Assembly (NCBI GenBank): GCA_030145325.1
Contig: JAQYVW010000010.1
Location: 1-63,027 of the forward strand
Direction: 5' to 3'
Source: Desulfurivibrionaceae bacterium
Lineage (GTDB): Bacteria; Desulfobacterota; Desulfobulbia; Desulfobulbales; UBA5123
DNA length: 63,027 nucleotides
A model generated the notes under the pieces. The model made no database searches. It saw only the letters and a list, made by a program, of their open reading frames with translations, and was not told the origin of the DNA. Below, piece by piece: positions 1 through 63,027 of the stretch (positions are counted from its first letter, which is position 1; each line of letters opens with the position of its first letter). Both the position numbers and the translations under genes were made by a program.

Positions 1-478
1 AGATTTTTGAGCGTGGCATGCCCGCAGCCCGCCGACTTGGAGAAATCATCTCGCTGTTCTGAAGTTTCTCAATGGCCAACAGTCCAGTTAAAACCTTGAT
101 GGTACTGGCGGGCTGCCGAGCGAGATCAGGATTATGCTCATAGAGAATTTCACCGGAAACACCATCCATGACCATAACACTTCGAGAGGAGATCTTTTTA
201 TCAATGGGCAGAGAAGCCCAGCGAGACTTGCGGGTTGCCAAACTTGCAGAAGACAACTTGGTCGACTTTATTTTTTGCCGACCACGCAAACGAACTGCGG
301 CGGTTTGGCCGGTCGCCCCAGATACCCGTTTCGCCCCTTCAGGAACAAATTTATAACGAGATGAGAGAACGACAACCTGTTTGCCGCTGTTAAGCGGTTG
401 CGCAAACAAGTTGGGAACAGGAAACAGGACGCAAAAAGACAAGAGAACTACACAAACCCTGACAGCGACTAATCGCAT
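1..478 (-). CDS. D-alanyl-D-alanine carboxypeptidase (peptidase S11), 5' part only
   Basis: This gene runs off the left edge; 159 codons are visible from an ATG at 478-476. It starts with a Sec signal peptide (hydrophobic residues 5-26, ending Leu-Phe-Ala). A basic, low-complexity linker follows, at about residues 27-97. The catalytic domain begins near residue 99 and reads VMVMDGVSGEILYEHNPD, then PASTIK, where Ser125 and Lys128 form the SxxK active-site motif of penicillin-binding proteins and DD-peptidases. Family knowledge: these periplasmic enzymes remove the terminal D-Ala from peptidoglycan pentapeptides. The linker before the catalytic domain is longer than in typical DacA/DacC proteins. 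The SxN and KTG motifs and the C-terminus lie outside the window. A beta-lactamase-like relative is possible but less likely. Confidence 0.85.
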   Translation of the reverse strand, partial: MRLVAVRVCVVLLSFCVLFPVPNLFAQPLNSGKQVVVLSSRYKFVPEGAKRVSGATGQTAAVRLRGRQKIKSTKLSSASLATRKSRWASLPIDKKISSRSVMVMDGVSGEILYEHNPDLARQPASTIKVLTGLLAIEKLQNSEMISPSRRAAGMPRSKI

Positions 479-820
479 AATAAACACTACCCTTGCTACT
501 ATTTTTTCACGAATCGGGAGATCCTACTACAATTAATAAACAGCAAGAGGACAAAAAATCAAGATAATATTGCAAATACATATTCCATCCTATTGTTTTT
601 CGGTTATTCTATAACAAGAAGATGGTCAATCTTACACAACATAACGTATGACTCATGTTTTATGCATACAACATGTAGCGACTACCGCCAAAACAAAAAA
701 CTTCCACTTATCTGATAGTTACAGCTAAAAACCAAACCATCCGCCAACGTCAACAACGCATCTTGATTAGCAATGACGAGCCCTTTCCCCTCAAGCTACG
801 CGCCTTCCGGAGTGATACTT
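479..820. other. Intergenic region between divergent genes, AT-rich
   Basis: This gap lies between the carboxypeptidase (leftward) and ogt (rightward) and must hold promoters for both. It is clearly AT-rich compared with its flanks. I see no RNA gene, no strong hairpin and no convincing -35/-10 pair. An in-frame ATG at 773 could extend ogt by 16 codons but has no ribosome binding site. Confidence 0.5.
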
Positions 821-1348
821 ATGTTCTCTAATCAATACCCCTTTACTGAAATCATTGTCAGAACCCACCATTGCACCATCTTCATAATCACCCGGAGTGA
901 TCAGACTACCCACCTGTCATTTTCTTCCACCAATCATCATCTTGCCGTCAAAAAGATACAAGCAGTAACTAACAACTCCATAATTCAAAAAGAACCCCTA
1001 TCGAGCAATCCAATCATCAGCGAACTAGAAGAATACCTTGTCGGCCATCGTCAAAAGTTCAGTCTTCCCAGCAACCCTTTCTTTATAAACTTTGCCACTC
1101 CTCTACAAAAACTAACCTGGCAACTAATCTCCGCCATCCCATATGGAAAAACGGCCACGTACAGCGAAATTGCTCTGAAACTAGGCAATCCATCCCTGGC
1201 CCGGGCCGTGGGCCAGGCTGCCAAGGCCAACCCTCTCTCCCTCCTCGTCCCCTGCCATCGGGTAACAGGAAAACGAAGCCTGGGCGGCTATAGCGGCGGC
1301 GCCACTATCAAAAATTATCTTCTACAACTGGAAAGAAAAAACAGATAA
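821..1348 (+). CDS. ogt: Methylated-DNA--protein-cysteine methyltransferase (Ogt/MGMT family)
   Basis: The product is 175 aa. It transfers the alkyl group from O6-alkylguanine or O4-alkylthymine in DNA to its own cysteine and is consumed in the process. The C-terminal half carries the family signature: IPYGKTATYSEIA (helix-turn-helix entry), GNPSLARAVGQAAKANP with the arginine finger, and LLVPCHRV with the acceptor Cys145, followed by GGYSGG. The N-terminal half is divergent. I chose the ATG at 821 because GGAG sits 8 bases upstream. The earlier in-frame ATG at 773 has no such site and adds a low-complexity tail. The gene stands alone and converges on the che operon, with no ada regulator domain present. 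Confidence 0.9.
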   Translation: MFSNQYPFTEIIVRTHHCTIFIITRSDQTTHLSFSSTNHHLAVKKIQAVTNNSIIQKEPLSSNPIISELEEYLVGHRQKFSLPSNPFFINFATPLQKLTWQLISAIPYGKTATYSEIALKLGNPSLARAVGQAAKANPLSLLVPCHRVTGKRSLGGYSGGATIKNYLLQLERKNR

Positions 1349-1425
1349 ACAACAGAAGAGATAAACAACGGATCACCATTCATCAGGAGGAAGGCACAAA
1401 CTGCGACATTGAGAAAAAAAGCGGT

Positions 1426-2472
<1,047 letters not shown>

Positions 2473-2474
2473 TT

Positions 2475-2509
2475 AAAAAATGATGGCCTCACGCAAAAAA
2501 AAGTGGCCA
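2475..2509 (-). terminator. Weak hairpin with T-run between cheX and cheB (possible attenuator)
   Basis: On the minus strand TGGCC (2509-2505) can pair with GGCCA (2488-2484), followed by TCA and six T residues. The loop itself contains eight T residues. The stem is short, so this is at most a partial terminator that would reduce cheB expression relative to the upstream genes. It may be fortuitous. Confidence 0.25.
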
Positions 2510-2525
2510 GATCTGCACTTCCTGA

Positions 2526-2990
2526 CTACGCCGTATTCGTATTACAAACCAGCCACAAATAACCAGAAGCGGTTCGAAACACACACAACCCAAGTTCGGC
2601 AACAATCGACTCTGGGGTAAAATCATCAAGCAAACGCGCCTGGGGGATGGCCAGAACACATTCCCCAGCCGGGTCGATCCGCCCGAGCATACTGCCCACC
2701 GCCATATTGACTGATTCACGCACCGTATCGACAATCTGCCCTTCACTTAACTCTTCTTGCTCACCAAGGAAATTAGAGGCGATGGAACGGGCCAGACTTT
2801 GCGGGAAGAAGAACCTTAAGTCACCACTGTTGACGCCGGAATAACTGATCTCGGCCTCGACAAAATCCTTTTCAGGGGACCATTCCTGCCGGGTAGGGAT
2901 AGCGTCCACCGGCTCAAGCAGGGTGAAAAACATCGTTTCAAACACCTCGGCCAACGATGAGCTGACCGCCTGCCTCATATTATCATCCAT
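2526..2990 (-). CDS. cheX: CheX-like chemotaxis phosphatase
   Basis: The product is 154 aa. It matches the CheC/CheX/FliY fold by its helical signature DTVRESVNMAVG, which carries the phosphatase active site. Asp88, Glu92 and Asn95 are spaced D-x3-E-x2-N, with Pro116 twenty residues on, close to the family pattern [D/S]-x3-E-x2-N-x(21-22)-P. Family knowledge: such proteins dephosphorylate CheY-P to reset the signal. There is only one such helix, as in CheX; CheC has two. The start at 2990 is preferred because GGAGA lies 7 bases upstream. An ATG at 3038 would add 16 residues without a good site. It sits between the cheY gene and cheB, next to its expected substrate gene. Confidence 0.75.
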   Translation of the reverse strand: MDDNMRQAVSSSLAEVFETMFFTLLEPVDAIPTRQEWSPEKDFVEAEISYSGVNSGDLRFFFPQSLARSIASNFLGEQEELSEGQIVDTVRESVNMAVGSMLGRIDPAGECVLAIPQARLLDDFTPESIVAELGLCVFRTASGYLWLVCNTNTA

Positions 2991-3059
2991 ACCGTGCTCT
3001 CCCATATTTTCTGACACCAACAAAACCGCCGCTAACAAAAAGCCACAACCGGTCCCGTT

Positions 3060-3503
3060 TTAAAAATCCATATCCTCATCCGTATCGTCCACAGTCTCCG
3101 CAGGAATCTCCTTCATCCGTTGCGCATATGCGCTTTCAAGAACATCGTTAAGAATCATCTTGATGGTCTCCGGCAAAAAGGGCTTTTTAACATAACCGCT
3201 GGCCCCCAACGACTCAGCCTCGTCCATCCGCGCTTGACTGGCTTCGGTGGTAATGACGATCACCGGAATATTGCTGTAAACTTCCTCAGCCTTGACCCGC
3301 TGCAAGAATTCAATCCCGTTCATCTCCGGCATATTGATATCCGAAAGAATAACATCGACCCAGCTTTCCTCAAGTACCGCCAATGCTTCTAAGCCATTAC
3401 CAGCCTCCAAGAATTCACCGATGGGCACCCCACTCATCCCCACCACCTTTCTAATCGCCGCCCGCATGGTTTCGGAATCATCAACCACAAGGATATTAAA
3501 CAT
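3060..3503 (-). CDS. cheY: Single-domain response regulator (CheY-like)
   Basis: The product is 147 aa. It is a receiver domain with acidic residues Asp8/Asp9, phosphoacceptor Asp55 (VILSDINMPEMNG), the conserved Thr/Ser switch region (VIVITTEAS) and Lys106-Lys107-Pro108. It is longer than classical CheY (about 120-130 aa) because of a C-terminal acidic tail (residues 130-147, rich in Asp and Glu). There is no DNA-binding or enzymatic output domain, which fits a diffusible messenger phosphorylated by CheA and acting on the flagellar switch or another motility machine. It lies between the HDOD gene and the cheX-like phosphatase. A GAGGGG site precedes the ATG at 3503. Which motor it controls cannot be told from this window. 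Confidence 0.9.
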   Translation of the reverse strand: MFNILVVDDSETMRAAIRKVVGMSGVPIGEFLEAGNGLEALAVLEESWVDVILSDINMPEMNGIEFLQRVKAEEVYSNIPVIVITTEASQARMDEAESLGASGYVKKPFLPETIKMILNDVLESAYAQRMKEIPAETVDDTDEDMDF

Positions 3504-3614
3504 GCCTGTACCCCTCTTGTAAGTCCCTTGCCGAATGACCCCAAAGTCACCGGACTCGCTCTCTTACCAATGATGCGCATACTCCGTACGATTATCGATC
3601 CGGAGCGCGTCAAC

Positions 3615-4463
3615 TCAATTCAAATGCAACAACTCCTGGGCACGATCCATCTCTCCAAACAGATCCGCCATATGCAAATCCAAGTCATCTTGAGTGATCC
3701 CAAATCGTTTGACCCCGTCACCCTGCAATCTGGTCGCCAGCCCGTTAGCACCAGCCCCAATCCCCATGGAAACCACCAACGCATTACTGAGGGCAATGAG
3801 AGCGGTGAGAGAGTCCTGCTGCAAGGCATCATGGTTATGATGTTGCTTGACGGCCATAATCATCTCAGAAGGGAACTCCCACTTTTTCAAAATCAAAGCA
3901 CCAATCTCTGCGTGAGTGGCCCCCAAGGCATCTTTCTCCGCTTGTTCAAAGGGGATATTCTCCCGCACCACCCGACCCATGATATTTTTAAAATCATCAG
4001 CGACAAAAGCACTCAGGAAACGCTTGCCGATATCATGCAATAAGCCAACAGTGAAAGCAACACCGGGGTCCACATCCTTAATGTGCACCACCAACAGCTT
4101 GGCCATAATCGCCGTTGCCACCGAATGTTTCCAAAGATCACCCTCTTCGAGCATATAGCCCGCACCCACCTGCCCCTGATAAAAGCGGGCGCTACTGCTG
4201 GCAATCATCATATCCTTTAAAGCATCTTGGCCGAGCAAAACCAGCGCCTCGTCAAGGGAGGACACCTTGCGTGGCAAGCCGAAATAAGAAGCGTTACATA
4301 TCTTCAAGACATTGGCGGTGATCACCTGATCATATTGAATTACCTCAGCTAGTTGCCGCGCAGTCACCGCCGGGTTTTCCACCAATTCCAGCACCCGCTG
4401 CGCAACCTTGGGAAAAGGAGGGACATCATGGACTAACTTAAGGATCTCTTCCAGACGACTCAT
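3615..4463 (-). CDS. HDOD domain protein in chemotaxis operon
   Basis: The product is 282 aa. The HDOD domain fills about residues 10-210, opening with VPPFPKVAQRVLELV and containing NASYFGLPRKVSSLDEA and LLHDIGK, where His143 and Asp144 keep the HD pair. Family knowledge: HDOD proteins are signalling modules related to HD phosphohydrolases, often without known catalysis and often found with two-component or chemotaxis genes. The start codon overlaps the end of cheD by four bases (ATGA, 4460-4463), which indicates translational coupling. The C-terminal 70 residues carry no domain I recognise. Its role in the pathway is not known; adaptation or regulation of the neighbouring proteins is only an inference. 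Confidence 0.85.
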   Translation of the reverse strand: MSRLEEILKLVHDVPPFPKVAQRVLELVENPAVTARQLAEVIQYDQVITANVLKICNASYFGLPRKVSSLDEALVLLGQDALKDMMIASSSARFYQGQVGAGYMLEEGDLWKHSVATAIMAKLLVVHIKDVDPGVAFTVGLLHDIGKRFLSAFVADDFKNIMGRVVRENIPFEQAEKDALGATHAEIGALILKKWEFPSEMIMAVKQHHNHDALQQDSLTALIALSNALVVSMGIGAGANGLATRLQGDGVKRFGITQDDLDLHMADLFGEMDRAQELLHLN

Positions 4464-4939
4464 AATTCGAATTCCCCCCGACCGGAAACCTTAAGAATGG
4501 TTTTGCCGGTACCTACATGCACGCTGATGGTACGGTTGACAGTCCCACCGATGTCCTCTTTGGCAATCATCACCTTATTTTTCCACAACATCTGCCGAAG
4601 AATCATATAATTACGCTTACCGATATTAAAAACCTCGGCGGCATCCATCACCTGCGATCCACCCACCGCCTTAACCAGCATCCGACTTTTCACTGCCCCA
4701 AACTTATACGCCTCCTTAAACAACAGGGGGATGCCAGTGCTGGCAAACATGTAAGGTCGGGCCTCGGCCCTCCCCTTGTCCAAAGCGGCGTCAGGTAGCA
4801 TATAATGCAACATCCCACCAACCTTGACCACTGGATCCCAAACCACCAAGCCAATACAGGAACCCAACGAATAGGTGATCAACAAATCATCAGGCTTGTT
4901 GCTCACTTTCATATCTGAGATGCCCACAACAATCTTCAT
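4460..4939 (-). CDS. cheD: Chemoreceptor glutamine deamidase CheD
   Basis: The product is 159 aa. The sequence carries Thr22, Cys28 (LGSCIG) and His45 (MLHYMLP), matching with a one-residue offset the catalytic Thr21/Cys27/His44 known from Thermotoga CheD. The enzyme converts receptor glutamines to glutamates, creating methylation sites for CheR. In CheC/CheX systems it can also bind the phosphatase, which fits the cheX-like gene in the same operon. AAGGA lies about 10 bases before the ATG at 4939. It follows cheR and overlaps the HDOD gene by 4 bp. Confidence 0.95.
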   Translation of the reverse strand: MKIVVGISDMKVSNKPDDLLITYSLGSCIGLVVWDPVVKVGGMLHYMLPDAALDKGRAEARPYMFASTGIPLLFKEAYKFGAVKSRMLVKAVGGSQVMDAAEVFNIGKRNYMILRQMLWKNKVMIAKEDIGGTVNRTISVHVGTGKTILKVSGRGEFEL

Positions 4940-5007
4940 GCAGATATTTTCCTTAAAGGGGACAAAAAACCTTGCCCGCGCTGGACAATAAAACCAGCAG
5001 CAACAAC

Positions 5008-5841
5008 CTATTTTCGGTAGGCCGTGGAGGCTACCTGGGCAAACTTATGTTTGATGCTGGTCAAACTCTCGGAATGACCGATGAACAGATGCCCACCAGG
5101 GGCGAGGCATCTATAAAACTTATCCACCAGCGCCTGCTGGGTGGCGGAATTAAAATAAATCATTACATTTCGGCAAAAAATAATATCCAAAGGCTCCTGG
5201 CAAGGCATATCATCCATTAGATTGAACCGCTCAAAACTCACCTTGCGACGCAGTTGCTCCTTGACCCGAACAAAACCGGCGCTCTTGCCAACTCCCTTTT
5301 GAAAAAAACGCTTCAAAAAAAGCGGCGGCACCTTGGCTACCCGCTCCTCAGGATAGACTGCTTGCCGAGCCTGCGCCAAAACCTTGGTGGATATATCCGT
5401 ACCTCTAATCCGATACTGCATACCAGGATTATTAGCGACGAAATCTTCCATGACCATGGCCAGAGTATAAGGCTCCTCGCCCGACGAACAGGCCGCAGAC
5501 CAGATAGTAAGCCCCTGCCCCTTGCCCCTGTTTTCGGCCAAATAATTGGGAAGCACAGCAGAAGTCATATAGTCAAAATGAGCACTTTCCCGAAAGAAGC
5601 TGGTGAAATTCGTGGACACGCTATCAATGAGATGGACAAGCTCACCACCAGAAACGTCATTGGTGACATACTCGTAATAGGCCTTAAAGGTATCAATCCC
5701 AGTGGCTCGCAAACGCTTTCCGAGCCTGGCATTCAGAAGTTCTTTCTTTTCCGCTTTGAGATGGATGCCGCATTTGGCGTAAATGAGGGCACTGAATTTC
5801 GCAAATTGCGGATCGGTAAGTTTCGCGCTATTGAAGACCAT
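5008..5841 (-). CDS. cheR: Chemotaxis protein methyltransferase CheR
   Basis: The product is 277 aa from the chosen start. The N-terminal helical domain (about 8-75) begins LTDPQFAKFSALIYAKCGI and has the basic RLGKRLR helix. The S-adenosylmethionine-binding Rossmann domain follows with IWSAACSSGEEPYTLAM (about 113-129), the acidic GTDIS loop, and FCRNVMIYF. It methylates glutamates on chemoreceptors, opposing CheB. I use ATG 5841 because the protein then has normal CheR length and GGAG lies 11 bases upstream. A longer frame opens at 5883 with a Trp-rich leader that is not typical. The protein has no TPR or C-terminal pentapeptide-binding extension. It lies between cheW and cheD. Confidence 0.95.
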   Translation of the reverse strand: MVFNSAKLTDPQFAKFSALIYAKCGIHLKAEKKELLNARLGKRLRATGIDTFKAYYEYVTNDVSGGELVHLIDSVSTNFTSFFRESAHFDYMTSAVLPNYLAENRGKGQGLTIWSAACSSGEEPYTLAMVMEDFVANNPGMQYRIRGTDISTKVLAQARQAVYPEERVAKVPPLFLKRFFQKGVGKSAGFVRVKEQLRRKVSFERFNLMDDMPCQEPLDIIFCRNVMIYFNSATQQALVDKFYRCLAPGGHLFIGHSESLTSIKHKFAQVASTAYRK

Positions 5842-5968
5842 TACTTCAACTGCTCCCGTGGGCATCCATACCCAGCCATGCACACAAACCGGCGCGAAGA
5901 AAACAACAACCAGGAACCACGCAAAATTTCATTAGTAGCCCACCAATCCGATAAAATACCCACGCTCT

Positions 5969-6478
5969 CTACACTGCCTCAAACTGCGCCAACTCCCCAG
6001 AACCGATAACCCGATCAGCATCCAACAAGATTTTCACCTCGCCTTTAACCTTGGCCATGCCGAGAATGAAAGCGGTTTCGGTACTGCCGCCAAAAGCCGG
6101 TGGCGGTTCGATCTCTTGGCCAACAACATTTAAAACCTCGGAAACAGAATCAACCAGCATTCCAACCTGAACGGCAGCAGACTCACCCTGCACCTCAACA
6201 ACAATAATGCAGGTCCGTTCGGTGTATTCCTCGGAAGCCATCTCAAATTTCAAACGCAGATCAAGAACCGGAATAACCCGCCCCCGGAGGTTGATAACCC
6301 CCTTAATATACGCAGGGGTATGCGGCACGGCAGTAATTTCCATCAAACCGATAATCTCCCGAACCTTCAGAATGCCGATCCCATACTCTTCCTTGCCCAG
6401 AGCAAAGGTGAGGTACTTCCCTTCCAAGGCCTGAACCCCTCCAACACTTTCGCCACGCACCGCCTCAGCTGCTTCCAT
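5969..6478 (-). CDS. cheW: Chemotaxis coupling protein CheW
   Basis: The product is 169 aa, one CheW (SH3-like) domain covering about residues 20-160. It contains FALGKEEYGIGILKVREI, PAYIKGVINLRGRVIPVLDL (the conserved receptor- and kinase-binding surface) and an IPPPPAFG-type segment near the end. It links chemoreceptors to CheA. AGGAGG lies 7 bases before the ATG at 6478. The ATG two codons earlier (6484) directly abuts that site, so the later start is preferred. It lies 50 bp after cheA and 127 bp before the cheR start. Confidence 0.96.
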   Translation of the reverse strand: MEAAEAVRGESVGGVQALEGKYLTFALGKEEYGIGILKVREIIGLMEITAVPHTPAYIKGVINLRGRVIPVLDLRLKFEMASEEYTERTCIIVVEVQGESAAVQVGMLVDSVSEVLNVVGQEIEPPPAFGGSTETAFILGMAKVKGEVKILLDADRVIGSGELAQFEAV

Positions 6479-6528
6479 ACGCATACCTCCTTTACTCTTT
6501 TCAAAAAAAATAACGCAGCTTGCACCTG

Positions 6529-8787
6529 CTAGGACAACGAGCCTTCCTCGACAAGAGCTGCATCGCCGCCATCGTCCTTCGCCAACAGGCTGGCAAGATC
6601 AAGAATCAAGCCGACCCGACCATCACCAAGGATGGTACCGCCGGCCACACTCTGCGTATCCTTGAGATACCCACCCAGACTCTTGATAACCACTTCCTGT
6701 TTGCCAAGCAGTTCATCAACCATCAAGGCGCGCTGGATACCCTCATTTTCAATCACCACCACCAAGGCCTCGCAAGGATCGGTATAGGTCGGCTCAACAT
6801 CAAATATCTCATACAAGCGAACAATGGGCACCAACTTATCACGAATCATCAAAGCCTCGCCCTTACCATAAACAGTGTTATATTCTTCCTTTTTCGGACG
6901 AATAGACTCCTGAATGGCTATGGTTGGGATGATATACCGCTCCACGCCCACCCTAACTATGATGCCATCGATAATTGCCAGGGTCAACGGCAAACGAATG
7001 GTAAAGATTGACCCCTTGCCAGCTTCACTGCTAACATCCACCTTGCCGCGCAACTTTTCAACAGCCTTCTTTACCACATCCATCCCAACGCCACGACCGG
7101 ACACGTCGGTAATCTGATCCGCTGTGGAAAATCCCGGCAAAAAAACAAGATTCTGAACTTCGTGATCAGTGAGATTGTCCCCTTCGCTGATCAACCCTCG
7201 CTCCAGAGCCTTCATTCTGATCTTGGGAGTATTAAGGCCCTCGCCGTCATCTTCAATTTCGATGACAATATTGCCGCCCTTTTGGTAGGCACGCAGGTAC
7301 ACCGAACCCACCGTGGATTTGCCAAGCCTTTCACGTTCTTCAGGAGTCTGCACCCCATGGTCGACGGAGTTACGAATCATATGCACCAGCGGATCATAAA
7401 TGGAATCAACCATATTCCGGTCGACTTCGGTTTCCTCACCAACCATGATCAAATCCACGGTTTTGCCGGTTTTCTTGGCAAGATCCCTGACCAAACGAGT
7501 CATTTTCTGAAAGGTCTGCCTGATCGGCACCATCCGCATGGCCATCGCCGTCCGCTGCAACTCGGTGGTGATCCGGCCAAGTTGTGAAAAATCACGATTC
7601 AATTTGGGATCAGCCAATCGTGAAACCAGAGGGTTCTGCCGAACCAGGCTCTGCATGATAACCAGTTCGCCCACCGCATTCACTAAGCCGTCAAGCTTCT
7701 CGATATCCACTTTGATGGAATCACCAATCCGACTTTTTTTCCTCGGTGGACCAGCAGCACGCCCGACGGGAGGAGTAGCAACCGGAGAAGGTTTTACCGT
7801 TGCCGCCTTGCTCGGCGGGGCTACATTTTCCTCTGCAGGGGCTGCGGGAGGGGGAGGAGTGGCTGCGGCGGGCACCGCTGCCGGAGCAACCTCCACCTCG
7901 CCGCCATTACCGTCCTGCACACCTTTAACCAGCTGAACATACTCGCCTATATCATACTCAAGATAGGCCTCCGCACCCTTTTCCAGAACATCTTTAACGT
8001 TCTGAACCATTTCCTTAAGATAATCACCAACGCTTAAAACCACGTCGATAACGTCCGAATCCATCTCGCGCTTATTATTCCTGACATCATCAAGAAGGTT
8101 TTCGGTAATATGAGCAACCTCATTGATCTTTTTGAGATTAAGGAAGCCAGAAACACCCTTGATAGTATGGAAGGTTCTAAAGATATTATTGATAATATCG
8201 CTGTTATCAGGATCCTGCTCTAGGTCAAGGATATTCACCTCTATGGAGTCGAGATGTTCAAAAGACTCGGCAACAAAACCGGCCAACAAGTCCTTGTCCT
8301 GTAAAAAATCGAGATCGGGGGCTGCAGGGGCAGTTGGAACGACAGGGGCATCGGCGGCATTGACTGAGGAGGCTGCGACAGGGGCAACCTCAGCTTCCGG
8401 CTCGGCAACAGCCGCCACCGCCACATCACCAGCAATCTCAAAACCAGCCGCCGCCAAACTCTCACGGAATAGACGCTTCACCGCCTCATCAGCTTCTCCG
8501 TCCTTACGCATAACCTCCTGCATCTGGACAACACACTGCCCCAAACGATCAAAGTTTTCCGCCGAATCATCCAACTCCCCCATGATAATCTTCTGCAAGG
8601 CAGCATTAAAACTTTTAGCCATCTCAAAAATTGCTTCTTGCCCATCTTGGTTGCCAGCCTCAGCAATCAACTGTTCCGTCAATTCCAGTAATTCGCCAAC
8701 AACAGAAAGATCTCCAGGCTCAACCATCAAAATCTGCAGAGCCATATCGTCGAGATATTCGGATAATTCCTTTGCAACTTCAGCCAT
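6529..8787 (-). CDS. cheA: Chemotaxis histidine kinase CheA
   Basis: The product is 752 aa. In order: a helical N-terminal segment with no histidine (1-120); an Ala/Pro-rich linker; an HPt domain at about 160-290 with phosphorylation site His207 (FRTFHTIKG); a second Ala/Pro linker (300-345); a dimerisation domain (KVDIEKLDGLVNAVGELV); an ATPase domain with the N box (HMIRNSVDHG), G1 (DDGEGL) and G2 (GRGVGMDVVK); and a CheW-like regulatory domain at about 605-735. No separate CheY-binding P2 domain is obvious; the region between HPt and dimerisation domain is low-complexity. It autophosphorylates and passes phosphate to CheY and CheB. AAGGAG sits 7 bases before the ATG. It is the first gene of the operon. 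Confidence 0.97.
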   Translation of the reverse strand: MAEVAKELSEYLDDMALQILMVEPGDLSVVGELLELTEQLIAEAGNQDGQEAIFEMAKSFNAALQKIIMGELDDSAENFDRLGQCVVQMQEVMRKDGEADEAVKRLFRESLAAAGFEIAGDVAVAAVAEPEAEVAPVAASSVNAADAPVVPTAPAAPDLDFLQDKDLLAGFVAESFEHLDSIEVNILDLEQDPDNSDIINNIFRTFHTIKGVSGFLNLKKINEVAHITENLLDDVRNNKREMDSDVIDVVLSVGDYLKEMVQNVKDVLEKGAEAYLEYDIGEYVQLVKGVQDGNGGEVEVAPAAVPAAATPPPPAAPAEENVAPPSKAATVKPSPVATPPVGRAAGPPRKKSRIGDSIKVDIEKLDGLVNAVGELVIMQSLVRQNPLVSRLADPKLNRDFSQLGRITTELQRTAMAMRMVPIRQTFQKMTRLVRDLAKKTGKTVDLIMVGEETEVDRNMVDSIYDPLVHMIRNSVDHGVQTPEERERLGKSTVGSVYLRAYQKGGNIVIEIEDDGEGLNTPKIRMKALERGLISEGDNLTDHEVQNLVFLPGFSTADQITDVSGRGVGMDVVKKAVEKLRGKVDVSSEAGKGSIFTIRLPLTLAIIDGIIVRVGVERYIIPTIAIQESIRPKKEEYNTVYGKGEALMIRDKLVPIVRLYEIFDVEPTYTDPCEALVVVIENEGIQRALMVDELLGKQEVVIKSLGGYLKDTQSVAGGTILGDGRVGLILDLASLLAKDDGGDAALVEEGSLS

Positions 8788-9069
8788 GCGCTAACTCCTT
8801 GAACAATATATGGAACCTGTGAAAATTACCATTGGACTCACTTCCGGCATTACAGTGAAAGAAATAAACGCACACCCATGGTGGGTATCCTACGTTTTTA
8901 TTTTTTCGCCACGTTTTATCCGCAAACAAAATCTTGTTTGGCAAGGCACCATTTAAGGATATGAATCAATCACCGACACCGACCGGTCGGCAGGAACTTG
9001 CAACCACATACAGAATATTAAAGATATATTAAAGAGGCAAAGATATCAAGAACGTATGAATAATGGTTC
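8788..9069. promoter_or_regulatory. Upstream region of the che operon with two palindromes
   Basis: This gap separates cheA (leftward) from the end of the lipoprotein gene and must contain the che promoter. CCGACCGGTCGG at 8979-8990 is a perfect 12-bp palindrome, and ACCCA/TGGGT with a 3-base spacer lies at 8874-8886. Either could be an operator. I could not find a convincing sigma-70, sigma-28 or sigma-54 promoter, so the transcription start is not assigned. Confidence 0.4.
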
Positions 9070-9087
9070 CGTTCTTAGCAAAGAACG
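9070..9087 (-). terminator. Short hairpin directly after the lipoprotein stop codon
   Basis: CGTTCTT (9070-9076) and AAGAACG (9081-9087) form a perfect 7-bp inverted repeat with a 4-base loop immediately after the stop codon at 9088-9090. No T-run follows on the minus strand, so rho-independent termination is doubtful. Confidence 0.3.
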
Positions 9088-10848
9088 CTACCACGGAATA
9101 GCACCATTATCGCCATCAATCCCACGCTTACCATCAGGTAAATCTGCTTCGCCTTCACCCTGGACACCATCCACCGAAGACGACTCAATCACCCGCAACT
9201 GCTCGTCAAGGCTTTGCAGATTTCGAGAAACCTTACCCACCAATTCCACGTAAGGGTACTTGATCAAGATCGTTTGCAGCAACTGACGCGACTGCAACAA
9301 CAAATCCTTTTTCTGCGCCACATCTACGGTCCGCCCCGCCTTGAAAAAGAGGGCCGCCCCCTCTCTGCGTAATTTGGCAGCAGCCAAGGCTGCAGCATCA
9401 CCAATCTTCACCCGCGCCTTAACGTCATACGTTGTCCCGAACAGCGAAGTATAAACCGCAATAGCTTGGTCAAATTGCTCCGAATCAAAGAGGTGGTCCG
9501 CCTCACCCCAACGCTCCTCCAACATTTGCGCAGTGCGCAGGCGCAGCTCTTCCTGCTCCCGCGCCGCCACAATCACCACCTCATCCATGGTCTTCTGGAC
9601 AACTCCAACCATCTCCTTGGGCAGCTCCTGTCCTGAAAGATCTTCCAGCATCTCCAGAGCATCCTTATATTCCCTGGCATCAACCAAGGCGTCCACCGCC
9701 AGCAATTTATCACTGATCCAGGTCCGAGACTCACTCTCAACCTTATTCAACAGCAGCCGAGCCTTAACCGCAATATCAGTGCTGGGATACTTGTATTCAA
9801 GCTGCGCGACCCACATCTTCAGTTCACCAGGCACCCGTTTGCCGTCAAAGGTCAGGTAAGAACGCAATGCTTGCTGGTAAACAGATAGTTCTTCGGCGTG
9901 CTCGTCGCCACTGGCCAAAATAACCAACTGCTCACGCACCCAATCCTTTTCGCGCTCAAACCCCTCAAACGCGGCAAGCAGTTCCTCGTACTTTTTTACC
10001 GCCTCAACACTCTTGCCCGTTGCTAACAAAAGATCGGCCACCTGTCGCTGCGCCGCCCAAGAATCAAAACCACCACTTTTATTGAGAAGGGTCACCAACT
10101 CGGTAAGAGCAGCGTCGATCTTGTTGGTTCGCAACAAGGCGACAACATACGCCTGATGCACGGCAACCCCAACATCCTGATCGCCAGAAAGTCCTTGAGC
10201 AATCTGACCATAGAGGTCAAGAGCATCATGATATTTACCCTTGCGCACGGCCTCACAGACCTTATCAGCCAAGCTCTCGGAATCAATAACCGGATCTGGT
10301 TCAACCACCGGAGATCCAGCGGTCTGCTTTCTAAAAATGGCCAGGCAGCCACTTTCCTGATAAGCAAAATCCTCATCAATTACTTCCCAGGTGGTAATTG
10401 CCTCCACACCCTTGCCGCCAACAACAATTTGGCGCCTTAATTGGTTGTAATCTCCATAGGTTGCCTCAAGCTGTTGCAAACAATCATACCAACCGTCCGG
10501 CAAAGGCTTTGCACCGCTAACATCCTCTGCCATCAACTGATCGGTAACCGCCCGCCAACGATAGAGCCGGCCCTCATAAACAGCAAGCCGCCGGGCAACC
10601 CGATCAATGCCAAACCCCTCCCCATTTTCATCCCGAGGGGCAACCGGCTCTGGAGCCGAAGTCTCAACCACCGCAGGAGCAGCATCCACCTTGGCAACCG
10701 GTGAAACCACCACCGGAGGCAGAGACACCACCTTCTTCAACTGACTGACTGGCATCCTAACCTTAACCGGTTGCGACACACACCCCGCCCCGCCAAAAAC
10801 TAATGCCCCTAGCAACAACCCCGAAACGCTGAACCGCCACAAATTCAT
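9088..10848 (-). CDS. TPR-like lipoprotein coupled to a class A PBP
   Basis: The product is 586 aa. The N-terminus is a lipoprotein signal with candidate Cys23 (FGGAGC), then a Val/Pro/Ala-rich linker. From about residue 90 it is mostly helical, with repeat-like segments (AAQRQVADLLLATGKSVEAVKKYEELL; DALVDAREYKDALEMLEDL; ADHLFDSEQFDQAIAVYTSLFG) that look like degenerate TPR hairpins. (Each quoted segment is a separate stretch.) The start at 10848 overlaps the upstream PBP stop by 4 bp (ATGA), so it is preferred over 10872. Inference: it may anchor in the outer membrane and act on the PBP, as E. coli LpoA (a TPR-like lipoprotein) does on PBP1a. No sequence-level LpoA similarity is claimed. It could instead be a general scaffold. 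Confidence 0.7.
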   Translation of the reverse strand: MNLWRFSVSGLLLGALVFGGAGCVSQPVKVRMPVSQLKKVVSLPPVVVSPVAKVDAAPAVVETSAPEPVAPRDENGEGFGIDRVARRLAVYEGRLYRWRAVTDQLMAEDVSGAKPLPDGWYDCLQQLEATYGDYNQLRRQIVVGGKGVEAITTWEVIDEDFAYQESGCLAIFRKQTAGSPVVEPDPVIDSESLADKVCEAVRKGKYHDALDLYGQIAQGLSGDQDVGVAVHQAYVVALLRTNKIDAALTELVTLLNKSGGFDSWAAQRQVADLLLATGKSVEAVKKYEELLAAFEGFEREKDWVREQLVILASGDEHAEELSVYQQALRSYLTFDGKRVPGELKMWVAQLEYKYPSTDIAVKARLLLNKVESESRTWISDKLLAVDALVDAREYKDALEMLEDLSGQELPKEMVGVVQKTMDEVVIVAAREQEELRLRTAQMLEERWGEADHLFDSEQFDQAIAVYTSLFGTTYDVKARVKIGDAAALAAAKLRREGAALFFKAGRTVDVAQKKDLLLQSRQLLQTILIKYPYVELVGKVSRNLQSLDEQLRVIESSSVDGVQGEGEADLPDGKRGIDGDNGAIPW

Positions 10849-13800
10849 AAACCGCTCTCTCCAGCCCGCCAAAACGGCAGGAAAAATCTTGTCGGCGTCA
10901 TACCATCCGCCGTTGGTGTCCCAAAGGTAACTATCGTTGCTGGTGACCGCGCTTCTCCCCTGGTCACAATACCACCCGCCCCGGCATCAACCGGAACATT
11001 AATCTGTCCAAGACTTTCATAACGCAGAGGAATCTCCGGCTTGGCGGCGAAGTAGAAATCAACCACATCCATGTGGCCAGCATAATCTCGATTAAGGGTA
11101 ATACTTTTCGCCAATTCAGTCCACAACGGCAACGCCCCAGCCGAACCGGTGAGATGGGTAGTGGTTCGAACCATGGGCTTATTGTCATCAAAGCCGACAT
11201 AGGCGGTCACCACATACCCGCCCCGCAAAGAAGCGGTGTTTCGAGAACCTTCACTGCCGGGAACAACCCCCGCAAAAGCGGCATTGGTATACCTGTTGGC
11301 GGTACCGGTTTTACCAATAACCGGCCACACCAAGTTCAGCTCGGCAAGCTGCGCCGCTTTACCCGGATCCCGGCTCCGCAAAAAAAGATTTTTAGCCGCA
11401 TACTTGCCGGTACCGAAACGAACCACGTTGCGCATGATATCACAAACCGCCAACGAGATAGGAGGCGCAACCGCCAAACGCCGTATTCGCTTCGGGGCAA
11501 AAACCACTTCGCCATCATTGTTTTCAACCCTATCAAGAATAGACAAGGCCTCACCCACCTCACCATTCTCGTTGCGAAAAGTACCACCACTGGAGATTGC
11601 CTCATACACCCTGGCCACCTCCAACAGACTGATCACATTGGAACCGAGAGGAAACGACAAGACCGGATCCAACTTACTCTCAATCCCAAGATCCCGACAA
11701 AGGGCGATCACATAACGTAAAGCCACCAAGACCCGAAAATCACGGACCTGATGCAACACCTCCGAGCCGTAGGGAGGCAAGGCGGCAAGGGCCGTGTATT
11801 CTTCCTCACTAACCGCCCTCAGCTGATCAAGGGTGGCGACGCTCACTTGCCCTTCAATCAATACCCCCTGCCAGAACTGCTGCTGCCGGGAATCATCCAG
11901 ACCGGAAAGTTTTTTTAACAACCAACCATCAGCAACCGGCTGCCATTGCCCGGATATCGGCGCCGTCCCGTATCGATATTCATCGCCACCTGGATTACGA
12001 TACAATACCCCTGTCGGCACTACGACTTCATCACCCGGAACTGGTGCCAACGCCCCCCCCGCCACAACCTCTTTCCGCAAGGCGGCCAGTTCATCGCGCA
12101 AGGCAAGAAAACGCAAATAATTTCTCGCCAACATCTCTTTCCGTTGGGCAAACTCCTTTATCTCTTTACGATCAAGAACAACACCCTGAGCAAGCTCATC
12201 CTCGGTTTTGGTCAGGTAATCCGCAAACCAAAGCCCATAATGCATCTCGCGCAAGAATTCATATTCGCCGGTGCGCCCATCAAAAAGAAGATCCGGGCCA
12301 AGCCGCGTAACCGCCCGGCTAAAAGCGACCTGCCGCAACATATCCTGGTCAACCACCACCCCGAACTCATCACGGATGCGCCGCCTAAAATACTGATATG
12401 ACTCCCCACCCTCCTGAGCCAGACCAAGATATGACGCCAACTCCTTAAACTGAGCAGGCGACAAGCGATCACAGAGATGATAGAGCAGCCAGACCGTGGC
12501 GAGATTCTCGGAGTGGACACCGGCCCAGCTCATGGATACTTGCGCAAAGGAACTTTCATGATCCGGCCGCGGGAAATAAGCCTGTTTCTGAAAAGAAAAG
12601 ACATCGCGCTGATTATTGATAGGGTCGGCACTGTTCCAGCCCAGCTGTAACGCAGCGCAATAGACGAGAGGTTTGATCACCGACCCCATGGGCCGTTTAG
12701 CGCTCACCGCCCGATTGAAAAAATGATTCTCAAACCCACCAACCATGGCCCGGATCGTCCCATCCTTCATCTCCAGCAACGCACCCTGTAGTTTAGGATA
12801 CTTGGCCAGATCGAGCAAACAGACGCCAGCCAGAGAATCAACCTCCCGAACTTTAACAAAAACCCGATCACCACCCACCAACTGGTCCAGCAGATGCTGC
12901 AGACCCTTTTCACCGGCCTCACTCCAACGTTGATGTTCGTAGCGAGCCAAGGCCTGGGCCAAAGGCATCAGCCCCGCCCGATCAATCCGCCCGCTGACCT
13001 CATCGCCGCCAAAGGAAACTGTCACTTCAGGAACAGCACGATCCACCTTGACAATACGACCAAAGAGCAGCGCCCCCTCGGCAACCACCCCATCGCCGCG
13101 ACCGGCGGGCAAGGCCTTATATTCATCCTGCACGGTCTTACGCTCAAACCCCCGCATCCGCACATCCAACCGGGAAAGCTCTTGCCGCAAAGAACGAAGC
13201 CCTTCCTCTTGGAGGTCCCGCTCCACCGTGGTCACAATCCTTATCCCGGAGGTGGCAATATTATCAATGCCGTGCTCCTGCAAAGCCGCTTGCACCTCAG
13301 GGGTATCCAACGCATCCTTAACCAGATCCATTACGGTATTAAGCGAATAGGACATCTTCCCTTGGCGAAAGGGGACCTCCCTACCAATACTGGCCTGATA
13401 CTGTTCAACACTGATCTTCCCCATCCCATACATCTGCGCCAGCACATATCCCGTCCGCCGCTTGGCAAGAACCCGTGCCCTGGCTGCCGCCATATCGTCA
13501 CGCTTGATGAATGGATTATAGGTATTGGGACTTTTCACGCTGCCAGCAATAAACGCGCACTCAACAAGATCAAGTTTCTGAACCGGCTTATCAAAATAAT
13601 AGCGAGAGGCAACGCCAAGACCGCGACCATTACCGCTTACATAGAACTGGTTGGCGTAGAATTCCAGTATCTTTGTTTTGGGATAGTGATATTCAAGGCG
13701 CAGAGCGTACAGCAACTCCTTGAGCTTAGCCTTAAACGAGCGATTCTTGCGTTTGAAAAGATTCTTCGCAGCCTGCTGGGTGATGGTGCTACCACCCTGA

Positions 13801-14162
13801 ACAACTCGCCCGGCCCGAACATTGGCGACCATGGCGCGGAACATTCCGGGGACATCGATACCAAAATGATTGAAGAATTGATGATCTTCCGCTGCGACAA
13901 TGGCTTCCACAAATCGCTTCGGCATCTGTTCATAGGGAACATACTGGCGATGGGTTTTCTCAAAGAACACCCCGATTTTGGAGTGCCCGTCACGGTAGTA
14001 AACCGGACTTTCCACCCCGAGGATATCTTCAATACTGCCCTGACGGATTGCCTCGCCGGGATTAAAAATCACCAACCAGGCATAAAATCCCACCGCAATA
14101 ACAGTAGCCAGACAGGCGATTGCGCCAATAAAGAAGAAAAGACGTTTCAGCATAATATCCAT
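10845..14162 (-). CDS. Class A penicillin-binding protein (transglycosylase/transpeptidase), long form
   Basis: The product is 1105 aa. One N-terminal membrane helix (about 4-30) precedes a GT51 glycosyltransferase domain (about 60-240) with AAEDHQFFNHFGID and QGGSTITQQAAKN. The transpeptidase domain carries Ser-Val-Ile-Lys near residue 490, Ser-Glu-Asn near 552 and Lys-Thr-Gly-Thr near 952. In ordinary class A PBPs the last two motifs lie about 120-150 residues apart. Here the gap is about 400, so roughly 250 extra residues are inserted, rich in charged helices. The enzyme polymerises lipid II and cross-links peptidoglycan in the periplasm. All catalytic motifs are intact, so activity is expected. 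It shares an operon with the coupled lipoprotein gene and is divergent from the lytic transglycosylase. Confidence 0.92.
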   Translation of the reverse strand: MDIMLKRLFFFIGAIACLATVIAVGFYAWLVIFNPGEAIRQGSIEDILGVESPVYYRDGHSKIGVFFEKTHRQYVPYEQMPKRFVEAIVAAEDHQFFNHFGIDVPGMFRAMVANVRAGRVVQGGSTITQQAAKNLFKRKNRSFKAKLKELLYALRLEYHYPKTKILEFYANQFYVSGNGRGLGVASRYYFDKPVQKLDLVECAFIAGSVKSPNTYNPFIKRDDMAAARARVLAKRRTGYVLAQMYGMGKISVEQYQASIGREVPFRQGKMSYSLNTVMDLVKDALDTPEVQAALQEHGIDNIATSGIRIVTTVERDLQEEGLRSLRQELSRLDVRMRGFERKTVQDEYKALPAGRGDGVVAEGALLFGRIVKVDRAVPEVTVSFGGDEVSGRIDRAGLMPLAQALARYEHQRWSEAGEKGLQHLLDQLVGGDRVFVKVREVDSLAGVCLLDLAKYPKLQGALLEMKDGTIRAMVGGFENHFFNRAVSAKRPMGSVIKPLVYCAALQLGWNSADPINNQRDVFSFQKQAYFPRPDHESSFAQVSMSWAGVHSENLATVWLLYHLCDRLSPAQFKELASYLGLAQEGGESYQYFRRRIRDEFGVVVDQDMLRQVAFSRAVTRLGPDLLFDGRTGEYEFLREMHYGLWFADYLTKTEDELAQGVVLDRKEIKEFAQRKEMLARNYLRFLALRDELAALRKEVVAGGALAPVPGDEVVVPTGVLYRNPGGDEYRYGTAPISGQWQPVADGWLLKKLSGLDDSRQQQFWQGVLIEGQVSVATLDQLRAVSEEEYTALAALPPYGSEVLHQVRDFRVLVALRYVIALCRDLGIESKLDPVLSFPLGSNVISLLEVARVYEAISSGGTFRNENGEVGEALSILDRVENNDGEVVFAPKRIRRLAVAPPISLAVCDIMRNVVRFGTGKYAAKNLFLRSRDPGKAAQLAELNLVWPVIGKTGTANRYTNAAFAGVVPGSEGSRNTASLRGGYVVTAYVGFDDNKPMVRTTTHLTGSAGALPLWTELAKSITLNRDYAGHMDVVDFYFAAKPEIPLRYESLGQINVPVDAGAGGIVTRGEARSPATIVTFGTPTADGMTPTRFFLPFWRAGESGL

Positions 14163-14342
14163 TTCGAGCCGGGCAACAACAAGGGCCTGTTAGACAAAAT
14201 GTCCTCACCGCGGACCGATCATTTTTCATTGCACAAGCGGGCAGAGTCATGTAAAAACCAGCGAACCAGGCTTTTGGTCGCCAAAAAAAACACGGAAAAA
14301 CAACACATCCGTGGCATCAAGATATAATACAGGGGAAACCAC

Positions 14343-16067
14343 ATGTCCACAGACAAAACCAGCTTACCGCACATTACGCTTCTCGCTGGCCTGCTGATGC
14401 TTTGTATCGCCTGTGCCCCTCTGCGCACCGGAAAAGAAAACCACCCCGCCATGGACCATCTCACCCGGCAGGATCACCCCGAAAACATCGTCGCAGTCTC
14501 CACCGAGACCCACACCAACCCGGAAACATCCCACCTGGATGATGAAACCACCGTCGCCGAACCAGAACAGACCGCCTCCCTAGAGATCAAAGAGCTGGAA
14601 AGGATGGATAATAACTGGGAAGAAGGAGCGGCAGCCGATGAAAAAGAAATCAGCTATGATTTCCCGGTCACAGTCAACCGCCAGGTTGAATTCTACCTGA
14701 ATTTTTTCCAAACCAGCCAACGCACCACCTTTGCCCGCTGGTTGGCCCGATCCGGTCGCTACCTACCAATGTTTCAGCAGAAATTAGAAGAGGCGGGCCT
14801 CCCCTTGGATCTGGCCTATCTGCCCATGATAGAAAGCGGCTACAATCTCTCCGCCTATTCTTCCGCCGGAGCCGCAGGACCTTGGCAATTCATGCGTGCC
14901 ACCGGTCGTCACTACGGGCTCAAGATCAACCGCTATGTAGACGAACGCCGCGACCCGGTCAAATCCACCGAGGCGGCAATCAAATACCTCGACAAACTGT
15001 ACAAAGATTTCGGCTCCTGGCAACTGGCAGTGGCTGCGTACAACGCCGGTGAGGGACGAATCAAAAAAGCAATCCGCCGGAAGGGTACCGACAATTTCTG
15101 GAAGATCGCCCAGGGGCGAACCCTCAACATTGAAACCAAACGCTATGTACCAAAGTTGATCGCCGCCATCATGATCGCCAAGAATCCCAGCCAATACGGA
15201 TTCAACGAAATCACTCTGGATCTCCCCTTGGCCTACGAAGAAATCAAAACCCCGCCATGGACCACCCTGGCAGCAGTAGCAGTGGCGGGAGAGATCAACA
15301 GCAAAGAATTACGCGATCTCAACCGGCAACTACGCCGCGCCATGACCCCTCCCGGCGCTAGCAGCTACACCCTCAGGGTCCCGCCGGGCAAAGGAAAAAT
15401 CACCAGCCAGAACCTTGCCCGGGTGCATGCCTCAATTGCCACTGAATTCCGCACCCACATCGTCAAACGGACCGATTCCCTCTCCAAGATCAGTCGCCTC
15501 TACAACCTCAACAAAACAACCCTCCTCAAAGCCAACAACCTGCGCGGCCCAACCCTTCGAGTCGGCCAGCGGTTACGGATTCCTTACCAGACCACAACCT
15601 ATGTTTTACTAGACAAAACCGAAACCACCGGCCGCCAAGGCGTGGCCGCGATCAATGCCGACAATTTACTCCTCCACAAGGTGCGCCCCGGCGAAACCCT
15701 TTCCCATCTCGCCAAGCTGTACAACGTCCCGGCCCACCTGATCGCCTCGTGGAACGGCCTCAAGAACATCAACTCCATCCGGGCCGGACAACAACTGGCC
15801 CTCTATCTGGATGAAAACTCTCGCAAACTGGCCGGGAAACCTCTCTACAAAACAGCCAAAAACACCACCACCCAAACAGCTGTCAAATCCAACCGCAGCG
15901 CACAGCAACTTTCCTACTATAAGGTTCGCGGCGGCGACTCGCTCTGGACCATCTCTAGGAAATTCAAACTGACCCTGGATGAAATCCGGCGCTGGAACAA
16001 CCTCACCAACGATCTAATCAAACCAGGCGCACAGTTGCTCATCAAGGATTCGGATCTAGGCGTGTAA
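14343..16067 (+). CDS. mltD: LysM-containing lytic transglycosylase (MltD-like)
   Basis: The product is 574 aa. A hydrophobic N-terminus ends in an imperfect lipobox (candidate Cys24). A Glu-rich linker follows, then a goose-lysozyme/SLT-type domain at about 115-290 with catalytic Glu164 (LPMIESGYN), SSAGAAGPWQFM and AVAAYNAGEGRI. Three LysM domains lie at the C-terminus (about 373-418, 440-487 and 522-568). It cleaves glycan strands between MurNAc and GlcNAc, leaving 1,6-anhydro ends; LysM domains hold it on peptidoglycan. AGGGGAA precedes the ATG. The stop codon overlaps the next start (TAATG at 16065-16069), so the SDR gene is co-translated. It is divergent from the PBP, a sensible synthesis/cleavage pairing. 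Confidence 0.93.
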   Translation: MSTDKTSLPHITLLAGLLMLCIACAPLRTGKENHPAMDHLTRQDHPENIVAVSTETHTNPETSHLDDETTVAEPEQTASLEIKELERMDNNWEEGAAADEKEISYDFPVTVNRQVEFYLNFFQTSQRTTFARWLARSGRYLPMFQQKLEEAGLPLDLAYLPMIESGYNLSAYSSAGAAGPWQFMRATGRHYGLKINRYVDERRDPVKSTEAAIKYLDKLYKDFGSWQLAVAAYNAGEGRIKKAIRRKGTDNFWKIAQGRTLNIETKRYVPKLIAAIMIAKNPSQYGFNEITLDLPLAYEEIKTPPWTTLAAVAVAGEINSKELRDLNRQLRRAMTPPGASSYTLRVPPGKGKITSQNLARVHASIATEFRTHIVKRTDSLSKISRLYNLNKTTLLKANNLRGPTLRVGQRLRIPYQTTTYVLLDKTETTGRQGVAAINADNLLLHKVRPGETLSHLAKLYNVPAHLIASWNGLKNINSIRAGQQLALYLDENSRKLAGKPLYKTAKNTTTQTAVKSNRSAQQLSYYKVRGGDSLWTISRKFKLTLDEIRRWNNLTNDLIKPGAQLLIKDSDLGV

Positions 16068-16882
16068 TGGAAATCAACGGTAAAACCGCTCTGGTCCTGG
16101 GAGCGGCAAAGGGAATAGGCAAGGCCATAGGCATGGCCCTGGCTGAGGCCGGGGCCTCGGTGGTCTTTACTTGTTTCGACTGGCCGACGGAATCAAAACA
16201 ACTCCAAGAAGAAGTGGCAGCCCTTAACGGCAACCATCTCGTCTGCAAGGTTGACTTACGGGATCCACAACAGGTTGAGCAACTGACCAGCCAAATTCGC
16301 GACAAGTACACCACCCTTGATATCCTGATTAACAATATCGAACGTGGCGGCATGCCGGTGGTGCACGGCCCCTACCTCCCTGAGCAGTGGGATCTGGAAA
16401 TGGAGACCACCCTGAAGGCAAAATGGTGGGTTTTCCATCACGCCCTGCCGCTCCTGAAAAAAAGCGGCAATGGCGCGGTGGTTACCCTTTCATCAATTGC
16501 GGGAATTGTTGGTCGCTCCGGACCGGCGGCAATGATCTTTAACGATGGCTATGCCGCCGCCAATCGAGCCATCTCCTCCTTCACCGAAACCTGGGCGCGA
16601 GAAGGCGCTCCTGAAGTGCGGGTCAATGAACTGATGCTGGGCATCTTCGCAACCAGACACGGCGAGCAAACCCGAGGCTGGACTCTTCTCTCCACAGAAG
16701 AACAACGTGCCCTGACGGAACACACCCTGCTGAAACGAACCGGGCGCTTAGACGAAATAGTCAAAGCGGTTTTCTTTCTGCTCAAAGACGCCGAGTATAT
16801 GACCGGTAGCGTCATTCGCCTAGACGGCGGTTATACCCTCGGTAACGAAACAATCCCAGCAATGCCGCCGGGGGTGGTCTAA
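16067..16882 (+). CDS. Short-chain dehydrogenase/reductase homologue lacking the catalytic lysine
   Basis: The product is 271 aa, normal for a classical SDR. The nucleotide-binding motif GAAKGIGKAIG (about 12-22) and LDILINN (84-90) are present, as are Ser142/Ser143 (VTLSSIAG) and Tyr162. The active-site YxxxK motif reads Tyr-Ala-Ala-Ala-Asn, so the essential Lys is replaced by Asn166. The codon is AAT in the window. The C-terminal LDGG motif of the family is present. It could be a pseudoenzyme, an altered-function reductase or an enoyl-reductase-like divergent form. It starts inside the stop codon of the mltD-like gene, which suggests tight co-expression, though no functional link is evident. 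It ends 4 bp before the convergent 92-aa gene. Confidence 0.85.
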   Translation: MEINGKTALVLGAAKGIGKAIGMALAEAGASVVFTCFDWPTESKQLQEEVAALNGNHLVCKVDLRDPQQVEQLTSQIRDKYTTLDILINNIERGGMPVVHGPYLPEQWDLEMETTLKAKWWVFHHALPLLKKSGNGAVVTLSSIAGIVGRSGPAAMIFNDGYAAANRAISSFTETWAREGAPEVRVNELMLGIFATRHGEQTRGWTLLSTEEQRALTEHTLLKRTGRLDEIVKAVFFLLKDAEYMTGSVIRLDGGYTLGNETIPAMPPGVV

Positions 16883-16886
16883 CCTC

Positions 16887-17165
16887 TTACTTCTTCTCCA
16901 TTTCCTTCAGGATACTCTCCACCGCCCAGACCGGAATCTGGTGCATGACCCGCTCCACCGCCGCCGTTTTTCTGTCATCGGCATCGGCCATGGGACCGAC
17001 CTCGGCCAAAATCTCCTCGGCGTCATACCAGCACAGCTCGCGGCCCGCCTTGTCATAAACGGTGAGGATACGCCGATTGGCCTCATGCAGATGTTCTTCC
17101 TCAATGACGTTGCCAACAATCTCAATGGCAACCTTATAGGGAACGAATTTCACTTCTTCACTCAT
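16887..17165 (-). CDS. Conserved-looking hypothetical protein, 92 aa
   Basis: I do not recognise this protein. It is small, acidic, has no signal peptide or cysteine cluster, and reads as a soluble alpha/beta domain: VPYKVAIEIVGNVIEEEHLH, ILTVYDKAGRELCWYDAEE and a C-terminal helix VWAVESILKEMEKK. It lies 22 bp after dgt on the same strand and so is probably co-transcribed with it. Codon use resembles the neighbours and the start has an AAGGAGAATAT leader, supporting a real gene. Confidence 0.65.
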   Translation of the reverse strand: MSEEVKFVPYKVAIEIVGNVIEEEHLHEANRRILTVYDKAGRELCWYDAEEILAEVGPMADADDRKTAAVERVMHQIPVWAVESILKEMEKK

Positions 17166-17187
17166 TATATTCTCCTTAAAAGCAAAA

Positions 17188-18225
17188 TTAAACCAACGGA
17201 TTGGGTAAGAACAACCGCTGGTACATATTCTGTGCGTACCGATCAGTCATACTGGCGATATAATCACAAACCCGCCGTTCCTGCGAGATACTAGCCGCGA
17301 ATGAACCGATTTCTTTTTCCAAAAAATCCTTGTTTTCCATACAGTAACCAAAGAGTTCCCGCAGCATCTTGGTAGCCTTCAGAAACTCCTCATGGACATG
17401 GGGGGCGCGGTACACCTGGTGAAAAAGGAATCCCCGCAACTCCTGCATCGCCTTCCCTATATCGGGGGCAATGCCAAATTCTAAACGCTCGCCTTCGGGG
17501 TGGGTTCCGGCCAGCACCCCCTGCACCATGGCAACAATCCGCTGCGAGTGGGTATTGCCCAGCACCTCATTACACTCCCTCGGCACATCTTCAGCCGCGA
17601 TGACGCCACTACGGATGGCATCGTCAAGGTCGTGACTGAGATAGGCAATAATATCGGCATAGCGGATCACGCACCCTTCTGCGGTTTCGGGCAGATCACG
17701 GCCATCGGCAGGAATCACCTCGCCGTACCCCTTTGAATGCTTAGCAATCCCGTCACGCACCTCATAGCTCAGATTCAGCCCCTGCCCCCCGTTTTCCAAC
17801 GTATCAACCACCCGCAAACTTTGCCGGTAATGGGAAAAACCGCCCGGCATCAACTCGTTGAGGACCGTTTCCCCGGCATGCCCGAAGGGGGTATGCCCCA
17901 AATCATGGCCATGGGCAATGGCCCCGACCAGATCTTCATTAAGGCGCAGGGCACGAGCCAAGGTTCTGGCAATCTCACACATCTCAAGGGTATGGGTGAG
18001 CCGGGTTCTATAATGGTCGCCGGATGGCGATAAGAAAACTTGCGTTTTATGCTTGAGACGACGATAGGCCTTACAGTAAACAATTCGGTTCCGGTCACGC
18101 TGAAAAGCGCTGCGAATGGAACACTCGTCCTCACTGCGCAGCCTCCCCCGGCTCTCGCCGCTCAGGCAAGCGAATGGAGAGAGCATCTGCCGTTCCCGTT
18201 CCTCTATATCCTCGCGAATCACCAT
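17188..18225 (-). CDS. dgt: Deoxyguanosinetriphosphate triphosphohydrolase-like HD protein
   Basis: The product is 345 aa from the chosen start. Family landmarks run in order: LSPFACLSGESRGR, FQRDRNRIVYCKAYRRLKHK, QVFLSPSGDHYRTRLTHTLE, and the HD metal site AHGHDLGHTPFGHAGE. These enzymes hydrolyse dGTP (and often other dNTPs) to the nucleoside and tripolyphosphate, controlling dNTP pools. The start at 18225 puts GGGGAG 4 bases upstream and gives the N-terminus expected for the family (REDIEERERQMLSPFA). A longer frame from 18285 adds a 20-residue leader with no family counterpart. It heads a two-gene unit with the 92-aa gene. Confidence 0.93.
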   Translation of the reverse strand: MVIREDIEERERQMLSPFACLSGESRGRLRSEDECSIRSAFQRDRNRIVYCKAYRRLKHKTQVFLSPSGDHYRTRLTHTLEMCEIARTLARALRLNEDLVGAIAHGHDLGHTPFGHAGETVLNELMPGGFSHYRQSLRVVDTLENGGQGLNLSYEVRDGIAKHSKGYGEVIPADGRDLPETAEGCVIRYADIIAYLSHDLDDAIRSGVIAAEDVPRECNEVLGNTHSQRIVAMVQGVLAGTHPEGERLEFGIAPDIGKAMQELRGFLFHQVYRAPHVHEEFLKATKMLRELFGYCMENKDFLEKEIGSFAASISQERRVCDYIASMTDRYAQNMYQRLFLPNPLV

Positions 18226-18563
18226 TCCGCTCCCCGTACAACCATCTCCTGCTTCCACAAAAAATATATTAACCTTTTGCATCATCGGACATGTTCTATA
18301 TACCCGTTATTACTTTTTTCCGCCATGGCATTGCCAAGACACCTTCTCATCCCATTACATTTTATATTGCGCATTACCAAACAAGCCGTGTAAAATCATA
18401 AGTACTTGATAAACAAGGGGATGTTAAACATTTAATTAATAGCTTTCACTCCTCTTTCTATTCTCGCTCGATTCTTCAGCATCCATTGGTTGCCATAGCT
18501 CGAGACCATCACCAATTGGATAAATCCGCCCAGCACCCCTGTAGGCGAAAGGAATCACCCCCC
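18226..18563. other. Intergenic region between divergent dgt and the binding-protein gene
   Basis: This gap is about 340 bp and markedly AT-rich around 18270-18480. It must hold promoters for dgt (leftward) and the lipoprotein gene (rightward). I see no hairpin with a T-run, no tRNA-like structure and no clear promoter pair. Confidence 0.4.
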
Positions 18564-19553
18564 ATGCAATTCAGAACCACAGCCCTTGCCTTCCTTATGC
18601 TTTTACCCATAATCTTAACGGGTTGCGACACCTCGCCCTCAACCGAGAAGCAATACCAAGTCGGCATTATCAATCCCAGTTCCGGTCTCAGCGAGGTTGT
18701 CGAAGGATTCAAACAGGGATTAGCTGAACACGGCTACAGAGAGGGCGACAATCTCACCTATATTGATTACGGGCCGATAAAAATAAACGAGGTCACCACA
18801 ACCATCAAGGAGATGCTTAGCCGCCAACACCTCGACCTCCTTTACACCACCACCACTCGCGGCACCCAGATCGCCAAACAAACCGTGGTCGGCAAAGACG
18901 TCCCAGTTGTTTTTGCGCCGGTCTTTGCCCCGGAAAAAAGCGGCATCATCACCTCCCTGCCAAAACCAGGCGGCAACCTCACCGGCGTCAAGGTTGGCGG
19001 CAGTTCCAGCAGCACCTTCCACTGGCTTCTAAGCATCATGCCGGACATCAAACATATATTTGTGCCATTCCACTGCACCGACCCGGCCGCCAGCATGTGC
19101 TTTAAAGATATGAGCTTGGCGGCCAGCAAGGCCGGGGTCATGGTGGAAGTCGCCAACGTCACCAACAAGACGGAACTAGAGACCGCATTGGCGAATATCC
19201 CCGAGAATACCGATGCCATCTGGCTGTCATGCTCACCACTGATCTTTTCCAACATCAAAGAAATTGTCGCCGTGGCCACCGCCCGCCAACTGCCGGTGGC
19301 CTCGACAACCCATCAGCTAGAAGAAGGCGTCATGGTTTCCTACGGCGTCAACAACTTCGCACTGGGCAAACAAGCTAGCCGCCTGGCCGCCCAAATCCTG
19401 CAAGGCACTGCTCCCAGCGAGATTCCGGTTGAAACTGCAGAATTTTTCCTGAGCATCAACCTCCCCATTGCCACGACCCTGGGCATCGAAATCCCAACCC
19501 ACATCCTTCGCCAGGCAGATTTTATCATCCCCCAAATCCCACCGTCCCCGTAA
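18564..19553 (+). CDS. ABC-type substrate-binding lipoprotein (TrpX/BmpA-like fold), orphan
   Basis: The product is 329 aa. It has a lipoprotein signal with lipobox Leu-Thr-Gly-Cys (Cys21) and then a two-lobed periplasmic-binding fold: QVGIINPSSGLSEVVEGFKQ, LLYTTTTRGTQIAKQT, VPVVFAPVFAPEKSG, then GKQASRLAAQILQG and a C-terminal TLGIEIP. This pattern fits the ABC-transporter binding-protein family that includes TrpX. Ligands in the family include amino acids, but none can be assigned here. The ATG at 18564 has AAGGA about 10 bases upstream; the frame is open to 18486. No permease or ATPase gene flanks it, so it is an orphan or serves a sensor or a transporter elsewhere. Confidence 0.8.
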   Translation: MQFRTTALAFLMLLPIILTGCDTSPSTEKQYQVGIINPSSGLSEVVEGFKQGLAEHGYREGDNLTYIDYGPIKINEVTTTIKEMLSRQHLDLLYTTTTRGTQIAKQTVVGKDVPVVFAPVFAPEKSGIITSLPKPGGNLTGVKVGGSSSSTFHWLLSIMPDIKHIFVPFHCTDPAASMCFKDMSLAASKAGVMVEVANVTNKTELETALANIPENTDAIWLSCSPLIFSNIKEIVAVATARQLPVASTTHQLEEGVMVSYGVNNFALGKQASRLAAQILQGTAPSEIPVETAEFFLSINLPIATTLGIEIPTHILRQADFIIPQIPPSP

Positions 19554-19676
19554 AGCGGAGCAATCCCCAGCCAGAAAGAGACCGCCCCCCTTGACGAACC
19601 TCGCCCAGGGAGATTATAGATACGGCAAGAAAAAAATAGTTACCCTCCCTCCCTTCCTTGCCGCGAGGAGCGCCTG

Positions 19677-20180
19677 GTGAAAGAACACCAATCATTCATG
19701 CAGTTGGCCTTGGCCGAGGCCAACAAGGCTTTGACCGCCAACGAATTCCCGGTGGGTTGCGTCATCGTCAGCAACAACGAAGTGGTGGCCTCCGGGCATC
19801 GCGCCAACAGCCGCAACGCCAACGAACTTGACCATGCCGAAATCGTCACCCTCCGTCAACTCCTTGCCGCCCAACCCGACATAAACTGCGCCAGCCTGAT
19901 CGTTTACTCGACCATGGAACCATGTCTGATGTGCTACGCCACCCTGTTGCTAAACGGCGTCCGCACCATCGCCTACGGCTACGAAGACGCCATGGGCGGC
20001 GGCACCAACCTGGATCTTGCCAAACTCAACCCGCTCTACCAGGATATACAGGTCGAACTGATCCCAGGTCTGTTGCGTAAAGAAAGCCTTGCCCTCTTTA
20101 AACGTTTCTTCGCCAATCCCGAAAACGATTACTGGCGCGACAGCCTGCTTGCCGACTACACCATTAATCAACCTGGCTGA
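19677..20180 (+). CDS. Nucleoside/nucleobase deaminase (CDA/TadA-like zinc enzyme)
   Basis: The product is 167 aa with a GTG start at 19677; GAGGAG lies 6 bases upstream and no ATG fits. The cytidine-deaminase-like zinc site is intact: His53-Ala-Glu55 (HAE) and Pro-Cys83-x2-Cys86 (EPCLMC). The sequence FPVGCVIV and the short C-terminal region (ALFKRFFANPENDYW) resemble guanine deaminase/TadA-type proteins. However, the TadA signature NARN-type loop is replaced by NSRNANELDHAE, so tRNA editing is not assured. It probably deaminates a purine or pyrimidine base or nucleoside. The radical SAM gene follows 27 bp downstream, suggesting co-transcription. Confidence 0.85.
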   Translation: MKEHQSFMQLALAEANKALTANEFPVGCVIVSNNEVVASGHRANSRNANELDHAEIVTLRQLLAAQPDINCASLIVYSTMEPCLMCYATLLLNGVRTIAYGYEDAMGGGTNLDLAKLNPLYQDIQVELIPGLLRKESLALFKRFFANPENDYWRDSLLADYTINQPG

Positions 20181-20207
20181 AAACACCCGCCCGAAACAGG
20201 ATCAACC

Positions 20208-21209
20208 ATGACCAGCACCGCCAGAACCATCGGCTTCAAACCCCAAGAACGAAATATTTTTTTCCATCTTCTCACCGCCTGCAACCTCTCCTGCCGCCAC
20301 TGTTATATCAATACAACCCAACACGGCACCGGGATGGTCAGCAAACAAACCATGGCGGCCTGGCTGTCCCTCTTTTACGAGCCCAGCAAAGAGAGCAACG
20401 TCATCTTTCTGGGCGGCGAACCCACCTTGCACCCGGACCTGGACCACGGTATCAAAACGGCAAGAAAACTTGGCTACCATTCGATAACCGTCGACACCAA
20501 CGGCTACCTCCACCACGATCTACTTAGTAAAATTGGACCAGACGAGGCGGTTTTGAGCTTCAGCCTCGACGGGCCAAGCCCGGAGGTCAACGACCCCATC
20601 CGCGGCAAAGGGGTTTTCACCACCTGTAGCGAAAACCTTAAAAAAGCTGCCAAGCTAGGCTTCAAGATCAGCGTCATCTACACGGTAAGTCGCCTCAACA
20701 TCGACCACCTGCACAAGATGCCGCAACTACTGGCTGAGTGGGGAGTGAGCCGCTTCTTCATCCAAGTCATCGGCTTGCGTGGAAAGTCCGCCGGAGAAAC
20801 CGGCAACGAGCTGCAACTGACCCCGGCAGAATGGCTACAAACCGTGCCGCCCATAGCCGCCCAAGCCGCCAAACATGGGTTGGAGGTGGTCTACCCTAAG
20901 GTCTTTCTGGATCCCAATGAACCGTTCCAGTGCGCCGGCAACGTAGCCGAAAATTATTTTATCTTCCCCAATGGCCGGGTCTACCGCTGCCCCCTGTGCG
21001 AGGATTACCCCCTCCACGCCCTGCGCATCGAAGAAAACCATCTAATCAAGAACGTCGGCATCACCGAAGAACAACTCTTCACCCTCTCCATCCCGGAAGG
21101 ATGCGTGATGAACAAACTCCTTCAACCCGGCAACCTAAGCTACAACACTGACGGATCCCCGAAACACCGCATATCTTGCTGTCTGCTCAAACAACAAATC
21201 AAGGGCTGA
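20208..21209 (+). CDS. Radical SAM protein with SPASM/twitch-like C-terminus
   Basis: The product is 333 aa. The iron-sulfur motif Cys25-x3-Cys29-x2-Cys32 (CNLSCRHC) coordinates the cluster that cleaves S-adenosylmethionine. FLGGEPTLHPD and VDTNGY are the usual SAM-binding strands, and LSFSLDGPSPEVNDPIRG is the conserved substrate-side strand. The C-terminal third carries further cysteines (FQCAGN, YRCPLCED, EGCVMN and RISCCLL), with the FPNGRVYRCPLC pattern typical of SPASM or twitch auxiliary-cluster domains. Family members modify peptides or cofactors; the substrate is unknown and no precursor peptide is visible nearby. It is probably co-transcribed with the deaminase. Confidence 0.85.
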   Translation: MTSTARTIGFKPQERNIFFHLLTACNLSCRHCYINTTQHGTGMVSKQTMAAWLSLFYEPSKESNVIFLGGEPTLHPDLDHGIKTARKLGYHSITVDTNGYLHHDLLSKIGPDEAVLSFSLDGPSPEVNDPIRGKGVFTTCSENLKKAAKLGFKISVIYTVSRLNIDHLHKMPQLLAEWGVSRFFIQVIGLRGKSAGETGNELQLTPAEWLQTVPPIAAQAAKHGLEVVYPKVFLDPNEPFQCAGNVAENYFIFPNGRVYRCPLCEDYPLHALRIEENHLIKNVGITEEQLFTLSIPEGCVMNKLLQPGNLSYNTDGSPKHRISCCLLKQQIKG

Positions 21210-21331
21210 ACGTGCTTCAACTGCATAGTTACCCGCTGGTGCCCCAAAAGAAGGCCAGGCATAACAACCTGGCAAGTTACACGAGACCGGCTCTCCCCAT
21301 GGGTGGGTAAATGATAAACCACATGATTCCC

Positions 21332-21373
21332 TAAAAAAAAACGGCCCGCCAACACCATAGGTTGACAGACCGT
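21332..21373 (-). terminator. Rho-independent terminator of operon copy A
   Basis: On the minus strand ACGGTCTGTCAAC (21373-21361) pairs with GTTGGCGGGCCGT (21353-21341), 13 bp including G-U pairs. The loop is 7 bases and a run of nine T follows. It lies 60 bp after the PKD gene A stop codon. The 5' part, ACGGCCCGCCAACACCATAG on the plus strand, resembles the terminator of copy B at 40064-40092, so the terminators are probably duplicates too. Confidence 0.85.
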
Positions 21374-21432
21374 CTATTAAAATTAGATTCCACTTCTTGA
21401 GGATGGATCGTCCCTCTTAGAGAGTCACGGCC

Positions 21433-24400
21433 TCAATTAGCCTCAATCAGAATCGAAACTGCGCTAACATCGGCACCGCTGATCGTAACCGTTCCACTGT
21501 ACGTTCCATAGCTACTCCGTACCGCGACCTCATAAACACCGTCAAAAGTTGTGCCAACGGCAGACTGCAAACCATCAAGCAGAAACACACCATGACTGTC
21601 GGTGCTACAACTCCGGGAAACGCCAGCCCCAACCACCTCCACCATTGCCTCTGCTAACTCTTCACCAGAATCGGCCCCACTATCACCATCCGCATCATAA
21701 TAAACGGTGCCACCATAGCTATAACCTGCGGTCATTGCCACCCCACCAAGGGCGTTATCTGCCCCACTCAAATCAATGGCCACCGCCTTGGCGACATCAT
21801 TAACGGTGATGACCTGCGCATAGGCATCAAGCCCCCCATAGTAGGCATCAACAAACCCCTCGGCATAAAATCCAGCCTTATAGTTGCCACCGGCAGGGAG
21901 ATCAACACTAAACAAACCCTGCCCACGTCGACTAACCCCGTTCCAGACCCCAGAGGCAGCATCCCAGACATTAATCCACACCAGCGTCTCGGCATCAACC
22001 CCATTAACCGCGCCCGAAAGGCTGTAAACAGTCACTGCCGCCAAGGATATATTCACGCCGCTGAGATCAGCATTGCTCACGGTTACGACTGTGGCGCTCT
22101 CTCTGCTTACGACATCGCCGTAATAAATATTCTTCGTTGTCGTCTCGGCCAACAAGCGATAATCTGAGGCCGCCCCCAAGCGGTTAATGGTATAGGGCGC
22201 ATTTCCTGCCTCATCAGCAAAAACGGTCACCGACTCACGGCAACCTGCAACCAGGCTGTCAGCAGAGACGGTGATTTTCTCATGGGCTGCCGCACCGCTG
22301 ATGATACCGGAGATGGAATAACCTGTAGCCAGAACACAACTGACACCAATGGGATTTGAGCCCGTATCGATATCAGAAAGAACCTCAAGAGGATGATTTG
22401 CCGGCCGAAAAGTCACCTTCAGATCGGTTACAACAGGCAAGCCGCCAAGGTTATAGATTACTGAAGACCCACTCCCCACCAGACTGGTTGCCGTCCAAGA
22501 CCCTGCCGCTTCACTACTGGCCTCTATCCATACCTCTTCTCCTGCCGCCAGACCGAAAATGGAGCCGCTAATGGTGTTGCCGGTGGTGAGAGGTAGATTT
22601 ATTCCCGTTACCGTGGTAGAGCCATCCACCAGCTCGGCGTCATTGATCCCGACAAGACCATCGAGACTATAATAACCATCCCGATAATCATCGGCATCGA
22701 TCCTCACCTTGTAGTCAACAGCAGGCAGCAAGCCCTTGATTTCATATTCAAGATCACTGCCGGTACCAATAATTTCTGTGGATCCGGTAAACTCTCCAGC
22801 AGCACTCCAGGCGACCAGGAGAGCAGTATCGCCAGCTTTAAGGCCACTAACCGTCCCGCCAATGGATATTGCCGAGCCCACAACCATATCGATACCACCG
22901 ACATCGCCTGCGGAAAGATCAACAAGGGTCGCCGTCGAACAGGAACCAGGGGCCAGCTCTACACCACCCGGCGCACCGACGAAGAAGCCGTTACCATACT
23001 CAGCCGAGGAGAGCGAAACCTGATAGTCGGTGGCTGCGCCCAAACCGGTAAGGGTAAATTGTGCTTCAGCACCGCTACTCTTCACCTCCACACTGTTCCA
23101 GAGGCCGGTGGCTTCACTCCATGCCTCCACCCAAAACAGATCCCCGGCAGAGAGACCGGAAATGGTCCCGGAAATGGCAAAGCCCTGGGTCGCCACCACC
23201 GAAACACCCGTCGCACCACCGCTGAAAAGGGCGCCCTCCGCCCAACCAGCCACAGTGCCAGCACTGGTTACATAGCCACTTTGATAATCGTCGCTACGCA
23301 AAGTCAGACGATAGTCGCCTGCCGCCAAACCGCCAAGGGTAAAGGGATCTGAACCACTGCCCCCGCCGCTAAGGGTTGTGAAGCCCCAACTATTGGCGCT
23401 TTGGCTCCAGGCTTCAATTATTACCGATTCACCGTTGCCCAGGCCACTCACCGTCCCCGAGATAGTCAAGCCTGGCGTCAAAACAAAGTCAATTCCGGGT
23501 ACCGAACCGATACTAACATCCACCGGGGTACCGTTTTTCCACAACGACTGCCCGGCATAGACGGCGAACTGATACCCTCCGCCGCCGGGTACCGAGACGA
23601 TATAATCAGAACCAGGGGCAACATTCAGGACATAAAAACCATTATCATCACTGACACCGCCTGCTTGCAGAGCAAGGGCTGTGGATGATGCTTCCACCCA
23701 CATCCCTGCCACCGGTGCGTCATCTTCACCAACCAGACGTCCGGAAATAGTCACCCCATTGGCTCGTGGGTCTTGCCCGGCAAGGTATTCTGCCAGGTTC
23801 GTCTCACCGTCACCATCAAGATCGGTAACCCCATCAGCAGCAACCATTGGCGCCAGGCCGTTGGTTAACTCCCAATTATCGGGCATGCCGTCGCCATCAT
23901 CATCGCTATCACTGTTATTGCCAATCCCGTCCAAGTCAGTATCAAGCCATTCGGTGGCGTCGTTGGCAAAGGCATCCACAGGGTTGACGATCCCGTCACC
24001 ATCGGAATCAACTTGGGCCACCGGCCCGGCAACAAACTTGAGCATGGTACCGCTGGTGGTCACCGCCCAACCGGTGGTGGAATCCAATAAAACAAGAGAG
24101 GCTAAATCAACGGTGGTCCCGCTGGCCTGCTCCTGCCACGTTGCACCGCCATTGACGGTGGACAAAACTAGACCGTTGGCCCCCACAACCGAGCCATAAT
24201 TAGCATCAACAAAATCAACACTGGTAAGTTCAGCCGTGGTGTTACTAGTCTGTTGCTGCCAAGTGGCACCACCATCAATGGTATGGAGAATCACTCCCTC
24301 CGCTCCCACCAGCCAACCGGTTTCGGCATCAATAAAGTCCATATGACCAAAAGCAACGGTAGAGGTGCTCAACCCCGTAGCTTGTAACGTCCAGCTACTG

Positions 24401-26067
24401 CCGCCATTCTCGGTATGGAGGATCTGCCGCACCTCGCCGTCCTTGCCGCCTGCGGCCCAACCGATGTTATCATCCACAAAGTGAATATCAACCAACTGCT
24501 CAGTAATCGATGTCTCCTGCAAGGCCCAATGGGCACCGCCATCGGTGGTGCGTTGAATGGTGCCGTTTTCACCGCAGATCCAGCCATTATAACGATCAAC
24601 AAAGAAGATTGCGGTGGGCCGCGATTGGCTGGCGCTGGTCTGCACACTCCAAGTTGCACCACCATCATCGGTATGGAGAATGCGGGCAGAAGTGGCTGAG
24701 CCGCCAATGGCCCAACCATGATTGGCATCAACAAAAGAACAACCGTAAAGGCTTTCGGTGGCAGGAAACTCCACCGGAAGTGTCTGGCTAAGCCAAGTGA
24801 CACCACCGTTAACGCTTTTAAGGATGGTACCGTTGCCACCCACTGCCCAGCCGGTGCTATCGTTGACAAACTGAACCTTGGCCAGCGGCTCTGGACTAAT
24901 GGCTGTAGCCCCGCCCCAACCTCCCTCAAAGCCAGAAGGAATCAGGGTGACGCTCACATCATCCAACAAGAGACCGGACGGAGCCAGATTCTCTGAAACA
25001 TACTGCACCGCAAGATTCAACGTTTGCCCGGAATATTCGCTGAGATCATAAGCAAACCTCTGCCAACTCGCGTTCTGGGAGCGAACTTCCGCAACAGTGG
25101 TCGTAAAATCGCTGAGCTCCCGCCCGGAGATGGAGAGCTTAAGGTTAAAGTCTTCAAAATAATTGGCGGTTATTGCCCGGGCCCAAAAAGAATAGATGGC
25201 CTTATATCCGGCCGGAATGCTCACCGGGGGCAAAAGCAGCCAGTCGTCATTTTGTGTGGAGTTATTCCACAAAGCCACCACCGACTTGACACCACTATGA
25301 GCATACGTCTCGGTGTCATCATAACCAACGGCCCAGGTTATCGGCCCGTAAGCATCGGCATCGCCATCATTGTTAATTGCTGTCCAACCCAGGGCAGCAA
25401 TGCTATTCGGGCCGGTGGCAGCATGCTCAAAACCTTCCTGAAAAATGTTGCGCGTTACCGAAAAGGCGCTGACCGTGATCATCCCGGTTACAGTTTTCGT
25501 TACCGGTGCCCCGCCATCACTGACGGTAAGCGCAACGGTATAGGTACCGGGGGTTACATAAGAGTGGGCGGGATGTTGCTCGCTGCTGGTGTTGCTGTCA
25601 CCAAAGTTCCAACTCCAGGAGGTAGGATTGCCCACCGATATATCATTGAACTGTACCGCCAGGGGCGCAGTGCCAGTGGTTTGATCAGCAGCAAAATCGG
25701 CAACCAGGGCAGTGCTGATAGGATAGGTAACGGTAATCAGGTCAGATTTGGTCTTGCCGGAACTGGTTGCGCCATCCGAAACCACCAGGGAAACCGAATA
25801 AACGCCGGGGGAAGTAAAGGTATGGAGAGGTGACTGCTCCGAACTGGTGGTGCCATCGCCGAAATCCCAAAGCCAAGAGGTAGCGACGCCTAATGAGGTG
25901 TCATAGAAATGCACCCCCAAAGGGGCAACGCCGATGGTAACGTCTTCACTGAAGTTGGCGCTCAGCACGTTTTCTGCCCCAGCCGGGGCCGGAAAACTCG
26001 CCAAGGAGAAAAAGCACAGCAAGAAACCCAGGCAAACAGAAGCATAAGTCAATTTCCGGTTGAGCAC
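21433..26067 (-). CDS. Secreted PKD / Ycf48-propeller / carboxypeptidase-regulatory-repeat protein (copy A)
   Basis: The product is 1544 aa with a GTG start at 26067 (AAGGA 5 bases upstream). It opens a clean Sec signal peptide ending PAPAGA; ATGs at 26106 and 26157 are in frame but lack a good site. Domains in order: two PKD domains (about 25-200; WLWDFGDGTTSSEQSP), a choice-of-anchor-J-like jelly roll (about 205-380), a seven-bladed Ycf48/BNR propeller (about 390-680; repeats of FVD-x5-GWAVG and NGGATW), a thrombospondin type 3 Asp-rich stretch (DSDDDGDGMPDNW), then six repeats of the ISGTVSGL-x-AGD type and an SdrD-B-like end with YYDADGDSG. No heme motif, sortase signal or membrane anchor is seen. 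It is last in operon A. An adhesive or matrix role is inferred. Confidence 0.85.
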   Translation of the reverse strand: MLNRKLTYASVCLGFLLCFFSLASFPAPAGAENVLSANFSEDVTIGVAPLGVHFYDTSLGVATSWLWDFGDGTTSSEQSPLHTFTSPGVYSVSLVVSDGATSSGKTKSDLITVTYPISTALVADFAADQTTGTAPLAVQFNDISVGNPTSWSWNFGDSNTSSEQHPAHSYVTPGTYTVALTVSDGGAPVTKTVTGMITVSAFSVTRNIFQEGFEHAATGPNSIAALGWTAINNDGDADAYGPITWAVGYDDTETYAHSGVKSVVALWNNSTQNDDWLLLPPVSIPAGYKAIYSFWARAITANYFEDFNLKLSISGRELSDFTTTVAEVRSQNASWQRFAYDLSEYSGQTLNLAVQYVSENLAPSGLLLDDVSVTLIPSGFEGGWGGATAISPEPLAKVQFVNDSTGWAVGGNGTILKSVNGGVTWLSQTLPVEFPATESLYGCSFVDANHGWAIGGSATSARILHTDDGGATWSVQTSASQSRPTAIFFVDRYNGWICGENGTIQRTTDGGAHWALQETSITEQLVDIHFVDDNIGWAAGGKDGEVRQILHTENGGSSWTLQATGLSTSTVAFGHMDFIDAETGWLVGAEGVILHTIDGGATWQQQTSNTTAELTSVDFVDANYGSVVGANGLVLSTVNGGATWQEQASGTTVDLASLVLLDSTTGWAVTTSGTMLKFVAGPVAQVDSDGDGIVNPVDAFANDATEWLDTDLDGIGNNSDSDDDGDGMPDNWELTNGLAPMVAADGVTDLDGDGETNLAEYLAGQDPRANGVTISGRLVGEDDAPVAGMWVEASSTALALQAGGVSDDNGFYVLNVAPGSDYIVSVPGGGGYQFAVYAGQSLWKNGTPVDVSIGSVPGIDFVLTPGLTISGTVSGLGNGESVIIEAWSQSANSWGFTTLSGGGSGSDPFTLGGLAAGDYRLTLRSDDYQSGYVTSAGTVAGWAEGALFSGGATGVSVVATQGFAISGTISGLSAGDLFWVEAWSEATGLWNSVEVKSSGAEAQFTLTGLGAATDYQVSLSSAEYGNGFFVGAPGGVELAPGSCSTATLVDLSAGDVGGIDMVVGSAISIGGTVSGLKAGDTALLVAWSAAGEFTGSTEIIGTGSDLEYEIKGLLPAVDYKVRIDADDYRDGYYSLDGLVGINDAELVDGSTTVTGINLPLTTGNTISGSIFGLAAGEEVWIEASSEAAGSWTATSLVGSGSSVIYNLGGLPVVTDLKVTFRPANHPLEVLSDIDTGSNPIGVSCVLATGYSISGIISGAAAHEKITVSADSLVAGCRESVTVFADEAGNAPYTINRLGAASDYRLLAETTTKNIYYGDVVSRESATVVTVSNADLSGVNISLAAVTVYSLSGAVNGVDAETLVWINVWDAASGVWNGVSRRGQGLFSVDLPAGGNYKAGFYAEGFVDAYYGGLDAYAQVITVNDVAKAVAIDLSGADNALGGVAMTAGYSYGGTVYYDADGDSGADSGEELAEAMVEVVGAGVSRSCSTDSHGVFLLDGLQSAVGTTFDGVYEVAVRSSYGTYSGTVTISGADVSAVSILIEAN

Positions 26068-26182
26068 GTTCGTCCTTGCAATATGAATATGCATGTTTTT
26101 ATCCATTACGAATCCATAACTTGCTCTGTTGCCAAAAGCGGGTGAGCAAGACGGCATAAATTCACCACCAACTCTACAACCA

Positions 26183-29100
26183 TCATGGCGCAGTCACCGT
26201 CACCAACTTATCACGGGTTGCAATCCCAGTGGCAGTCCCATCGGCCTCAACGGCATAAAAATTGTAATGCAGTATACCGTCACCCAGATAGCTTAAGGTT
26301 AGCGTCTTCGTATAGATTTTTCCGTCGGAGTAGACGGTATCACCACCATCATCGGCGACCATGTCTACCTTTTCATCGGCGTCCAGGTAATCGCCATCGT
26401 CATTGCGGTCGATCCACACCTGGATAGTGGTCGGTGCATTATTGTCGGTATCGCTATACCAAACGCGGAAGACAAAGCTACCTGCCGCCCCACTATCAGG
26501 ATCAACACCATCGGAGAGATAGTTTGCTTCTTCCGTCCAGGTCAAAATCGGCGTAAAATCAGCACCGGCATAGAACTCATCTGCCCCCATGTCCCAGTCA
26601 GTACTATCTGGACGGACATCATCATCAATATCTTCCGTTGTGGCTCCAGGGTAAGCGACATCATCCGCAGCGCTATTGATACAGTCAACACCAGATGTCA
26701 GGTGAAAATCACCATGGATGGTTGGCACCCCTGCCGTGGCCTGACGGAGATCAACGAATCCAGGATCATAGCTATATGACAAAGGCGGAACAGTGATATT
26801 GTTACTGCCTGTACCTCCCCAGCCACCATCCACATCGGAATAATCAACGGTAATCAATGCTCCGGAAATATCCACACCGGTACCTGCCGAACTATTTCCA
26901 TAAAAAATACTGCTGATTACCGTTGTGGCAGTGGTCGAATACAGACCACCCCCAGTTCCCCCATAATTACCGGAGAAAGTACAGCTATCAATAGCCAGAG
27001 CTCCAAGGTTATATATTCCGCCGCCATAACGCCAACTATCAGCGAGAGTTGCATTACCCGAGACAATACAATTTGTCATGGTCGTGGTCACCCCGGCAGC
27101 CAAGTATAAACCAGCCCCATATTTTTGAGAATAGTTCGCACTAATCTTCATCTTGGAAAGATTCAAAACGGTACCACTAGCACTGTTAGCAAATATGCCA
27201 CCGCCATTAGTATTACTGGCAGTAGCTTTATTCCTACTTATGGAGCCACCGGTAAAATCAAGGTCAGCGCCATCTATGATATAAATTCCGGGCCCAATCG
27301 TTGCGACATTGCCGTCTATAGAGCCGCCGGTAATGGTGGCGGATGTTGTATCAGAACCTTTCAGATAGAGGCCAGCATTTTCCTGAGTCGCAGTATTATT
27401 ATCAATGTGGCAGTCAGTCATCGTCAATGTTCCCAAGGTGCAGTAAACCGTACCCTTGCCAGTAGTATTATTGCTGATACTAGTATTGTTAACGATTGCG
27501 CCGGCGCTGGCACCTGAGATATAGATACCGGAACCCAATAAAGCAGCCGGATAATTTTCTGTTATGTTGCAATTTTGAATGGTCGGCGTTGAACTACTGC
27601 CAATCTCAATGCCTCTGGAAGACCAGCCCCCTGTATACTGGTTGGTGAGGGTGAAGCCATCCAGAACTGCTGTAATACCCGGATTTGTATTGGTGAACTT
27701 AACCACCGGCTTATCACTGGCAGTACCATTAATCAAGGTAGCATCCATACTCCCCATGGCCTTGACCGTAACCCCCTTGGTATCTGTTGGAAAAGTGACA
27801 TTCTCACTGTAGGTTCCTTCAGCGACAAGAACGGTATCTCCATCTGAAGCAGCGGTTATACCACCCTGGATAGTTGTAGCAGTACAACCAGAAGCACAAA
27901 CGGTTATGGCGTCAAGCACGGTCACGGTCTGGGATCCAACCACCGGATTATTGCCAGTGGCTTCCTTAAGCAGGCTATCCTTGGCATAAAACCGGTACGG
28001 AACAGTACCTGCGGCTACATAGGGGACAGCCACATCAGCGGAATAAAGCTTACCGTCAGTATAGGTGGTGTCGCCAGCATCCACTTCCGTCATAGTTATT
28101 TTTTCATCGGCATCATAGCCATCGGCAGGATCATCCTGATCAACCCAAACCTCAATTGTGTCGGGAGGGTTATTATCAGCATCCGTATACTTCACCCTAA
28201 AAGTAAAGGTCAGGCCACCATAATCACTGTCTGGATCAACACCGTCGGTTGTATAATTCGCTTCGCCAGTCCAATCCAGCACTGGCGCAGCATTGGCAAT
28301 GGTGACCGCCACAGTGGCATCGCCGGTGGGGGTGCCGGTGGCAGTATCAAGGCTGTCCGTGGCAGTAAAGGTGTAATTAATATCACCAATGGTGCTCAAG
28401 GTGATATCAGGGTCGGTATGATACAGCTTGCCATCGGTGTAGTCAGTATCAACCTCAACCTCAACCAGATTCACTTTTTCATCAGTATCGAGATAATCGG
28501 TGTCATCGTTCTTATCCACCCAGACCTGAATAGAACTGGGCGCTTCATTATCGACATCGGTGTATTTGACCCTGAACTCATAGCTGCTGCCCGCTTCCGC
28601 GCTGTCAGGATCAACGCCATCCGCATCAAACACGCCGCTATCACCAACCCAGGCCAGCACCGGCACATTATTTGTCACTGTAACAGTGTTAGCAGTTGGG
28701 CTGGTCGGATCACCGATTGCGGCTCCATCAACCGCCTCACCACCATCGGAGGCATAAAAACGATATTCCAGAACAGTGGATGCCACTACCCCAACCTTGT
28801 CCAAGGCCACAGTCTTGCTATAGTCCTTACCGTCGGTGTAGGTGGTATCATTGGGATCAACTTCGCCCATGGTGATCATTTCACCGGCATCGGCGAAATC
28901 AGCGTCATCATTCTTATCAATCCACACCTGGATTGAGCTGGGTGGATTATTGTTAGCGTCGGTGTACTTGATCTTAAAAACAAAATTACTGCCGCTGAGA
29001 TCACTATCCGGATTAGCGCCATCGGTACCATCATAGCCTGCATCAGCGAGCCAGGAGAGGGTCGGCGCGTCGTTAACCAGCAGCGTGTGATTGGCAACCG

Positions 29101-32100
29101 GCGTTCCTGTTGCCACAGCAACACCGTCATCACCATAGAAGCGATAGTAAAGACCATTATTGTCGGTATAGTTGAGGTTCATGCTTGTGCTATAGAGTTT
29201 TCCGTCGGTATAGGAGGTGTCACCACCATCAACTTCGACAAGAGCAACCTTTTCACCAGCATCCAGATAATCACCGTCATCATTCTTGTCCACCCAGACC
29301 TGTAAAGTCACCGGCGGATTATCATCGGCATCGACATAATTTATCCGGAATTCAAAACTTGCCCCATCCGCACCGATATCGGGATTGACACCATCGCTGC
29401 TGTAATTCGTTTCCCCTGTCCAGGAAAGCGCCGGTGCACTATTGATACCTGTTATGACCTCATCGGACCCCATGTCGTAACCAGCGCCGCTATAACGAAA
29501 ATCACCATCTATATCGTCATCAGGAGCGCCAGTGGCCGTGCCCATATCCACTACCGGCGAATCAACCTCCAGGTGATAATCCCCGGAAGTGATGGGCGCA
29601 AGGGTATAGCTGGTGGCTGAAACAAACATCGGGTCAACATTGAGGTTATTATTCCCTTCATAGCCGGTCTGGCCGATATCGGAATAACTAGCTGTGACGG
29701 CCGTACCGCTGATCTCATCGGTGACGGAGGAGACGGCCTTATTTCCCCACATAATGGTGTTAGTTAAGGTTGCAACAGCACTGTCTACCGCACAGATACC
29801 TCCACCAAGGCCGAGCACCGCGCTATTGCCACTGAAGGTGCTATTAAAAATAGTTGCGTTGACGGAGGCACCATTCAAGTAAAATCCGCCCCCGTTTATT
29901 TCGGTAGCTTTATTGCCGGTTACCAGGCAATTTGTGAAAGTAACCGGCACCGTCGCGGTGGCATAAACGCCACCGCCCCAATTCGTGACGGAATTCCCGG
30001 CGATCACACATCTGTCCAGAGTGGGTGTCCAGGCGCCGTCACCTTCCAAATAAATTCCCCCACCATAACCACCAGCGATATTGGACAAAATTGAGGTATC
30101 GGAAATAGTAAAGACGTTGTTGGTGGTGCCGTTGTCAAACAAGAGCCCCCCGCCCCTAGCTCCTTCATTATGGTCAAAGGTGCAACCGGAGACAGTCAAC
30201 GGATTCACGTCAACCGCATACAGACCACCACCGTAAGATGTTCCCCCAGAGTTGATATTATAAGAAACGGTGCTATCGGTGATTGAGGCTACAAAGGTAG
30301 CCCCGACATTCTTCAGATACAGACCTGCGCCATACGCCGTTGCGGTACTGTTCTTTATTTCCGAACCTGCAGAGATTGAAAGCTGAATATCACTGGTAGC
30401 AACGGCAGCGTTGGCATAAATACCACCGCCTTCGTGTGTCGCAGTATTGCCGTCAAAAGTTGAATTAACCATGGTAAACGAAGAGGTGGCCCCACCGGTG
30501 CCGTCATAAAGATAAAAACCACCGCCATCTGCGGCGCTATTCCCTGCCACCGTGCAACCACTCATCACCACCGTACCGCCCTGCTCCATGAAGATAGCGC
30601 CACCGTTTCGACCAGCACTATTATTAGAAAACGTCGAATCAGTAATGGTTACAACAGAGGAGGAGGTGGTGGTCAGATACAGCCCCGCAGCGTCGTAAGT
30701 GGTGCTGTTGCTGTCAATAACACAATTATTGATGGTCGGTGATGACTCACTGATATAGATGCCGGCCCCGTAAAACCCCCAGGTTCTGGCGCCATTTTGG
30801 ATCTTCAAACCATCCAGCACCGTATCCGCACCATTAATCAAGCTAAACACCGGGGTATTGCCACCACCATCACTACCATCGATAATGGCCATGGTTGGGC
30901 CGTTAATGGCGCGGATAGTCAGATCCTTGCCATCAATGGTAATATTTTCTGTACAGGTTCCATCAGCCACCAAAATGGTATCGCCGTCACTGGCGGCAGT
31001 AATGGCTGTTTGCAGACTTTCTCCGGGGCAGGTGACGGTAACAGCGTCCACCAGAAGGGTGACGATACTGTCATTGGCCGGGGTGCCGGTAGCATCAACG
31101 GTGCCATCCGAAGCATAAAAACGGTAGTTAATCAAACCATCACCTACCGCATCGATATCCACGTCCTTGCTGTACAGCTTACCATCGGAGTAATCGGTAT
31201 CACCAGCGTTATCCGCAACCATGTCAATCTTCTCGCCGACATCCTCATAATCATCGTCGTCGTTCAAATCCACCCACACCTGCATGGAGGTCGGAACATT
31301 ATTATCTACGTCAAGGTATTGGATCTTAAAGGTGAAAGTTTCGCCATCGATACCGGTATCAGGATCAACACCATCCCGGACATAATTTTCGGCATTGGTC
31401 CAGGAGAGCAAGGGAGCGCTATTGAATTCATTAACGGTGAGGGTTCGATCAGCGGTGGGAGTACCGGTGGCAGGGGTACTCTCAGAATCCTCGGCCGCAA
31501 AGTTGTAGATCAAGGCGCCATCGCCAGCATAGGCAAGGGCGGTGGTGGTGGTAAAGATTTTACCATCGGTGTAGTCTTCATCGGCTCCATTCGCTTCGGT
31601 GAGGGAGATCTCTTCTCCACCCACATCCCCGCAAGTACCGCTGTCATCCTTATCCACACAGACCTGAATTAAAGAAGGGGCCAGATTAGAGGCATCGGTG
31701 TACTCAACCCGGAAGGTAAAATCACTGCCGCCAACCGCAGTATTGGGACTAACACCATCGGAGGTATAGCCATCCTCGCCGGTCCAATCAAGGGTTGGGG
31801 CAATCTTGCTAACGGTGATGGTTTGCGTGGTTAGGGTAACTGGATCGCCGGTGGCATCGGCATTTTTATCGGCGGCATAAAACTTATAATGTAATTCGCC
31901 GTCACCGGCATACAAAACCGACTGGATTTTTTTATACAACTTGCCGTCGGAACAGTTTCTGTCGCCGGAATCAACTTCCAGCATGTCGTATTTTTCATCG
32001 GCTTCATAGGTACCGCTGTCATCCTCATCCATCCAGAGCTGGATTGTCGCCGGCAGGTCATAGTTAGCATCGGTATAATTAACCCTAAAATAAAAACTGG

Positions 32101-34387
32101 TGCCGGAAACACCGCTTTCCGGATCCACCCCGTCAACGGTATAATTTGCTTCACCGGTCCAGGCCAAAACCGGTGCGGTCTGCGGTGCCGGCGGGGTCCG
32201 GTGGTAGATCTGATACGAACCATGGCAAACATGACATAGATTCCCACTGGACGTGGCGTTCCAATACGTCCCCTCACTATCAGCCAAGGTGGTGGCGGAA
32301 GGATCGCTGACCCCATCCTTGTGATACCACATCTCCATACCGGCACCCTTATCAATCAAATTGCCGGTCCGAATCATGCCCAGCTGCGAAGAACCATGGA
32401 CGTTATGACAGGAGATACAGCTGATATTACTGTTCTTGTAATCATCGGGGGGATCTCGCCAATCGGCTGAAAACTGAATGCCAAAGCTGGTGGCGTTCAA
32501 GTGGTATTCATGGGCATTGATCGGCGCTGTCAGGCTTCGCCCGGCATCCGGCGATTCACCAAGATCGTCGCGGAAACTAGTTCCGTAATCATTACCGGTA
32601 AGCAAATATTTTTCCGGCATATGACAACCGCTGCTGGAAAAACAGAGCCGGTAATTTTCCTCAACAGGCGGCACCGAGGCTTGATTCAGCGGTAAGTTTA
32701 TCGGATTCTCACCACCAACCAGATTAAGCCGGTAACTTGCCTGATACTCATCGGAATCACAACCGTCACTGCAATCAAACGACCTGGCATTGCCATCGAT
32801 ATGGCTGGTGGAGGGATCATGACAATCAATACACTCCTTGCCAGCTCCGGCAGTCAAGCCACCGCTGGCCGGATAATCTTCCGTGCTCGGCAGGCCATGA
32901 CCGGTTTTATAAAAACCCCATCCTGGGGTGGCGCCGCTATTATCGTAGATGTAAGCTGGGGATACCGCATCTTCATCACCGATCACATTGGGGGCAGCAA
33001 TGGCTTGAATCACCGAAGGATTTTCGCCGTGGCAGGTGGCGCACCATTTTTCTTTACCGGCCCGCAGGGTGACATCGTCAGACTCGTAGATACCATCCGC
33101 CCAGTTGGCCTTGGCTCCCACGACGGGATCATCAACCCCGTCATAGGTGCCGTTCTTGCTGTGGCAGGTATCACAGACATCGGTCTCGGCAAGGTTGAAA
33201 TTGCCATCAGCGTTACCGTCAACGCCTGACTTAAAATAGGGAATTTTGGTTATATCATGGCAATCTGCGCAATAGATCCCCGGCCCTTTGGCATCATCAC
33301 TATCCGTTTCGGTATGGGTGGAATGGCTGTGGCTGGTACCGGTGCCTTCACTGGCCGTAGCGCCCGCAGCATAGGGTGAGGTCATATCTGGATCAAAATT
33401 AGTGCCGGTATCATGACCATGGCAGGTCACACACGGCTTACCGCCGCCATGCCCAAACCCGGCGTTGTGATCATGACACTGAATACAATAAACGCCCGCC
33501 TTGCCATCAAGATTTTCATGCAGTTGCTGACTGCCGGTGCCATCGTTGCGAAAATGGGTAACTTGGGTATGACAAACCTCACAAACCCCATCACGGGTGG
33601 CATCGCCATCGGCAAAGGAGTTGGCGCCGGTCTTATCATAGAACTTCACTGTTTTGGTACCACTGTTAGGGGTCTCGATCTCATCGCGAATCAACTTGCC
33701 ATAGTAGATAGCCATGGTGCTGCCCGCAGTGAGGTTCGAATTGATGGGACCGGTGACGGTGAGGGTATCGGCGGTGTTGCTAACAATTTTATAATTAAAG
33801 CTTAAGTATGTACCATTGACAGCGAACGAGGTAAATGCGCTGCTGGTATTGGGAACCACCAGATAACCAACCCATTGGTCTTCGGTCCAACCGGCGCCGC
33901 TTACGGTCACAGTGGTGGTATCGATGGCAGCCACGGTGCCGGTAGCAAGAGCACAAGCATTGTTAAATGTCCAACCCCAAGTAACCTGGCTATAATACCG
34001 CGCCTGCTCATTATAATGGGGAAAATGGCAGGTTCGGCACTCCACCGTACTGGCAGGCATAACAGGTAAAAACCTGTCATCGGTGTTTAAGGTGGGCCAA
34101 GTGTAGTTTAGACTGTTTGTGGCCAGGCTGGAATGATTCTTGACAAAAGTAGCATCGGTATCATTATGGCAACTCCAACACAACCTGTTCCAGGGGGTAT
34201 CATCGATATCCGACGGGGCAGTTTCCCAATCAATGAGTACTGATTCATCGTAGTGACAACTCCAGCAGGTGATATTATTGGTGGAGTTATGGGGATAATC
34301 CAGGTTGCGCTCGTCAGCGCCAACCATGCCCGCACAGAAGAGCAGGCCGGTGATGGCGACCAATACTTTTAGGAGTATAGATTTCAT
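26183..34387 (-). CDS. Giant secreted multiheme protein with Ca-loop repeats and beta-helix blocks (copy A)
   Basis: The product is 2734 aa, starting at 34387 with AAGGGA 8 bases upstream and a Sec signal peptide ending MVGA. Residues about 35-735 hold twelve CxxCH c-type heme motifs (for example CWSCH, CRTCH, CEVCH, CVTCH) and one CX5CH (CFSSSGCH). Next come eight copies of a roughly 100-residue domain: three before, four after a first beta-helix block (about 1115-1645), and one after a second block (about 2165-2605). The domain reads WTGE-x-NY-x2-DGVDPD, then VWVDKNDDGDY and GDT-x-YTDGKLY; the Asp-rich loop resembles a calcium site. The helix blocks carry GGGIY and FSNN repeats as in chlamydial Pmp proteins. 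Family knowledge: CxxCH hemes are attached after Sec export. A role in surface electron transfer is inferred. Confidence 0.88.
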   Translation of the reverse strand: MKSILLKVLVAITGLLFCAGMVGADERNLDYPHNSTNNITCWSCHYDESVLIDWETAPSDIDDTPWNRLCWSCHNDTDATFVKNHSSLATNSLNYTWPTLNTDDRFLPVMPASTVECRTCHFPHYNEQARYYSQVTWGWTFNNACALATGTVAAIDTTTVTVSGAGWTEDQWVGYLVVPNTSSAFTSFAVNGTYLSFNYKIVSNTADTLTVTGPINSNLTAGSTMAIYYGKLIRDEIETPNSGTKTVKFYDKTGANSFADGDATRDGVCEVCHTQVTHFRNDGTGSQQLHENLDGKAGVYCIQCHDHNAGFGHGGGKPCVTCHGHDTGTNFDPDMTSPYAAGATASEGTGTSHSHSTHTETDSDDAKGPGIYCADCHDITKIPYFKSGVDGNADGNFNLAETDVCDTCHSKNGTYDGVDDPVVGAKANWADGIYESDDVTLRAGKEKWCATCHGENPSVIQAIAAPNVIGDEDAVSPAYIYDNSGATPGWGFYKTGHGLPSTEDYPASGGLTAGAGKECIDCHDPSTSHIDGNARSFDCSDGCDSDEYQASYRLNLVGGENPINLPLNQASVPPVEENYRLCFSSSGCHMPEKYLLTGNDYGTSFRDDLGESPDAGRSLTAPINAHEYHLNATSFGIQFSADWRDPPDDYKNSNISCISCHNVHGSSQLGMIRTGNLIDKGAGMEMWYHKDGVSDPSATTLADSEGTYWNATSSGNLCHVCHGSYQIYHRTPPAPQTAPVLAWTGEANYTVDGVDPESGVSGTSFYFRVNYTDANYDLPATIQLWMDEDDSGTYEADEKYDMLEVDSGDRNCSDGKLYKKIQSVLYAGDGELHYKFYAADKNADATGDPVTLTTQTITVSKIAPTLDWTGEDGYTSDGVSPNTAVGGSDFTFRVEYTDASNLAPSLIQVCVDKDDSGTCGDVGGEEISLTEANGADEDYTDGKIFTTTTALAYAGDGALIYNFAAEDSESTPATGTPTADRTLTVNEFNSAPLLSWTNAENYVRDGVDPDTGIDGETFTFKIQYLDVDNNVPTSMQVWVDLNDDDDYEDVGEKIDMVADNAGDTDYSDGKLYSKDVDIDAVGDGLINYRFYASDGTVDATGTPANDSIVTLLVDAVTVTCPGESLQTAITAASDGDTILVADGTCTENITIDGKDLTIRAINGPTMAIIDGSDGGGNTPVFSLINGADTVLDGLKIQNGARTWGFYGAGIYISESSPTINNCVIDSNSTTYDAAGLYLTTTSSSVVTITDSTFSNNSAGRNGGAIFMEQGGTVVMSGCTVAGNSAADGGGFYLYDGTGGATSSFTMVNSTFDGNTATHEGGGIYANAAVATSDIQLSISAGSEIKNSTATAYGAGLYLKNVGATFVASITDSTVSYNINSGGTSYGGGLYAVDVNPLTVSGCTFDHNEGARGGGLLFDNGTTNNVFTISDTSILSNIAGGYGGGIYLEGDGAWTPTLDRCVIAGNSVTNWGGGVYATATVPVTFTNCLVTGNKATEINGGGFYLNGASVNATIFNSTFSGNSAVLGLGGGICAVDSAVATLTNTIMWGNKAVSSVTDEISGTAVTASYSDIGQTGYEGNNNLNVDPMFVSATSYTLAPITSGDYHLEVDSPVVDMGTATGAPDDDIDGDFRYSGAGYDMGSDEVITGINSAPALSWTGETNYSSDGVNPDIGADGASFEFRINYVDADDNPPVTLQVWVDKNDDGDYLDAGEKVALVEVDGGDTSYTDGKLYSTSMNLNYTDNNGLYYRFYGDDGVAVATGTPVANHTLLVNDAPTLSWLADAGYDGTDGANPDSDLSGSNFVFKIKYTDANNNPPSSIQVWIDKNDDADFADAGEMITMGEVDPNDTTYTDGKDYSKTVALDKVGVVASTVLEYRFYASDGGEAVDGAAIGDPTSPTANTVTVTNNVPVLAWVGDSGVFDADGVDPDSAEAGSSYEFRVKYTDVDNEAPSSIQVWVDKNDDTDYLDTDEKVNLVEVEVDTDYTDGKLYHTDPDITLSTIGDINYTFTATDSLDTATGTPTGDATVAVTIANAAPVLDWTGEANYTTDGVDPDSDYGGLTFTFRVKYTDADNNPPDTIEVWVDQDDPADGYDADEKITMTEVDAGDTTYTDGKLYSADVAVPYVAAGTVPYRFYAKDSLLKEATGNNPVVGSQTVTVLDAITVCASGCTATTIQGGITAASDGDTVLVAEGTYSENVTFPTDTKGVTVKAMGSMDATLINGTASDKPVVKFTNTNPGITAVLDGFTLTNQYTGGWSSRGIEIGSSSTPTIQNCNITENYPAALLGSGIYISGASAGAIVNNTSISNNTTGKGTVYCTLGTLTMTDCHIDNNTATQENAGLYLKGSDTTSATITGGSIDGNVATIGPGIYIIDGADLDFTGGSISRNKATASNTNGGGIFANSASGTVLNLSKMKISANYSQKYGAGLYLAAGVTTTMTNCIVSGNATLADSWRYGGGIYNLGALAIDSCTFSGNYGGTGGGLYSTTATTVISSIFYGNSSAGTGVDISGALITVDYSDVDGGWGGTGSNNITVPPLSYSYDPGFVDLRQATAGVPTIHGDFHLTSGVDCINSAADDVAYPGATTEDIDDDVRPDSTDWDMGADEFYAGADFTPILTWTEEANYLSDGVDPDSGAAGSFVFRVWYSDTDNNAPTTIQVWIDRNDDGDYLDADEKVDMVADDGGDTVYSDGKIYTKTLTLSYLGDGILHYNFYAVEADGTATGIATRDKLVTVTAP

Positions 34388-34402
34388 GGAGATCATCCCT
34401 TC

Positions 34403-35143
34403 TCAGTTTTCCGCTTTTACTTTCTTAGCGTTTGCCGCCAACCGTTCCCTGGCAACTCTCGCCATCAGACTTTTGGGGAAATAGTGCAAAATTTTGTCAT
34501 AGCCCTCTTTCGCAGCGGCAATCTTACCCAACCGATATCTGGCCTCAGTCCGCCAAAACAGAGCCAACGGCGACGAAGGCGCGCCGTTTTTCTTATTGAC
34601 CACCGTCTCTAAATACTGGCTGGCAAGACGATCAAGCTCCGCCCACTGCCCCAGCCGATAAAGCCCCTTCAGCACCTGATGGGAGACAACCACCCGCATC
34701 TTTGATTGCGGGTAGCGGCGGTTAAAGTCCGCATACAAGCGTAAGGCCTCTTCTTTTTGTGGCGGCTGCACATCCAGCATCATGGTTTCCAACAAATGCC
34801 AATAACTCTCTTGCGCCAACGGCACATCGGGACATTGCTTAATAATCTGCTGATACAAGACGATTTTTTTCGCCGCCTCCGCTGCTCCCCGCCCCCCGCC
34901 AATCTTGTAAATATCATTGAAGAGCTTGCTGGCCAGACGCTGTTGGGCAGCCTTACTCAAGACCACCCCTTCGGCGGCTGTGGCCTTGAGAGAAACGCTA
35001 TTACCGTCTCCCGCCCTTGCAACAAGGGGCAAGAGAAGCAAGATAAAAGTCAACAAAAACAGGCAACGATTAGCCTTCAAGACATACCCCTTTTTGACCA
35101 TCGCACCACCAGAGAACATCATCACACCCGCCTCAAAACTCAT
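34403..35143 (-). CDS. Secreted TPR-like protein, unique to operon copy A
   Basis: The product is 246 aa with a signal peptide (FLLTFILLLLPLVARA, then GDGN). The rest is helical with tetratricopeptide-like pairs: FNDIYKIGGGRGAAEAAKKI, LRLYADFNRRYPQSKM and AKEGYDKILHYFPKSLMARV, reminiscent of BamD/YbgF-type repeats. The start at 35143 overlaps the NHL stop codon (ATGA, 35140-35143), indicating coupling; an internal ATG at 35101 would give a tighter signal peptide. The giant protein gene starts 15 bp downstream. Operon copy B has no equivalent. It may assist assembly or secretion of the large products. That is inference from position only. Confidence 0.8.
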   Translation of the reverse strand: MSFEAGVMMFSGGAMVKKGYVLKANRCLFLLTFILLLLPLVARAGDGNSVSLKATAAEGVVLSKAAQQRLASKLFNDIYKIGGGRGAAEAAKKIVLYQQIIKQCPDVPLAQESYWHLLETMMLDVQPPQKEEALRLYADFNRRYPQSKMRVVVSHQVLKGLYRLGQWAELDRLASQYLETVVNKKNGAPSSPLALFWRTEARYRLGKIAAAKEGYDKILHYFPKSLMARVARERLAANAKKVKAEN

Positions 35144-38100
35144 TTCCCGGCCCAGAAATCATCCGGGCCGCTGTCCGTCCAACCGCGAGCAGTGCCGATA
35201 AAACGAATGACAGGATCAACCCCCACCAGAGGACCAGTGCCGCCCCGAGCACCACCTACGCCAAAGGCGCCCAACTGGTCAACTAAGAAGGTAACCTTAC
35301 CAGCGCCATAGTTGATGGGTTTGACAATTTGGTTCACCGGCACCACGGTGGCAACGCCAGGCTGCAAACCGGCAATATCAGCCGCATAACAGATCACCAC
35401 TAGCCCGGACTCAAAATCACCCACCGCAACTTTGCCAGGATCGAACTTGACGGTGACGTATGCCTTATGAATATCAGCATTAATAATGGCTTCGCCGCTG
35501 GCGGTATTGGTTAAGGCCAAGTCCACAATCTCCGAACAGGTTATAAGGCCCAGCCCAGCCGCTTGCGGATCAACCTCCTTCATCACCAGGGTGGCATTGG
35601 CCAAAATATCGCCACCCACCCCGCCAGCAGGCAGGGCAACCGCCGAATTCCCCGAAGCAGAGGTGACCATGGCCACGCTGCCACGATGGGGAGAAGCAAT
35701 GCTGGTTTCTTCCGGGGTATTCAAGCCCAGCAGATACTCATACCCGAAGGTGGCAAAATAACCGCTGTTTGCAGATCTTGCCGCGCCGGTATCGCCACGC
35801 ACAAAGATATTCGCCGCTTCGCCAACCTCAGGAGCAGGAACCGTGTAGGAATAAACAGAACCTCCGCCGGACGAAAGCAGAGAACCGGTAACCTCAGCAG
35901 CAGAGTCTGAGGTGCCGGAAAAGGCCTGCACTTCTCCGGCCGAACCGTTAAAGGCCGGAGAAGCGGTAATGGAGAACGTGACCTCGGGAGAGGCGCCATC
36001 GTCGATGACGGCAAGTCTGGTCACCACATGTAGAGAAATATCCTTGCCAGTATCTCCGGCCACCCCATCAACCACGCCCTCATTCTCAGCCAAGTTATAG
36101 ATAGAGTCAGCCCGCATGGCCGCAAGGCGGTATGGCCCGCCACCGGCAGCAAAATCATCAAAGGCAAGAGAATAGGCGCCGCTTACCGCATCGGCTAGAA
36201 CCTGCACCGGATTACCATGACTATCGTTAACAACCGCATTGTCCGCCCGGAGCAGCACCACCTTAGTTCCGGCCCCGGCCGGAAGCACCGATCCAGAAAT
36301 AACTGCCGAACTGCCGATGACATCCAAAGATACATTGAGAGGCGCACTTAAATCATTGGTACTGACGATAACCGGAACATAACCATCCTTTTGCACCGCA
36401 AAGGCATAAGTCGCGCCAGTATCCGCCAGTGTCGGCAGGAGAGCAGTGCCATCCGCACCGGCAACCGCTTCGCAACCCTGATCATGGACAGCGGTGACCA
36501 CTGCGTCCGGCAAGGAAGAAGCGCCATCATCCACCGAGACAACCAGTTGCCGCATGGGCATGATCACCTGCGGACCGGCAATAACCGTATCCAAGCCAGC
36601 TGCGGCCAGCACCAAGTCGTCTATCTGCGCCTGCACCTGAAAAGCGGTGACGGCGGCAATTCCGGGAGTCAGAGTGAGACTGTTGGTGGCTGCAGTAGAA
36701 CTACCCAAGGAGCCAAAAGCCGGGGCGTCAAGAACCTGACCATCCTCAGCGAGCAATGTCCAACTGAAATCACCACTGGCGCCGGTTACGGCATAGGCAA
36801 CACTGCCGCTGGTATCCTCGATATTCGCAAACATCGGCGCAATGCGCATGGGCACCCGGACGTTGAAGGTGTCCGGGGCCAATCCCGCATCATAACGATC
36901 CTGAACCTTTACTGTATACACCCCAGCGCCGTTGGCAAACAACGGATCCACAGGCACCGAAAAGGTATTGCCAGTGGCGTAATACCACCAGATCATATTC
37001 CCCTCAGCATCGAATACAAACCAATTAAACACCCCGGAGGAGCCTCCGGTGGCTTGAAAAACTTCTTCTCCGGCATCAGCAAGAATAGGATAAGTAGAGG
37101 CATCATCGGCAAGATAATTATCTGCTTTGATAATCTTGACGACAACATCAGGGTCAAGTTCAAAAACCGCTTGCACGGTATGATCAGAACTTACCGAAGC
37201 AAAGGAATAACTGTTATCAACCACCTGCGCCCAGACCGAAACACCATCGACCAACAGATCCACCAGTTTATAACCCGACTGGGGAGTCGCCGTGACAATC
37301 TGCTCGGAGCCAGAGGCCACCTGGGCTCCCCCGGAAAAAACAACATCGCCGTTATCATCTTCCGAGGCAGCAAAAAAGAAAGAGTCTGGAGGAACAAAAT
37401 CCGCAGCCACCGCATGATCAGCAACCACAATCAGATCCAGGGTCTGCGAGATAACCGCTTCAACCACACCATCCACCGTGGCCTGGGCAAGATGGTAGCC
37501 ATCGTCTGGAACCAGGGAAAAGGAGATTTTTTCACCCTGCTCGGCGTTGATGCTGCCAGACGGAGTGATAACGCCACCCGCTCCGGCAACAGCCGTGACG
37601 ATATGGCTTGCCCCGGTACCAAAAACATCAACCACCCCACCCGACAAAGAGGCCACGTAAAGACGCCCGGTATTCCGACTTACCGTCAGCCCCACCGGGG
37701 TGCGGAGAGGATTGGCAACATCTTGGAGATAACCGAGGTGACTACCACTGCCATCGTAGACCTGGACGAGATTACTCAGGGTCTCAGTGACATAAATCCG
37801 GCCAAGACTATCAACGGCAACCTGGGTGGGTCTCTTCAACAGACCTTGGGCCTTGCGCTCATCAAGAGTACTGTCAAGCAAAGGTAAGCCAAAACTTGCT
37901 GTGAAGCTGCCGCTCAGATCAAAAACCTGTACCCGCCCGGCCTCGGATACCTCCACCAACGGACGGTCAACCACTACTACTTGCCGGGTTAGCTCATTGA
38001 CGGCAACCCCCAAGGGAGAATGGAACAGGCCATCAGTGCTCCCGGAACCACCAAAGGTAAACTGCAAGGTGCCACCAGAACTATATACGGCGACTAAGTC

Positions 38101-38541
38101 GGCATTACTATCCACCACATAGACAGAGCCAAAATCATCAACCGCGATGCTTGTCGGCTTGCCTATTTCGCCATCGCCACTACCGAGGGCAAACAAAAAA
38201 CTCAAATCAGGCCCGAAGACCAGCACATTATCGGCGTCATCATTACCAACATAAACCCTACCGTTGCCATCCACCGCCACACTGATCGGCTTGGCCAAAT
38301 CGGTTATTTGCCCCAAAACACTGCCGGTGCTGCGATAAACGGTAACCGTGTCATGCACGGAATCCGCCACATAGACATTATCAACCCGGTCGAGAGCTAC
38401 AGCCACCGGCGATCCAGCCGCAATGGCACGTAACCACGCCAAAGACGGCATGGTCGCCGCACGAGAAACCCCACTCCCCACCCACAACGAGCAAAAAAAC
38501 ACGACAGCAAACATCAGGAACAATCCTGCTTTATTCTTCAT
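35140..38541 (-). CDS. Secreted six-bladed NHL propeller protein with repeat-rich C-terminus (copy A)
   Basis: The product is 1133 aa. Start 38541 (MKNKAGLF) matches the copy B start; a longer frame from 38583 adds 14 residues. After the signal peptide (ending SRA) six NHL blades cover about 30-320: SPVAVALDRVDNVYVAD, KPISVAVDGNGRVYVGN, KPTSIAVDDFGSVYVVD, SPLGVAVNELTRQVVVVD, RPTQVAVDSLGRIYVTE and TPVGLTVSRNTGRLYVAS. Two InlB-type B-repeat-like segments follow (AGGVITPSGSINAEQGEKI; TPQSGYKLVDLLVDG), then Ig-like and carboxypeptidase-regulatory-like segments, ending in GWTDSGPDDFWAGK. There are no heme motifs. NHL propellers usually bind proteins or polymers. I recall NHL genes beside some Geobacter extracellular cytochrome genes but cannot check it. 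It lies 51 bp after the cytochrome and overlaps the TPR gene. Confidence 0.87.
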   Translation of the reverse strand: MKNKAGLFLMFAVVFFCSLWVGSGVSRAATMPSLAWLRAIAAGSPVAVALDRVDNVYVADSVHDTVTVYRSTGSVLGQITDLAKPISVAVDGNGRVYVGNDDADNVLVFGPDLSFLFALGSGDGEIGKPTSIAVDDFGSVYVVDSNADLVAVYSSGGTLQFTFGGSGSTDGLFHSPLGVAVNELTRQVVVVDRPLVEVSEAGRVQVFDLSGSFTASFGLPLLDSTLDERKAQGLLKRPTQVAVDSLGRIYVTETLSNLVQVYDGSGSHLGYLQDVANPLRTPVGLTVSRNTGRLYVASLSGGVVDVFGTGASHIVTAVAGAGGVITPSGSINAEQGEKISFSLVPDDGYHLAQATVDGVVEAVISQTLDLIVVADHAVAADFVPPDSFFFAASEDDNGDVVFSGGAQVASGSEQIVTATPQSGYKLVDLLVDGVSVWAQVVDNSYSFASVSSDHTVQAVFELDPDVVVKIIKADNYLADDASTYPILADAGEEVFQATGGSSGVFNWFVFDAEGNMIWWYYATGNTFSVPVDPLFANGAGVYTVKVQDRYDAGLAPDTFNVRVPMRIAPMFANIEDTSGSVAYAVTGASGDFSWTLLAEDGQVLDAPAFGSLGSSTAATNSLTLTPGIAAVTAFQVQAQIDDLVLAAAGLDTVIAGPQVIMPMRQLVVSVDDGASSLPDAVVTAVHDQGCEAVAGADGTALLPTLADTGATYAFAVQKDGYVPVIVSTNDLSAPLNVSLDVIGSSAVISGSVLPAGAGTKVVLLRADNAVVNDSHGNPVQVLADAVSGAYSLAFDDFAAGGGPYRLAAMRADSIYNLAENEGVVDGVAGDTGKDISLHVVTRLAVIDDGASPEVTFSITASPAFNGSAGEVQAFSGTSDSAAEVTGSLLSSGGGSVYSYTVPAPEVGEAANIFVRGDTGAARSANSGYFATFGYEYLLGLNTPEETSIASPHRGSVAMVTSASGNSAVALPAGGVGGDILANATLVMKEVDPQAAGLGLITCSEIVDLALTNTASGEAIINADIHKAYVTVKFDPGKVAVGDFESGLVVICYAADIAGLQPGVATVVPVNQIVKPINYGAGKVTFLVDQLGAFGVGGARGGTGPLVGVDPVIRFIGTARGWTDSGPDDFWAGK

Positions 38542-38592
38542 GCCCTTCGCCTCTTTTTTATCCAAACCCAAAAACACCCGCAAAGCTCAGCC

Positions 38593-39747
38593 TCAATCCT
38601 TGGCCGAATGACATTTAAAACAACCGGTACCAATCACGTCTTCATGCGCATCAGTGCCGCCAGTAGCCCCGGTTCTCATATTATTACCTTCCCACCTGAG
38701 CATATGCTCGTAGGGACTACCGTGCGCTCGATGACATGAAAGGCACATGACCGTATCAAACTCCTTAACCACCTCAGCATCAGCAGGGGCACCCAGCGGC
38801 ACAGGCTTCCCCACCGGCACCAACGGATCATAAGCCATACCGATAATCCCGCCGGCCGCATTGGCAAATTCTCCGGCATCAGGCATTGCATAGTCGGCAG
38901 GATGCCTAAGCCACGGACTCTCGCTGGCGCCAGAGCCATTATCGGTATAAATGGTCTCAAATCCAGGGGAATGAAACTTGGCATGACAACCGCCACAAAA
39001 TTTACCCATGGATTCAGGTATATCCCCCAAATCAGACCCTGTCCCCTTATAATAAACATTGTGATTGGTCGCCGACGGCTCATACTCCCAATCGGAAGAC
39101 TCAATACCATTAACCGGGCCACCACCATTGCCCAGATGCTCACTATCCAGGGGCGCACTCAGAAATCTGTACCAACCACTTTCATTATTTTCCGGATCGC
39201 CACTGGCCGGGTCGGTACCATGATGCTTAAGGTAGTTATGGCAGCCCTGGCAACCATTACCCGGCGCAGCCAAAGCCAAGGAGGTATGACAACTGTTGGC
39301 ACAATAGATTGAGCCGGGCGCAGTGGTTAAGGTTACATCCGGTTCCGAGATCCCATAAACATTATGACCGTAACGATCACCATGCCCCGCATCCTCAACC
39401 CAATAGAAATTCCCCCCGGCCAAAGGCTTGGCTGGCTCAAGGCTGTTGTAAACAATGGGCACTATCGTCCCACCACCAATATCGATCTTAGTCTCGGTGG
39501 TATCACTGGAATGACAACCCACACAGGAATTAACCAGAAGGGTTGGAGCTGGCCCGCCGGTATAAACGGGTTGGCCGCCTTGACTGTTGTGCATGGTATG
39601 GCAGTTACTACAGATACCCGTAACGCTCGCAAAAACAACGCAGGGCGAGAACAGAATTGAGAAAAACAAAACAACAGGGCCAAGGACAAAACATAAAAGA
39701 AAAGAATCACCCATTCCTTCTTCATATATGTGTTTTATTAACAACAT
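38593..39747 (-). CDS. Secreted multiheme cytochrome c, seven heme motifs (copy A)
   Basis: The product is 384 aa. A hydrophobic signal region (about 15-40) ends VVFA and is followed by SVTGICSNCHTMHNSQ. Six CxxCH motifs are present (CSNCH, CVGCH, CQGCH, CGGCH, CLSCH, CFKCH) plus one CX3CH (CANSCH) between the second and third. Many additional histidines (for example HGDRYGHNVYG, KHHG, TNHNVYY) could supply distal ligands. The ATG at 39747 aligns with the copy B start and lies about 50 bases from the promoter; the frame opens at 39798, at the likely transcription start, so that ATG is unlikely. It is first in operon A. Role: probably a periplasmic or surface electron-transfer partner of the giant heme protein. 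Confidence 0.88.
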   Translation of the reverse strand: MLLIKHIYEEGMGDSFLLCFVLGPVVLFFSILFSPCVVFASVTGICSNCHTMHNSQGGQPVYTGGPAPTLLVNSCVGCHSSDTTETKIDIGGGTIVPIVYNSLEPAKPLAGGNFYWVEDAGHGDRYGHNVYGISEPDVTLTTAPGSIYCANSCHTSLALAAPGNGCQGCHNYLKHHGTDPASGDPENNESGWYRFLSAPLDSEHLGNGGGPVNGIESSDWEYEPSATNHNVYYKGTGSDLGDIPESMGKFCGGCHAKFHSPGFETIYTDNGSGASESPWLRHPADYAMPDAGEFANAAGGIIGMAYDPLVPVGKPVPLGAPADAEVVKEFDTVMCLSCHRAHGSPYEHMLRWEGNNMRTGATGGTDAHEDVIGTGCFKCHSAKD

Positions 39748-39802
39748 AACATGGTGCCTTGTTAACTCCCCGGGGCGCAAAAAGCGCATAAGTAGCAAGC
39801 TT

Positions 39803-39840
39803 ATTATAACTATTTTAAACCAAATAAGCCAGTAAGGATT
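39803..39840 (-). promoter_or_regulatory. Conserved promoter/upstream element of operon A
   Basis: On the plus strand ATTATA (39803-39808, i.e. TATAAT on the minus strand) is followed by AAATAAGCCAGTAAGGATT at 39822-39840. The same two blocks occur with identical spacing (19 bases start to start) before operon B. The flanking bases differ, so the blocks look selectively kept. TATAAT is the likely -10. The 19-base block overlaps the -35 position and may be an activator site, since no good TTGACA is present. Confidence 0.65.
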
Positions 39841-40051
39841 ATCCTACCAAAAAGCTCAGGCATTTAACTTGAGGAGTGAGCCACCACCCCGGCGACAACT
39901 GACCACCACAGACTACCCTGACCACAAAGACTGCAATGGCTGCACAATGCGGTTAGTGGTAAAAGGTTTTCAGCTTCATTCTCAACTTCTCCACTCCCTA
40001 CCAGTTCGATTGACGTATGGACCATCACCTCACACCCCATAACGAAATCCA
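39841..40051. other. Spacer between operon copies A and B
   Basis: This is about 210 bp between the operon A promoter and the operon B terminator. A 90-codon minus-strand frame crosses it and the terminator but has no family features and probably is not a gene. I see no RNA gene, insertion sequence end or target duplication that would mark the duplication junction. Confidence 0.5.
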
Positions 40052-40092
40052 CAAAAGCAAAACGGCCCGGCAACACCGTGGGCTGCCGGGCC
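40052..40092 (-). terminator. Rho-independent terminator of operon copy B
   Basis: GGCCCGGCA (40064-40072) and TGCCGGGCC (40084-40092) form a perfect 9-bp stem with an 11-base loop. On the minus strand it is followed by GTTTTGCTTTTG. It lies 41 bp after the PKD gene B stop and is similar in sequence and position to the copy A terminator. Confidence 0.85.
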
Positions 40093-40132
40093 AAAACACT
40101 TACAGAAACAACCCCTTCCAGAGTGGAGTTTT

Positions 40133-43100
40133 TCACAAGATCACATCATACAATAGCGAGGAAGAGGTCGTAACCGAAAGAGAGCCTGAGGTATAATCCA
40201 CCACCTGATCACCTTCACGATCAATTTTCACCTTATATGTTCCACCCAAACCACTATAACGATATTGACCGTTCACGTCAGTCAGTATCGCATTGACAAA
40301 TAAACCTGAACCGTCAAAAATAAGCACGGTGGCGTTGGCTACAGGCTCACCAGTACTCTCGGTCACCGTTCCGTGAATCTCACCCGTAGTAGCCTCAATA
40401 ACAATTGAGGCTGTGGTCACCCCCACGGCCGCAATAGTTATTGAGCCATGGTAAGAACCATAACGACTCGCCACCGCAACCTCGTATACACCATCAAAAG
40501 TTTCTCCGCCGATAACCGTACCGCCGGGAAACAAACCGTTAATAAAAAATTCGCCCCGTTTATCAGTATTGCAACTACGGACAATGGAGCCGCCAGACAC
40601 CTCAATGGTGGCATCTGCCAACTCTTCACCAAGATCCGCTAAGGTATCCCCATCCGCATCAAAATAAATCCGGCCACTATAGCTAGATCCGGCGGTCATT
40701 AACAACCCACCAATGGAATTGTCGGCCCCGCCCAAATCTATACTTACCGCTTGCGAAATATCATTAACGGCGATGGGCAGCAAAGATGGGTCCAGCCCTC
40801 CATAGTATGCATCAACATAACCTTCGGCATACAAGCCAAGCTTGTAATTACTTCCAGCGGGCAGGGTAAGACTAAACAACCCCGGCCCTCGTCGACTGGT
40901 GCCACTCCACATTCCGCATGCTTCATCCCATACATCAATCCATACCAAACTACCCAAATCAACCCCGTTAACCGCCCCAGATAAGGTGTAAACGGTAACC
41001 GCCGCCAAAGATATATCTACTCCTGTCAAATCAACATTACTAACCTCAACCACAGATGCGCCTGTCCGCGTTGAGACATCTCCGTAAAAAACCTTCCTGG
41101 TGGCCGTTTCGGCCAGCAATATATAATCCGCCGCTACGCCCAGCCCATTAATGGTATATGCGGCACTGCCCGCCGCATCGGCAAAAACGGTCACCGCCTG
41201 ATGAGAGCCCCTGGCAAGACTGTCAACAGTAACGGTGATTCTCTCATGGGCGGTAGCGCCGCTAATGGTGCCGGAAACGGAATAGCCAGCCGCCAAAACG
41301 CAGCTAACGCCCTGGGGATTGGCGCTCGTATCAATACCAGATAGAACCTGAACGGGATGCTTGGCCGCCCGGAAAGATACCACAAGATCAGTAACGGTAG
41401 ACAAACCACCGAGGGTGTAAATTACTGACGAACCTTCCCCCACCAGACAAGTAGCAGCCCAACACTCAGCCGTTTCGCTCCACGCCTCTACCCATACCTC
41501 TTCTCCCACTCCAAGGCCGAAAATCGTACCAGTGACCATGTTCCCAAGGGCAAGAGGTAAATTAATTCCCGTTACCGTTGCCGAGGCATCGATTAAATCC
41601 GCGCCACTCTTCCCGGTCAACCCGCCAAGACTGTAATACCCCGCCACATACCCTTCAGCACTCACCATCACCTGATAATCGGCCGCCGCCGACAAACCGG
41701 TAATTGCATAGTCAAAATCAGCACCAGTACCAGTAACTTTCACCGAACGGGTAAAACCTTCGGCAGCGCTCCAGGCAGTCAGTAAAGCGGTATCTCCATC
41801 CTGGAGACCGCTCACCGTACCGGAAATAATAACCGCCGGGCCCGCAGCAACATCAATCCCGCCGATATTGCCTTGCGTAAGGTCAATCAGCGTCGCCGCC
41901 GACCACGAACCTAGGGCGGAGGCAACACCACCGGGTGAACCGACAAAGAAACCACTGCCGTAGTCGTCCGAGGAAAAAGAAAGCCGGTAGTCCACAGCAA
42001 GACCAAGCCCGGTGAGCATAAATTGCTCCTCCCCACCAACGGCCCTCACCTCAACACTGCCCCAGAGGCCGGTGGATTCGCTCCAAGCATTCACCCAAAT
42101 GACATCCCCGGCTGAAAGTCCAGAAATCGTCCCCGAGATATAAAATCCATCGGCAACCACAATCGAGACCCCCGTGGCCCCACTACTCAAAATAGTCGCC
42201 GCCGCCCAACCACCAACAGACCCGTCACTCTTCACATAACCACTCTGGTAGTTGTCACTCCGCATAACCAGACGATAATCGCCCGCAGCAGCCAAGCCGC
42301 CGATAGTAAAACTATCCGAACCGCCCCCCGCGCCGGTAATCGTTGTAAAACCCCAACCATTGGTGCTATCGCTCCAAGCCTCAACGCTCACAGCCTGACC
42401 ACTGCTCAGGCCACTCACTGTCCCAGCAATAGTCAATCCCGCTGACAATTCAAAATTGATTCCAGAAACCGGGCCACCACTTACATCCACCGGGGTCGCC
42501 TTTTTCCACAACTTCTCCCCGTCATAGACAGCGGATGGATACACCCCGTCGCCAGGCACCGAAACGATGTAATCAGATGCAGACGGCACCCTAAGTGCGT
42601 AGAAACCGTCGCCATCAGTTACCCCGCCCAACTGCAACGCACGCAAAGAAGATGACGCTTCTACCCATATCCCGGACAACGGCGCTCCATCCTCGCCGAC
42701 CAGGCGACCGGAAATGGTTACCCCATTGGCCAAGGGGTCTTGACCACCGAGATATTCAGCAAGGTTCGACTCGCCATCACCGTCAATATCGGTGGCAGCA
42801 TCAGCAGCCAACAACGGCCCAAGACCATAGGCGATCTCCCAGCTATCAGGCATACCATCGCCATCATCATCAGGATCGATGTTATTGCCAATCCCGTCCA
42901 TATCAGTGTCAAGCCATTCGGAACCGTCGTTGGGGAAAGAATCCACAATATCGGCAACCCCGTCACCATCAGCATCGACCAGTGCGGAGTCCCCTTCTCC
43001 AGGCGGAACCACCACGACGCTCACATCGTCCACCACCAGACCAAACTGATTTAAGGAAATATACTGAACAGCGAGATTGACTGTCTGCCCGGCGTAAGCG

Positions 43101-44161
43101 CTAAGATCATAAGAAAACTGTCGCCAAACCTCATTTTGCGAACGGACCTCAGCCAGAGTCTCGGTAAAATCACTGACCTGACGCCCGGCAGTGGCAAGTT
43201 TGACATTAAAATCCTCGACATTTTTACTCGAAAAAGCTTTCGCCCAAAATGAATAAATAGCCTTGTAACCATCGGGAATAGAGATCGGAGGCAAAAGCAA
43301 CCAATCATCATTCTGCAAAACAGGGTCAGCAAGGTCAGCACGGTGATACCAAAAAGCCACCAGCGACTTGACACCACTGTGGGCATAAGTCGCCGTATCG
43401 TCATACCCCACTGCCCAGGATAAAGGTTCGTCATGATAGAGGTCACCATCATTATTGACTACGGTCCACCCCAAAGCATCAATGCTGCCCCTCCCCACCG
43501 CGACATTCTCAAAACCTTCCCGAAAAGTAATAATAGTTTCCGCAGGTTCACTGACATTGATCAAGTTGGAGATGGTTTGCGTTTCCGTACCACCAGAATC
43601 TGAGATGGTCAGGCTGACGGTATAGGTTCCGGCAGCAAAATAGGAATGAATAGGATCTGGCTCATTGCTGCTGCTGCCATCACCGAAATCCCAACTCCAG
43701 ATCCAAGAGTCGGGGAGCGATAAGTCATTGAAATGTACAGCAAGAGGCGCGGAGCCAGTGACCTGGTCGGCACCGAACGAGTTAGCAGCCAGATCGGCAA
43801 GCAAAGCGGTGATGGTGGGATAGGTGACGGTAATCAGGCCCGTTTTTATTTTCTCGGAACTGGTAACGCCATCGGCAACAACCAGAGAAACCGAATAGAT
43901 GCCGGGCGAGGTAAAGGTATGATAAAGAAACTCCCCGGTACCAGTGGTGCCGTCGCCGAAGTCCCAGTCCCAAGAGGCAGGAGTCCCCTGAGAATGGTCG
44001 ACAAAATAGACATCAAAAGGGGCGGAGCCAATGGTGGCATCTTCTATAAAATCAGCGACCAGCAAGTTTGCATACACCACCGGTACCGAAACAAGCAAGA
44101 GAGCAAAAAAACAACACAGTACGCCCAAACATCCAGAGACCAAAGATAACTTTCTGTTCAT
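40133..44161 (-). CDS. Secreted PKD / carboxypeptidase-regulatory-repeat protein (copy B)
   Basis: The product is 1342 aa. The ATG at 44161 has GGAG 6 bases upstream and begins MNRKLSLVSGCLG, parallel to the copy A start; the frame opens at 44209. A signal peptide (ending VVYA) precedes two PKD domains (DWDFGDGTTGTGE; WSWDFGDGSSSNEPDP), a choice-of-anchor-J-like jelly roll, and a thrombospondin type 3 Asp-rich stretch (DPDDDGDGMPDSW). Six ISGTVSGL-type repeats and an SdrD-B-like segment (FDADGDTLADLGEE) follow. It ends with an extra carboxypeptidase-regulatory module (IHGTVTESTGEPVANATVL) absent from copy A. It has no Ycf48 propeller. No anchor or heme motif is visible. It is last in operon B. 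A structural or adhesive surface role is inferred. Confidence 0.85.
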   Translation of the reverse strand: MNRKLSLVSGCLGVLCCFFALLLVSVPVVYANLLVADFIEDATIGSAPFDVYFVDHSQGTPASWDWDFGDGTTGTGEFLYHTFTSPGIYSVSLVVADGVTSSEKIKTGLITVTYPTITALLADLAANSFGADQVTGSAPLAVHFNDLSLPDSWIWSWDFGDGSSSNEPDPIHSYFAAGTYTVSLTISDSGGTETQTISNLINVSEPAETIITFREGFENVAVGRGSIDALGWTVVNNDGDLYHDEPLSWAVGYDDTATYAHSGVKSLVAFWYHRADLADPVLQNDDWLLLPPISIPDGYKAIYSFWAKAFSSKNVEDFNVKLATAGRQVSDFTETLAEVRSQNEVWRQFSYDLSAYAGQTVNLAVQYISLNQFGLVVDDVSVVVVPPGEGDSALVDADGDGVADIVDSFPNDGSEWLDTDMDGIGNNIDPDDDGDGMPDSWEIAYGLGPLLAADAATDIDGDGESNLAEYLGGQDPLANGVTISGRLVGEDGAPLSGIWVEASSSLRALQLGGVTDGDGFYALRVPSASDYIVSVPGDGVYPSAVYDGEKLWKKATPVDVSGGPVSGINFELSAGLTIAGTVSGLSSGQAVSVEAWSDSTNGWGFTTITGAGGGSDSFTIGGLAAAGDYRLVMRSDNYQSGYVKSDGSVGGWAAATILSSGATGVSIVVADGFYISGTISGLSAGDVIWVNAWSESTGLWGSVEVRAVGGEEQFMLTGLGLAVDYRLSFSSDDYGSGFFVGSPGGVASALGSWSAATLIDLTQGNIGGIDVAAGPAVIISGTVSGLQDGDTALLTAWSAAEGFTRSVKVTGTGADFDYAITGLSAAADYQVMVSAEGYVAGYYSLGGLTGKSGADLIDASATVTGINLPLALGNMVTGTIFGLGVGEEVWVEAWSETAECWAATCLVGEGSSVIYTLGGLSTVTDLVVSFRAAKHPVQVLSGIDTSANPQGVSCVLAAGYSVSGTISGATAHERITVTVDSLARGSHQAVTVFADAAGSAAYTINGLGVAADYILLAETATRKVFYGDVSTRTGASVVEVSNVDLTGVDISLAAVTVYTLSGAVNGVDLGSLVWIDVWDEACGMWSGTSRRGPGLFSLTLPAGSNYKLGLYAEGYVDAYYGGLDPSLLPIAVNDISQAVSIDLGGADNSIGGLLMTAGSSYSGRIYFDADGDTLADLGEELADATIEVSGGSIVRSCNTDKRGEFFINGLFPGGTVIGGETFDGVYEVAVASRYGSYHGSITIAAVGVTTASIVIEATTGEIHGTVTESTGEPVANATVLIFDGSGLFVNAILTDVNGQYRYSGLGGTYKVKIDREGDQVVDYTSGSLSVTTSSSLLYDVIL

Positions 44162-44470
44162 ACCGTTCTCCAAGACATTTACCGCCGACACTACAGTTGT
44201 GCCCGTCATCCCGTTAACCGGCGCGAACCACTCTTTTTAATTCCCTGTCCATAACCACCAGCAACCTGCCAACAACTTTCCCAAAAAACTTGTCTGTTTA
44301 TAGTACGTATTCGCAAGCACCCATGTCGAAACCACTGCCCAACGGTCACGAATTATCTTTTATATCATCACCATGAGCACAGATTGCTGTCCCCTTTTCA
44401 ATGCCCTATCTGCCACTGGGCCTGGTAGGTACCGCAGCTGCCGATGAACTATTGGTGGACGGTGATCGTG
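44162..44470. other. Intergenic region inside operon B
   Basis: This 309-bp gap lies between the giant protein stop and the PKD gene start; the matching gap in copy A is only 115 bp. I found no terminator hairpin, RNA gene or clear promoter. The extra length could hold a processing site or a secondary promoter for the PKD gene. Confidence 0.4.
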
Positions 44471-47400
44471 TCAATCAACCATAAGAATACCGTTTATTTC
44501 TTGCGGATTGATGCCGATGACCTCATCAGCATCATTATAGGTAAGCCGCACATCATATGTTTCACCCAAAGTGAGGCCGGTAATGGTGTCGGTATACGGG
44601 CTGACGACATGCGCCTCGGGGTTAGTTCCCCAAACAATCCAATCTACGGCGGCGTCAAGCTTGTATTCAACGGTATAGGTATTGTCACCGTTGAGATCAT
44701 CTGTATACGGCATGCTGACCGCGATACTCGTCCCGCTGCTCACCACTGCCGTGGCTGTGCCGACGGTGGTGTAGTAATGCGGATCAGTAACCGTCACCGT
44801 GCTGGTGGAAGTCGGTGCGCTGATGGATACGGCAGCACCATCGGCGGCATAAAAACGATAGTCAAGTGTCCCGTCACCGGCATAGTCGATGGCCAGGGTT
44901 CGGGTGTAGAGCTTACCGTCGCTATAGGTGAGATCGCCAGTATCTGCTGCACTCATGGCAAACTTTTCACTGGCCTCGTAGGTGCCGCTATCGTCTACAT
45001 CCAGCCATACCTGCACGGAACTGGCCGGATCGTTATCGGAATCGGCGTAAGAGATACGGAAAACAAACTCATCGGTGCCCATCCCGCTGTCGGGATCAAT
45101 GCCGTCAGCGGTATAGTTTGCCTCGCCGGTCCAAGCCAGGACAGGCAAGTTATTTACCGAAGGAATGTATTCATCGGCACCCATGTCGTAATCATCAACG
45201 CCGTCGCCTATCCCCTCCACATCGTAAGGACGGGAATCCCCTTTGATATCGTCACCTGGAGCGGAGGTGGCGGAGGAAAAATCAATACAGGCAGAAGCGC
45301 TGGTGCAACCAGCCGGATCGTCGACACCGTTACAGAGCAGAAAAACGCCACCACTGGTGGGGCCACCAAGCCCGGCCTGCTGAAAATCAACAAAGCGGGG
45401 ATTGCCGTCGATATTGCCGGTGCCCGCATAGCCACCTTCCACATCAGAATAAGTAACGGTGGGCGTACCGCTGATATTCGCGCCGCTGCTACCGGCGGTA
45501 TTCCCCCAGATGATACTGTTGATAACAGTACTGGTACCGGTACTCCTCAGACCACCGCCAAGTCGCCTGGCATAGTTGCCGCTGATGCTGCTGTTGTAGG
45601 CGTTCAGAATCCCGCTGCTGGTGATACCACCGCCGTCACTGTAAGTTTGCCCATCGGCACTGTTACCGCTGACAATACAGTTGGTCAGGGTGACGGTACC
45701 GCCAGCAGAGATACCGCCACCGCCGGAACCGGACTGGTTGCCACGAAGATAGCTCCCGCTTATATCAAGCGAGCAACCGGCCCCGACGCTGATGCCGCCG
45801 CCGCTGGACCTACTCTGGTTACCGTAGATATCAACGTCGGTGACGACCAAACTCGGCCCGTTGACGAGATATATGCCGCCGCCACCTCGGGCTACATTGC
45901 CGCTGAGGCTGCCGCCGGAGAGGGTGACATTGGTCGTGGCATCACCGCTAAGAAGTATACCGCCGCCATCGTATAATGTTACGGTATTATTCTCGAAGGT
46001 ACTATCGGTAATGGTTAAGGACGTGCCCGGGGAGCTGAAATAGATTCCACCAGCGCTGGAGTTGCTGGCATTATTGATGACCATGGTGTTCGTAAGCGTT
46101 GTCACGTCGGTCATGTTAATCACATAGAGACCGCCGCCAGTACCAGTCGTGGCGGTATTGGCATCGAAGGTACTGCCACTGATAGTCAACGCCCCAATGC
46201 CGGTGGCATACAGAGCGCCGCCGCTTCTGCCAGAGCTGCCGGTCAGGGTACTGTTACCTATGGTAACGGTGGTCGAGGCACCGTCCAAATAGAGGCCACC
46301 ACCGTTCTGAGTCGCGGTATTGCTGCTGATGGTGCAGCCGGAAATGACCAGCTTCGAGTTGGTGCAACGAAGACAGCCACCGTAGTTCGCCGTATTGCCG
46401 GAGATAGTGGTATTGAGCAGGGTGGTGGCGGTTGTGGACGATGCTCCTTGCAGGTAAAGGCCACCGCCGGAATTATTAGTACTCACATTGCCTTGGATGA
46501 TACAGTTCTTGATGGTCGGCGCGGAGAGGTTGTCGACATAGATACCACGGGTGAGGGTGTTCTCCGCCTGGTTATCAATGGTGAATCCATCCAGCACCGG
46601 ACTGAAGGCTTCAGGCGCGCTGATATCAACCACGGGTGCATTGGCACCGCTGCCCTGAATCGTTGTATCTAAGTCACCGTAGACAGACTGGACGGTGACG
46701 CTTTTGTCCGTAGGGAAGATGATGTTTTCGCTGTAAGTGCCGCTGGCAACCAAGATAATCTGGCCATCAACAGCAGCATTGATAGCGGCCTGAATGGTGG
46801 CTACCTCCACCGGTACCTCAATGGCGTCTACCACTGTCAGGGTTTGCTCGACGATGGCACCGCCGGTGGCCGCATCGGTACCGTCATGGGCATAGAAGAG
46901 ATAGGAAACACTCCCGTCGGCCACATAAGGAACAATGGTGGCGGCAGTGTAGAGTTTGCCATCGTTATAGGTGGTATCGTCACCATCCACTTCAATCAAA
47001 TCGATCTTTTCTCCAGCATCAAGATAGTCGCCGTCGTCATCCTTATCCACCCAGACCTGTATGACCGTGGGGGCACTGTTGAGCAACTGGGTGTACTTCA
47101 CCTGGAAGGTGTAAAGCCCACCACCAGGGCCGGAATCGGGATCGACGCCATCAGCTGTAAAGCCGCTCTCGCCAGCCCAGTCCAGTTCAGGCGCAGGATG
47201 GGCGGTAAAGACCCCTACGGTAAGGTCAGAGGTCGGGGCTCCGGTGGCCGTATCCGTGCCATCTCCAGCCCTAAAACTGTAGTTCAAAAAGCCGTCAGCC
47301 ACAGCGGCAAGGTTGATTTCAACCTTGTACAGTTTGCCGTCCGAATAGGTGGTGTCCCCCGGATCAACCGCACTCATGTCGATCTTTTCATCGGCATCAA

Positions 47401-50400
47401 GATAATCGCCGTCGTCATTCTTATCCAGCCAGAGCTGAATGGACGCAGGTGGTTCATTGTCCCCGTCGGTATACTTGACCTGAAAATCATAGGTGCTGCC
47501 GCCAAGGTCATAGTCGGGGTCAACTCCGTCATCGGTATAGTTGCTTAACCCCGTCCAATCCAGGGTCGGGATGTTGTTGACAAGGGTGACGGTGTTGATA
47601 ACAGTAGTCGGATTGCCGGTGGCGACAGCGCCGTTGGCTGCATAGAACCGGTAATTGAGGGTATTATCCCCCGCCTTGTCGAAAGCAACGGTGCGGGTGT
47701 AAGTCCTGCCATCGGTATAGTCGGTATCAGCGCTGCTCAATGGGGTCATGGTGAGCATTTCACCACTGTCGACGTAATCACCATCATCGTTCCTGTCCAC
47801 CCAGAGCTGAATGGAAGTCGGCGACGTATTATGGGCATCGGTATAGCTCACCCGGAAGATAAAATCGCTCCCGACCAAGCCGCTGTCCGGATTGGCTCCG
47901 TCAGCTACATAATCGCCGCTACCCAGCCATGCCAGTTGCGGAACACTGTTGATAAAAACAGAGTTGTCGGTAACAGGTTCGCCGCCGGCGACATCATAGC
48001 TGTCAGCGGCATAGAAACGATAGTTGAGCTCATCATCACCGGCGTAGACGAGGTTCAACGACTTGGTGTAGAGCTTGCCGTCGCTATAGGTGGTGTCGCC
48101 GCCGTCCACCGCGCTCATGTCGTACTTCTCACCTGACTCATAGATGTTGTTGTCGTTTTCATCCACCCACAGTTGGATAACGCTAGGCGCATCGTTATCG
48201 ACATCGACATAGGTGACATGAAATTCAAAACCCGCGCCGCTCGCCCCCTGATCAGGAGCAACACCGTCTGCCCCATAACCTGTTTCACCAGTCCATTCGA
48301 GGCCCGGGCTATTATTAAAGACAAATTTGATCTCATCAGCGCCCATGTCGTAACCAGTGCCATTGGGACGGATGTCGTTATCGATATCCGAATCTGGAGC
48401 GCCTACGGAAGTGCCGCTATTCAATGCCTGCGAACTAGCTTGCAGGTGGTAATCGCCCTCAGAGGTCGGTACTAACGAATAGGAACGAGGATCAACAAAC
48501 AAGGGGTCAACATTGATATTGTTGTTACCGCTGTAGCCGTCCTCACCAATATCGGAATAACTCACCGTAACGGCACCATTTATCTGGTTGCTGCCGCCGT
48601 TGTCATAGATGATGGAGTTGGTCACCGTCACCGTGGCGGTGGCGTCATAAGCGACACTCACACCACCACCAGAGGTGGCGGCATCGTTGCCGCTGATGGT
48701 GCAGTTAACGATATCGGCAACGAGAACCGCATCCTGCCCGCTGAGAAAAAATCCGCCTCCGTCAAACGAGTAGGCACTGTTACCAGCCACCGCACAGCTA
48801 ATGATAGATGCAGTTGTGTTGCCGGCAATATAGAGCCCGCCTCCCTGCCGGGAACTGTTGCCAATAAAGAAACATCTCTCAATGGTCGCAGTGCCGCCGC
48901 CGAGCCTCAGACCGCCGCCATAGCCGGAACCAGTAGAGTTATTATCACGGATGGTAGAATCAGAAATGGTGAAGATATTGCCGGCTCCATTGCCAACATG
49001 GATGCCACCGCCAGAGACGCTGGTGTTATCACTAAAGGTGGAACCGGTGATGGTCATCGAGTCCAAAGCAAGCAAAGTCATAGCCCCACCGTTAAGGGTT
49101 GAACTGTTGCTGCTGAACGTACTATCGGAGATGGTGCCGGTGAAGGTGGCCCCAGTGTCGGTGATATAGATGCCGCCACCTTGCTGGCTACTGTTACCGC
49201 TGATCGTACTACCGTCGATATTCAAACTCACCGTGCCGCCAGAGGCGCCAATGGAGATCCCACCGCCTAAAGATGAAACGGAATTACCGCTGATGGTAGA
49301 ATCGGAGATGGATAACGACGCATCGATACTGGCCCCCATACAGATTCCGCCGCCGCTGCCAATGGGGGTGCTGTTATTACTGATGGTGGAGCCGGAAATA
49401 ACCGCCGAACCGCCATTGAGCAGATAGATACCAGGGCCATGAAGGCTACTGGTGTTGCTGCTGACTGTTGTGTCGGTGATGGTCACGGTGGACGAGGCGC
49501 CCGTGACATAGATAGCTCCGGCATACTGTGAATGGTTCCCTGTCACGAGGGAGTTGACAATGGTGGGCGAAGAATCACTGATGTAAATACCGCCTCCGTA
49601 CCCAGACGAGATATAGCCGTTCTGGACGGTCACCCCGTTCAGGACAATGTCAGAGCCATTGGTAATGGTAAACGTCCTGCCGGCAGCATTGCCATTAATA
49701 AAGGTGGAACCAGAACCGGCAGAGGACATAATGGTTACATCTTTGTTGTCAATGGTAATATTTTCCGTACAGGTTCCGCTTGCCAAGAGGATCGTATCAC
49801 CATTGTCGGCATCGTCGATCGCAGCCTGGAGTGACGTGTAGTCATAGTCTCCGGTTCCACCACATGACACCCTGCGGGCATTCACAAGCAGGGTGACGAT
49901 GCTATCCTGAGCCGGAGTGCCGGTGGCCTCCACTGTGCCGTCAGAGGCGGAGAACCGATAGTTCATATAACTGTCGCCCACTGCGGCGAGACTGGTCGTA
50001 GCTTCGTAAATTTTGCCGTTTGAATAATCAGTATCCGAGGCATCAACGGCGGTCAGATCGATCTTTTCACCGACGTCGTCGTAATCATCGTCGTCATTCA
50101 TATCCACCCACACCTGCATAAAACTCGGCGGATTGTTGTCGGCATCGCTATATTGCACTTGAAAGGTAAAATCGGTGTTGGTCACGCCGGCATCGGGATC
50201 CACACCGTCAGCGACATAATTGACGGCACCGGTCCAGGCCAAGGTCGGTGCGGTGTTGCTGCTGGTGACGTTTACTGAATGATCGACGGTGGGCGTACCT
50301 GTGGCGTCACCCGCGCCGTTTACCGCGTAAAAACGGTAGCTGAGAGAACCGTCCCCAGCCGACGAGAGGGAGAGCGCCTTGGAATATAATTTGCCGTCCG

Positions 50401-53251
50401 TATAGGTAGTATCACCCGCGTCGACCTCGGTCATCTCATACTTTTCACCAGCCCCATAACTGCCGCTGTCATCCACATCCACCCAAACCTGAATGTTGGT
50501 CGGGGATGTGTTGTCGGCATCACTGTAATCAATCCGGAAAACGAAAGAGGATCCCGAACCGCCACTGTCAGGGGTGACCCCATCGGCGGCGTACCCTGGT
50601 TCACTGCTCCAGGACAACACCGGCACACTTGAGACCAACTCAATGGTACTACCGATAACCGCATCGCCGGTAGCCACAGCATTCCGGTCCTCGGCATAGA
50701 AACGGTACGAGAGCGTTCCGTCCCCGGCAAAATTGATCGCCATGGTCTGGTTATACAATTTCCCGTCGGAACAGTTGCGGTCACTGGTAACAGCCTCCAC
50801 CAGATCGTACTTTTCGTTGTCTTCATAGCTGCCGCTGTCATCCAAATCCACCCATACCTGGATCACGGTGGGGAGGTCAAAATTGGCGTCGGTATATTTC
50901 ACCCGAAATGCGAAATAAACCCCAGATGGACCACTTTCGGGGTTGACGCCGGTCGCCTCATAACCGGACTCACCGGTCCACGACAGGGTTGGCGGCTCCT
51001 GGGGCAAGGGATTAGAGGACCGGGGATAAATATAGCCCCCACCATTGGGATTTCCGTGGCAGTCCGCACAGAAGTTATCGGAAGTATCAGAATCCCAGAA
51101 GGTGCCCGTGCTGTCTGCCAAGGTAACAGGTTGATTGGGATAGACCTCGGCGTTAGCCGCGATAGGACCGAGGGCAGCATCGGGATATAACTCTTCCGTA
51201 TCGGTATAGAGAATCTCCATCCCCGGCTCCCGATTGACCAGCTTGCCGTCCCTGATCATGGCCAGCTGATTTGATCCATGAACGTTATGGCAGGCGGTAC
51301 AGGTGATGCTGGTCGCACGAGTTGTCGCACGCCAGTCGGACCTGAACCTGAAAGCCATGGAAAGATGATACTTGTGGGCATTGAAGGGGTGGTCCGTTCC
51401 CGGCACCCAACCCAAATCATCCCGAAAGTTTGACCCGTATGTGGTTTCAGGCAACAAGTATTTCTCCGGCAAATGGCAACCGGTACTGGAAAAACAGAGC
51501 CGATAATTTTCTTGACTAAGCGAAACAACTGAATAAAGGGGCATTGTCATGGGATCCTGGTCGTCCACCAGTTGCAGGCGATAACCCTGGCGGTACTCGT
51601 CCGAGTTGCAGTCGTCATCAGCCAGCAAATCATCGTTATCAGGATCATCATCGGTACAATCATATGAACGCGCCTGGCCATCGATATGGCCCTGCAAGAC
51701 GTCATGGCAATCAACACACCCCTTGCCGGCACCTGGGGTCAATCCGCCGCTGGCCGGATAGTCTTCGCCCTTGTCCAACCCGTGACCGGTCTTGTAGAAT
51801 CCCCAGCCGGTTCCATAGGTATAGGCCCCGTTCTCGTCACCCAACACGTTGGGGGCGCTGATGCCTTCAATTATTGAGGGGTTTTCGCCATGACAGGTGA
51901 CGCACCATTTCTCCTTGCCAGACTGCAAGGTAACGCCATCGTCTTCATAGATACCACCGGCCCAGTTAGCCTTGGCCCCAATCGTCGGGTCATCAACGCC
52001 GTTATAGGGGCCGTTCTTACTGTGGCAGGTATCGCAGACATCTGTCTCGGCAAGACTGATGCGACCGTCTAAATCGATGTCCGTTCCCGAGTTGAAGGAC
52101 GGCATCTTGGTGATATCATGACAGCCATCACAGTAAAGAGCCGGTCCCTTGGCATCATCACTGTCCGTTTCGGTGTGAGTGGAATGACTGTGGGAGGTAC
52201 CGGCGCCGATGCTGGTGGCCAGGTCATAATCCACGTCCTGCAACGGCGCGTAGGGGGTGGTCATATCCCAATCATAAGCCGTACCGGCATCATGACCATG
52301 GCAATCAACACACTTCCTACCGCCACCATGACCAAAACCCTTGGTATGTTTATGGCAATCCATGCAGTTGGTTTCCTGCTTGCCAAACAAATTTTCATGC
52401 AGTTGCTCAGACGCTGAGCCATCGTTACGAAAATGATTGGTTTGGGTATGACAAACCTCGCAAACGCCGTCGCGGGTGCCATCGCCATCGGCAAAGGAAT
52501 TTGCGCCGCTCTTGTCATAAAACTTCACCGCCTTGGTGCCGCTGTTGGGGGTGACGATCTGCGCCCGAATCAATTTGCCATAGTAAATGGCCATGGTGCT
52601 GCCAGCCGTCAGGCCAGAATCAATGGGGCCGGCCACGGTGAGGGTATCGGTGGTGTTACTGATAATTTTATAATTATAGGAAAAGTATTGGCCATTGGGA
52701 GAGAGGGCGGCATTGCTGGTATTGGGCACCACCACATAACCGGCCCACCGATCATCCGTCCAGCCGGCACCGGTGACGGTTACGGTGGTGGTATCGATGG
52801 CGGACACGGTGCCGGAATACAACGAACTTGCACTATTAAACGTAGCGATATTCCAATCACCAATAACCCGCGTTTGCAACTGGTGATGTGGGTAATGGCA
52901 GGTTCGGCACTCAACCGTGCTGATGGGTATCCCTGTGTCGGAGATAGCCGCTGTGGGCCAGGTGTAGTTCAGGCTGTCGGTGACAGAACTGGAATGATTC
53001 TTGACATAAATGGCATCGGTTGTGTTATGGCAACTCCAACACAACCTGTTCCAGGGGGTATCATCAATATCCAGAGGAACTGTTTCCCAGTCCACGACGG
53101 ATGTCGAGGCCGTATAATGACAGGTCCAGCAGTTGATGTTATTGGTGGAATTATGGGGATAATCCAGATTCCGCTCATCCGCGCCCCCCGTGCCCGCCAA
53201 AAGAACCAGGCCGGTTAGCGCGATTAATACTATCGTAGATAAAAACTTCAT
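44471..53251 (-). CDS. Giant secreted multiheme protein with Ca-loop repeats and beta-helix blocks (copy B)
   Basis: The product is 2926 aa, the longest in the window. AAGGGA lies 9 bases before the ATG at 53251, as in copy A. A signal peptide ends GTGGA and the mature N-terminus ADERNLDYPHNSTNNI is nearly identical to copy A. Twelve CxxCH motifs and one CX5CH (CFSSTGCH) fall in about residues 38-740 at the same relative places. Eight Asp-rich repeat domains (for example VWVDMNDDDDYDDVGEK and LWLDKNDDGDYLDADEK) alternate with beta-helix blocks at about 1120-1645 and 2140-2695, rich in GGGIY and FSSN/FSDN turns. A C-terminal fibronectin-III-like domain of roughly 100 residues (NTYTVEYKLDAAVDWIVWG, GLTLGETYDVRLTY) is absent from copy A. 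Surface electron transfer is inferred; a heme-bearing adhesin is the alternative. Confidence 0.88.
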   Translation of the reverse strand: MKFLSTIVLIALTGLVLLAGTGGADERNLDYPHNSTNNINCWTCHYTASTSVVDWETVPLDIDDTPWNRLCWSCHNTTDAIYVKNHSSSVTDSLNYTWPTAAISDTGIPISTVECRTCHYPHHQLQTRVIGDWNIATFNSASSLYSGTVSAIDTTTVTVTGAGWTDDRWAGYVVVPNTSNAALSPNGQYFSYNYKIISNTTDTLTVAGPIDSGLTAGSTMAIYYGKLIRAQIVTPNSGTKAVKFYDKSGANSFADGDGTRDGVCEVCHTQTNHFRNDGSASEQLHENLFGKQETNCMDCHKHTKGFGHGGGRKCVDCHGHDAGTAYDWDMTTPYAPLQDVDYDLATSIGAGTSHSHSTHTETDSDDAKGPALYCDGCHDITKMPSFNSGTDIDLDGRISLAETDVCDTCHSKNGPYNGVDDPTIGAKANWAGGIYEDDGVTLQSGKEKWCVTCHGENPSIIEGISAPNVLGDENGAYTYGTGWGFYKTGHGLDKGEDYPASGGLTPGAGKGCVDCHDVLQGHIDGQARSYDCTDDDPDNDDLLADDDCNSDEYRQGYRLQLVDDQDPMTMPLYSVVSLSQENYRLCFSSTGCHLPEKYLLPETTYGSNFRDDLGWVPGTDHPFNAHKYHLSMAFRFRSDWRATTRATSITCTACHNVHGSNQLAMIRDGKLVNREPGMEILYTDTEELYPDAALGPIAANAEVYPNQPVTLADSTGTFWDSDTSDNFCADCHGNPNGGGYIYPRSSNPLPQEPPTLSWTGESGYEATGVNPESGPSGVYFAFRVKYTDANFDLPTVIQVWVDLDDSGSYEDNEKYDLVEAVTSDRNCSDGKLYNQTMAINFAGDGTLSYRFYAEDRNAVATGDAVIGSTIELVSSVPVLSWSSEPGYAADGVTPDSGGSGSSFVFRIDYSDADNTSPTNIQVWVDVDDSGSYGAGEKYEMTEVDAGDTTYTDGKLYSKALSLSSAGDGSLSYRFYAVNGAGDATGTPTVDHSVNVTSSNTAPTLAWTGAVNYVADGVDPDAGVTNTDFTFQVQYSDADNNPPSFMQVWVDMNDDDDYDDVGEKIDLTAVDASDTDYSNGKIYEATTSLAAVGDSYMNYRFSASDGTVEATGTPAQDSIVTLLVNARRVSCGGTGDYDYTSLQAAIDDADNGDTILLASGTCTENITIDNKDVTIMSSAGSGSTFINGNAAGRTFTITNGSDIVLNGVTVQNGYISSGYGGGIYISDSSPTIVNSLVTGNHSQYAGAIYVTGASSTVTITDTTVSSNTSSLHGPGIYLLNGGSAVISGSTISNNSTPIGSGGGICMGASIDASLSISDSTISGNSVSSLGGGISIGASGGTVSLNIDGSTISGNSSQQGGGIYITDTGATFTGTISDSTFSSNSSTLNGGAMTLLALDSMTITGSTFSDNTSVSGGGIHVGNGAGNIFTISDSTIRDNNSTGSGYGGGLRLGGGTATIERCFFIGNSSRQGGGLYIAGNTTASIISCAVAGNSAYSFDGGGFFLSGQDAVLVADIVNCTISGNDAATSGGGVSVAYDATATVTVTNSIIYDNGGSNQINGAVTVSYSDIGEDGYSGNNNINVDPLFVDPRSYSLVPTSEGDYHLQASSQALNSGTSVGAPDSDIDNDIRPNGTGYDMGADEIKFVFNNSPGLEWTGETGYGADGVAPDQGASGAGFEFHVTYVDVDNDAPSVIQLWVDENDNNIYESGEKYDMSAVDGGDTTYSDGKLYTKSLNLVYAGDDELNYRFYAADSYDVAGGEPVTDNSVFINSVPQLAWLGSGDYVADGANPDSGLVGSDFIFRVSYTDAHNTSPTSIQLWVDRNDDGDYVDSGEMLTMTPLSSADTDYTDGRTYTRTVAFDKAGDNTLNYRFYAANGAVATGNPTTVINTVTLVNNIPTLDWTGLSNYTDDGVDPDYDLGGSTYDFQVKYTDGDNEPPASIQLWLDKNDDGDYLDADEKIDMSAVDPGDTTYSDGKLYKVEINLAAVADGFLNYSFRAGDGTDTATGAPTSDLTVGVFTAHPAPELDWAGESGFTADGVDPDSGPGGGLYTFQVKYTQLLNSAPTVIQVWVDKDDDGDYLDAGEKIDLIEVDGDDTTYNDGKLYTAATIVPYVADGSVSYLFYAHDGTDAATGGAIVEQTLTVVDAIEVPVEVATIQAAINAAVDGQIILVASGTYSENIIFPTDKSVTVQSVYGDLDTTIQGSGANAPVVDISAPEAFSPVLDGFTIDNQAENTLTRGIYVDNLSAPTIKNCIIQGNVSTNNSGGGLYLQGASSTTATTLLNTTISGNTANYGGCLRCTNSKLVISGCTISSNTATQNGGGLYLDGASTTVTIGNSTLTGSSGRSGGALYATGIGALTISGSTFDANTATTGTGGGLYVINMTDVTTLTNTMVINNASNSSAGGIYFSSPGTSLTITDSTFENNTVTLYDGGGILLSGDATTNVTLSGGSLSGNVARGGGGIYLVNGPSLVVTDVDIYGNQSRSSGGGISVGAGCSLDISGSYLRGNQSGSGGGGISAGGTVTLTNCIVSGNSADGQTYSDGGGITSSGILNAYNSSISGNYARRLGGGLRSTGTSTVINSIIWGNTAGSSGANISGTPTVTYSDVEGGYAGTGNIDGNPRFVDFQQAGLGGPTSGGVFLLCNGVDDPAGCTSASACIDFSSATSAPGDDIKGDSRPYDVEGIGDGVDDYDMGADEYIPSVNNLPVLAWTGEANYTADGIDPDSGMGTDEFVFRISYADSDNDPASSVQVWLDVDDSGTYEASEKFAMSAADTGDLTYSDGKLYTRTLAIDYAGDGTLDYRFYAADGAAVSISAPTSTSTVTVTDPHYYTTVGTATAVVSSGTSIAVSMPYTDDLNGDNTYTVEYKLDAAVDWIVWGTNPEAHVVSPYTDTITGLTLGETYDVRLTYNDADEVIGINPQEINGILMVD

Positions 53252-53291
53252 GGCGATTATCCCTTAGCAGTTTCCTGCTTGCCCCCTATAA

Positions 53292-56200
53292 TTACTTGCC
53301 ATCCCAGAAATCATCCGGGCCGCTGTCTGTCCAACCAAGAGTCGTGCCAATATAACGAACGGCAGGGTTAAAACCAACCAACTCATCTGTGCCACCACGG
53401 GAACCACCAACCCCAAAAGCGCCCAACTGATCAACCCAGAAGGTAACCTTACCAGCACCATAATTGATCGGCTTAACAATCCGGCTCGCTGGCACCACCG
53501 TGGCAACGCCAGGCTGCAATCCGCCAATTTCACCCGCATAGCAGATCACCACCACCCCCGACTCAAAATCACCCACCGCAACCTTACCCGGATCAAACTT
53601 GACGGTGACGTACGCCTTGTGGATATCATCGTTGGCGAGTTCTTCACCGGTGGCGGTATTTGTCAAAGCCAGATCGACAATCTCCGAACAGGAAATGAGA
53701 CCAAGCCCAGCCGCTTGCGGATCAACCTCAGACATCACCAGAGTCGCACTGGTAAGAACATCGCCACCAACTCCACCCGCAGGCAAAGCAAACGCCGAAT
53801 TTCCAGAGGATGTGGTCGCCATGGCAAGGGTACCAAGATGAGGTTTGTTTATAATAGTTTCTTCCGGCGCATTCAAACCAAACAAATACTCGTACCCGAA
53901 AGCGGCAAAGTAACCACTGGCCGCTGATCTTGCCACACCGGTATCGCTGCGGATAAAGATATTCTCAACCTCTCCAGTGGCCGGAGAAGGAACCGTGTAA
54001 GTATAAACGGAACCACCATCGACAGGAATCAGAGCAGCGGTAACCTCATTTGCTGACGCCGAGGTTCCGGCAAAAGCTTGCACTTCTCCAACCGTACCGT
54101 TAAAAGCGGGACTTGCCGTAATCGAGAAAGTCACGTCAGGCAACCCTCCATCAGCGGTGACGGCAAGCCGCGTCACCGCATGCAGAGATATATCCTTCCC
54201 GATCTCTCCAGCCACGGCGTCCACCACGCCCTCATTTTCAGCCAGATTAAAAATGTAGCCGGAACGCAGGGCCGCAATCCGATATGGCCCGCCGCCAGCA
54301 ACAAAATCATCAAAAGTAAGAGCATATTCACCACTGGTGGGATCGGCCAAAACCTGCACAGCATTACCCCGACTATCGGCAACAACCGTATTATCCCCCC
54401 GCAAAAGCATGACCCGTGTACCAGCCCCAGCCGGGACCACCATCCCGGAAATCTCCGCCAAACTACCAATGACATCCAACGATACCGGTAAAGGCACGCT
54501 CAGGTCGTCCGTTGTCACAATAACCGGCAAGTAACCATCTTTACGCACCGCAAACGCGTAAGTCGCACCGGTGTCCGCCAATTCCGGCATAACTGCCATA
54601 CCGTCCTCACCAGCAACCGCCGCGCAGGATTGGTCATTGACAGCCGTAATAACCACATCACCCACGGCAGAAGAACCATCGTCCACCTGCAGAACAAGTT
54701 GTCGCATGGGCATGACCACCTGCGGACCGGCAATCACCGTATCGAGTTCAGCCGCCGCCAGTACCGAGTCGGCTATCCGCGCCTGCACCTGAAAAGAGGT
54801 AACCTCGGCAATCCCAGGTGTCAGAGTGAGAGTATTGGTCGCAGCGGTGGTGCTCCCAAGGGTGCCAAAAACTGGAGAGGAAAGGACCTGCCCTTCCTCA
54901 TCAAGCAAGCTCCAGCTGTAATCACCAGTGGCACCGGTTACAGAAAAATCAACGCTACCACCGTTATCCTCGTAATTGGCAAAAATCGGGTCAATGCGCA
55001 GCGGCACCCGGACGTTTTTGGTAACCAGGTCCAGTTCGGGATCATTACTATCCTCCACTTGCACCGTATAAACCCCAGCACCGTAAGCGCTAAATAAATC
55101 GTCCACCGGCAGCGTAAAGGTGCTGCCGGTGTCATAATGCCACCAAACCAGATCCCCTTCGGCATTAAAAACCAACCAGTTAAAAACGCCCGAGACACCA
55201 CCGGTTACCTGAAATACTTCCTCACTGCCCGCAGCGAGAAGAGGATACGTCGAAACATCACCTTCAAGATAATTGGCCGCCTTGACAATACTGAGCGCAA
55301 CATCATGATCGATTGCAAAAACTGGCTCAACAGTGTGCGCGGCCGTCACGGAGGCAAAGGTATAACTGCCGTTAACAACCTGACCCCAGACCGAGTCCCC
55401 GTCAACAAGCAGATCCACCAGTCGATAGCCGGAACGGGGGGTTATCGTAACCGTCTGCTCGGAGCCATAGGCCACCGAATCCCCCCCAGAAAAAATCACA
55501 TCACCATTGCCATTTTGAGATGCAATAAAAGAAAAGGTGTCGGCAGCAAATTCAGCCATCACCGCAAGGTCGGAGAGAACAATCAGGTCAAATGTTTGCG
55601 CAACCACGTCTTGGGCAACGCCATTCACCGTAGCCTGCACAAGATGGAAGCCGGCAGCAGGAGCCACCGTGAAAATAATCTTCTCACCTTGCGCATAGTT
55701 ATTCGACCCGGACGGGCTAATGGTGCCACCTTCCCCGGCAGCAACACTCACCGTATGGCTGACTCCAATACCGAGTACATCAATCACGCCCCCCGACAAG
55801 GAGGCCACATAAATACGACCCGTAACCCGACTTACGGCCAGATCGACCGGGGTCCGGAGAGGATTATTCACATCACGGATAAGGCCGAGATGATTACCGC
55901 CACTATCGTACACCTGCACAAGATTACTAAAGGTATCTGTGACATAAATACGACCAAGAGTGTCGACCCCAACACTGATCGGCTTCGCCAGCATGCCCTG
56001 ATCTTTCAATTCTCCCACAGGATTCCCTGAGTCGTACACACCCAAATAATCTCCAGAAGGCTCGCCAAAACTCGCTTTAAAACCGCCATTCATGTCAAAA
56101 ATTTGCGCCCGCCCACCCTCACTAAGACTGCCGCCCGCTGCAATCAACTGCCGATCAATCACCACGACTTCCTGGGTCGTCTCATTGACGGCAATCCCCA

Positions 56201-56729
56201 TCGGTGAATTGAAAAGGCCATCGGTACTCCCTGAGCCACCAAAGGAAAACTGTAACTCCCCCGCCGAACTGTAAACCTTCACGACGTCGGCAACATTATC
56301 GACAACATAGACAGCACCAAAATCATCAACCGCGATACTTGTCGGCTTCCCTATCTCACCATTACCACTGCCTAGAGCAAACAAAAAACTCAGATCTGGC
56401 CCGAAGACCATCACATTATCAGCGTCATCATTGCCAACATAGACCCGACCACTGCTGTCCACGGCAACACTAATCGGCTTGGCAAGACCGATTATTTTTC
56501 CAAGAACGACACCGCTGCCAAGATAGACGGTAACCGAATTCTGAACTGCGTCCGCCACATAAATATTGTCATCCCGATCCAAAGCCACGGCCACCGGAGA
56601 TGCTGCCGCGATAGCACGCAACCAAGCATAAGAGGGCATAGTCGCGGCATGAGAAAGCCCTGAATTCCCTGACCACAAACAGGAAAAAGCCATGGCCATC
56701 ACAAGGAAGAGTAAAACTTTATTCTTCAT
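53292..56729 (-). CDS. Secreted six-bladed NHL propeller protein with repeat-rich C-terminus (copy B)
   Basis: The product is 1145 aa. The signal peptide (MKNKVLLFLVMAMAF, ending SHA) leads to TMPSYAWLRAIAAASPVAVA, matching copy A. Six NHL blades (about 30-330) include KPISVAVDSSGRVYVGN, KPTSIAVDDFGAVYVVD and KPISVGVDTLGRIYVTD. An insert of about a dozen residues before blade five explains the length difference. B-repeat-like segments (EGGTISPSGSNNYAQGEKI), Ig-like and carboxypeptidase-regulatory-like segments follow, and the protein ends GWTDSGPDDFWDGK, as in copy A. It starts 45 bp after the cytochrome stop. The giant gene starts 40 bp downstream with no gene between them, unlike copy A. 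It probably binds a partner protein or polymer outside the cell. Confidence 0.87.
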   Translation of the reverse strand: MKNKVLLFLVMAMAFSCLWSGNSGLSHAATMPSYAWLRAIAAASPVAVALDRDDNIYVADAVQNSVTVYLGSGVVLGKIIGLAKPISVAVDSSGRVYVGNDDADNVMVFGPDLSFLFALGSGNGEIGKPTSIAVDDFGAVYVVDNVADVVKVYSSAGELQFSFGGSGSTDGLFNSPMGIAVNETTQEVVVIDRQLIAAGGSLSEGGRAQIFDMNGGFKASFGEPSGDYLGVYDSGNPVGELKDQGMLAKPISVGVDTLGRIYVTDTFSNLVQVYDSGGNHLGLIRDVNNPLRTPVDLAVSRVTGRIYVASLSGGVIDVLGIGVSHTVSVAAGEGGTISPSGSNNYAQGEKIIFTVAPAAGFHLVQATVNGVAQDVVAQTFDLIVLSDLAVMAEFAADTFSFIASQNGNGDVIFSGGDSVAYGSEQTVTITPRSGYRLVDLLVDGDSVWGQVVNGSYTFASVTAAHTVEPVFAIDHDVALSIVKAANYLEGDVSTYPLLAAGSEEVFQVTGGVSGVFNWLVFNAEGDLVWWHYDTGSTFTLPVDDLFSAYGAGVYTVQVEDSNDPELDLVTKNVRVPLRIDPIFANYEDNGGSVDFSVTGATGDYSWSLLDEEGQVLSSPVFGTLGSTTAATNTLTLTPGIAEVTSFQVQARIADSVLAAAELDTVIAGPQVVMPMRQLVLQVDDGSSAVGDVVITAVNDQSCAAVAGEDGMAVMPELADTGATYAFAVRKDGYLPVIVTTDDLSVPLPVSLDVIGSLAEISGMVVPAGAGTRVMLLRGDNTVVADSRGNAVQVLADPTSGEYALTFDDFVAGGGPYRIAALRSGYIFNLAENEGVVDAVAGEIGKDISLHAVTRLAVTADGGLPDVTFSITASPAFNGTVGEVQAFAGTSASANEVTAALIPVDGGSVYTYTVPSPATGEVENIFIRSDTGVARSAASGYFAAFGYEYLFGLNAPEETIINKPHLGTLAMATTSSGNSAFALPAGGVGGDVLTSATLVMSEVDPQAAGLGLISCSEIVDLALTNTATGEELANDDIHKAYVTVKFDPGKVAVGDFESGVVVICYAGEIGGLQPGVATVVPASRIVKPINYGAGKVTFWVDQLGAFGVGGSRGGTDELVGFNPAVRYIGTTLGWTDSGPDDFWDGK

Positions 56730-56774
56730 GTTCTCTGCCTCATTTTTATCAATGCGCCAACCGACCGTAAAACA

Positions 56775-57902
56775 TCAATCTCCATCCTTGGTCGTATGAC
56801 ACTTAAAACAACCGGTACCCACCACCGCAACATCTGTGGTTCCGGCCACCATCTCATCATAATTCCACCTGAGCATATGCACATAAGGACTGCCGTGCGC
56901 CCGATGACAAGAAAGACACATGACAGTATCACCATCTACAATCTTGCCTCTGTTGTCCTTATCAGCCAGATCTTTGCCCACCGGCACCAAGGGATCATAA
57001 TCAGTGCCAAGAACTGCTGCAAATTCTCCACTATCAGGGATTGCGTAATCGGCGGGATGCCTTAGCCACGGACTCACATCGGAACCAGCGCCATTATCGG
57101 TATAAATGGTCTCAAATCCCGGCGAATGAAACTGCGCATGGCAACCACCACAAAACTTACCTATGGATTCGGGGATATCCAGTAAATCAGACCCAGTCCC
57201 CTTATAGTAAACATTGTGATTGGTTACCGACGGTTCATATTCCCAGTCAGCAGACTCAACACCATTCACTGGGCCACCGCCATTCCCCAGATGCTCACTG
57301 TCCATGGGCGCACTCAAGAACCTGTACCAGCCACTGGCGCTGTTTTCCGGCTCGCCACTATCTGGATCGATACCATGATGCCTAAGGTTGTTATGGCAAC
57401 CCTGACAGCCATTACCGGGCACAGACAAAGCCAAGGAGGTGTGGCAACTATTCGCACAACTAATTGAGCCAGGCGCGGCGGTTATCTCATCATCCGGTGC
57501 AGAGATGCCATATACATTATGACCGTAACGATCACCATGATCCGTATCCTCAACCCAAAAGAAATTCCCCCCAGCCAAAGGCTTGTTCGGCTCAATGGTA
57601 TTGTGGACGATGGGCACAATCGAGCCACCACCAATATCGAGCTTAGTCTCCGATGTATCACTGGAATGACAACCCACACAGGTATTAACGAGAAGATTCG
57701 GAGCCGGCCCGCCGCTAAAAACGGGTTGGCCGCTTTGACTATTATGCATGGTGTGGCAGTTACTACAGATGCCCGTAACACGGGCTAAAACAGCAAGGGG
57801 AGTAAAAAGGAGGGAAAAGCAGAAAACAACGGAAACGACAACAGGACACAAAAAGAAGGAGCCACCGCCCCTCACTCTATATCCATGTTTTGTTACCAAC
57901 AT
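56775..57902 (-). CDS. Secreted multiheme cytochrome c, seven heme motifs (copy B)
   Basis: The product is 375 aa. A signal sequence (about 15-40, ending AVLA) precedes RVTGICSNCHTMHNSQSG. It has the same six CxxCH motifs (CSNCH, CVGCH, CQGCH, CGGCH, CLSCH, CFKCH) and the same CX3CH (CANSCH) as copy A, in the same order and near-identical context. It is shorter than copy A by a few residues around 310-330, where PVGKDLADKDNRGKIVDGDT replaces a Gly/Pro/Ala-rich segment. It is first in operon B, about 45 bases after the predicted transcription start. Likely an electron-transfer partner of the downstream giant heme protein. Confidence 0.88.
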   Translation of the reverse strand: MLVTKHGYRVRGGGSFFLCPVVVSVVFCFSLLFTPLAVLARVTGICSNCHTMHNSQSGQPVFSGGPAPNLLVNTCVGCHSSDTSETKLDIGGGSIVPIVHNTIEPNKPLAGGNFFWVEDTDHGDRYGHNVYGISAPDDEITAAPGSISCANSCHTSLALSVPGNGCQGCHNNLRHHGIDPDSGEPENSASGWYRFLSAPMDSEHLGNGGGPVNGVESADWEYEPSVTNHNVYYKGTGSDLLDIPESIGKFCGGCHAQFHSPGFETIYTDNGAGSDVSPWLRHPADYAIPDSGEFAAVLGTDYDPLVPVGKDLADKDNRGKIVDGDTVMCLSCHRAHGSPYVHMLRWNYDEMVAGTTDVAVVGTGCFKCHTTKDGD

Positions 57903-57954
57903 AACCTACGTGCCCTATAAACTCTTCGGACATAAAAAAATACGCACCTAAACT

Positions 57955-57992
57955 ATTATAACTATAAATGAGAAAATAAGCCAGTAAGGATT
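57955..57992 (-). promoter_or_regulatory. Conserved promoter/upstream element of operon B
   Basis: ATTATA (57955-57960; TATAAT on the minus strand) and AAATAAGCCAGTAAGGATT (57974-57992) repeat the operon A element with the same spacing, while the 13 bases between them differ. Transcription would start near 57948, giving a leader of about 45 bases. Confidence 0.65.
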
Positions 57993-58078
57993 GCCCTGAC
58001 CGAGAAACCAACAAATTAGCCCCAAAGCCAAGGCCACGCCTTGCACAGAAACAAAAGCTGAAAAAACGCCAGGATAAA

Positions 58079-59185
58079 TCAAATATCCAAAAAAGTCGTA
58101 TCTCGGTTCAACAACCGGTGGCCGTGCTCGGTAACCACGGCCATGTTCTCAAGGCGAATACCACCCCAGCCGGACAGATAAATGCCAGGCTCCACGGTGA
58201 CCACCATCCCGGCGGAAAGCTTACGCCGATAACGTTTATTGAGAGAAGGGGCTTCATGAACAGCGAGACCCACGCCATGCCCCAAGCCGTGCCCGAATTG
58301 CTGACCAAAACCAGCAGCAGCAATGACCGTCCGGGCAGCGCGATCCACCTCACGACCTGTTACTCCGGCCCGAAGCGCCTGGGTGCCGGCAAGCTGCGCC
58401 TTTCTAACCAACCTGAGCAGGGTAACGGTCTTTTCATCCGGCGTACCCAAGACCACGGTTCGAGTCATATCCGAACAATAGCCATCAAGAATCAACCCCA
58501 TGTCAATGACAATGGGCTCGCCCTCGCGCAACAACCGCGCCGATGGCACCGCATGGGGCAAAGCGCCGTTGGGACCGGAAGCAACCATACTCTCAAAACT
58601 CGGCCCGGAAGCGCCCTTCTGGACCATACAGTTTTCAATGCTCAGCGCAACCTGCCGCTCGCTCATCCCCGGTCGCAAGCCATGATAAATTTCAAGAAAA
58701 ACCTTTTCGTTGAGAAGTACAGATCGTTCTATCCGTGCCAACTCATCCTCGTTTTTACGCACCCGCAATTTTTCCACCACGTCGGTACACGGCACCAACT
58801 CAACGTGGTTACGCTTGGCGACGACAGCCAGTTTTTGATAAGTGGCATGAAGAAGATAGTGACTCTCGAAAGCGAGCCGACGAATCTTGAGTTTGGGCAA
58901 CAGAGTGTCAAGGAGGGGCAACAGGCCACGGGGATAAAGACTAACCTTAAAGCCGGTGGCCTCGGCTTCGGCCTGCAAGTCAAATCGAGAATCGGTAAAG
59001 AGGAGAGGCTCACCATGGGCAAGTATCAACAACACCCCGGAACTTTCATTAATCGAAGTGTCACCAGCGGTGTAGCCGCTCAGATAACGACGATTGTCAG
59101 GTTGACAGACCAGCAGGGCGTCAAGGCGTCGACGCCGGAGGGTACGACGAATAGTGGCGAGAAGGTGATCGGTTTTCATTAACAT
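58079..59185 (-). CDS. M24 family aminopeptidase (Xaa-Pro peptidase type)
   Basis: The product is 368 aa. The N-terminal creatinase-like domain (about 1-140) contains LDALLVCQPDNRRYLSGYT. The pita-bread catalytic domain follows with the five metal ligands Asp228 (VIDMG), Asp239 (CSDMTRT), His303 (HGLGHGVG), Glu332 (VEPG) and Glu346 (RLENM). All are present, so a dinuclear metallopeptidase that removes residues N-terminal to proline is likely; PepQ-like dipeptidase activity cannot be excluded. AGGAG lies 4-5 bases before the ATG at 59185. No signal peptide is seen, so it is cytoplasmic. It lies upstream of operon B on the same strand but is separated from it by the operon promoter. Confidence 0.93.
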   Translation of the reverse strand: MLMKTDHLLATIRRTLRRRRLDALLVCQPDNRRYLSGYTAGDTSINESSGVLLILAHGEPLLFTDSRFDLQAEAEATGFKVSLYPRGLLPLLDTLLPKLKIRRLAFESHYLLHATYQKLAVVAKRNHVELVPCTDVVEKLRVRKNEDELARIERSVLLNEKVFLEIYHGLRPGMSERQVALSIENCMVQKGASGPSFESMVASGPNGALPHAVPSARLLREGEPIVIDMGLILDGYCSDMTRTVVLGTPDEKTVTLLRLVRKAQLAGTQALRAGVTGREVDRAARTVIAAAGFGQQFGHGLGHGVGLAVHEAPSLNKRYRRKLSAGMVVTVEPGIYLSGWGGIRLENMAVVTEHGHRLLNRDTTFLDI

Positions 59186-59279
59186 ATTACTCCTAAATCC
59201 TGCCTGGTGTTAATGGCAAGCATCTTATAAAGAATTAATTTTGTTAAAGAACAAGGACAGGCGAAACAACCAGAACAAA

Positions 59280-61133
59280 CTATAACCCCACCGCCAACCT
59301 TCTTCTGACCTCTACAAGTTTTGCCGCCGCCTGTTTATCGGCCGGATTTAAACGTAAAGCCTCCGAAAACGACTGACAGGACGCACGATAACGCCCCTGC
59401 CCCTCATAAGCCAGACCAAGATTGAAGTGAATGTCACTATTTCCGGGACTTAAGGCCCGCGCCCTTTCAAACTCGACTATGGCCTCCCGCTCCCGGCCTT
59501 GATTGGCAAAGATCATGCCAAGATTGGTCCTTGCTCGCACACTATTGGGAGCCAGGGCAAGGGCTTTTTGAAACGAATCCGCCGCCACCCCAACCCTTCC
59601 TTGCGCCACATAAATATTTCCTATGCTTACATACATCTCTGCATAACTAGGCATCACCTGTAAGACCTGCCGATACTCCGCCTCCGCCAACCGCCACATC
59701 CCTTTATCACTATAAAGATTCCCCATATTGACCCGCCCCTGCACATTTTGGGGATTCAAACGAAGGGCAACCTTGGCCTCAGCAAATGCGCGCTCCCAAT
59801 CACCACTTTCCCGCAACGCCACACTCAAATTATTATGGGGGCGAGACTTACCAGGAGACTTCTCGGCACAATCCGCCCAGAAACGAACGGGATCACGCCA
59901 AATCTCGTTGCGAGAAACAGTCCAAAACGACAACAGACCAACAATAACAGCAAGCACGGTCACGGCTATACGCGTTGGCCGAAAAAGCCTATATCCCGCC
60001 GCAACAACACAGAGGGAAACAAACATACTGGGCAGATAGGTTCGGTGCTCAAAGATGATTTCAAGGGGAATCAGCGAAGACTCGAGAAGTAGATTCCCTA
60101 AAAACCAAAATACCGCAAAAGAAAACAACCGCGCCCTTTTAGCCCAGACAACTGCCAAAACCAAGAGGAGAAAAATCACTAAACCTGAATAGACCGTGGC
60201 CGAAGGAGCCCAAAATGAGTGAGACAGCACAAAATCATAATCAAGATTCAAACGGGAAGGAACGGGATACAACAACAAACCCAGATAATAAACAACCACC
60301 CGCAATTCGGTGAAAAGTCTTTCCGCTAAAGTATAATCACGATGCGCATAACCACCGAGAATCACCTCCCAGGGGCTACTCCCCAGAAAAAACACCGTTA
60401 ACAAAACAGCAATGACACACAAGGCCAGCAGATAAGGAAGACAACGCCGCAACCACGCTCTATCAAGGTCGCCAATAAAATACCAATCGGCTAACCACAT
60501 CATAAAGGGCAAGGTGACGGCGATCTCCTTGGAGCCAATGGCCATCAAACCAGCAACCGCGGCTGCTGCCAGCCAAGGCCAAGCCCATCTCCCCTCAACA
60601 ACCAACCGCCCCCGCAAATACAACCACAAGGACAAAACGTAAAACATGGCCGCCATCCCGTTCATTCTTTGGACGATATAGGTCACGGTTTGGGTATGAA
60701 CCGGATTCACAAACCAAAGAACAGCCGCAGCCAGAGCAAGAACAGGGGCGTGCCGAGAATAACGACCACCAAGGGCCGGACTTTGCAGAATCACCCTAAA
60801 CAGCAGGAACAGAAATATCCCGGTGAGAATATGACAGCCAATATTGACTAGATGATATCCGCCCACCTGGTACTGATGAAGATAATAATTAAGGGCAAAA
60901 CTGATATTAGCGAGGGGCCGGGTGGCAATAAGGCTTTCACTCCCAGCTCGCCACAGGCCGGACAACGATATTTCACTGGCACGAATACTTATATTCTCCT
61001 GCACGTTGCCAAAATCATCGAGATAAAACGGCACATCGAGGGTATTGGCATAAAGCCCCCACCCCAGCCCCACAAAGAGCAGAACAACAAGACATAGATA
61101 TTTTTTCCCAAAAGCACCCTGCATCTGTTCCAT
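59280..61133 (-). CDS. Polytopic membrane protein with C-terminal TPRs (TMTC/GT-C-like)
   Basis: The product is 617 aa from ATG 61133 (GGGAG about 10 bases upstream; the frame opens at 61157). The N-terminal 400 residues hold around ten membrane segments. The first periplasmic loop contains PFYLDDFGNVQEN, with an acidic pair like the catalytic DD of GT-C glycosyltransferases, and RPLANISFALNYYLHQYQ, then GYHLVNIGCH, as in TMTC/DUF1736-type proteins. About five TPRs follow at 430-610 (VNMGNLYSDKGMWRLAEAEY; VSIGNIYVAQGRVGVAADSF; TNLGMIFANQGREREAIVEF; FNLGLAYEGQGRYRASCQSF). Animal TMTC proteins O-mannosylate secreted proteins. Bacterial relatives are poorly characterised, so glycosylation of a surface protein is only a hypothesis. 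The TPR part faces the side opposite to or the same as the active site; this cannot be told here. Confidence 0.75.
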   Translation of the reverse strand: MEQMQGAFGKKYLCLVVLLFVGLGWGLYANTLDVPFYLDDFGNVQENISIRASEISLSGLWRAGSESLIATRPLANISFALNYYLHQYQVGGYHLVNIGCHILTGIFLFLLFRVILQSPALGGRYSRHAPVLALAAAVLWFVNPVHTQTVTYIVQRMNGMAAMFYVLSLWLYLRGRLVVEGRWAWPWLAAAAVAGLMAIGSKEIAVTLPFMMWLADWYFIGDLDRAWLRRCLPYLLALCVIAVLLTVFFLGSSPWEVILGGYAHRDYTLAERLFTELRVVVYYLGLLLYPVPSRLNLDYDFVLSHSFWAPSATVYSGLVIFLLLVLAVVWAKRARLFSFAVFWFLGNLLLESSLIPLEIIFEHRTYLPSMFVSLCVVAAGYRLFRPTRIAVTVLAVIVGLLSFWTVSRNEIWRDPVRFWADCAEKSPGKSRPHNNLSVALRESGDWERAFAEAKVALRLNPQNVQGRVNMGNLYSDKGMWRLAEAEYRQVLQVMPSYAEMYVSIGNIYVAQGRVGVAADSFQKALALAPNSVRARTNLGMIFANQGREREAIVEFERARALSPGNSDIHFNLGLAYEGQGRYRASCQSFSEALRLNPADKQAAAKLVEVRRRLAVGL

Positions 61134-61162
61134 AAAAATAAAACTCCCAAAAACCAAAAACC

Positions 61163-61180
61163 GGGGTCAGGTCTTGCAAA
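61163..61180 (+). repeat. Left inverted repeat of transposase element
   Basis: GGGGTCAGGTCTTGCAAA is the reverse complement, with one mismatch, of the copy at 62071-62088. It lies 29 bp upstream of the TMTC-like gene start. Confidence 0.85.
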
Positions 61181-61208
61181 ACAACTAATTATGCATTACA
61201 TATGCGCC

Positions 61209-62063
61209 ATGGCTAGACCACTGAGAATCGAATATCCAAACGCCTTATACCATGTCACCAGCCGTGGCGACAGACGAGAAGATATCTTTAATGACGACTC
61301 CGACCGACAACAATGGCTGGAGATTTTCGGCTCTGTCTGCCACCGGATGAACTGGCAATGCTACGCTTACTGCCTGATGGGAAACCATTACCACCTCGTG
61401 GTGGAAACCCCGCAGGCCAATTTAGCCAAGGGAATGCGCCAATTAAACGGGGTTTACACCCAAAAATCAAACCGCCGTCATGACCGCGTCGGGCATGTTT
61501 TCCAGGGCCGTTATAAGGCGATCCTTATCGACAAGGAAAACTACCTGCTAGAGGTCTGCCGGTATGTGGCCCTTAATCCCGTGCGCGCCAAAATGGTCAC
61601 CCAAAGTGGCGACTGGAGATGGTCAAGCTATCTTCCAACCTGCGGAGAAGCCAAAACTCCAGAATGGCTCTCCACCGAGCAAGTGCTGGCTTTCTTTAGC
61701 CCCAGCAAACAGCTTGCCCAAGCCGCATACCGATCCTTCATCCGCCAAGGGCATAACCGCCCTCCCCTGTGGGACGAATTACATAACCAAATTTACCTTG
61801 GCGACGATACCTTTGTACGTAACGCGCAAGCCATGATTGGCAAAAGAAACGATATCCTCGAAACCCCTGCCGGGCAGCGCATAGCCCCCAAGCAAGCATT
61901 GCCAACATACAATGATCAATTCCCAAACAAACGAGAAGCGATGGTCCGTGCCTTTCTCGACGGACACTATACAATGAAAGAAATTGGTATTTTTTTCAAC
62001 GTTCATTACTCAACGGTAAGCCGATGGGTGAAACGATTTGAACAAGAAATGAGACATAGATAA
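61209..62063 (+). CDS. REP-associated tyrosine transposase (Y1/HUH family)
   Basis: The product is 284 aa. The Y1 transposase domain (about 8-125) carries YHVTSRGDRREDIF, the HUH-type metal pair His60-x-His62 (GNHYHLVVE), and YLLEVCRYVALNPVRA with candidate nucleophile Tyr112 or Tyr119. The C-terminal part has a helix-turn-helix (MKEIGIFFNVHYSTVSRWVK), as in the longer group of these proteins. Family knowledge: such enzymes nick and join single-stranded DNA at palindromic ends and are often domesticated. I use ATG 61209 because the protein then begins MARPLRIEYP, the usual family start; the frame opens at 61191. The gene appears intact. Confidence 0.92.
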   Translation: MARPLRIEYPNALYHVTSRGDRREDIFNDDSDRQQWLEIFGSVCHRMNWQCYAYCLMGNHYHLVVETPQANLAKGMRQLNGVYTQKSNRRHDRVGHVFQGRYKAILIDKENYLLEVCRYVALNPVRAKMVTQSGDWRWSSYLPTCGEAKTPEWLSTEQVLAFFSPSKQLAQAAYRSFIRQGHNRPPLWDELHNQIYLGDDTFVRNAQAMIGKRNDILETPAGQRIAPKQALPTYNDQFPNKREAMVRAFLDGHYTMKEIGIFFNVHYSTVSRWVKRFEQEMRHR

Positions 62064-62070
62064 ATATAGC

Positions 62071-62088
62071 TTTACAAGACCTGACCCC
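62071..62088 (+). repeat. Right inverted repeat of transposase element
   Basis: TTTACAAGACCTGACCCC mirrors the left repeat at 61163-61180 with one mismatch. It lies just before the rdgB ribosome binding site. Confidence 0.85.
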
Positions 62089-62104
62089 GCCCGAAGGAGA
62101 CAAG

Positions 62105-62788
62105 ATGAGAACAACACTGGTACTGGCTACCCGCAATCAGGGTAAGATTAAAGAATTTCGAGAGATCCTCAAGGATACCCAAATAGACCTAAAAAGCCTC
62201 AATGATTTTGGCCCCATTCCCGAGGCCGTGGAAGACGGCAAAACCTTTGATGACAACGCTTACAAAAAAGCGCTCTTTACAGCCAAAGTTTTGGGACTGC
62301 CAGCCATTGCTGATGATTCAGGCTTAGTGGTGGAGGCGTTGAACGGCGCTCCAGGGGTTTATTCAGCTCGCTATGCCGGCGACAAGGCTTCCGATCAAGA
62401 TAATATCGACAAACTGCTGACGGAAATGTCCGGGCAAGAAAATCGTGCCGCTGCCTTTGCATGCGTGATCTCCATCGCCGTCCCCAGCGGACCAGCTCTT
62501 ACCTACGAAGGACGATGCGAGGGAGAAATTACCCACGAACAACACGGTGAAGGGGGCTTTGGCTACGACCCGGTTTTTTATTACCCGCCACTGCAACAGA
62601 CCTTTGCCGAGATCCCCTTGACTGAAAAAAACCAGATCAGCCACCGTGGCAAAGCGTTAGCTGATCTGGCCGGAGAGACCGACAAACTTGCAGCATGGCT
62701 GGATCAACGAATCAGGGAAGTGAAACCCACCAAACCTGATCACCGCCAGTTCGAACATAACGACTGGTCTGAAGATAAAATGGTGTAA
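62105..62788 (+). CDS. rdgB: XTP/dITP pyrophosphatase (RdgB/HAM1 family)
   Basis: The product is 227 aa. AAGGAG is placed 5-6 bases before the ATG. Family motifs run in order: LATRNQGKIKEFREIL, EDGKTFDDNAYKKA, AIADDSGLVVEAL, GAPGVYSARYAG, GEGGFGYDPVFYYP and KNQISHRGKAL. The enzyme hydrolyses ITP, dITP and XTP to monophosphates, keeping deaminated purines out of nucleic acids. It exceeds the usual 195-205 aa because of a polar C-terminal tail (about 203-227, ending NDWSEDKMV) with no counterpart I recognise. Its upstream region is the end of the transposase element, so part of its promoter may derive from the element. A strong terminator follows. Confidence 0.95.
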   Translation: MRTTLVLATRNQGKIKEFREILKDTQIDLKSLNDFGPIPEAVEDGKTFDDNAYKKALFTAKVLGLPAIADDSGLVVEALNGAPGVYSARYAGDKASDQDNIDKLLTEMSGQENRAAAFACVISIAVPSGPALTYEGRCEGEITHEQHGEGGFGYDPVFYYPPLQQTFAEIPLTEKNQISHRGKALADLAGETDKLAAWLDQRIREVKPTKPDHRQFEHNDWSEDKMV

Positions 62789-62848
62789 AGGAAGCGCCGC
62801 CTAAAGCAAACTCCCCACCTACGCCGGAGGCACAAAATACACCAAAAA

Positions 62849-62886
62849 AAGCGGCCCAAGAGGAAACCTCCCGGCCGCTTTTTTTT
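62849..62886 (+). terminator. Rho-independent terminator after rdgB
   Basis: AGCGGCC (62850-62856) pairs with GGCCGCT (62873-62879). A nested GAGG/CCTC hairpin (62860-62870) extends the stem, and a run of eight T ends it. A-rich sequence before the stem means it could also work from the opposite strand. Confidence 0.9.
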
Positions 62887-63027
62887 CTGATTACCAGCGA
62901 GTTTCAGCCAACTTTAGGAATAATCTCATTTAATGTTCATTTTCTTTGTTTGCCCAAAGAAAACGAACCAGCAGCGAAGCGGCGAAAGAAACGGCACCCT
63001 GTGTCACTCGCCATGTGGTCAAGCCAC
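62887..63027. other. Right-edge intergenic region with palindromic element
   Basis: TTTTCTTTG (62940-62948) and CAAAGAAAA (62955-62963) form a perfect 9-bp inverted repeat with a 6-base spacer. The following bases, GAACCAGCAGCGAAGCGGCG onward, resemble a short intergenic repeat that I believe recurs in proteobacterial genomes, though I cannot check it here. No coding sequence is supported. Confidence 0.45.

Follow-up and report, generated by a model that had tools for sequence, protein, structure and literature searches.

An apparently undescribed bacterial family of giant multiheme cytochromes with a predicted Asp-loop and beta-helix stalk, encoded beside OmcS homologues

The window (the whole 63,027-nucleotide stretch of Desulfurivibrionaceae DNA analyzed here) encodes two tandem copies, A and B, of a giant protein in which a predicted multiheme head is continued in the same chain by a stalk of acidic-loop (Asp-loop) domains and beta-helices; each gene lies in a cassette with a homologue of the nanowire cytochrome OmcS (Table 1). 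From the sequence, and at slightly better than even confidence, we lean toward a secreted electron-transfer protein whose head would be carried on a calcium-stiffened stalk and would work with the OmcS-like cytochrome, possibly as an anchor or contact. The giants apparently form an undescribed protein family, since curated families cover the head by generic models only; searches of the open-licence literature turned up no account of a bacterial multiheme cytochrome that carries a stalk or a beta-helix.

Table 1. Features of the two giant genes and their cassettes in the window
Feature	Position	Strand	Basis
PKD/Ycf48-like propeller/carboxypeptidase-regulatory-domain protein, downstream of giant A	21433..26157	minus	domain search
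Giant gene A, heme head and stalk, 2737 aa	26183..34396	minus	single intact open frame
Asp-loop domain 8, residues 2616-2735	26192..26551	minus	HMM
Beta-helix block 2, about residues 2166-2612	26561..27901	minus	Pfam, HMM
Asp-loop domains 4-7, about residues 1655-2163	27908..29434	minus	HMM
Beta-helix block 1, about residues 1119-1650	29447..31042	minus	Pfam, NCBIfam, HMM, model
Asp-loop domains 1-3, about residues 742-1117, Ig-like beta-sandwiches with EF-hand-like acidic loops	31046..32173	minus	HMM, model
Heme head, residues 28-740, 12 CxxCH and one CX5CH	32177..34315	minus	motif count, alignment
CX5CH motif CFSSSGCH, residues 585-592	32621..32644	minus	motif scan, alignment
Predicted Sec signal peptide, residues 4-27, end VGA/DE	34316..34387	minus	sequence read by eye
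Small TPR/CpoB-like protein between NHL protein and giant A	34403..35143	minus	domain search
NHL beta-propeller and InlB-type-repeat protein, copy A; gap of 9 bases to S6	35140..38583	minus	domain search
S6, OmcS-like cytochrome, 6 CxxCH, copy A	38593..39798	minus	phmmer, profile
PKD protein downstream of giant B	40133..44209	minus	domain search
Giant gene B, 2926 aa, tandem paralogue	44471..53251	minus	55% identical to giant A
NHL beta-propeller protein, copy B	53292..56729	minus	domain search
S6b, OmcS-like cytochrome, 6 CxxCH, copy B	56775..57902	minus	profile

Integrity of giant gene A

The initial annotation described a heme region of about 700 residues fused to about 2000 residues of repeats, and both the translation and the HMM domain map of giant A bear this out: the signal peptide and heme head come first, and behind them two beta-helices separate groups of three, four, and one Asp-loop domains. 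The start that it gave, position 34387, is also the likelier one, because paralogue B and the giant at locus L022 begin at the Met that is residue 4 of the giant A frame.

Contiguous giant genes are present in independent metagenome-assembled genomes (MAGs; 2600 aa in L022 and 2663 aa in L023), and the fusion of head to stalk recurs in several phyla. Comparison with orthologues gave dN/dS values of about 0.08 to 0.23 for head and stalk alike, in all segments with a computable dS; these values are rough, as several segments have a dS close to or at saturation, and they point to purifying selection on head and stalk segments. Together, the independent assemblies and dN/dS argue that giant A is neither a chance frame nor an assembly join, leaving almost no probability that the giant is a gene fusion, assembly artifact, or decaying gene; for the window copy we regard artifact or decay as refuted. 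Some copies may nevertheless be broken or misread, as at L032 (8897-19384) in a Desulfuromonas MAG, where a single in-frame stop, within the beta-helix, breaks a head-stalk frame that otherwise runs on for about 3,500 codons.

An ordered stalk

Eight Asp-loop domains and two beta-helix blocks had been read from the letters of giant A, and profile methods recover exactly these. The HMM places the Asp-loop domains as 3 + 4 + 1, the count of eight is exact in both giants, and acidic loops are present in 8 of 8 domains of each copy. Both beta-helix blocks are confirmed by Pfam (Beta_helix, E 3.8e-33) and by the HMM map. Calling the blocks "Pmp-like" suits the repeat, for which NCBIfam POMP scores 18.6 against a 15-bit cutoff, but not the family, since Chlam_PMP (E 0.0036) falls below the Pfam cutoff.

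A structural model of residues 742-1650 has a mean pLDDT of 75.7 and consists of beta-sandwiches and a beta-helix; beta-helix block 1 is mostly at pLDDT 80-97 and ends in a choice-of-anchor Q cap, while confidence is weak in two linkers and over the final 70 residues. Over its first 910 residues, the stalk is thus predicted to be ordered, in the same chain as the heme head, and not disordered. Pfam had no match for the Asp-loop domains. We infer that the Asp loops bind calcium from loop sequences such as DKNDDGDYLDADE; at locus L053, the stalk is extended by Calx-beta domains, another type of calcium-binding domain.

When the PDB was searched with the Asp-domain profile, the one sequence relative was a domain of the xanthan-degrading enzyme 6fhj (E 2.6e-8), and Foldseek with the stalk model returned chains of Ig domains as well as this xanthanase. 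Such a relative would suit a redox-decorated adhesin or matrix protein, whose main function would be the grip of its stalk on polysaccharide, mineral, or a partner cell, with the hemes storing or buffering charge. Beta-helices and Ig domains typically occur in surface proteins and in proteins that bind carbohydrates, and the pectin-lyase-like domain of the ANME MHC-C cytochromes was proposed to recognize partner cells (PMC9012536). However, it is the head that all family members have in common, whereas the stalk varies, and other cytochrome genes are closely linked to the giant; we therefore consider an adhesin with secondary hemes unlikely.

The other main rival of a working head on a lasting stalk comes from OmcZ, whose 50-kDa precursor loses its C-terminal Ig domains to the protease OzpA before polymerization (PMC9473688, PMC12307469). 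The heme region of the giant is N-terminal too, with Ig-like domains directly after it, so the head might itself polymerize once a protease had removed the stalk as a pro-domain or secretion passenger. Yet neither cassette contains a gene for a secreted protease or an OzpA-like serine protease, the head profile search found no OmcZ chain, and the stalk is far longer than such maturation would need; moreover, Asp-loop domains 4-7 are conserved as much as the head (79-80% versus 78% identity to orthologues). Maturation of this kind seems quite unlikely to us.

The heme head

All CxxCH motifs of giant A lie in the head, where the heme motifs span residues 44-724. Although its CX5CH motif departs from the usual spacing, the same alignment column holds an ordinary CxxCH in several relatives, and its two Cys and its His are invariant in 21 of 21 rows, which suggests about 13 hemes rather than 12. 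Giant B has the same 12 CxxCH and CX5CH, and 13 heme sites were found in each full-length row that lacks an intervening masked stretch. Among 16 full-length heads, the 13 motif His and 11 further (distal) His are invariant and 14 further His are conserved in at least 15, so two His ligands per heme are possible by count. With its CxxCH motifs and conserved distal His, the head is, as judged from sequence, a c-type multiheme cytochrome.

Pfam recognized the head through generic cytochrome c7/c3 models only, and PDB searches with the head sequence and the head profile yielded no convincing relative; neither matched OmcS (6ef8). We also rejected the head as an OmcS-like homologue of S6, the two profiles aligning at an hhalign probability of 14% over 22 columns. 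Since head and S6 profiles are unrelated, it cannot simply be assumed that the head caps an OmcS filament. The AlphaFold2 model of the head, built with 21 sequences, has a mean pLDDT of 43, which gives no evidence of disorder because the program ignores heme and the alignment is shallow.

The OmcS-like neighbor and the duplicated cassettes

The similarity of S6 to OmcS extends along almost the entire chain, with phmmer giving E 4.7e-8 and the profile E 7.5e-18. Besides six CxxCH and one CX3CH, S6 retains the OmcS motif CHTMHN, which includes His16 of the OmcS chain; we take His16 to be the inter-subunit heme ligand. Such a ligand has been described (PMC12307469). By sequence S6 belongs to the OmcS family and would be a candidate for filament formation. 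In their motif make-up (six CxxCH and one longer motif, CX3CH) the S6 genes of the window also resemble DA_402 of Desulfurivibrio alkaliphilus, an OmcS-like cytochrome strongly induced in iron oxide respiration (PMC12545173).

The initial annotation had set the giant against small polymerizing subunits (OmcS, OmcE, and OmcZ), a contrast that is incomplete because the giant gene itself has an OmcS homologue beside it. OmcS homologues occur in both window cassettes and near the giant in L022, L023, L045, L052, and L091, and their being encoded side by side suggests that the two proteins probably work together. S6-like genes were found in 35 of 58 relatives and are thus more widely spread than the giant.

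The two cassettes run on the minus strand from 57902 down to 21433, with gaps within cassettes mostly of <50 bases. Cassette A has the order S6, NHL protein, small TPR protein, giant A, and PKD protein; cassette B has S6b, NHL protein, giant B, and PKD protein. The small TPR/CpoB-like gene occupies the equivalent position in L022, L023, and L052, and the PKD protein also lies downstream of the giant in L022 and L023. In the head tree, giant B falls outside the group formed by giant A and two congeneric MAG copies; thus, the duplication is older than the split between giant A and those copies.

Other features of the region deserve mention. The PKD proteins that end both cassettes are large and secreted, with MAM-like and carboxypeptidase-regulatory domains; the Ycf48-like propeller of the cassette A protein is absent from copy B. 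Upstream of the cassettes lies a 625-aa TPR-repeat protein (59280-61157, minus strand), with distant TPR matches near cytochrome genes in L016 and L061. By eye, 61191-62063 (plus strand), close to the upstream boundary of the duplicated cassettes, encodes a REP-associated (Y1) transposase-like protein.

The omcS gene is reportedly among those listed in a study of cyclic-dinucleotide riboswitches in Geobacter. Our Rfam scan of the window and seven relatives found no riboswitch at gathering score, and narrow scans upstream of S6 and S6b gave chance-level matches only. We considered the NHL protein as the counterpart of GSU2505, the neighbor of Geobacter omcS, and found this unsupported, GSU2505 being described as hypothetical. 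The genome to which the window belongs contains dsrA, consistent with a sulfur-metabolizing Desulfobulbales bacterium.

Distribution of the family

When named genomes were searched at the protein level, 22 loci emerged, all in MAGs, whose labels include Desulfobulbaceae, Nitrospirae, Calditrichota, and Desulfuromonadales, among others; within the window's own order, 14 of 258 genomes searched by profile have a full-length head (>700 bits). After removal of duplicates, head plus Asp-loop domains are present at about 25 distinct loci. In complete loci, the head is directly followed by three Asp-loop domains (two in L024, L053, and L092) and these nearly always by a beta-helix; the longer proteins usually continue with a further four Asp-loop domains (L025 has seven here and L092 one) and a second beta-helix. 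Short members have about 1460-1560 residues and long ones 2600-2750; the longest, with Calx-beta domains, has 3298. More distant proteins have parts of the head, with other stalks or none, and up to 43 CxxCH. Because the Nitrospirota head of L024 groups beside the window's clade in the head tree (support 96/92), the family appears to have moved between phyla.

Two further frames came to light. In a MAG labeled Gammaproteobacteria (MC-03), L039 1-5235 (minus strand) holds an open frame (1745 aa or more) with 43 CxxCH, composed of tandem copies of segments of the giant's heme head. The same-order genome G012 (L050 10060-19999 and G012:C1) contains 13 matches to the OmcS-like profile and also a frame that stays open for about 5,800 codons, the first 3,313 of which carry 33 CxxCH.

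NHL genes are concentrated near the giant: they make up 15 of 75 genes within two places of it but, at greater distance in the same loci, 1 of 74 (Fisher P = 2.6e-4). Among 23 distinct loci, eight have no NHL gene in the stretch examined, several of these loci being incomplete. In the Calditrichota locus L030, the genes upstream of the giant encode CcmF, an NrfH/NapC-like cytochrome, a c554-like cytochrome, cytochrome b, a DmsE-like multiheme protein, and an NHL protein, a run that reads as a putative electron route from quinol to the surface. The NHL neighbor at L030 has a type IX sorting domain above cutoff, which points to the cell surface.

Proposed function

The predicted signal peptide of giant A is a plain Sec signal without lipobox, paralogue B has no cysteine there, and Pfam and NCBIfam recognized no sorting, anchor, or secretion domain at the giant A C terminus. 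These features, together with the periplasmic attachment of heme, would also suit a reservoir or conduit for electrons that stays inside the cell, in the periplasm. We regard this as very unlikely, as a rod of some tens of nanometers would fit the periplasm poorly, the NHL partner at L030 carries the surface-sorting domain, and OmcS itself is extracellular.

For the secreted electron-transfer protein that we favor, Sec export would be followed by heme attachment in the periplasm and then by release or display beyond the outer membrane. An extracellular location is suggested by the surface-type domains, by how long the stalk is, and by the sorting domain at L030. Calcium would make the stalk rigid, with a contour of roughly 50 nm if each Ig domain contributes 4 nm and each beta-helix rung 0.48 nm. 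The head would pass electrons between the neighboring OmcS-like cytochrome (as filament or subunits) and the cell surface or an outside partner, e.g., a mineral or another cell, while the stalk, through its grip on a surface or matrix, would hold the head in place or at a distance.

The most speculative step is the role as anchor or contact at an OmcS-like filament, which we hold as possible but doubtful. More specifically, and in our judgment rather unlikely, the giant may supply what OmcS-type nanowires in Desulfobulbales lack so far, an anchor or terminal contact, with the head joining the end of an S6 filament and the stalk fixing the filament to cell, mineral, or partner cell; if so, the family would be a dedicated nanowire-docking module that has spread horizontally among several phyla. 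Nanowire anchoring and the sites of electron entry and exit have been described as open questions (PMC12307469), and a conserved giant encoded with an OmcS homologue is a concrete candidate here. The family may connect or anchor bacterial "electric wires."

Comparison with known systems

The S6 genes, but not the giant itself, are homologues of OmcS, which forms nanowires (6ef8); with DA_402 they share the motif make-up. Clusters of OetABI, OmcX, and OmcS genes in Desulfobacterota combine OmcS-like with other cytochromes (PMC10553843). They are, as here, cytochrome clusters in related bacteria, although a giant head-stalk protein does not feature in the parts of that account available to us; within the window, no Oet-type conduit was seen. 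Desulfuromonas acetexigens has giant cytochromes with up to 86 heme motifs (PMC12133095); by description, they are of high molecular weight, like the giant, and are expressed during extracellular electron transfer. No MtrB/PioB porin was found when the window's own genome (168 contigs, 98% complete) was searched for the MtrB type, and we do not assign the giant to an MtrCAB conduit.

Chlamydial Pmps are autotransporters; they have beta-helix repeats of a similar general kind but no heme. The giant lacks a Pfam autotransporter barrel and ends in an Asp-loop domain, so we do not class it with them. Closer in plan is the OmcZ precursor of Geobacter, whose multiheme part is N-terminal and has tandem Ig-like domains behind it. 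OmcZ differs in having 8 hemes, a size of about 50 kDa, a stalk cut off by OzpA, and no beta-helix, and no sequence match to the giant was found; with 13 sites against an eight-heme head and no OmcZ chain retrieved by profile, we do not place the giant in the OmcZ family.

The initial annotation knew of no described family with this combination. This holds in that no curated family covers it beyond generic heme and beta-helix models, but it overlooks ANME MHC-C (PMC9012536) and the Ig domains of the OmcZ precursor (PMC9473688), because of which the architecture is not categorically new. MHC type C proteins of anaerobic methanotrophic (ANME) archaea, like the giant, join a very large multiheme cytochrome to a right-handed beta-helix, there a pectin-lyase-like region, and have a putative role in extracellular electron transfer (PMC9012536). 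By description, their order is reversed, the beta-helix region being N-terminal, and large ANME cytochromes have 20-80 heme sites; in contrast, the giant has an N-terminal head of about 13 predicted hemes, then alternating Asp-loop Ig domains and beta-helices, and belongs to Gram-negative bacteria, where it is encoded beside an OmcS homologue. The fusion of a giant cytochrome with adhesive repeats, as described in archaeal ANME, thereby extends to bacteria, in a family whose domain grammar is fixed.
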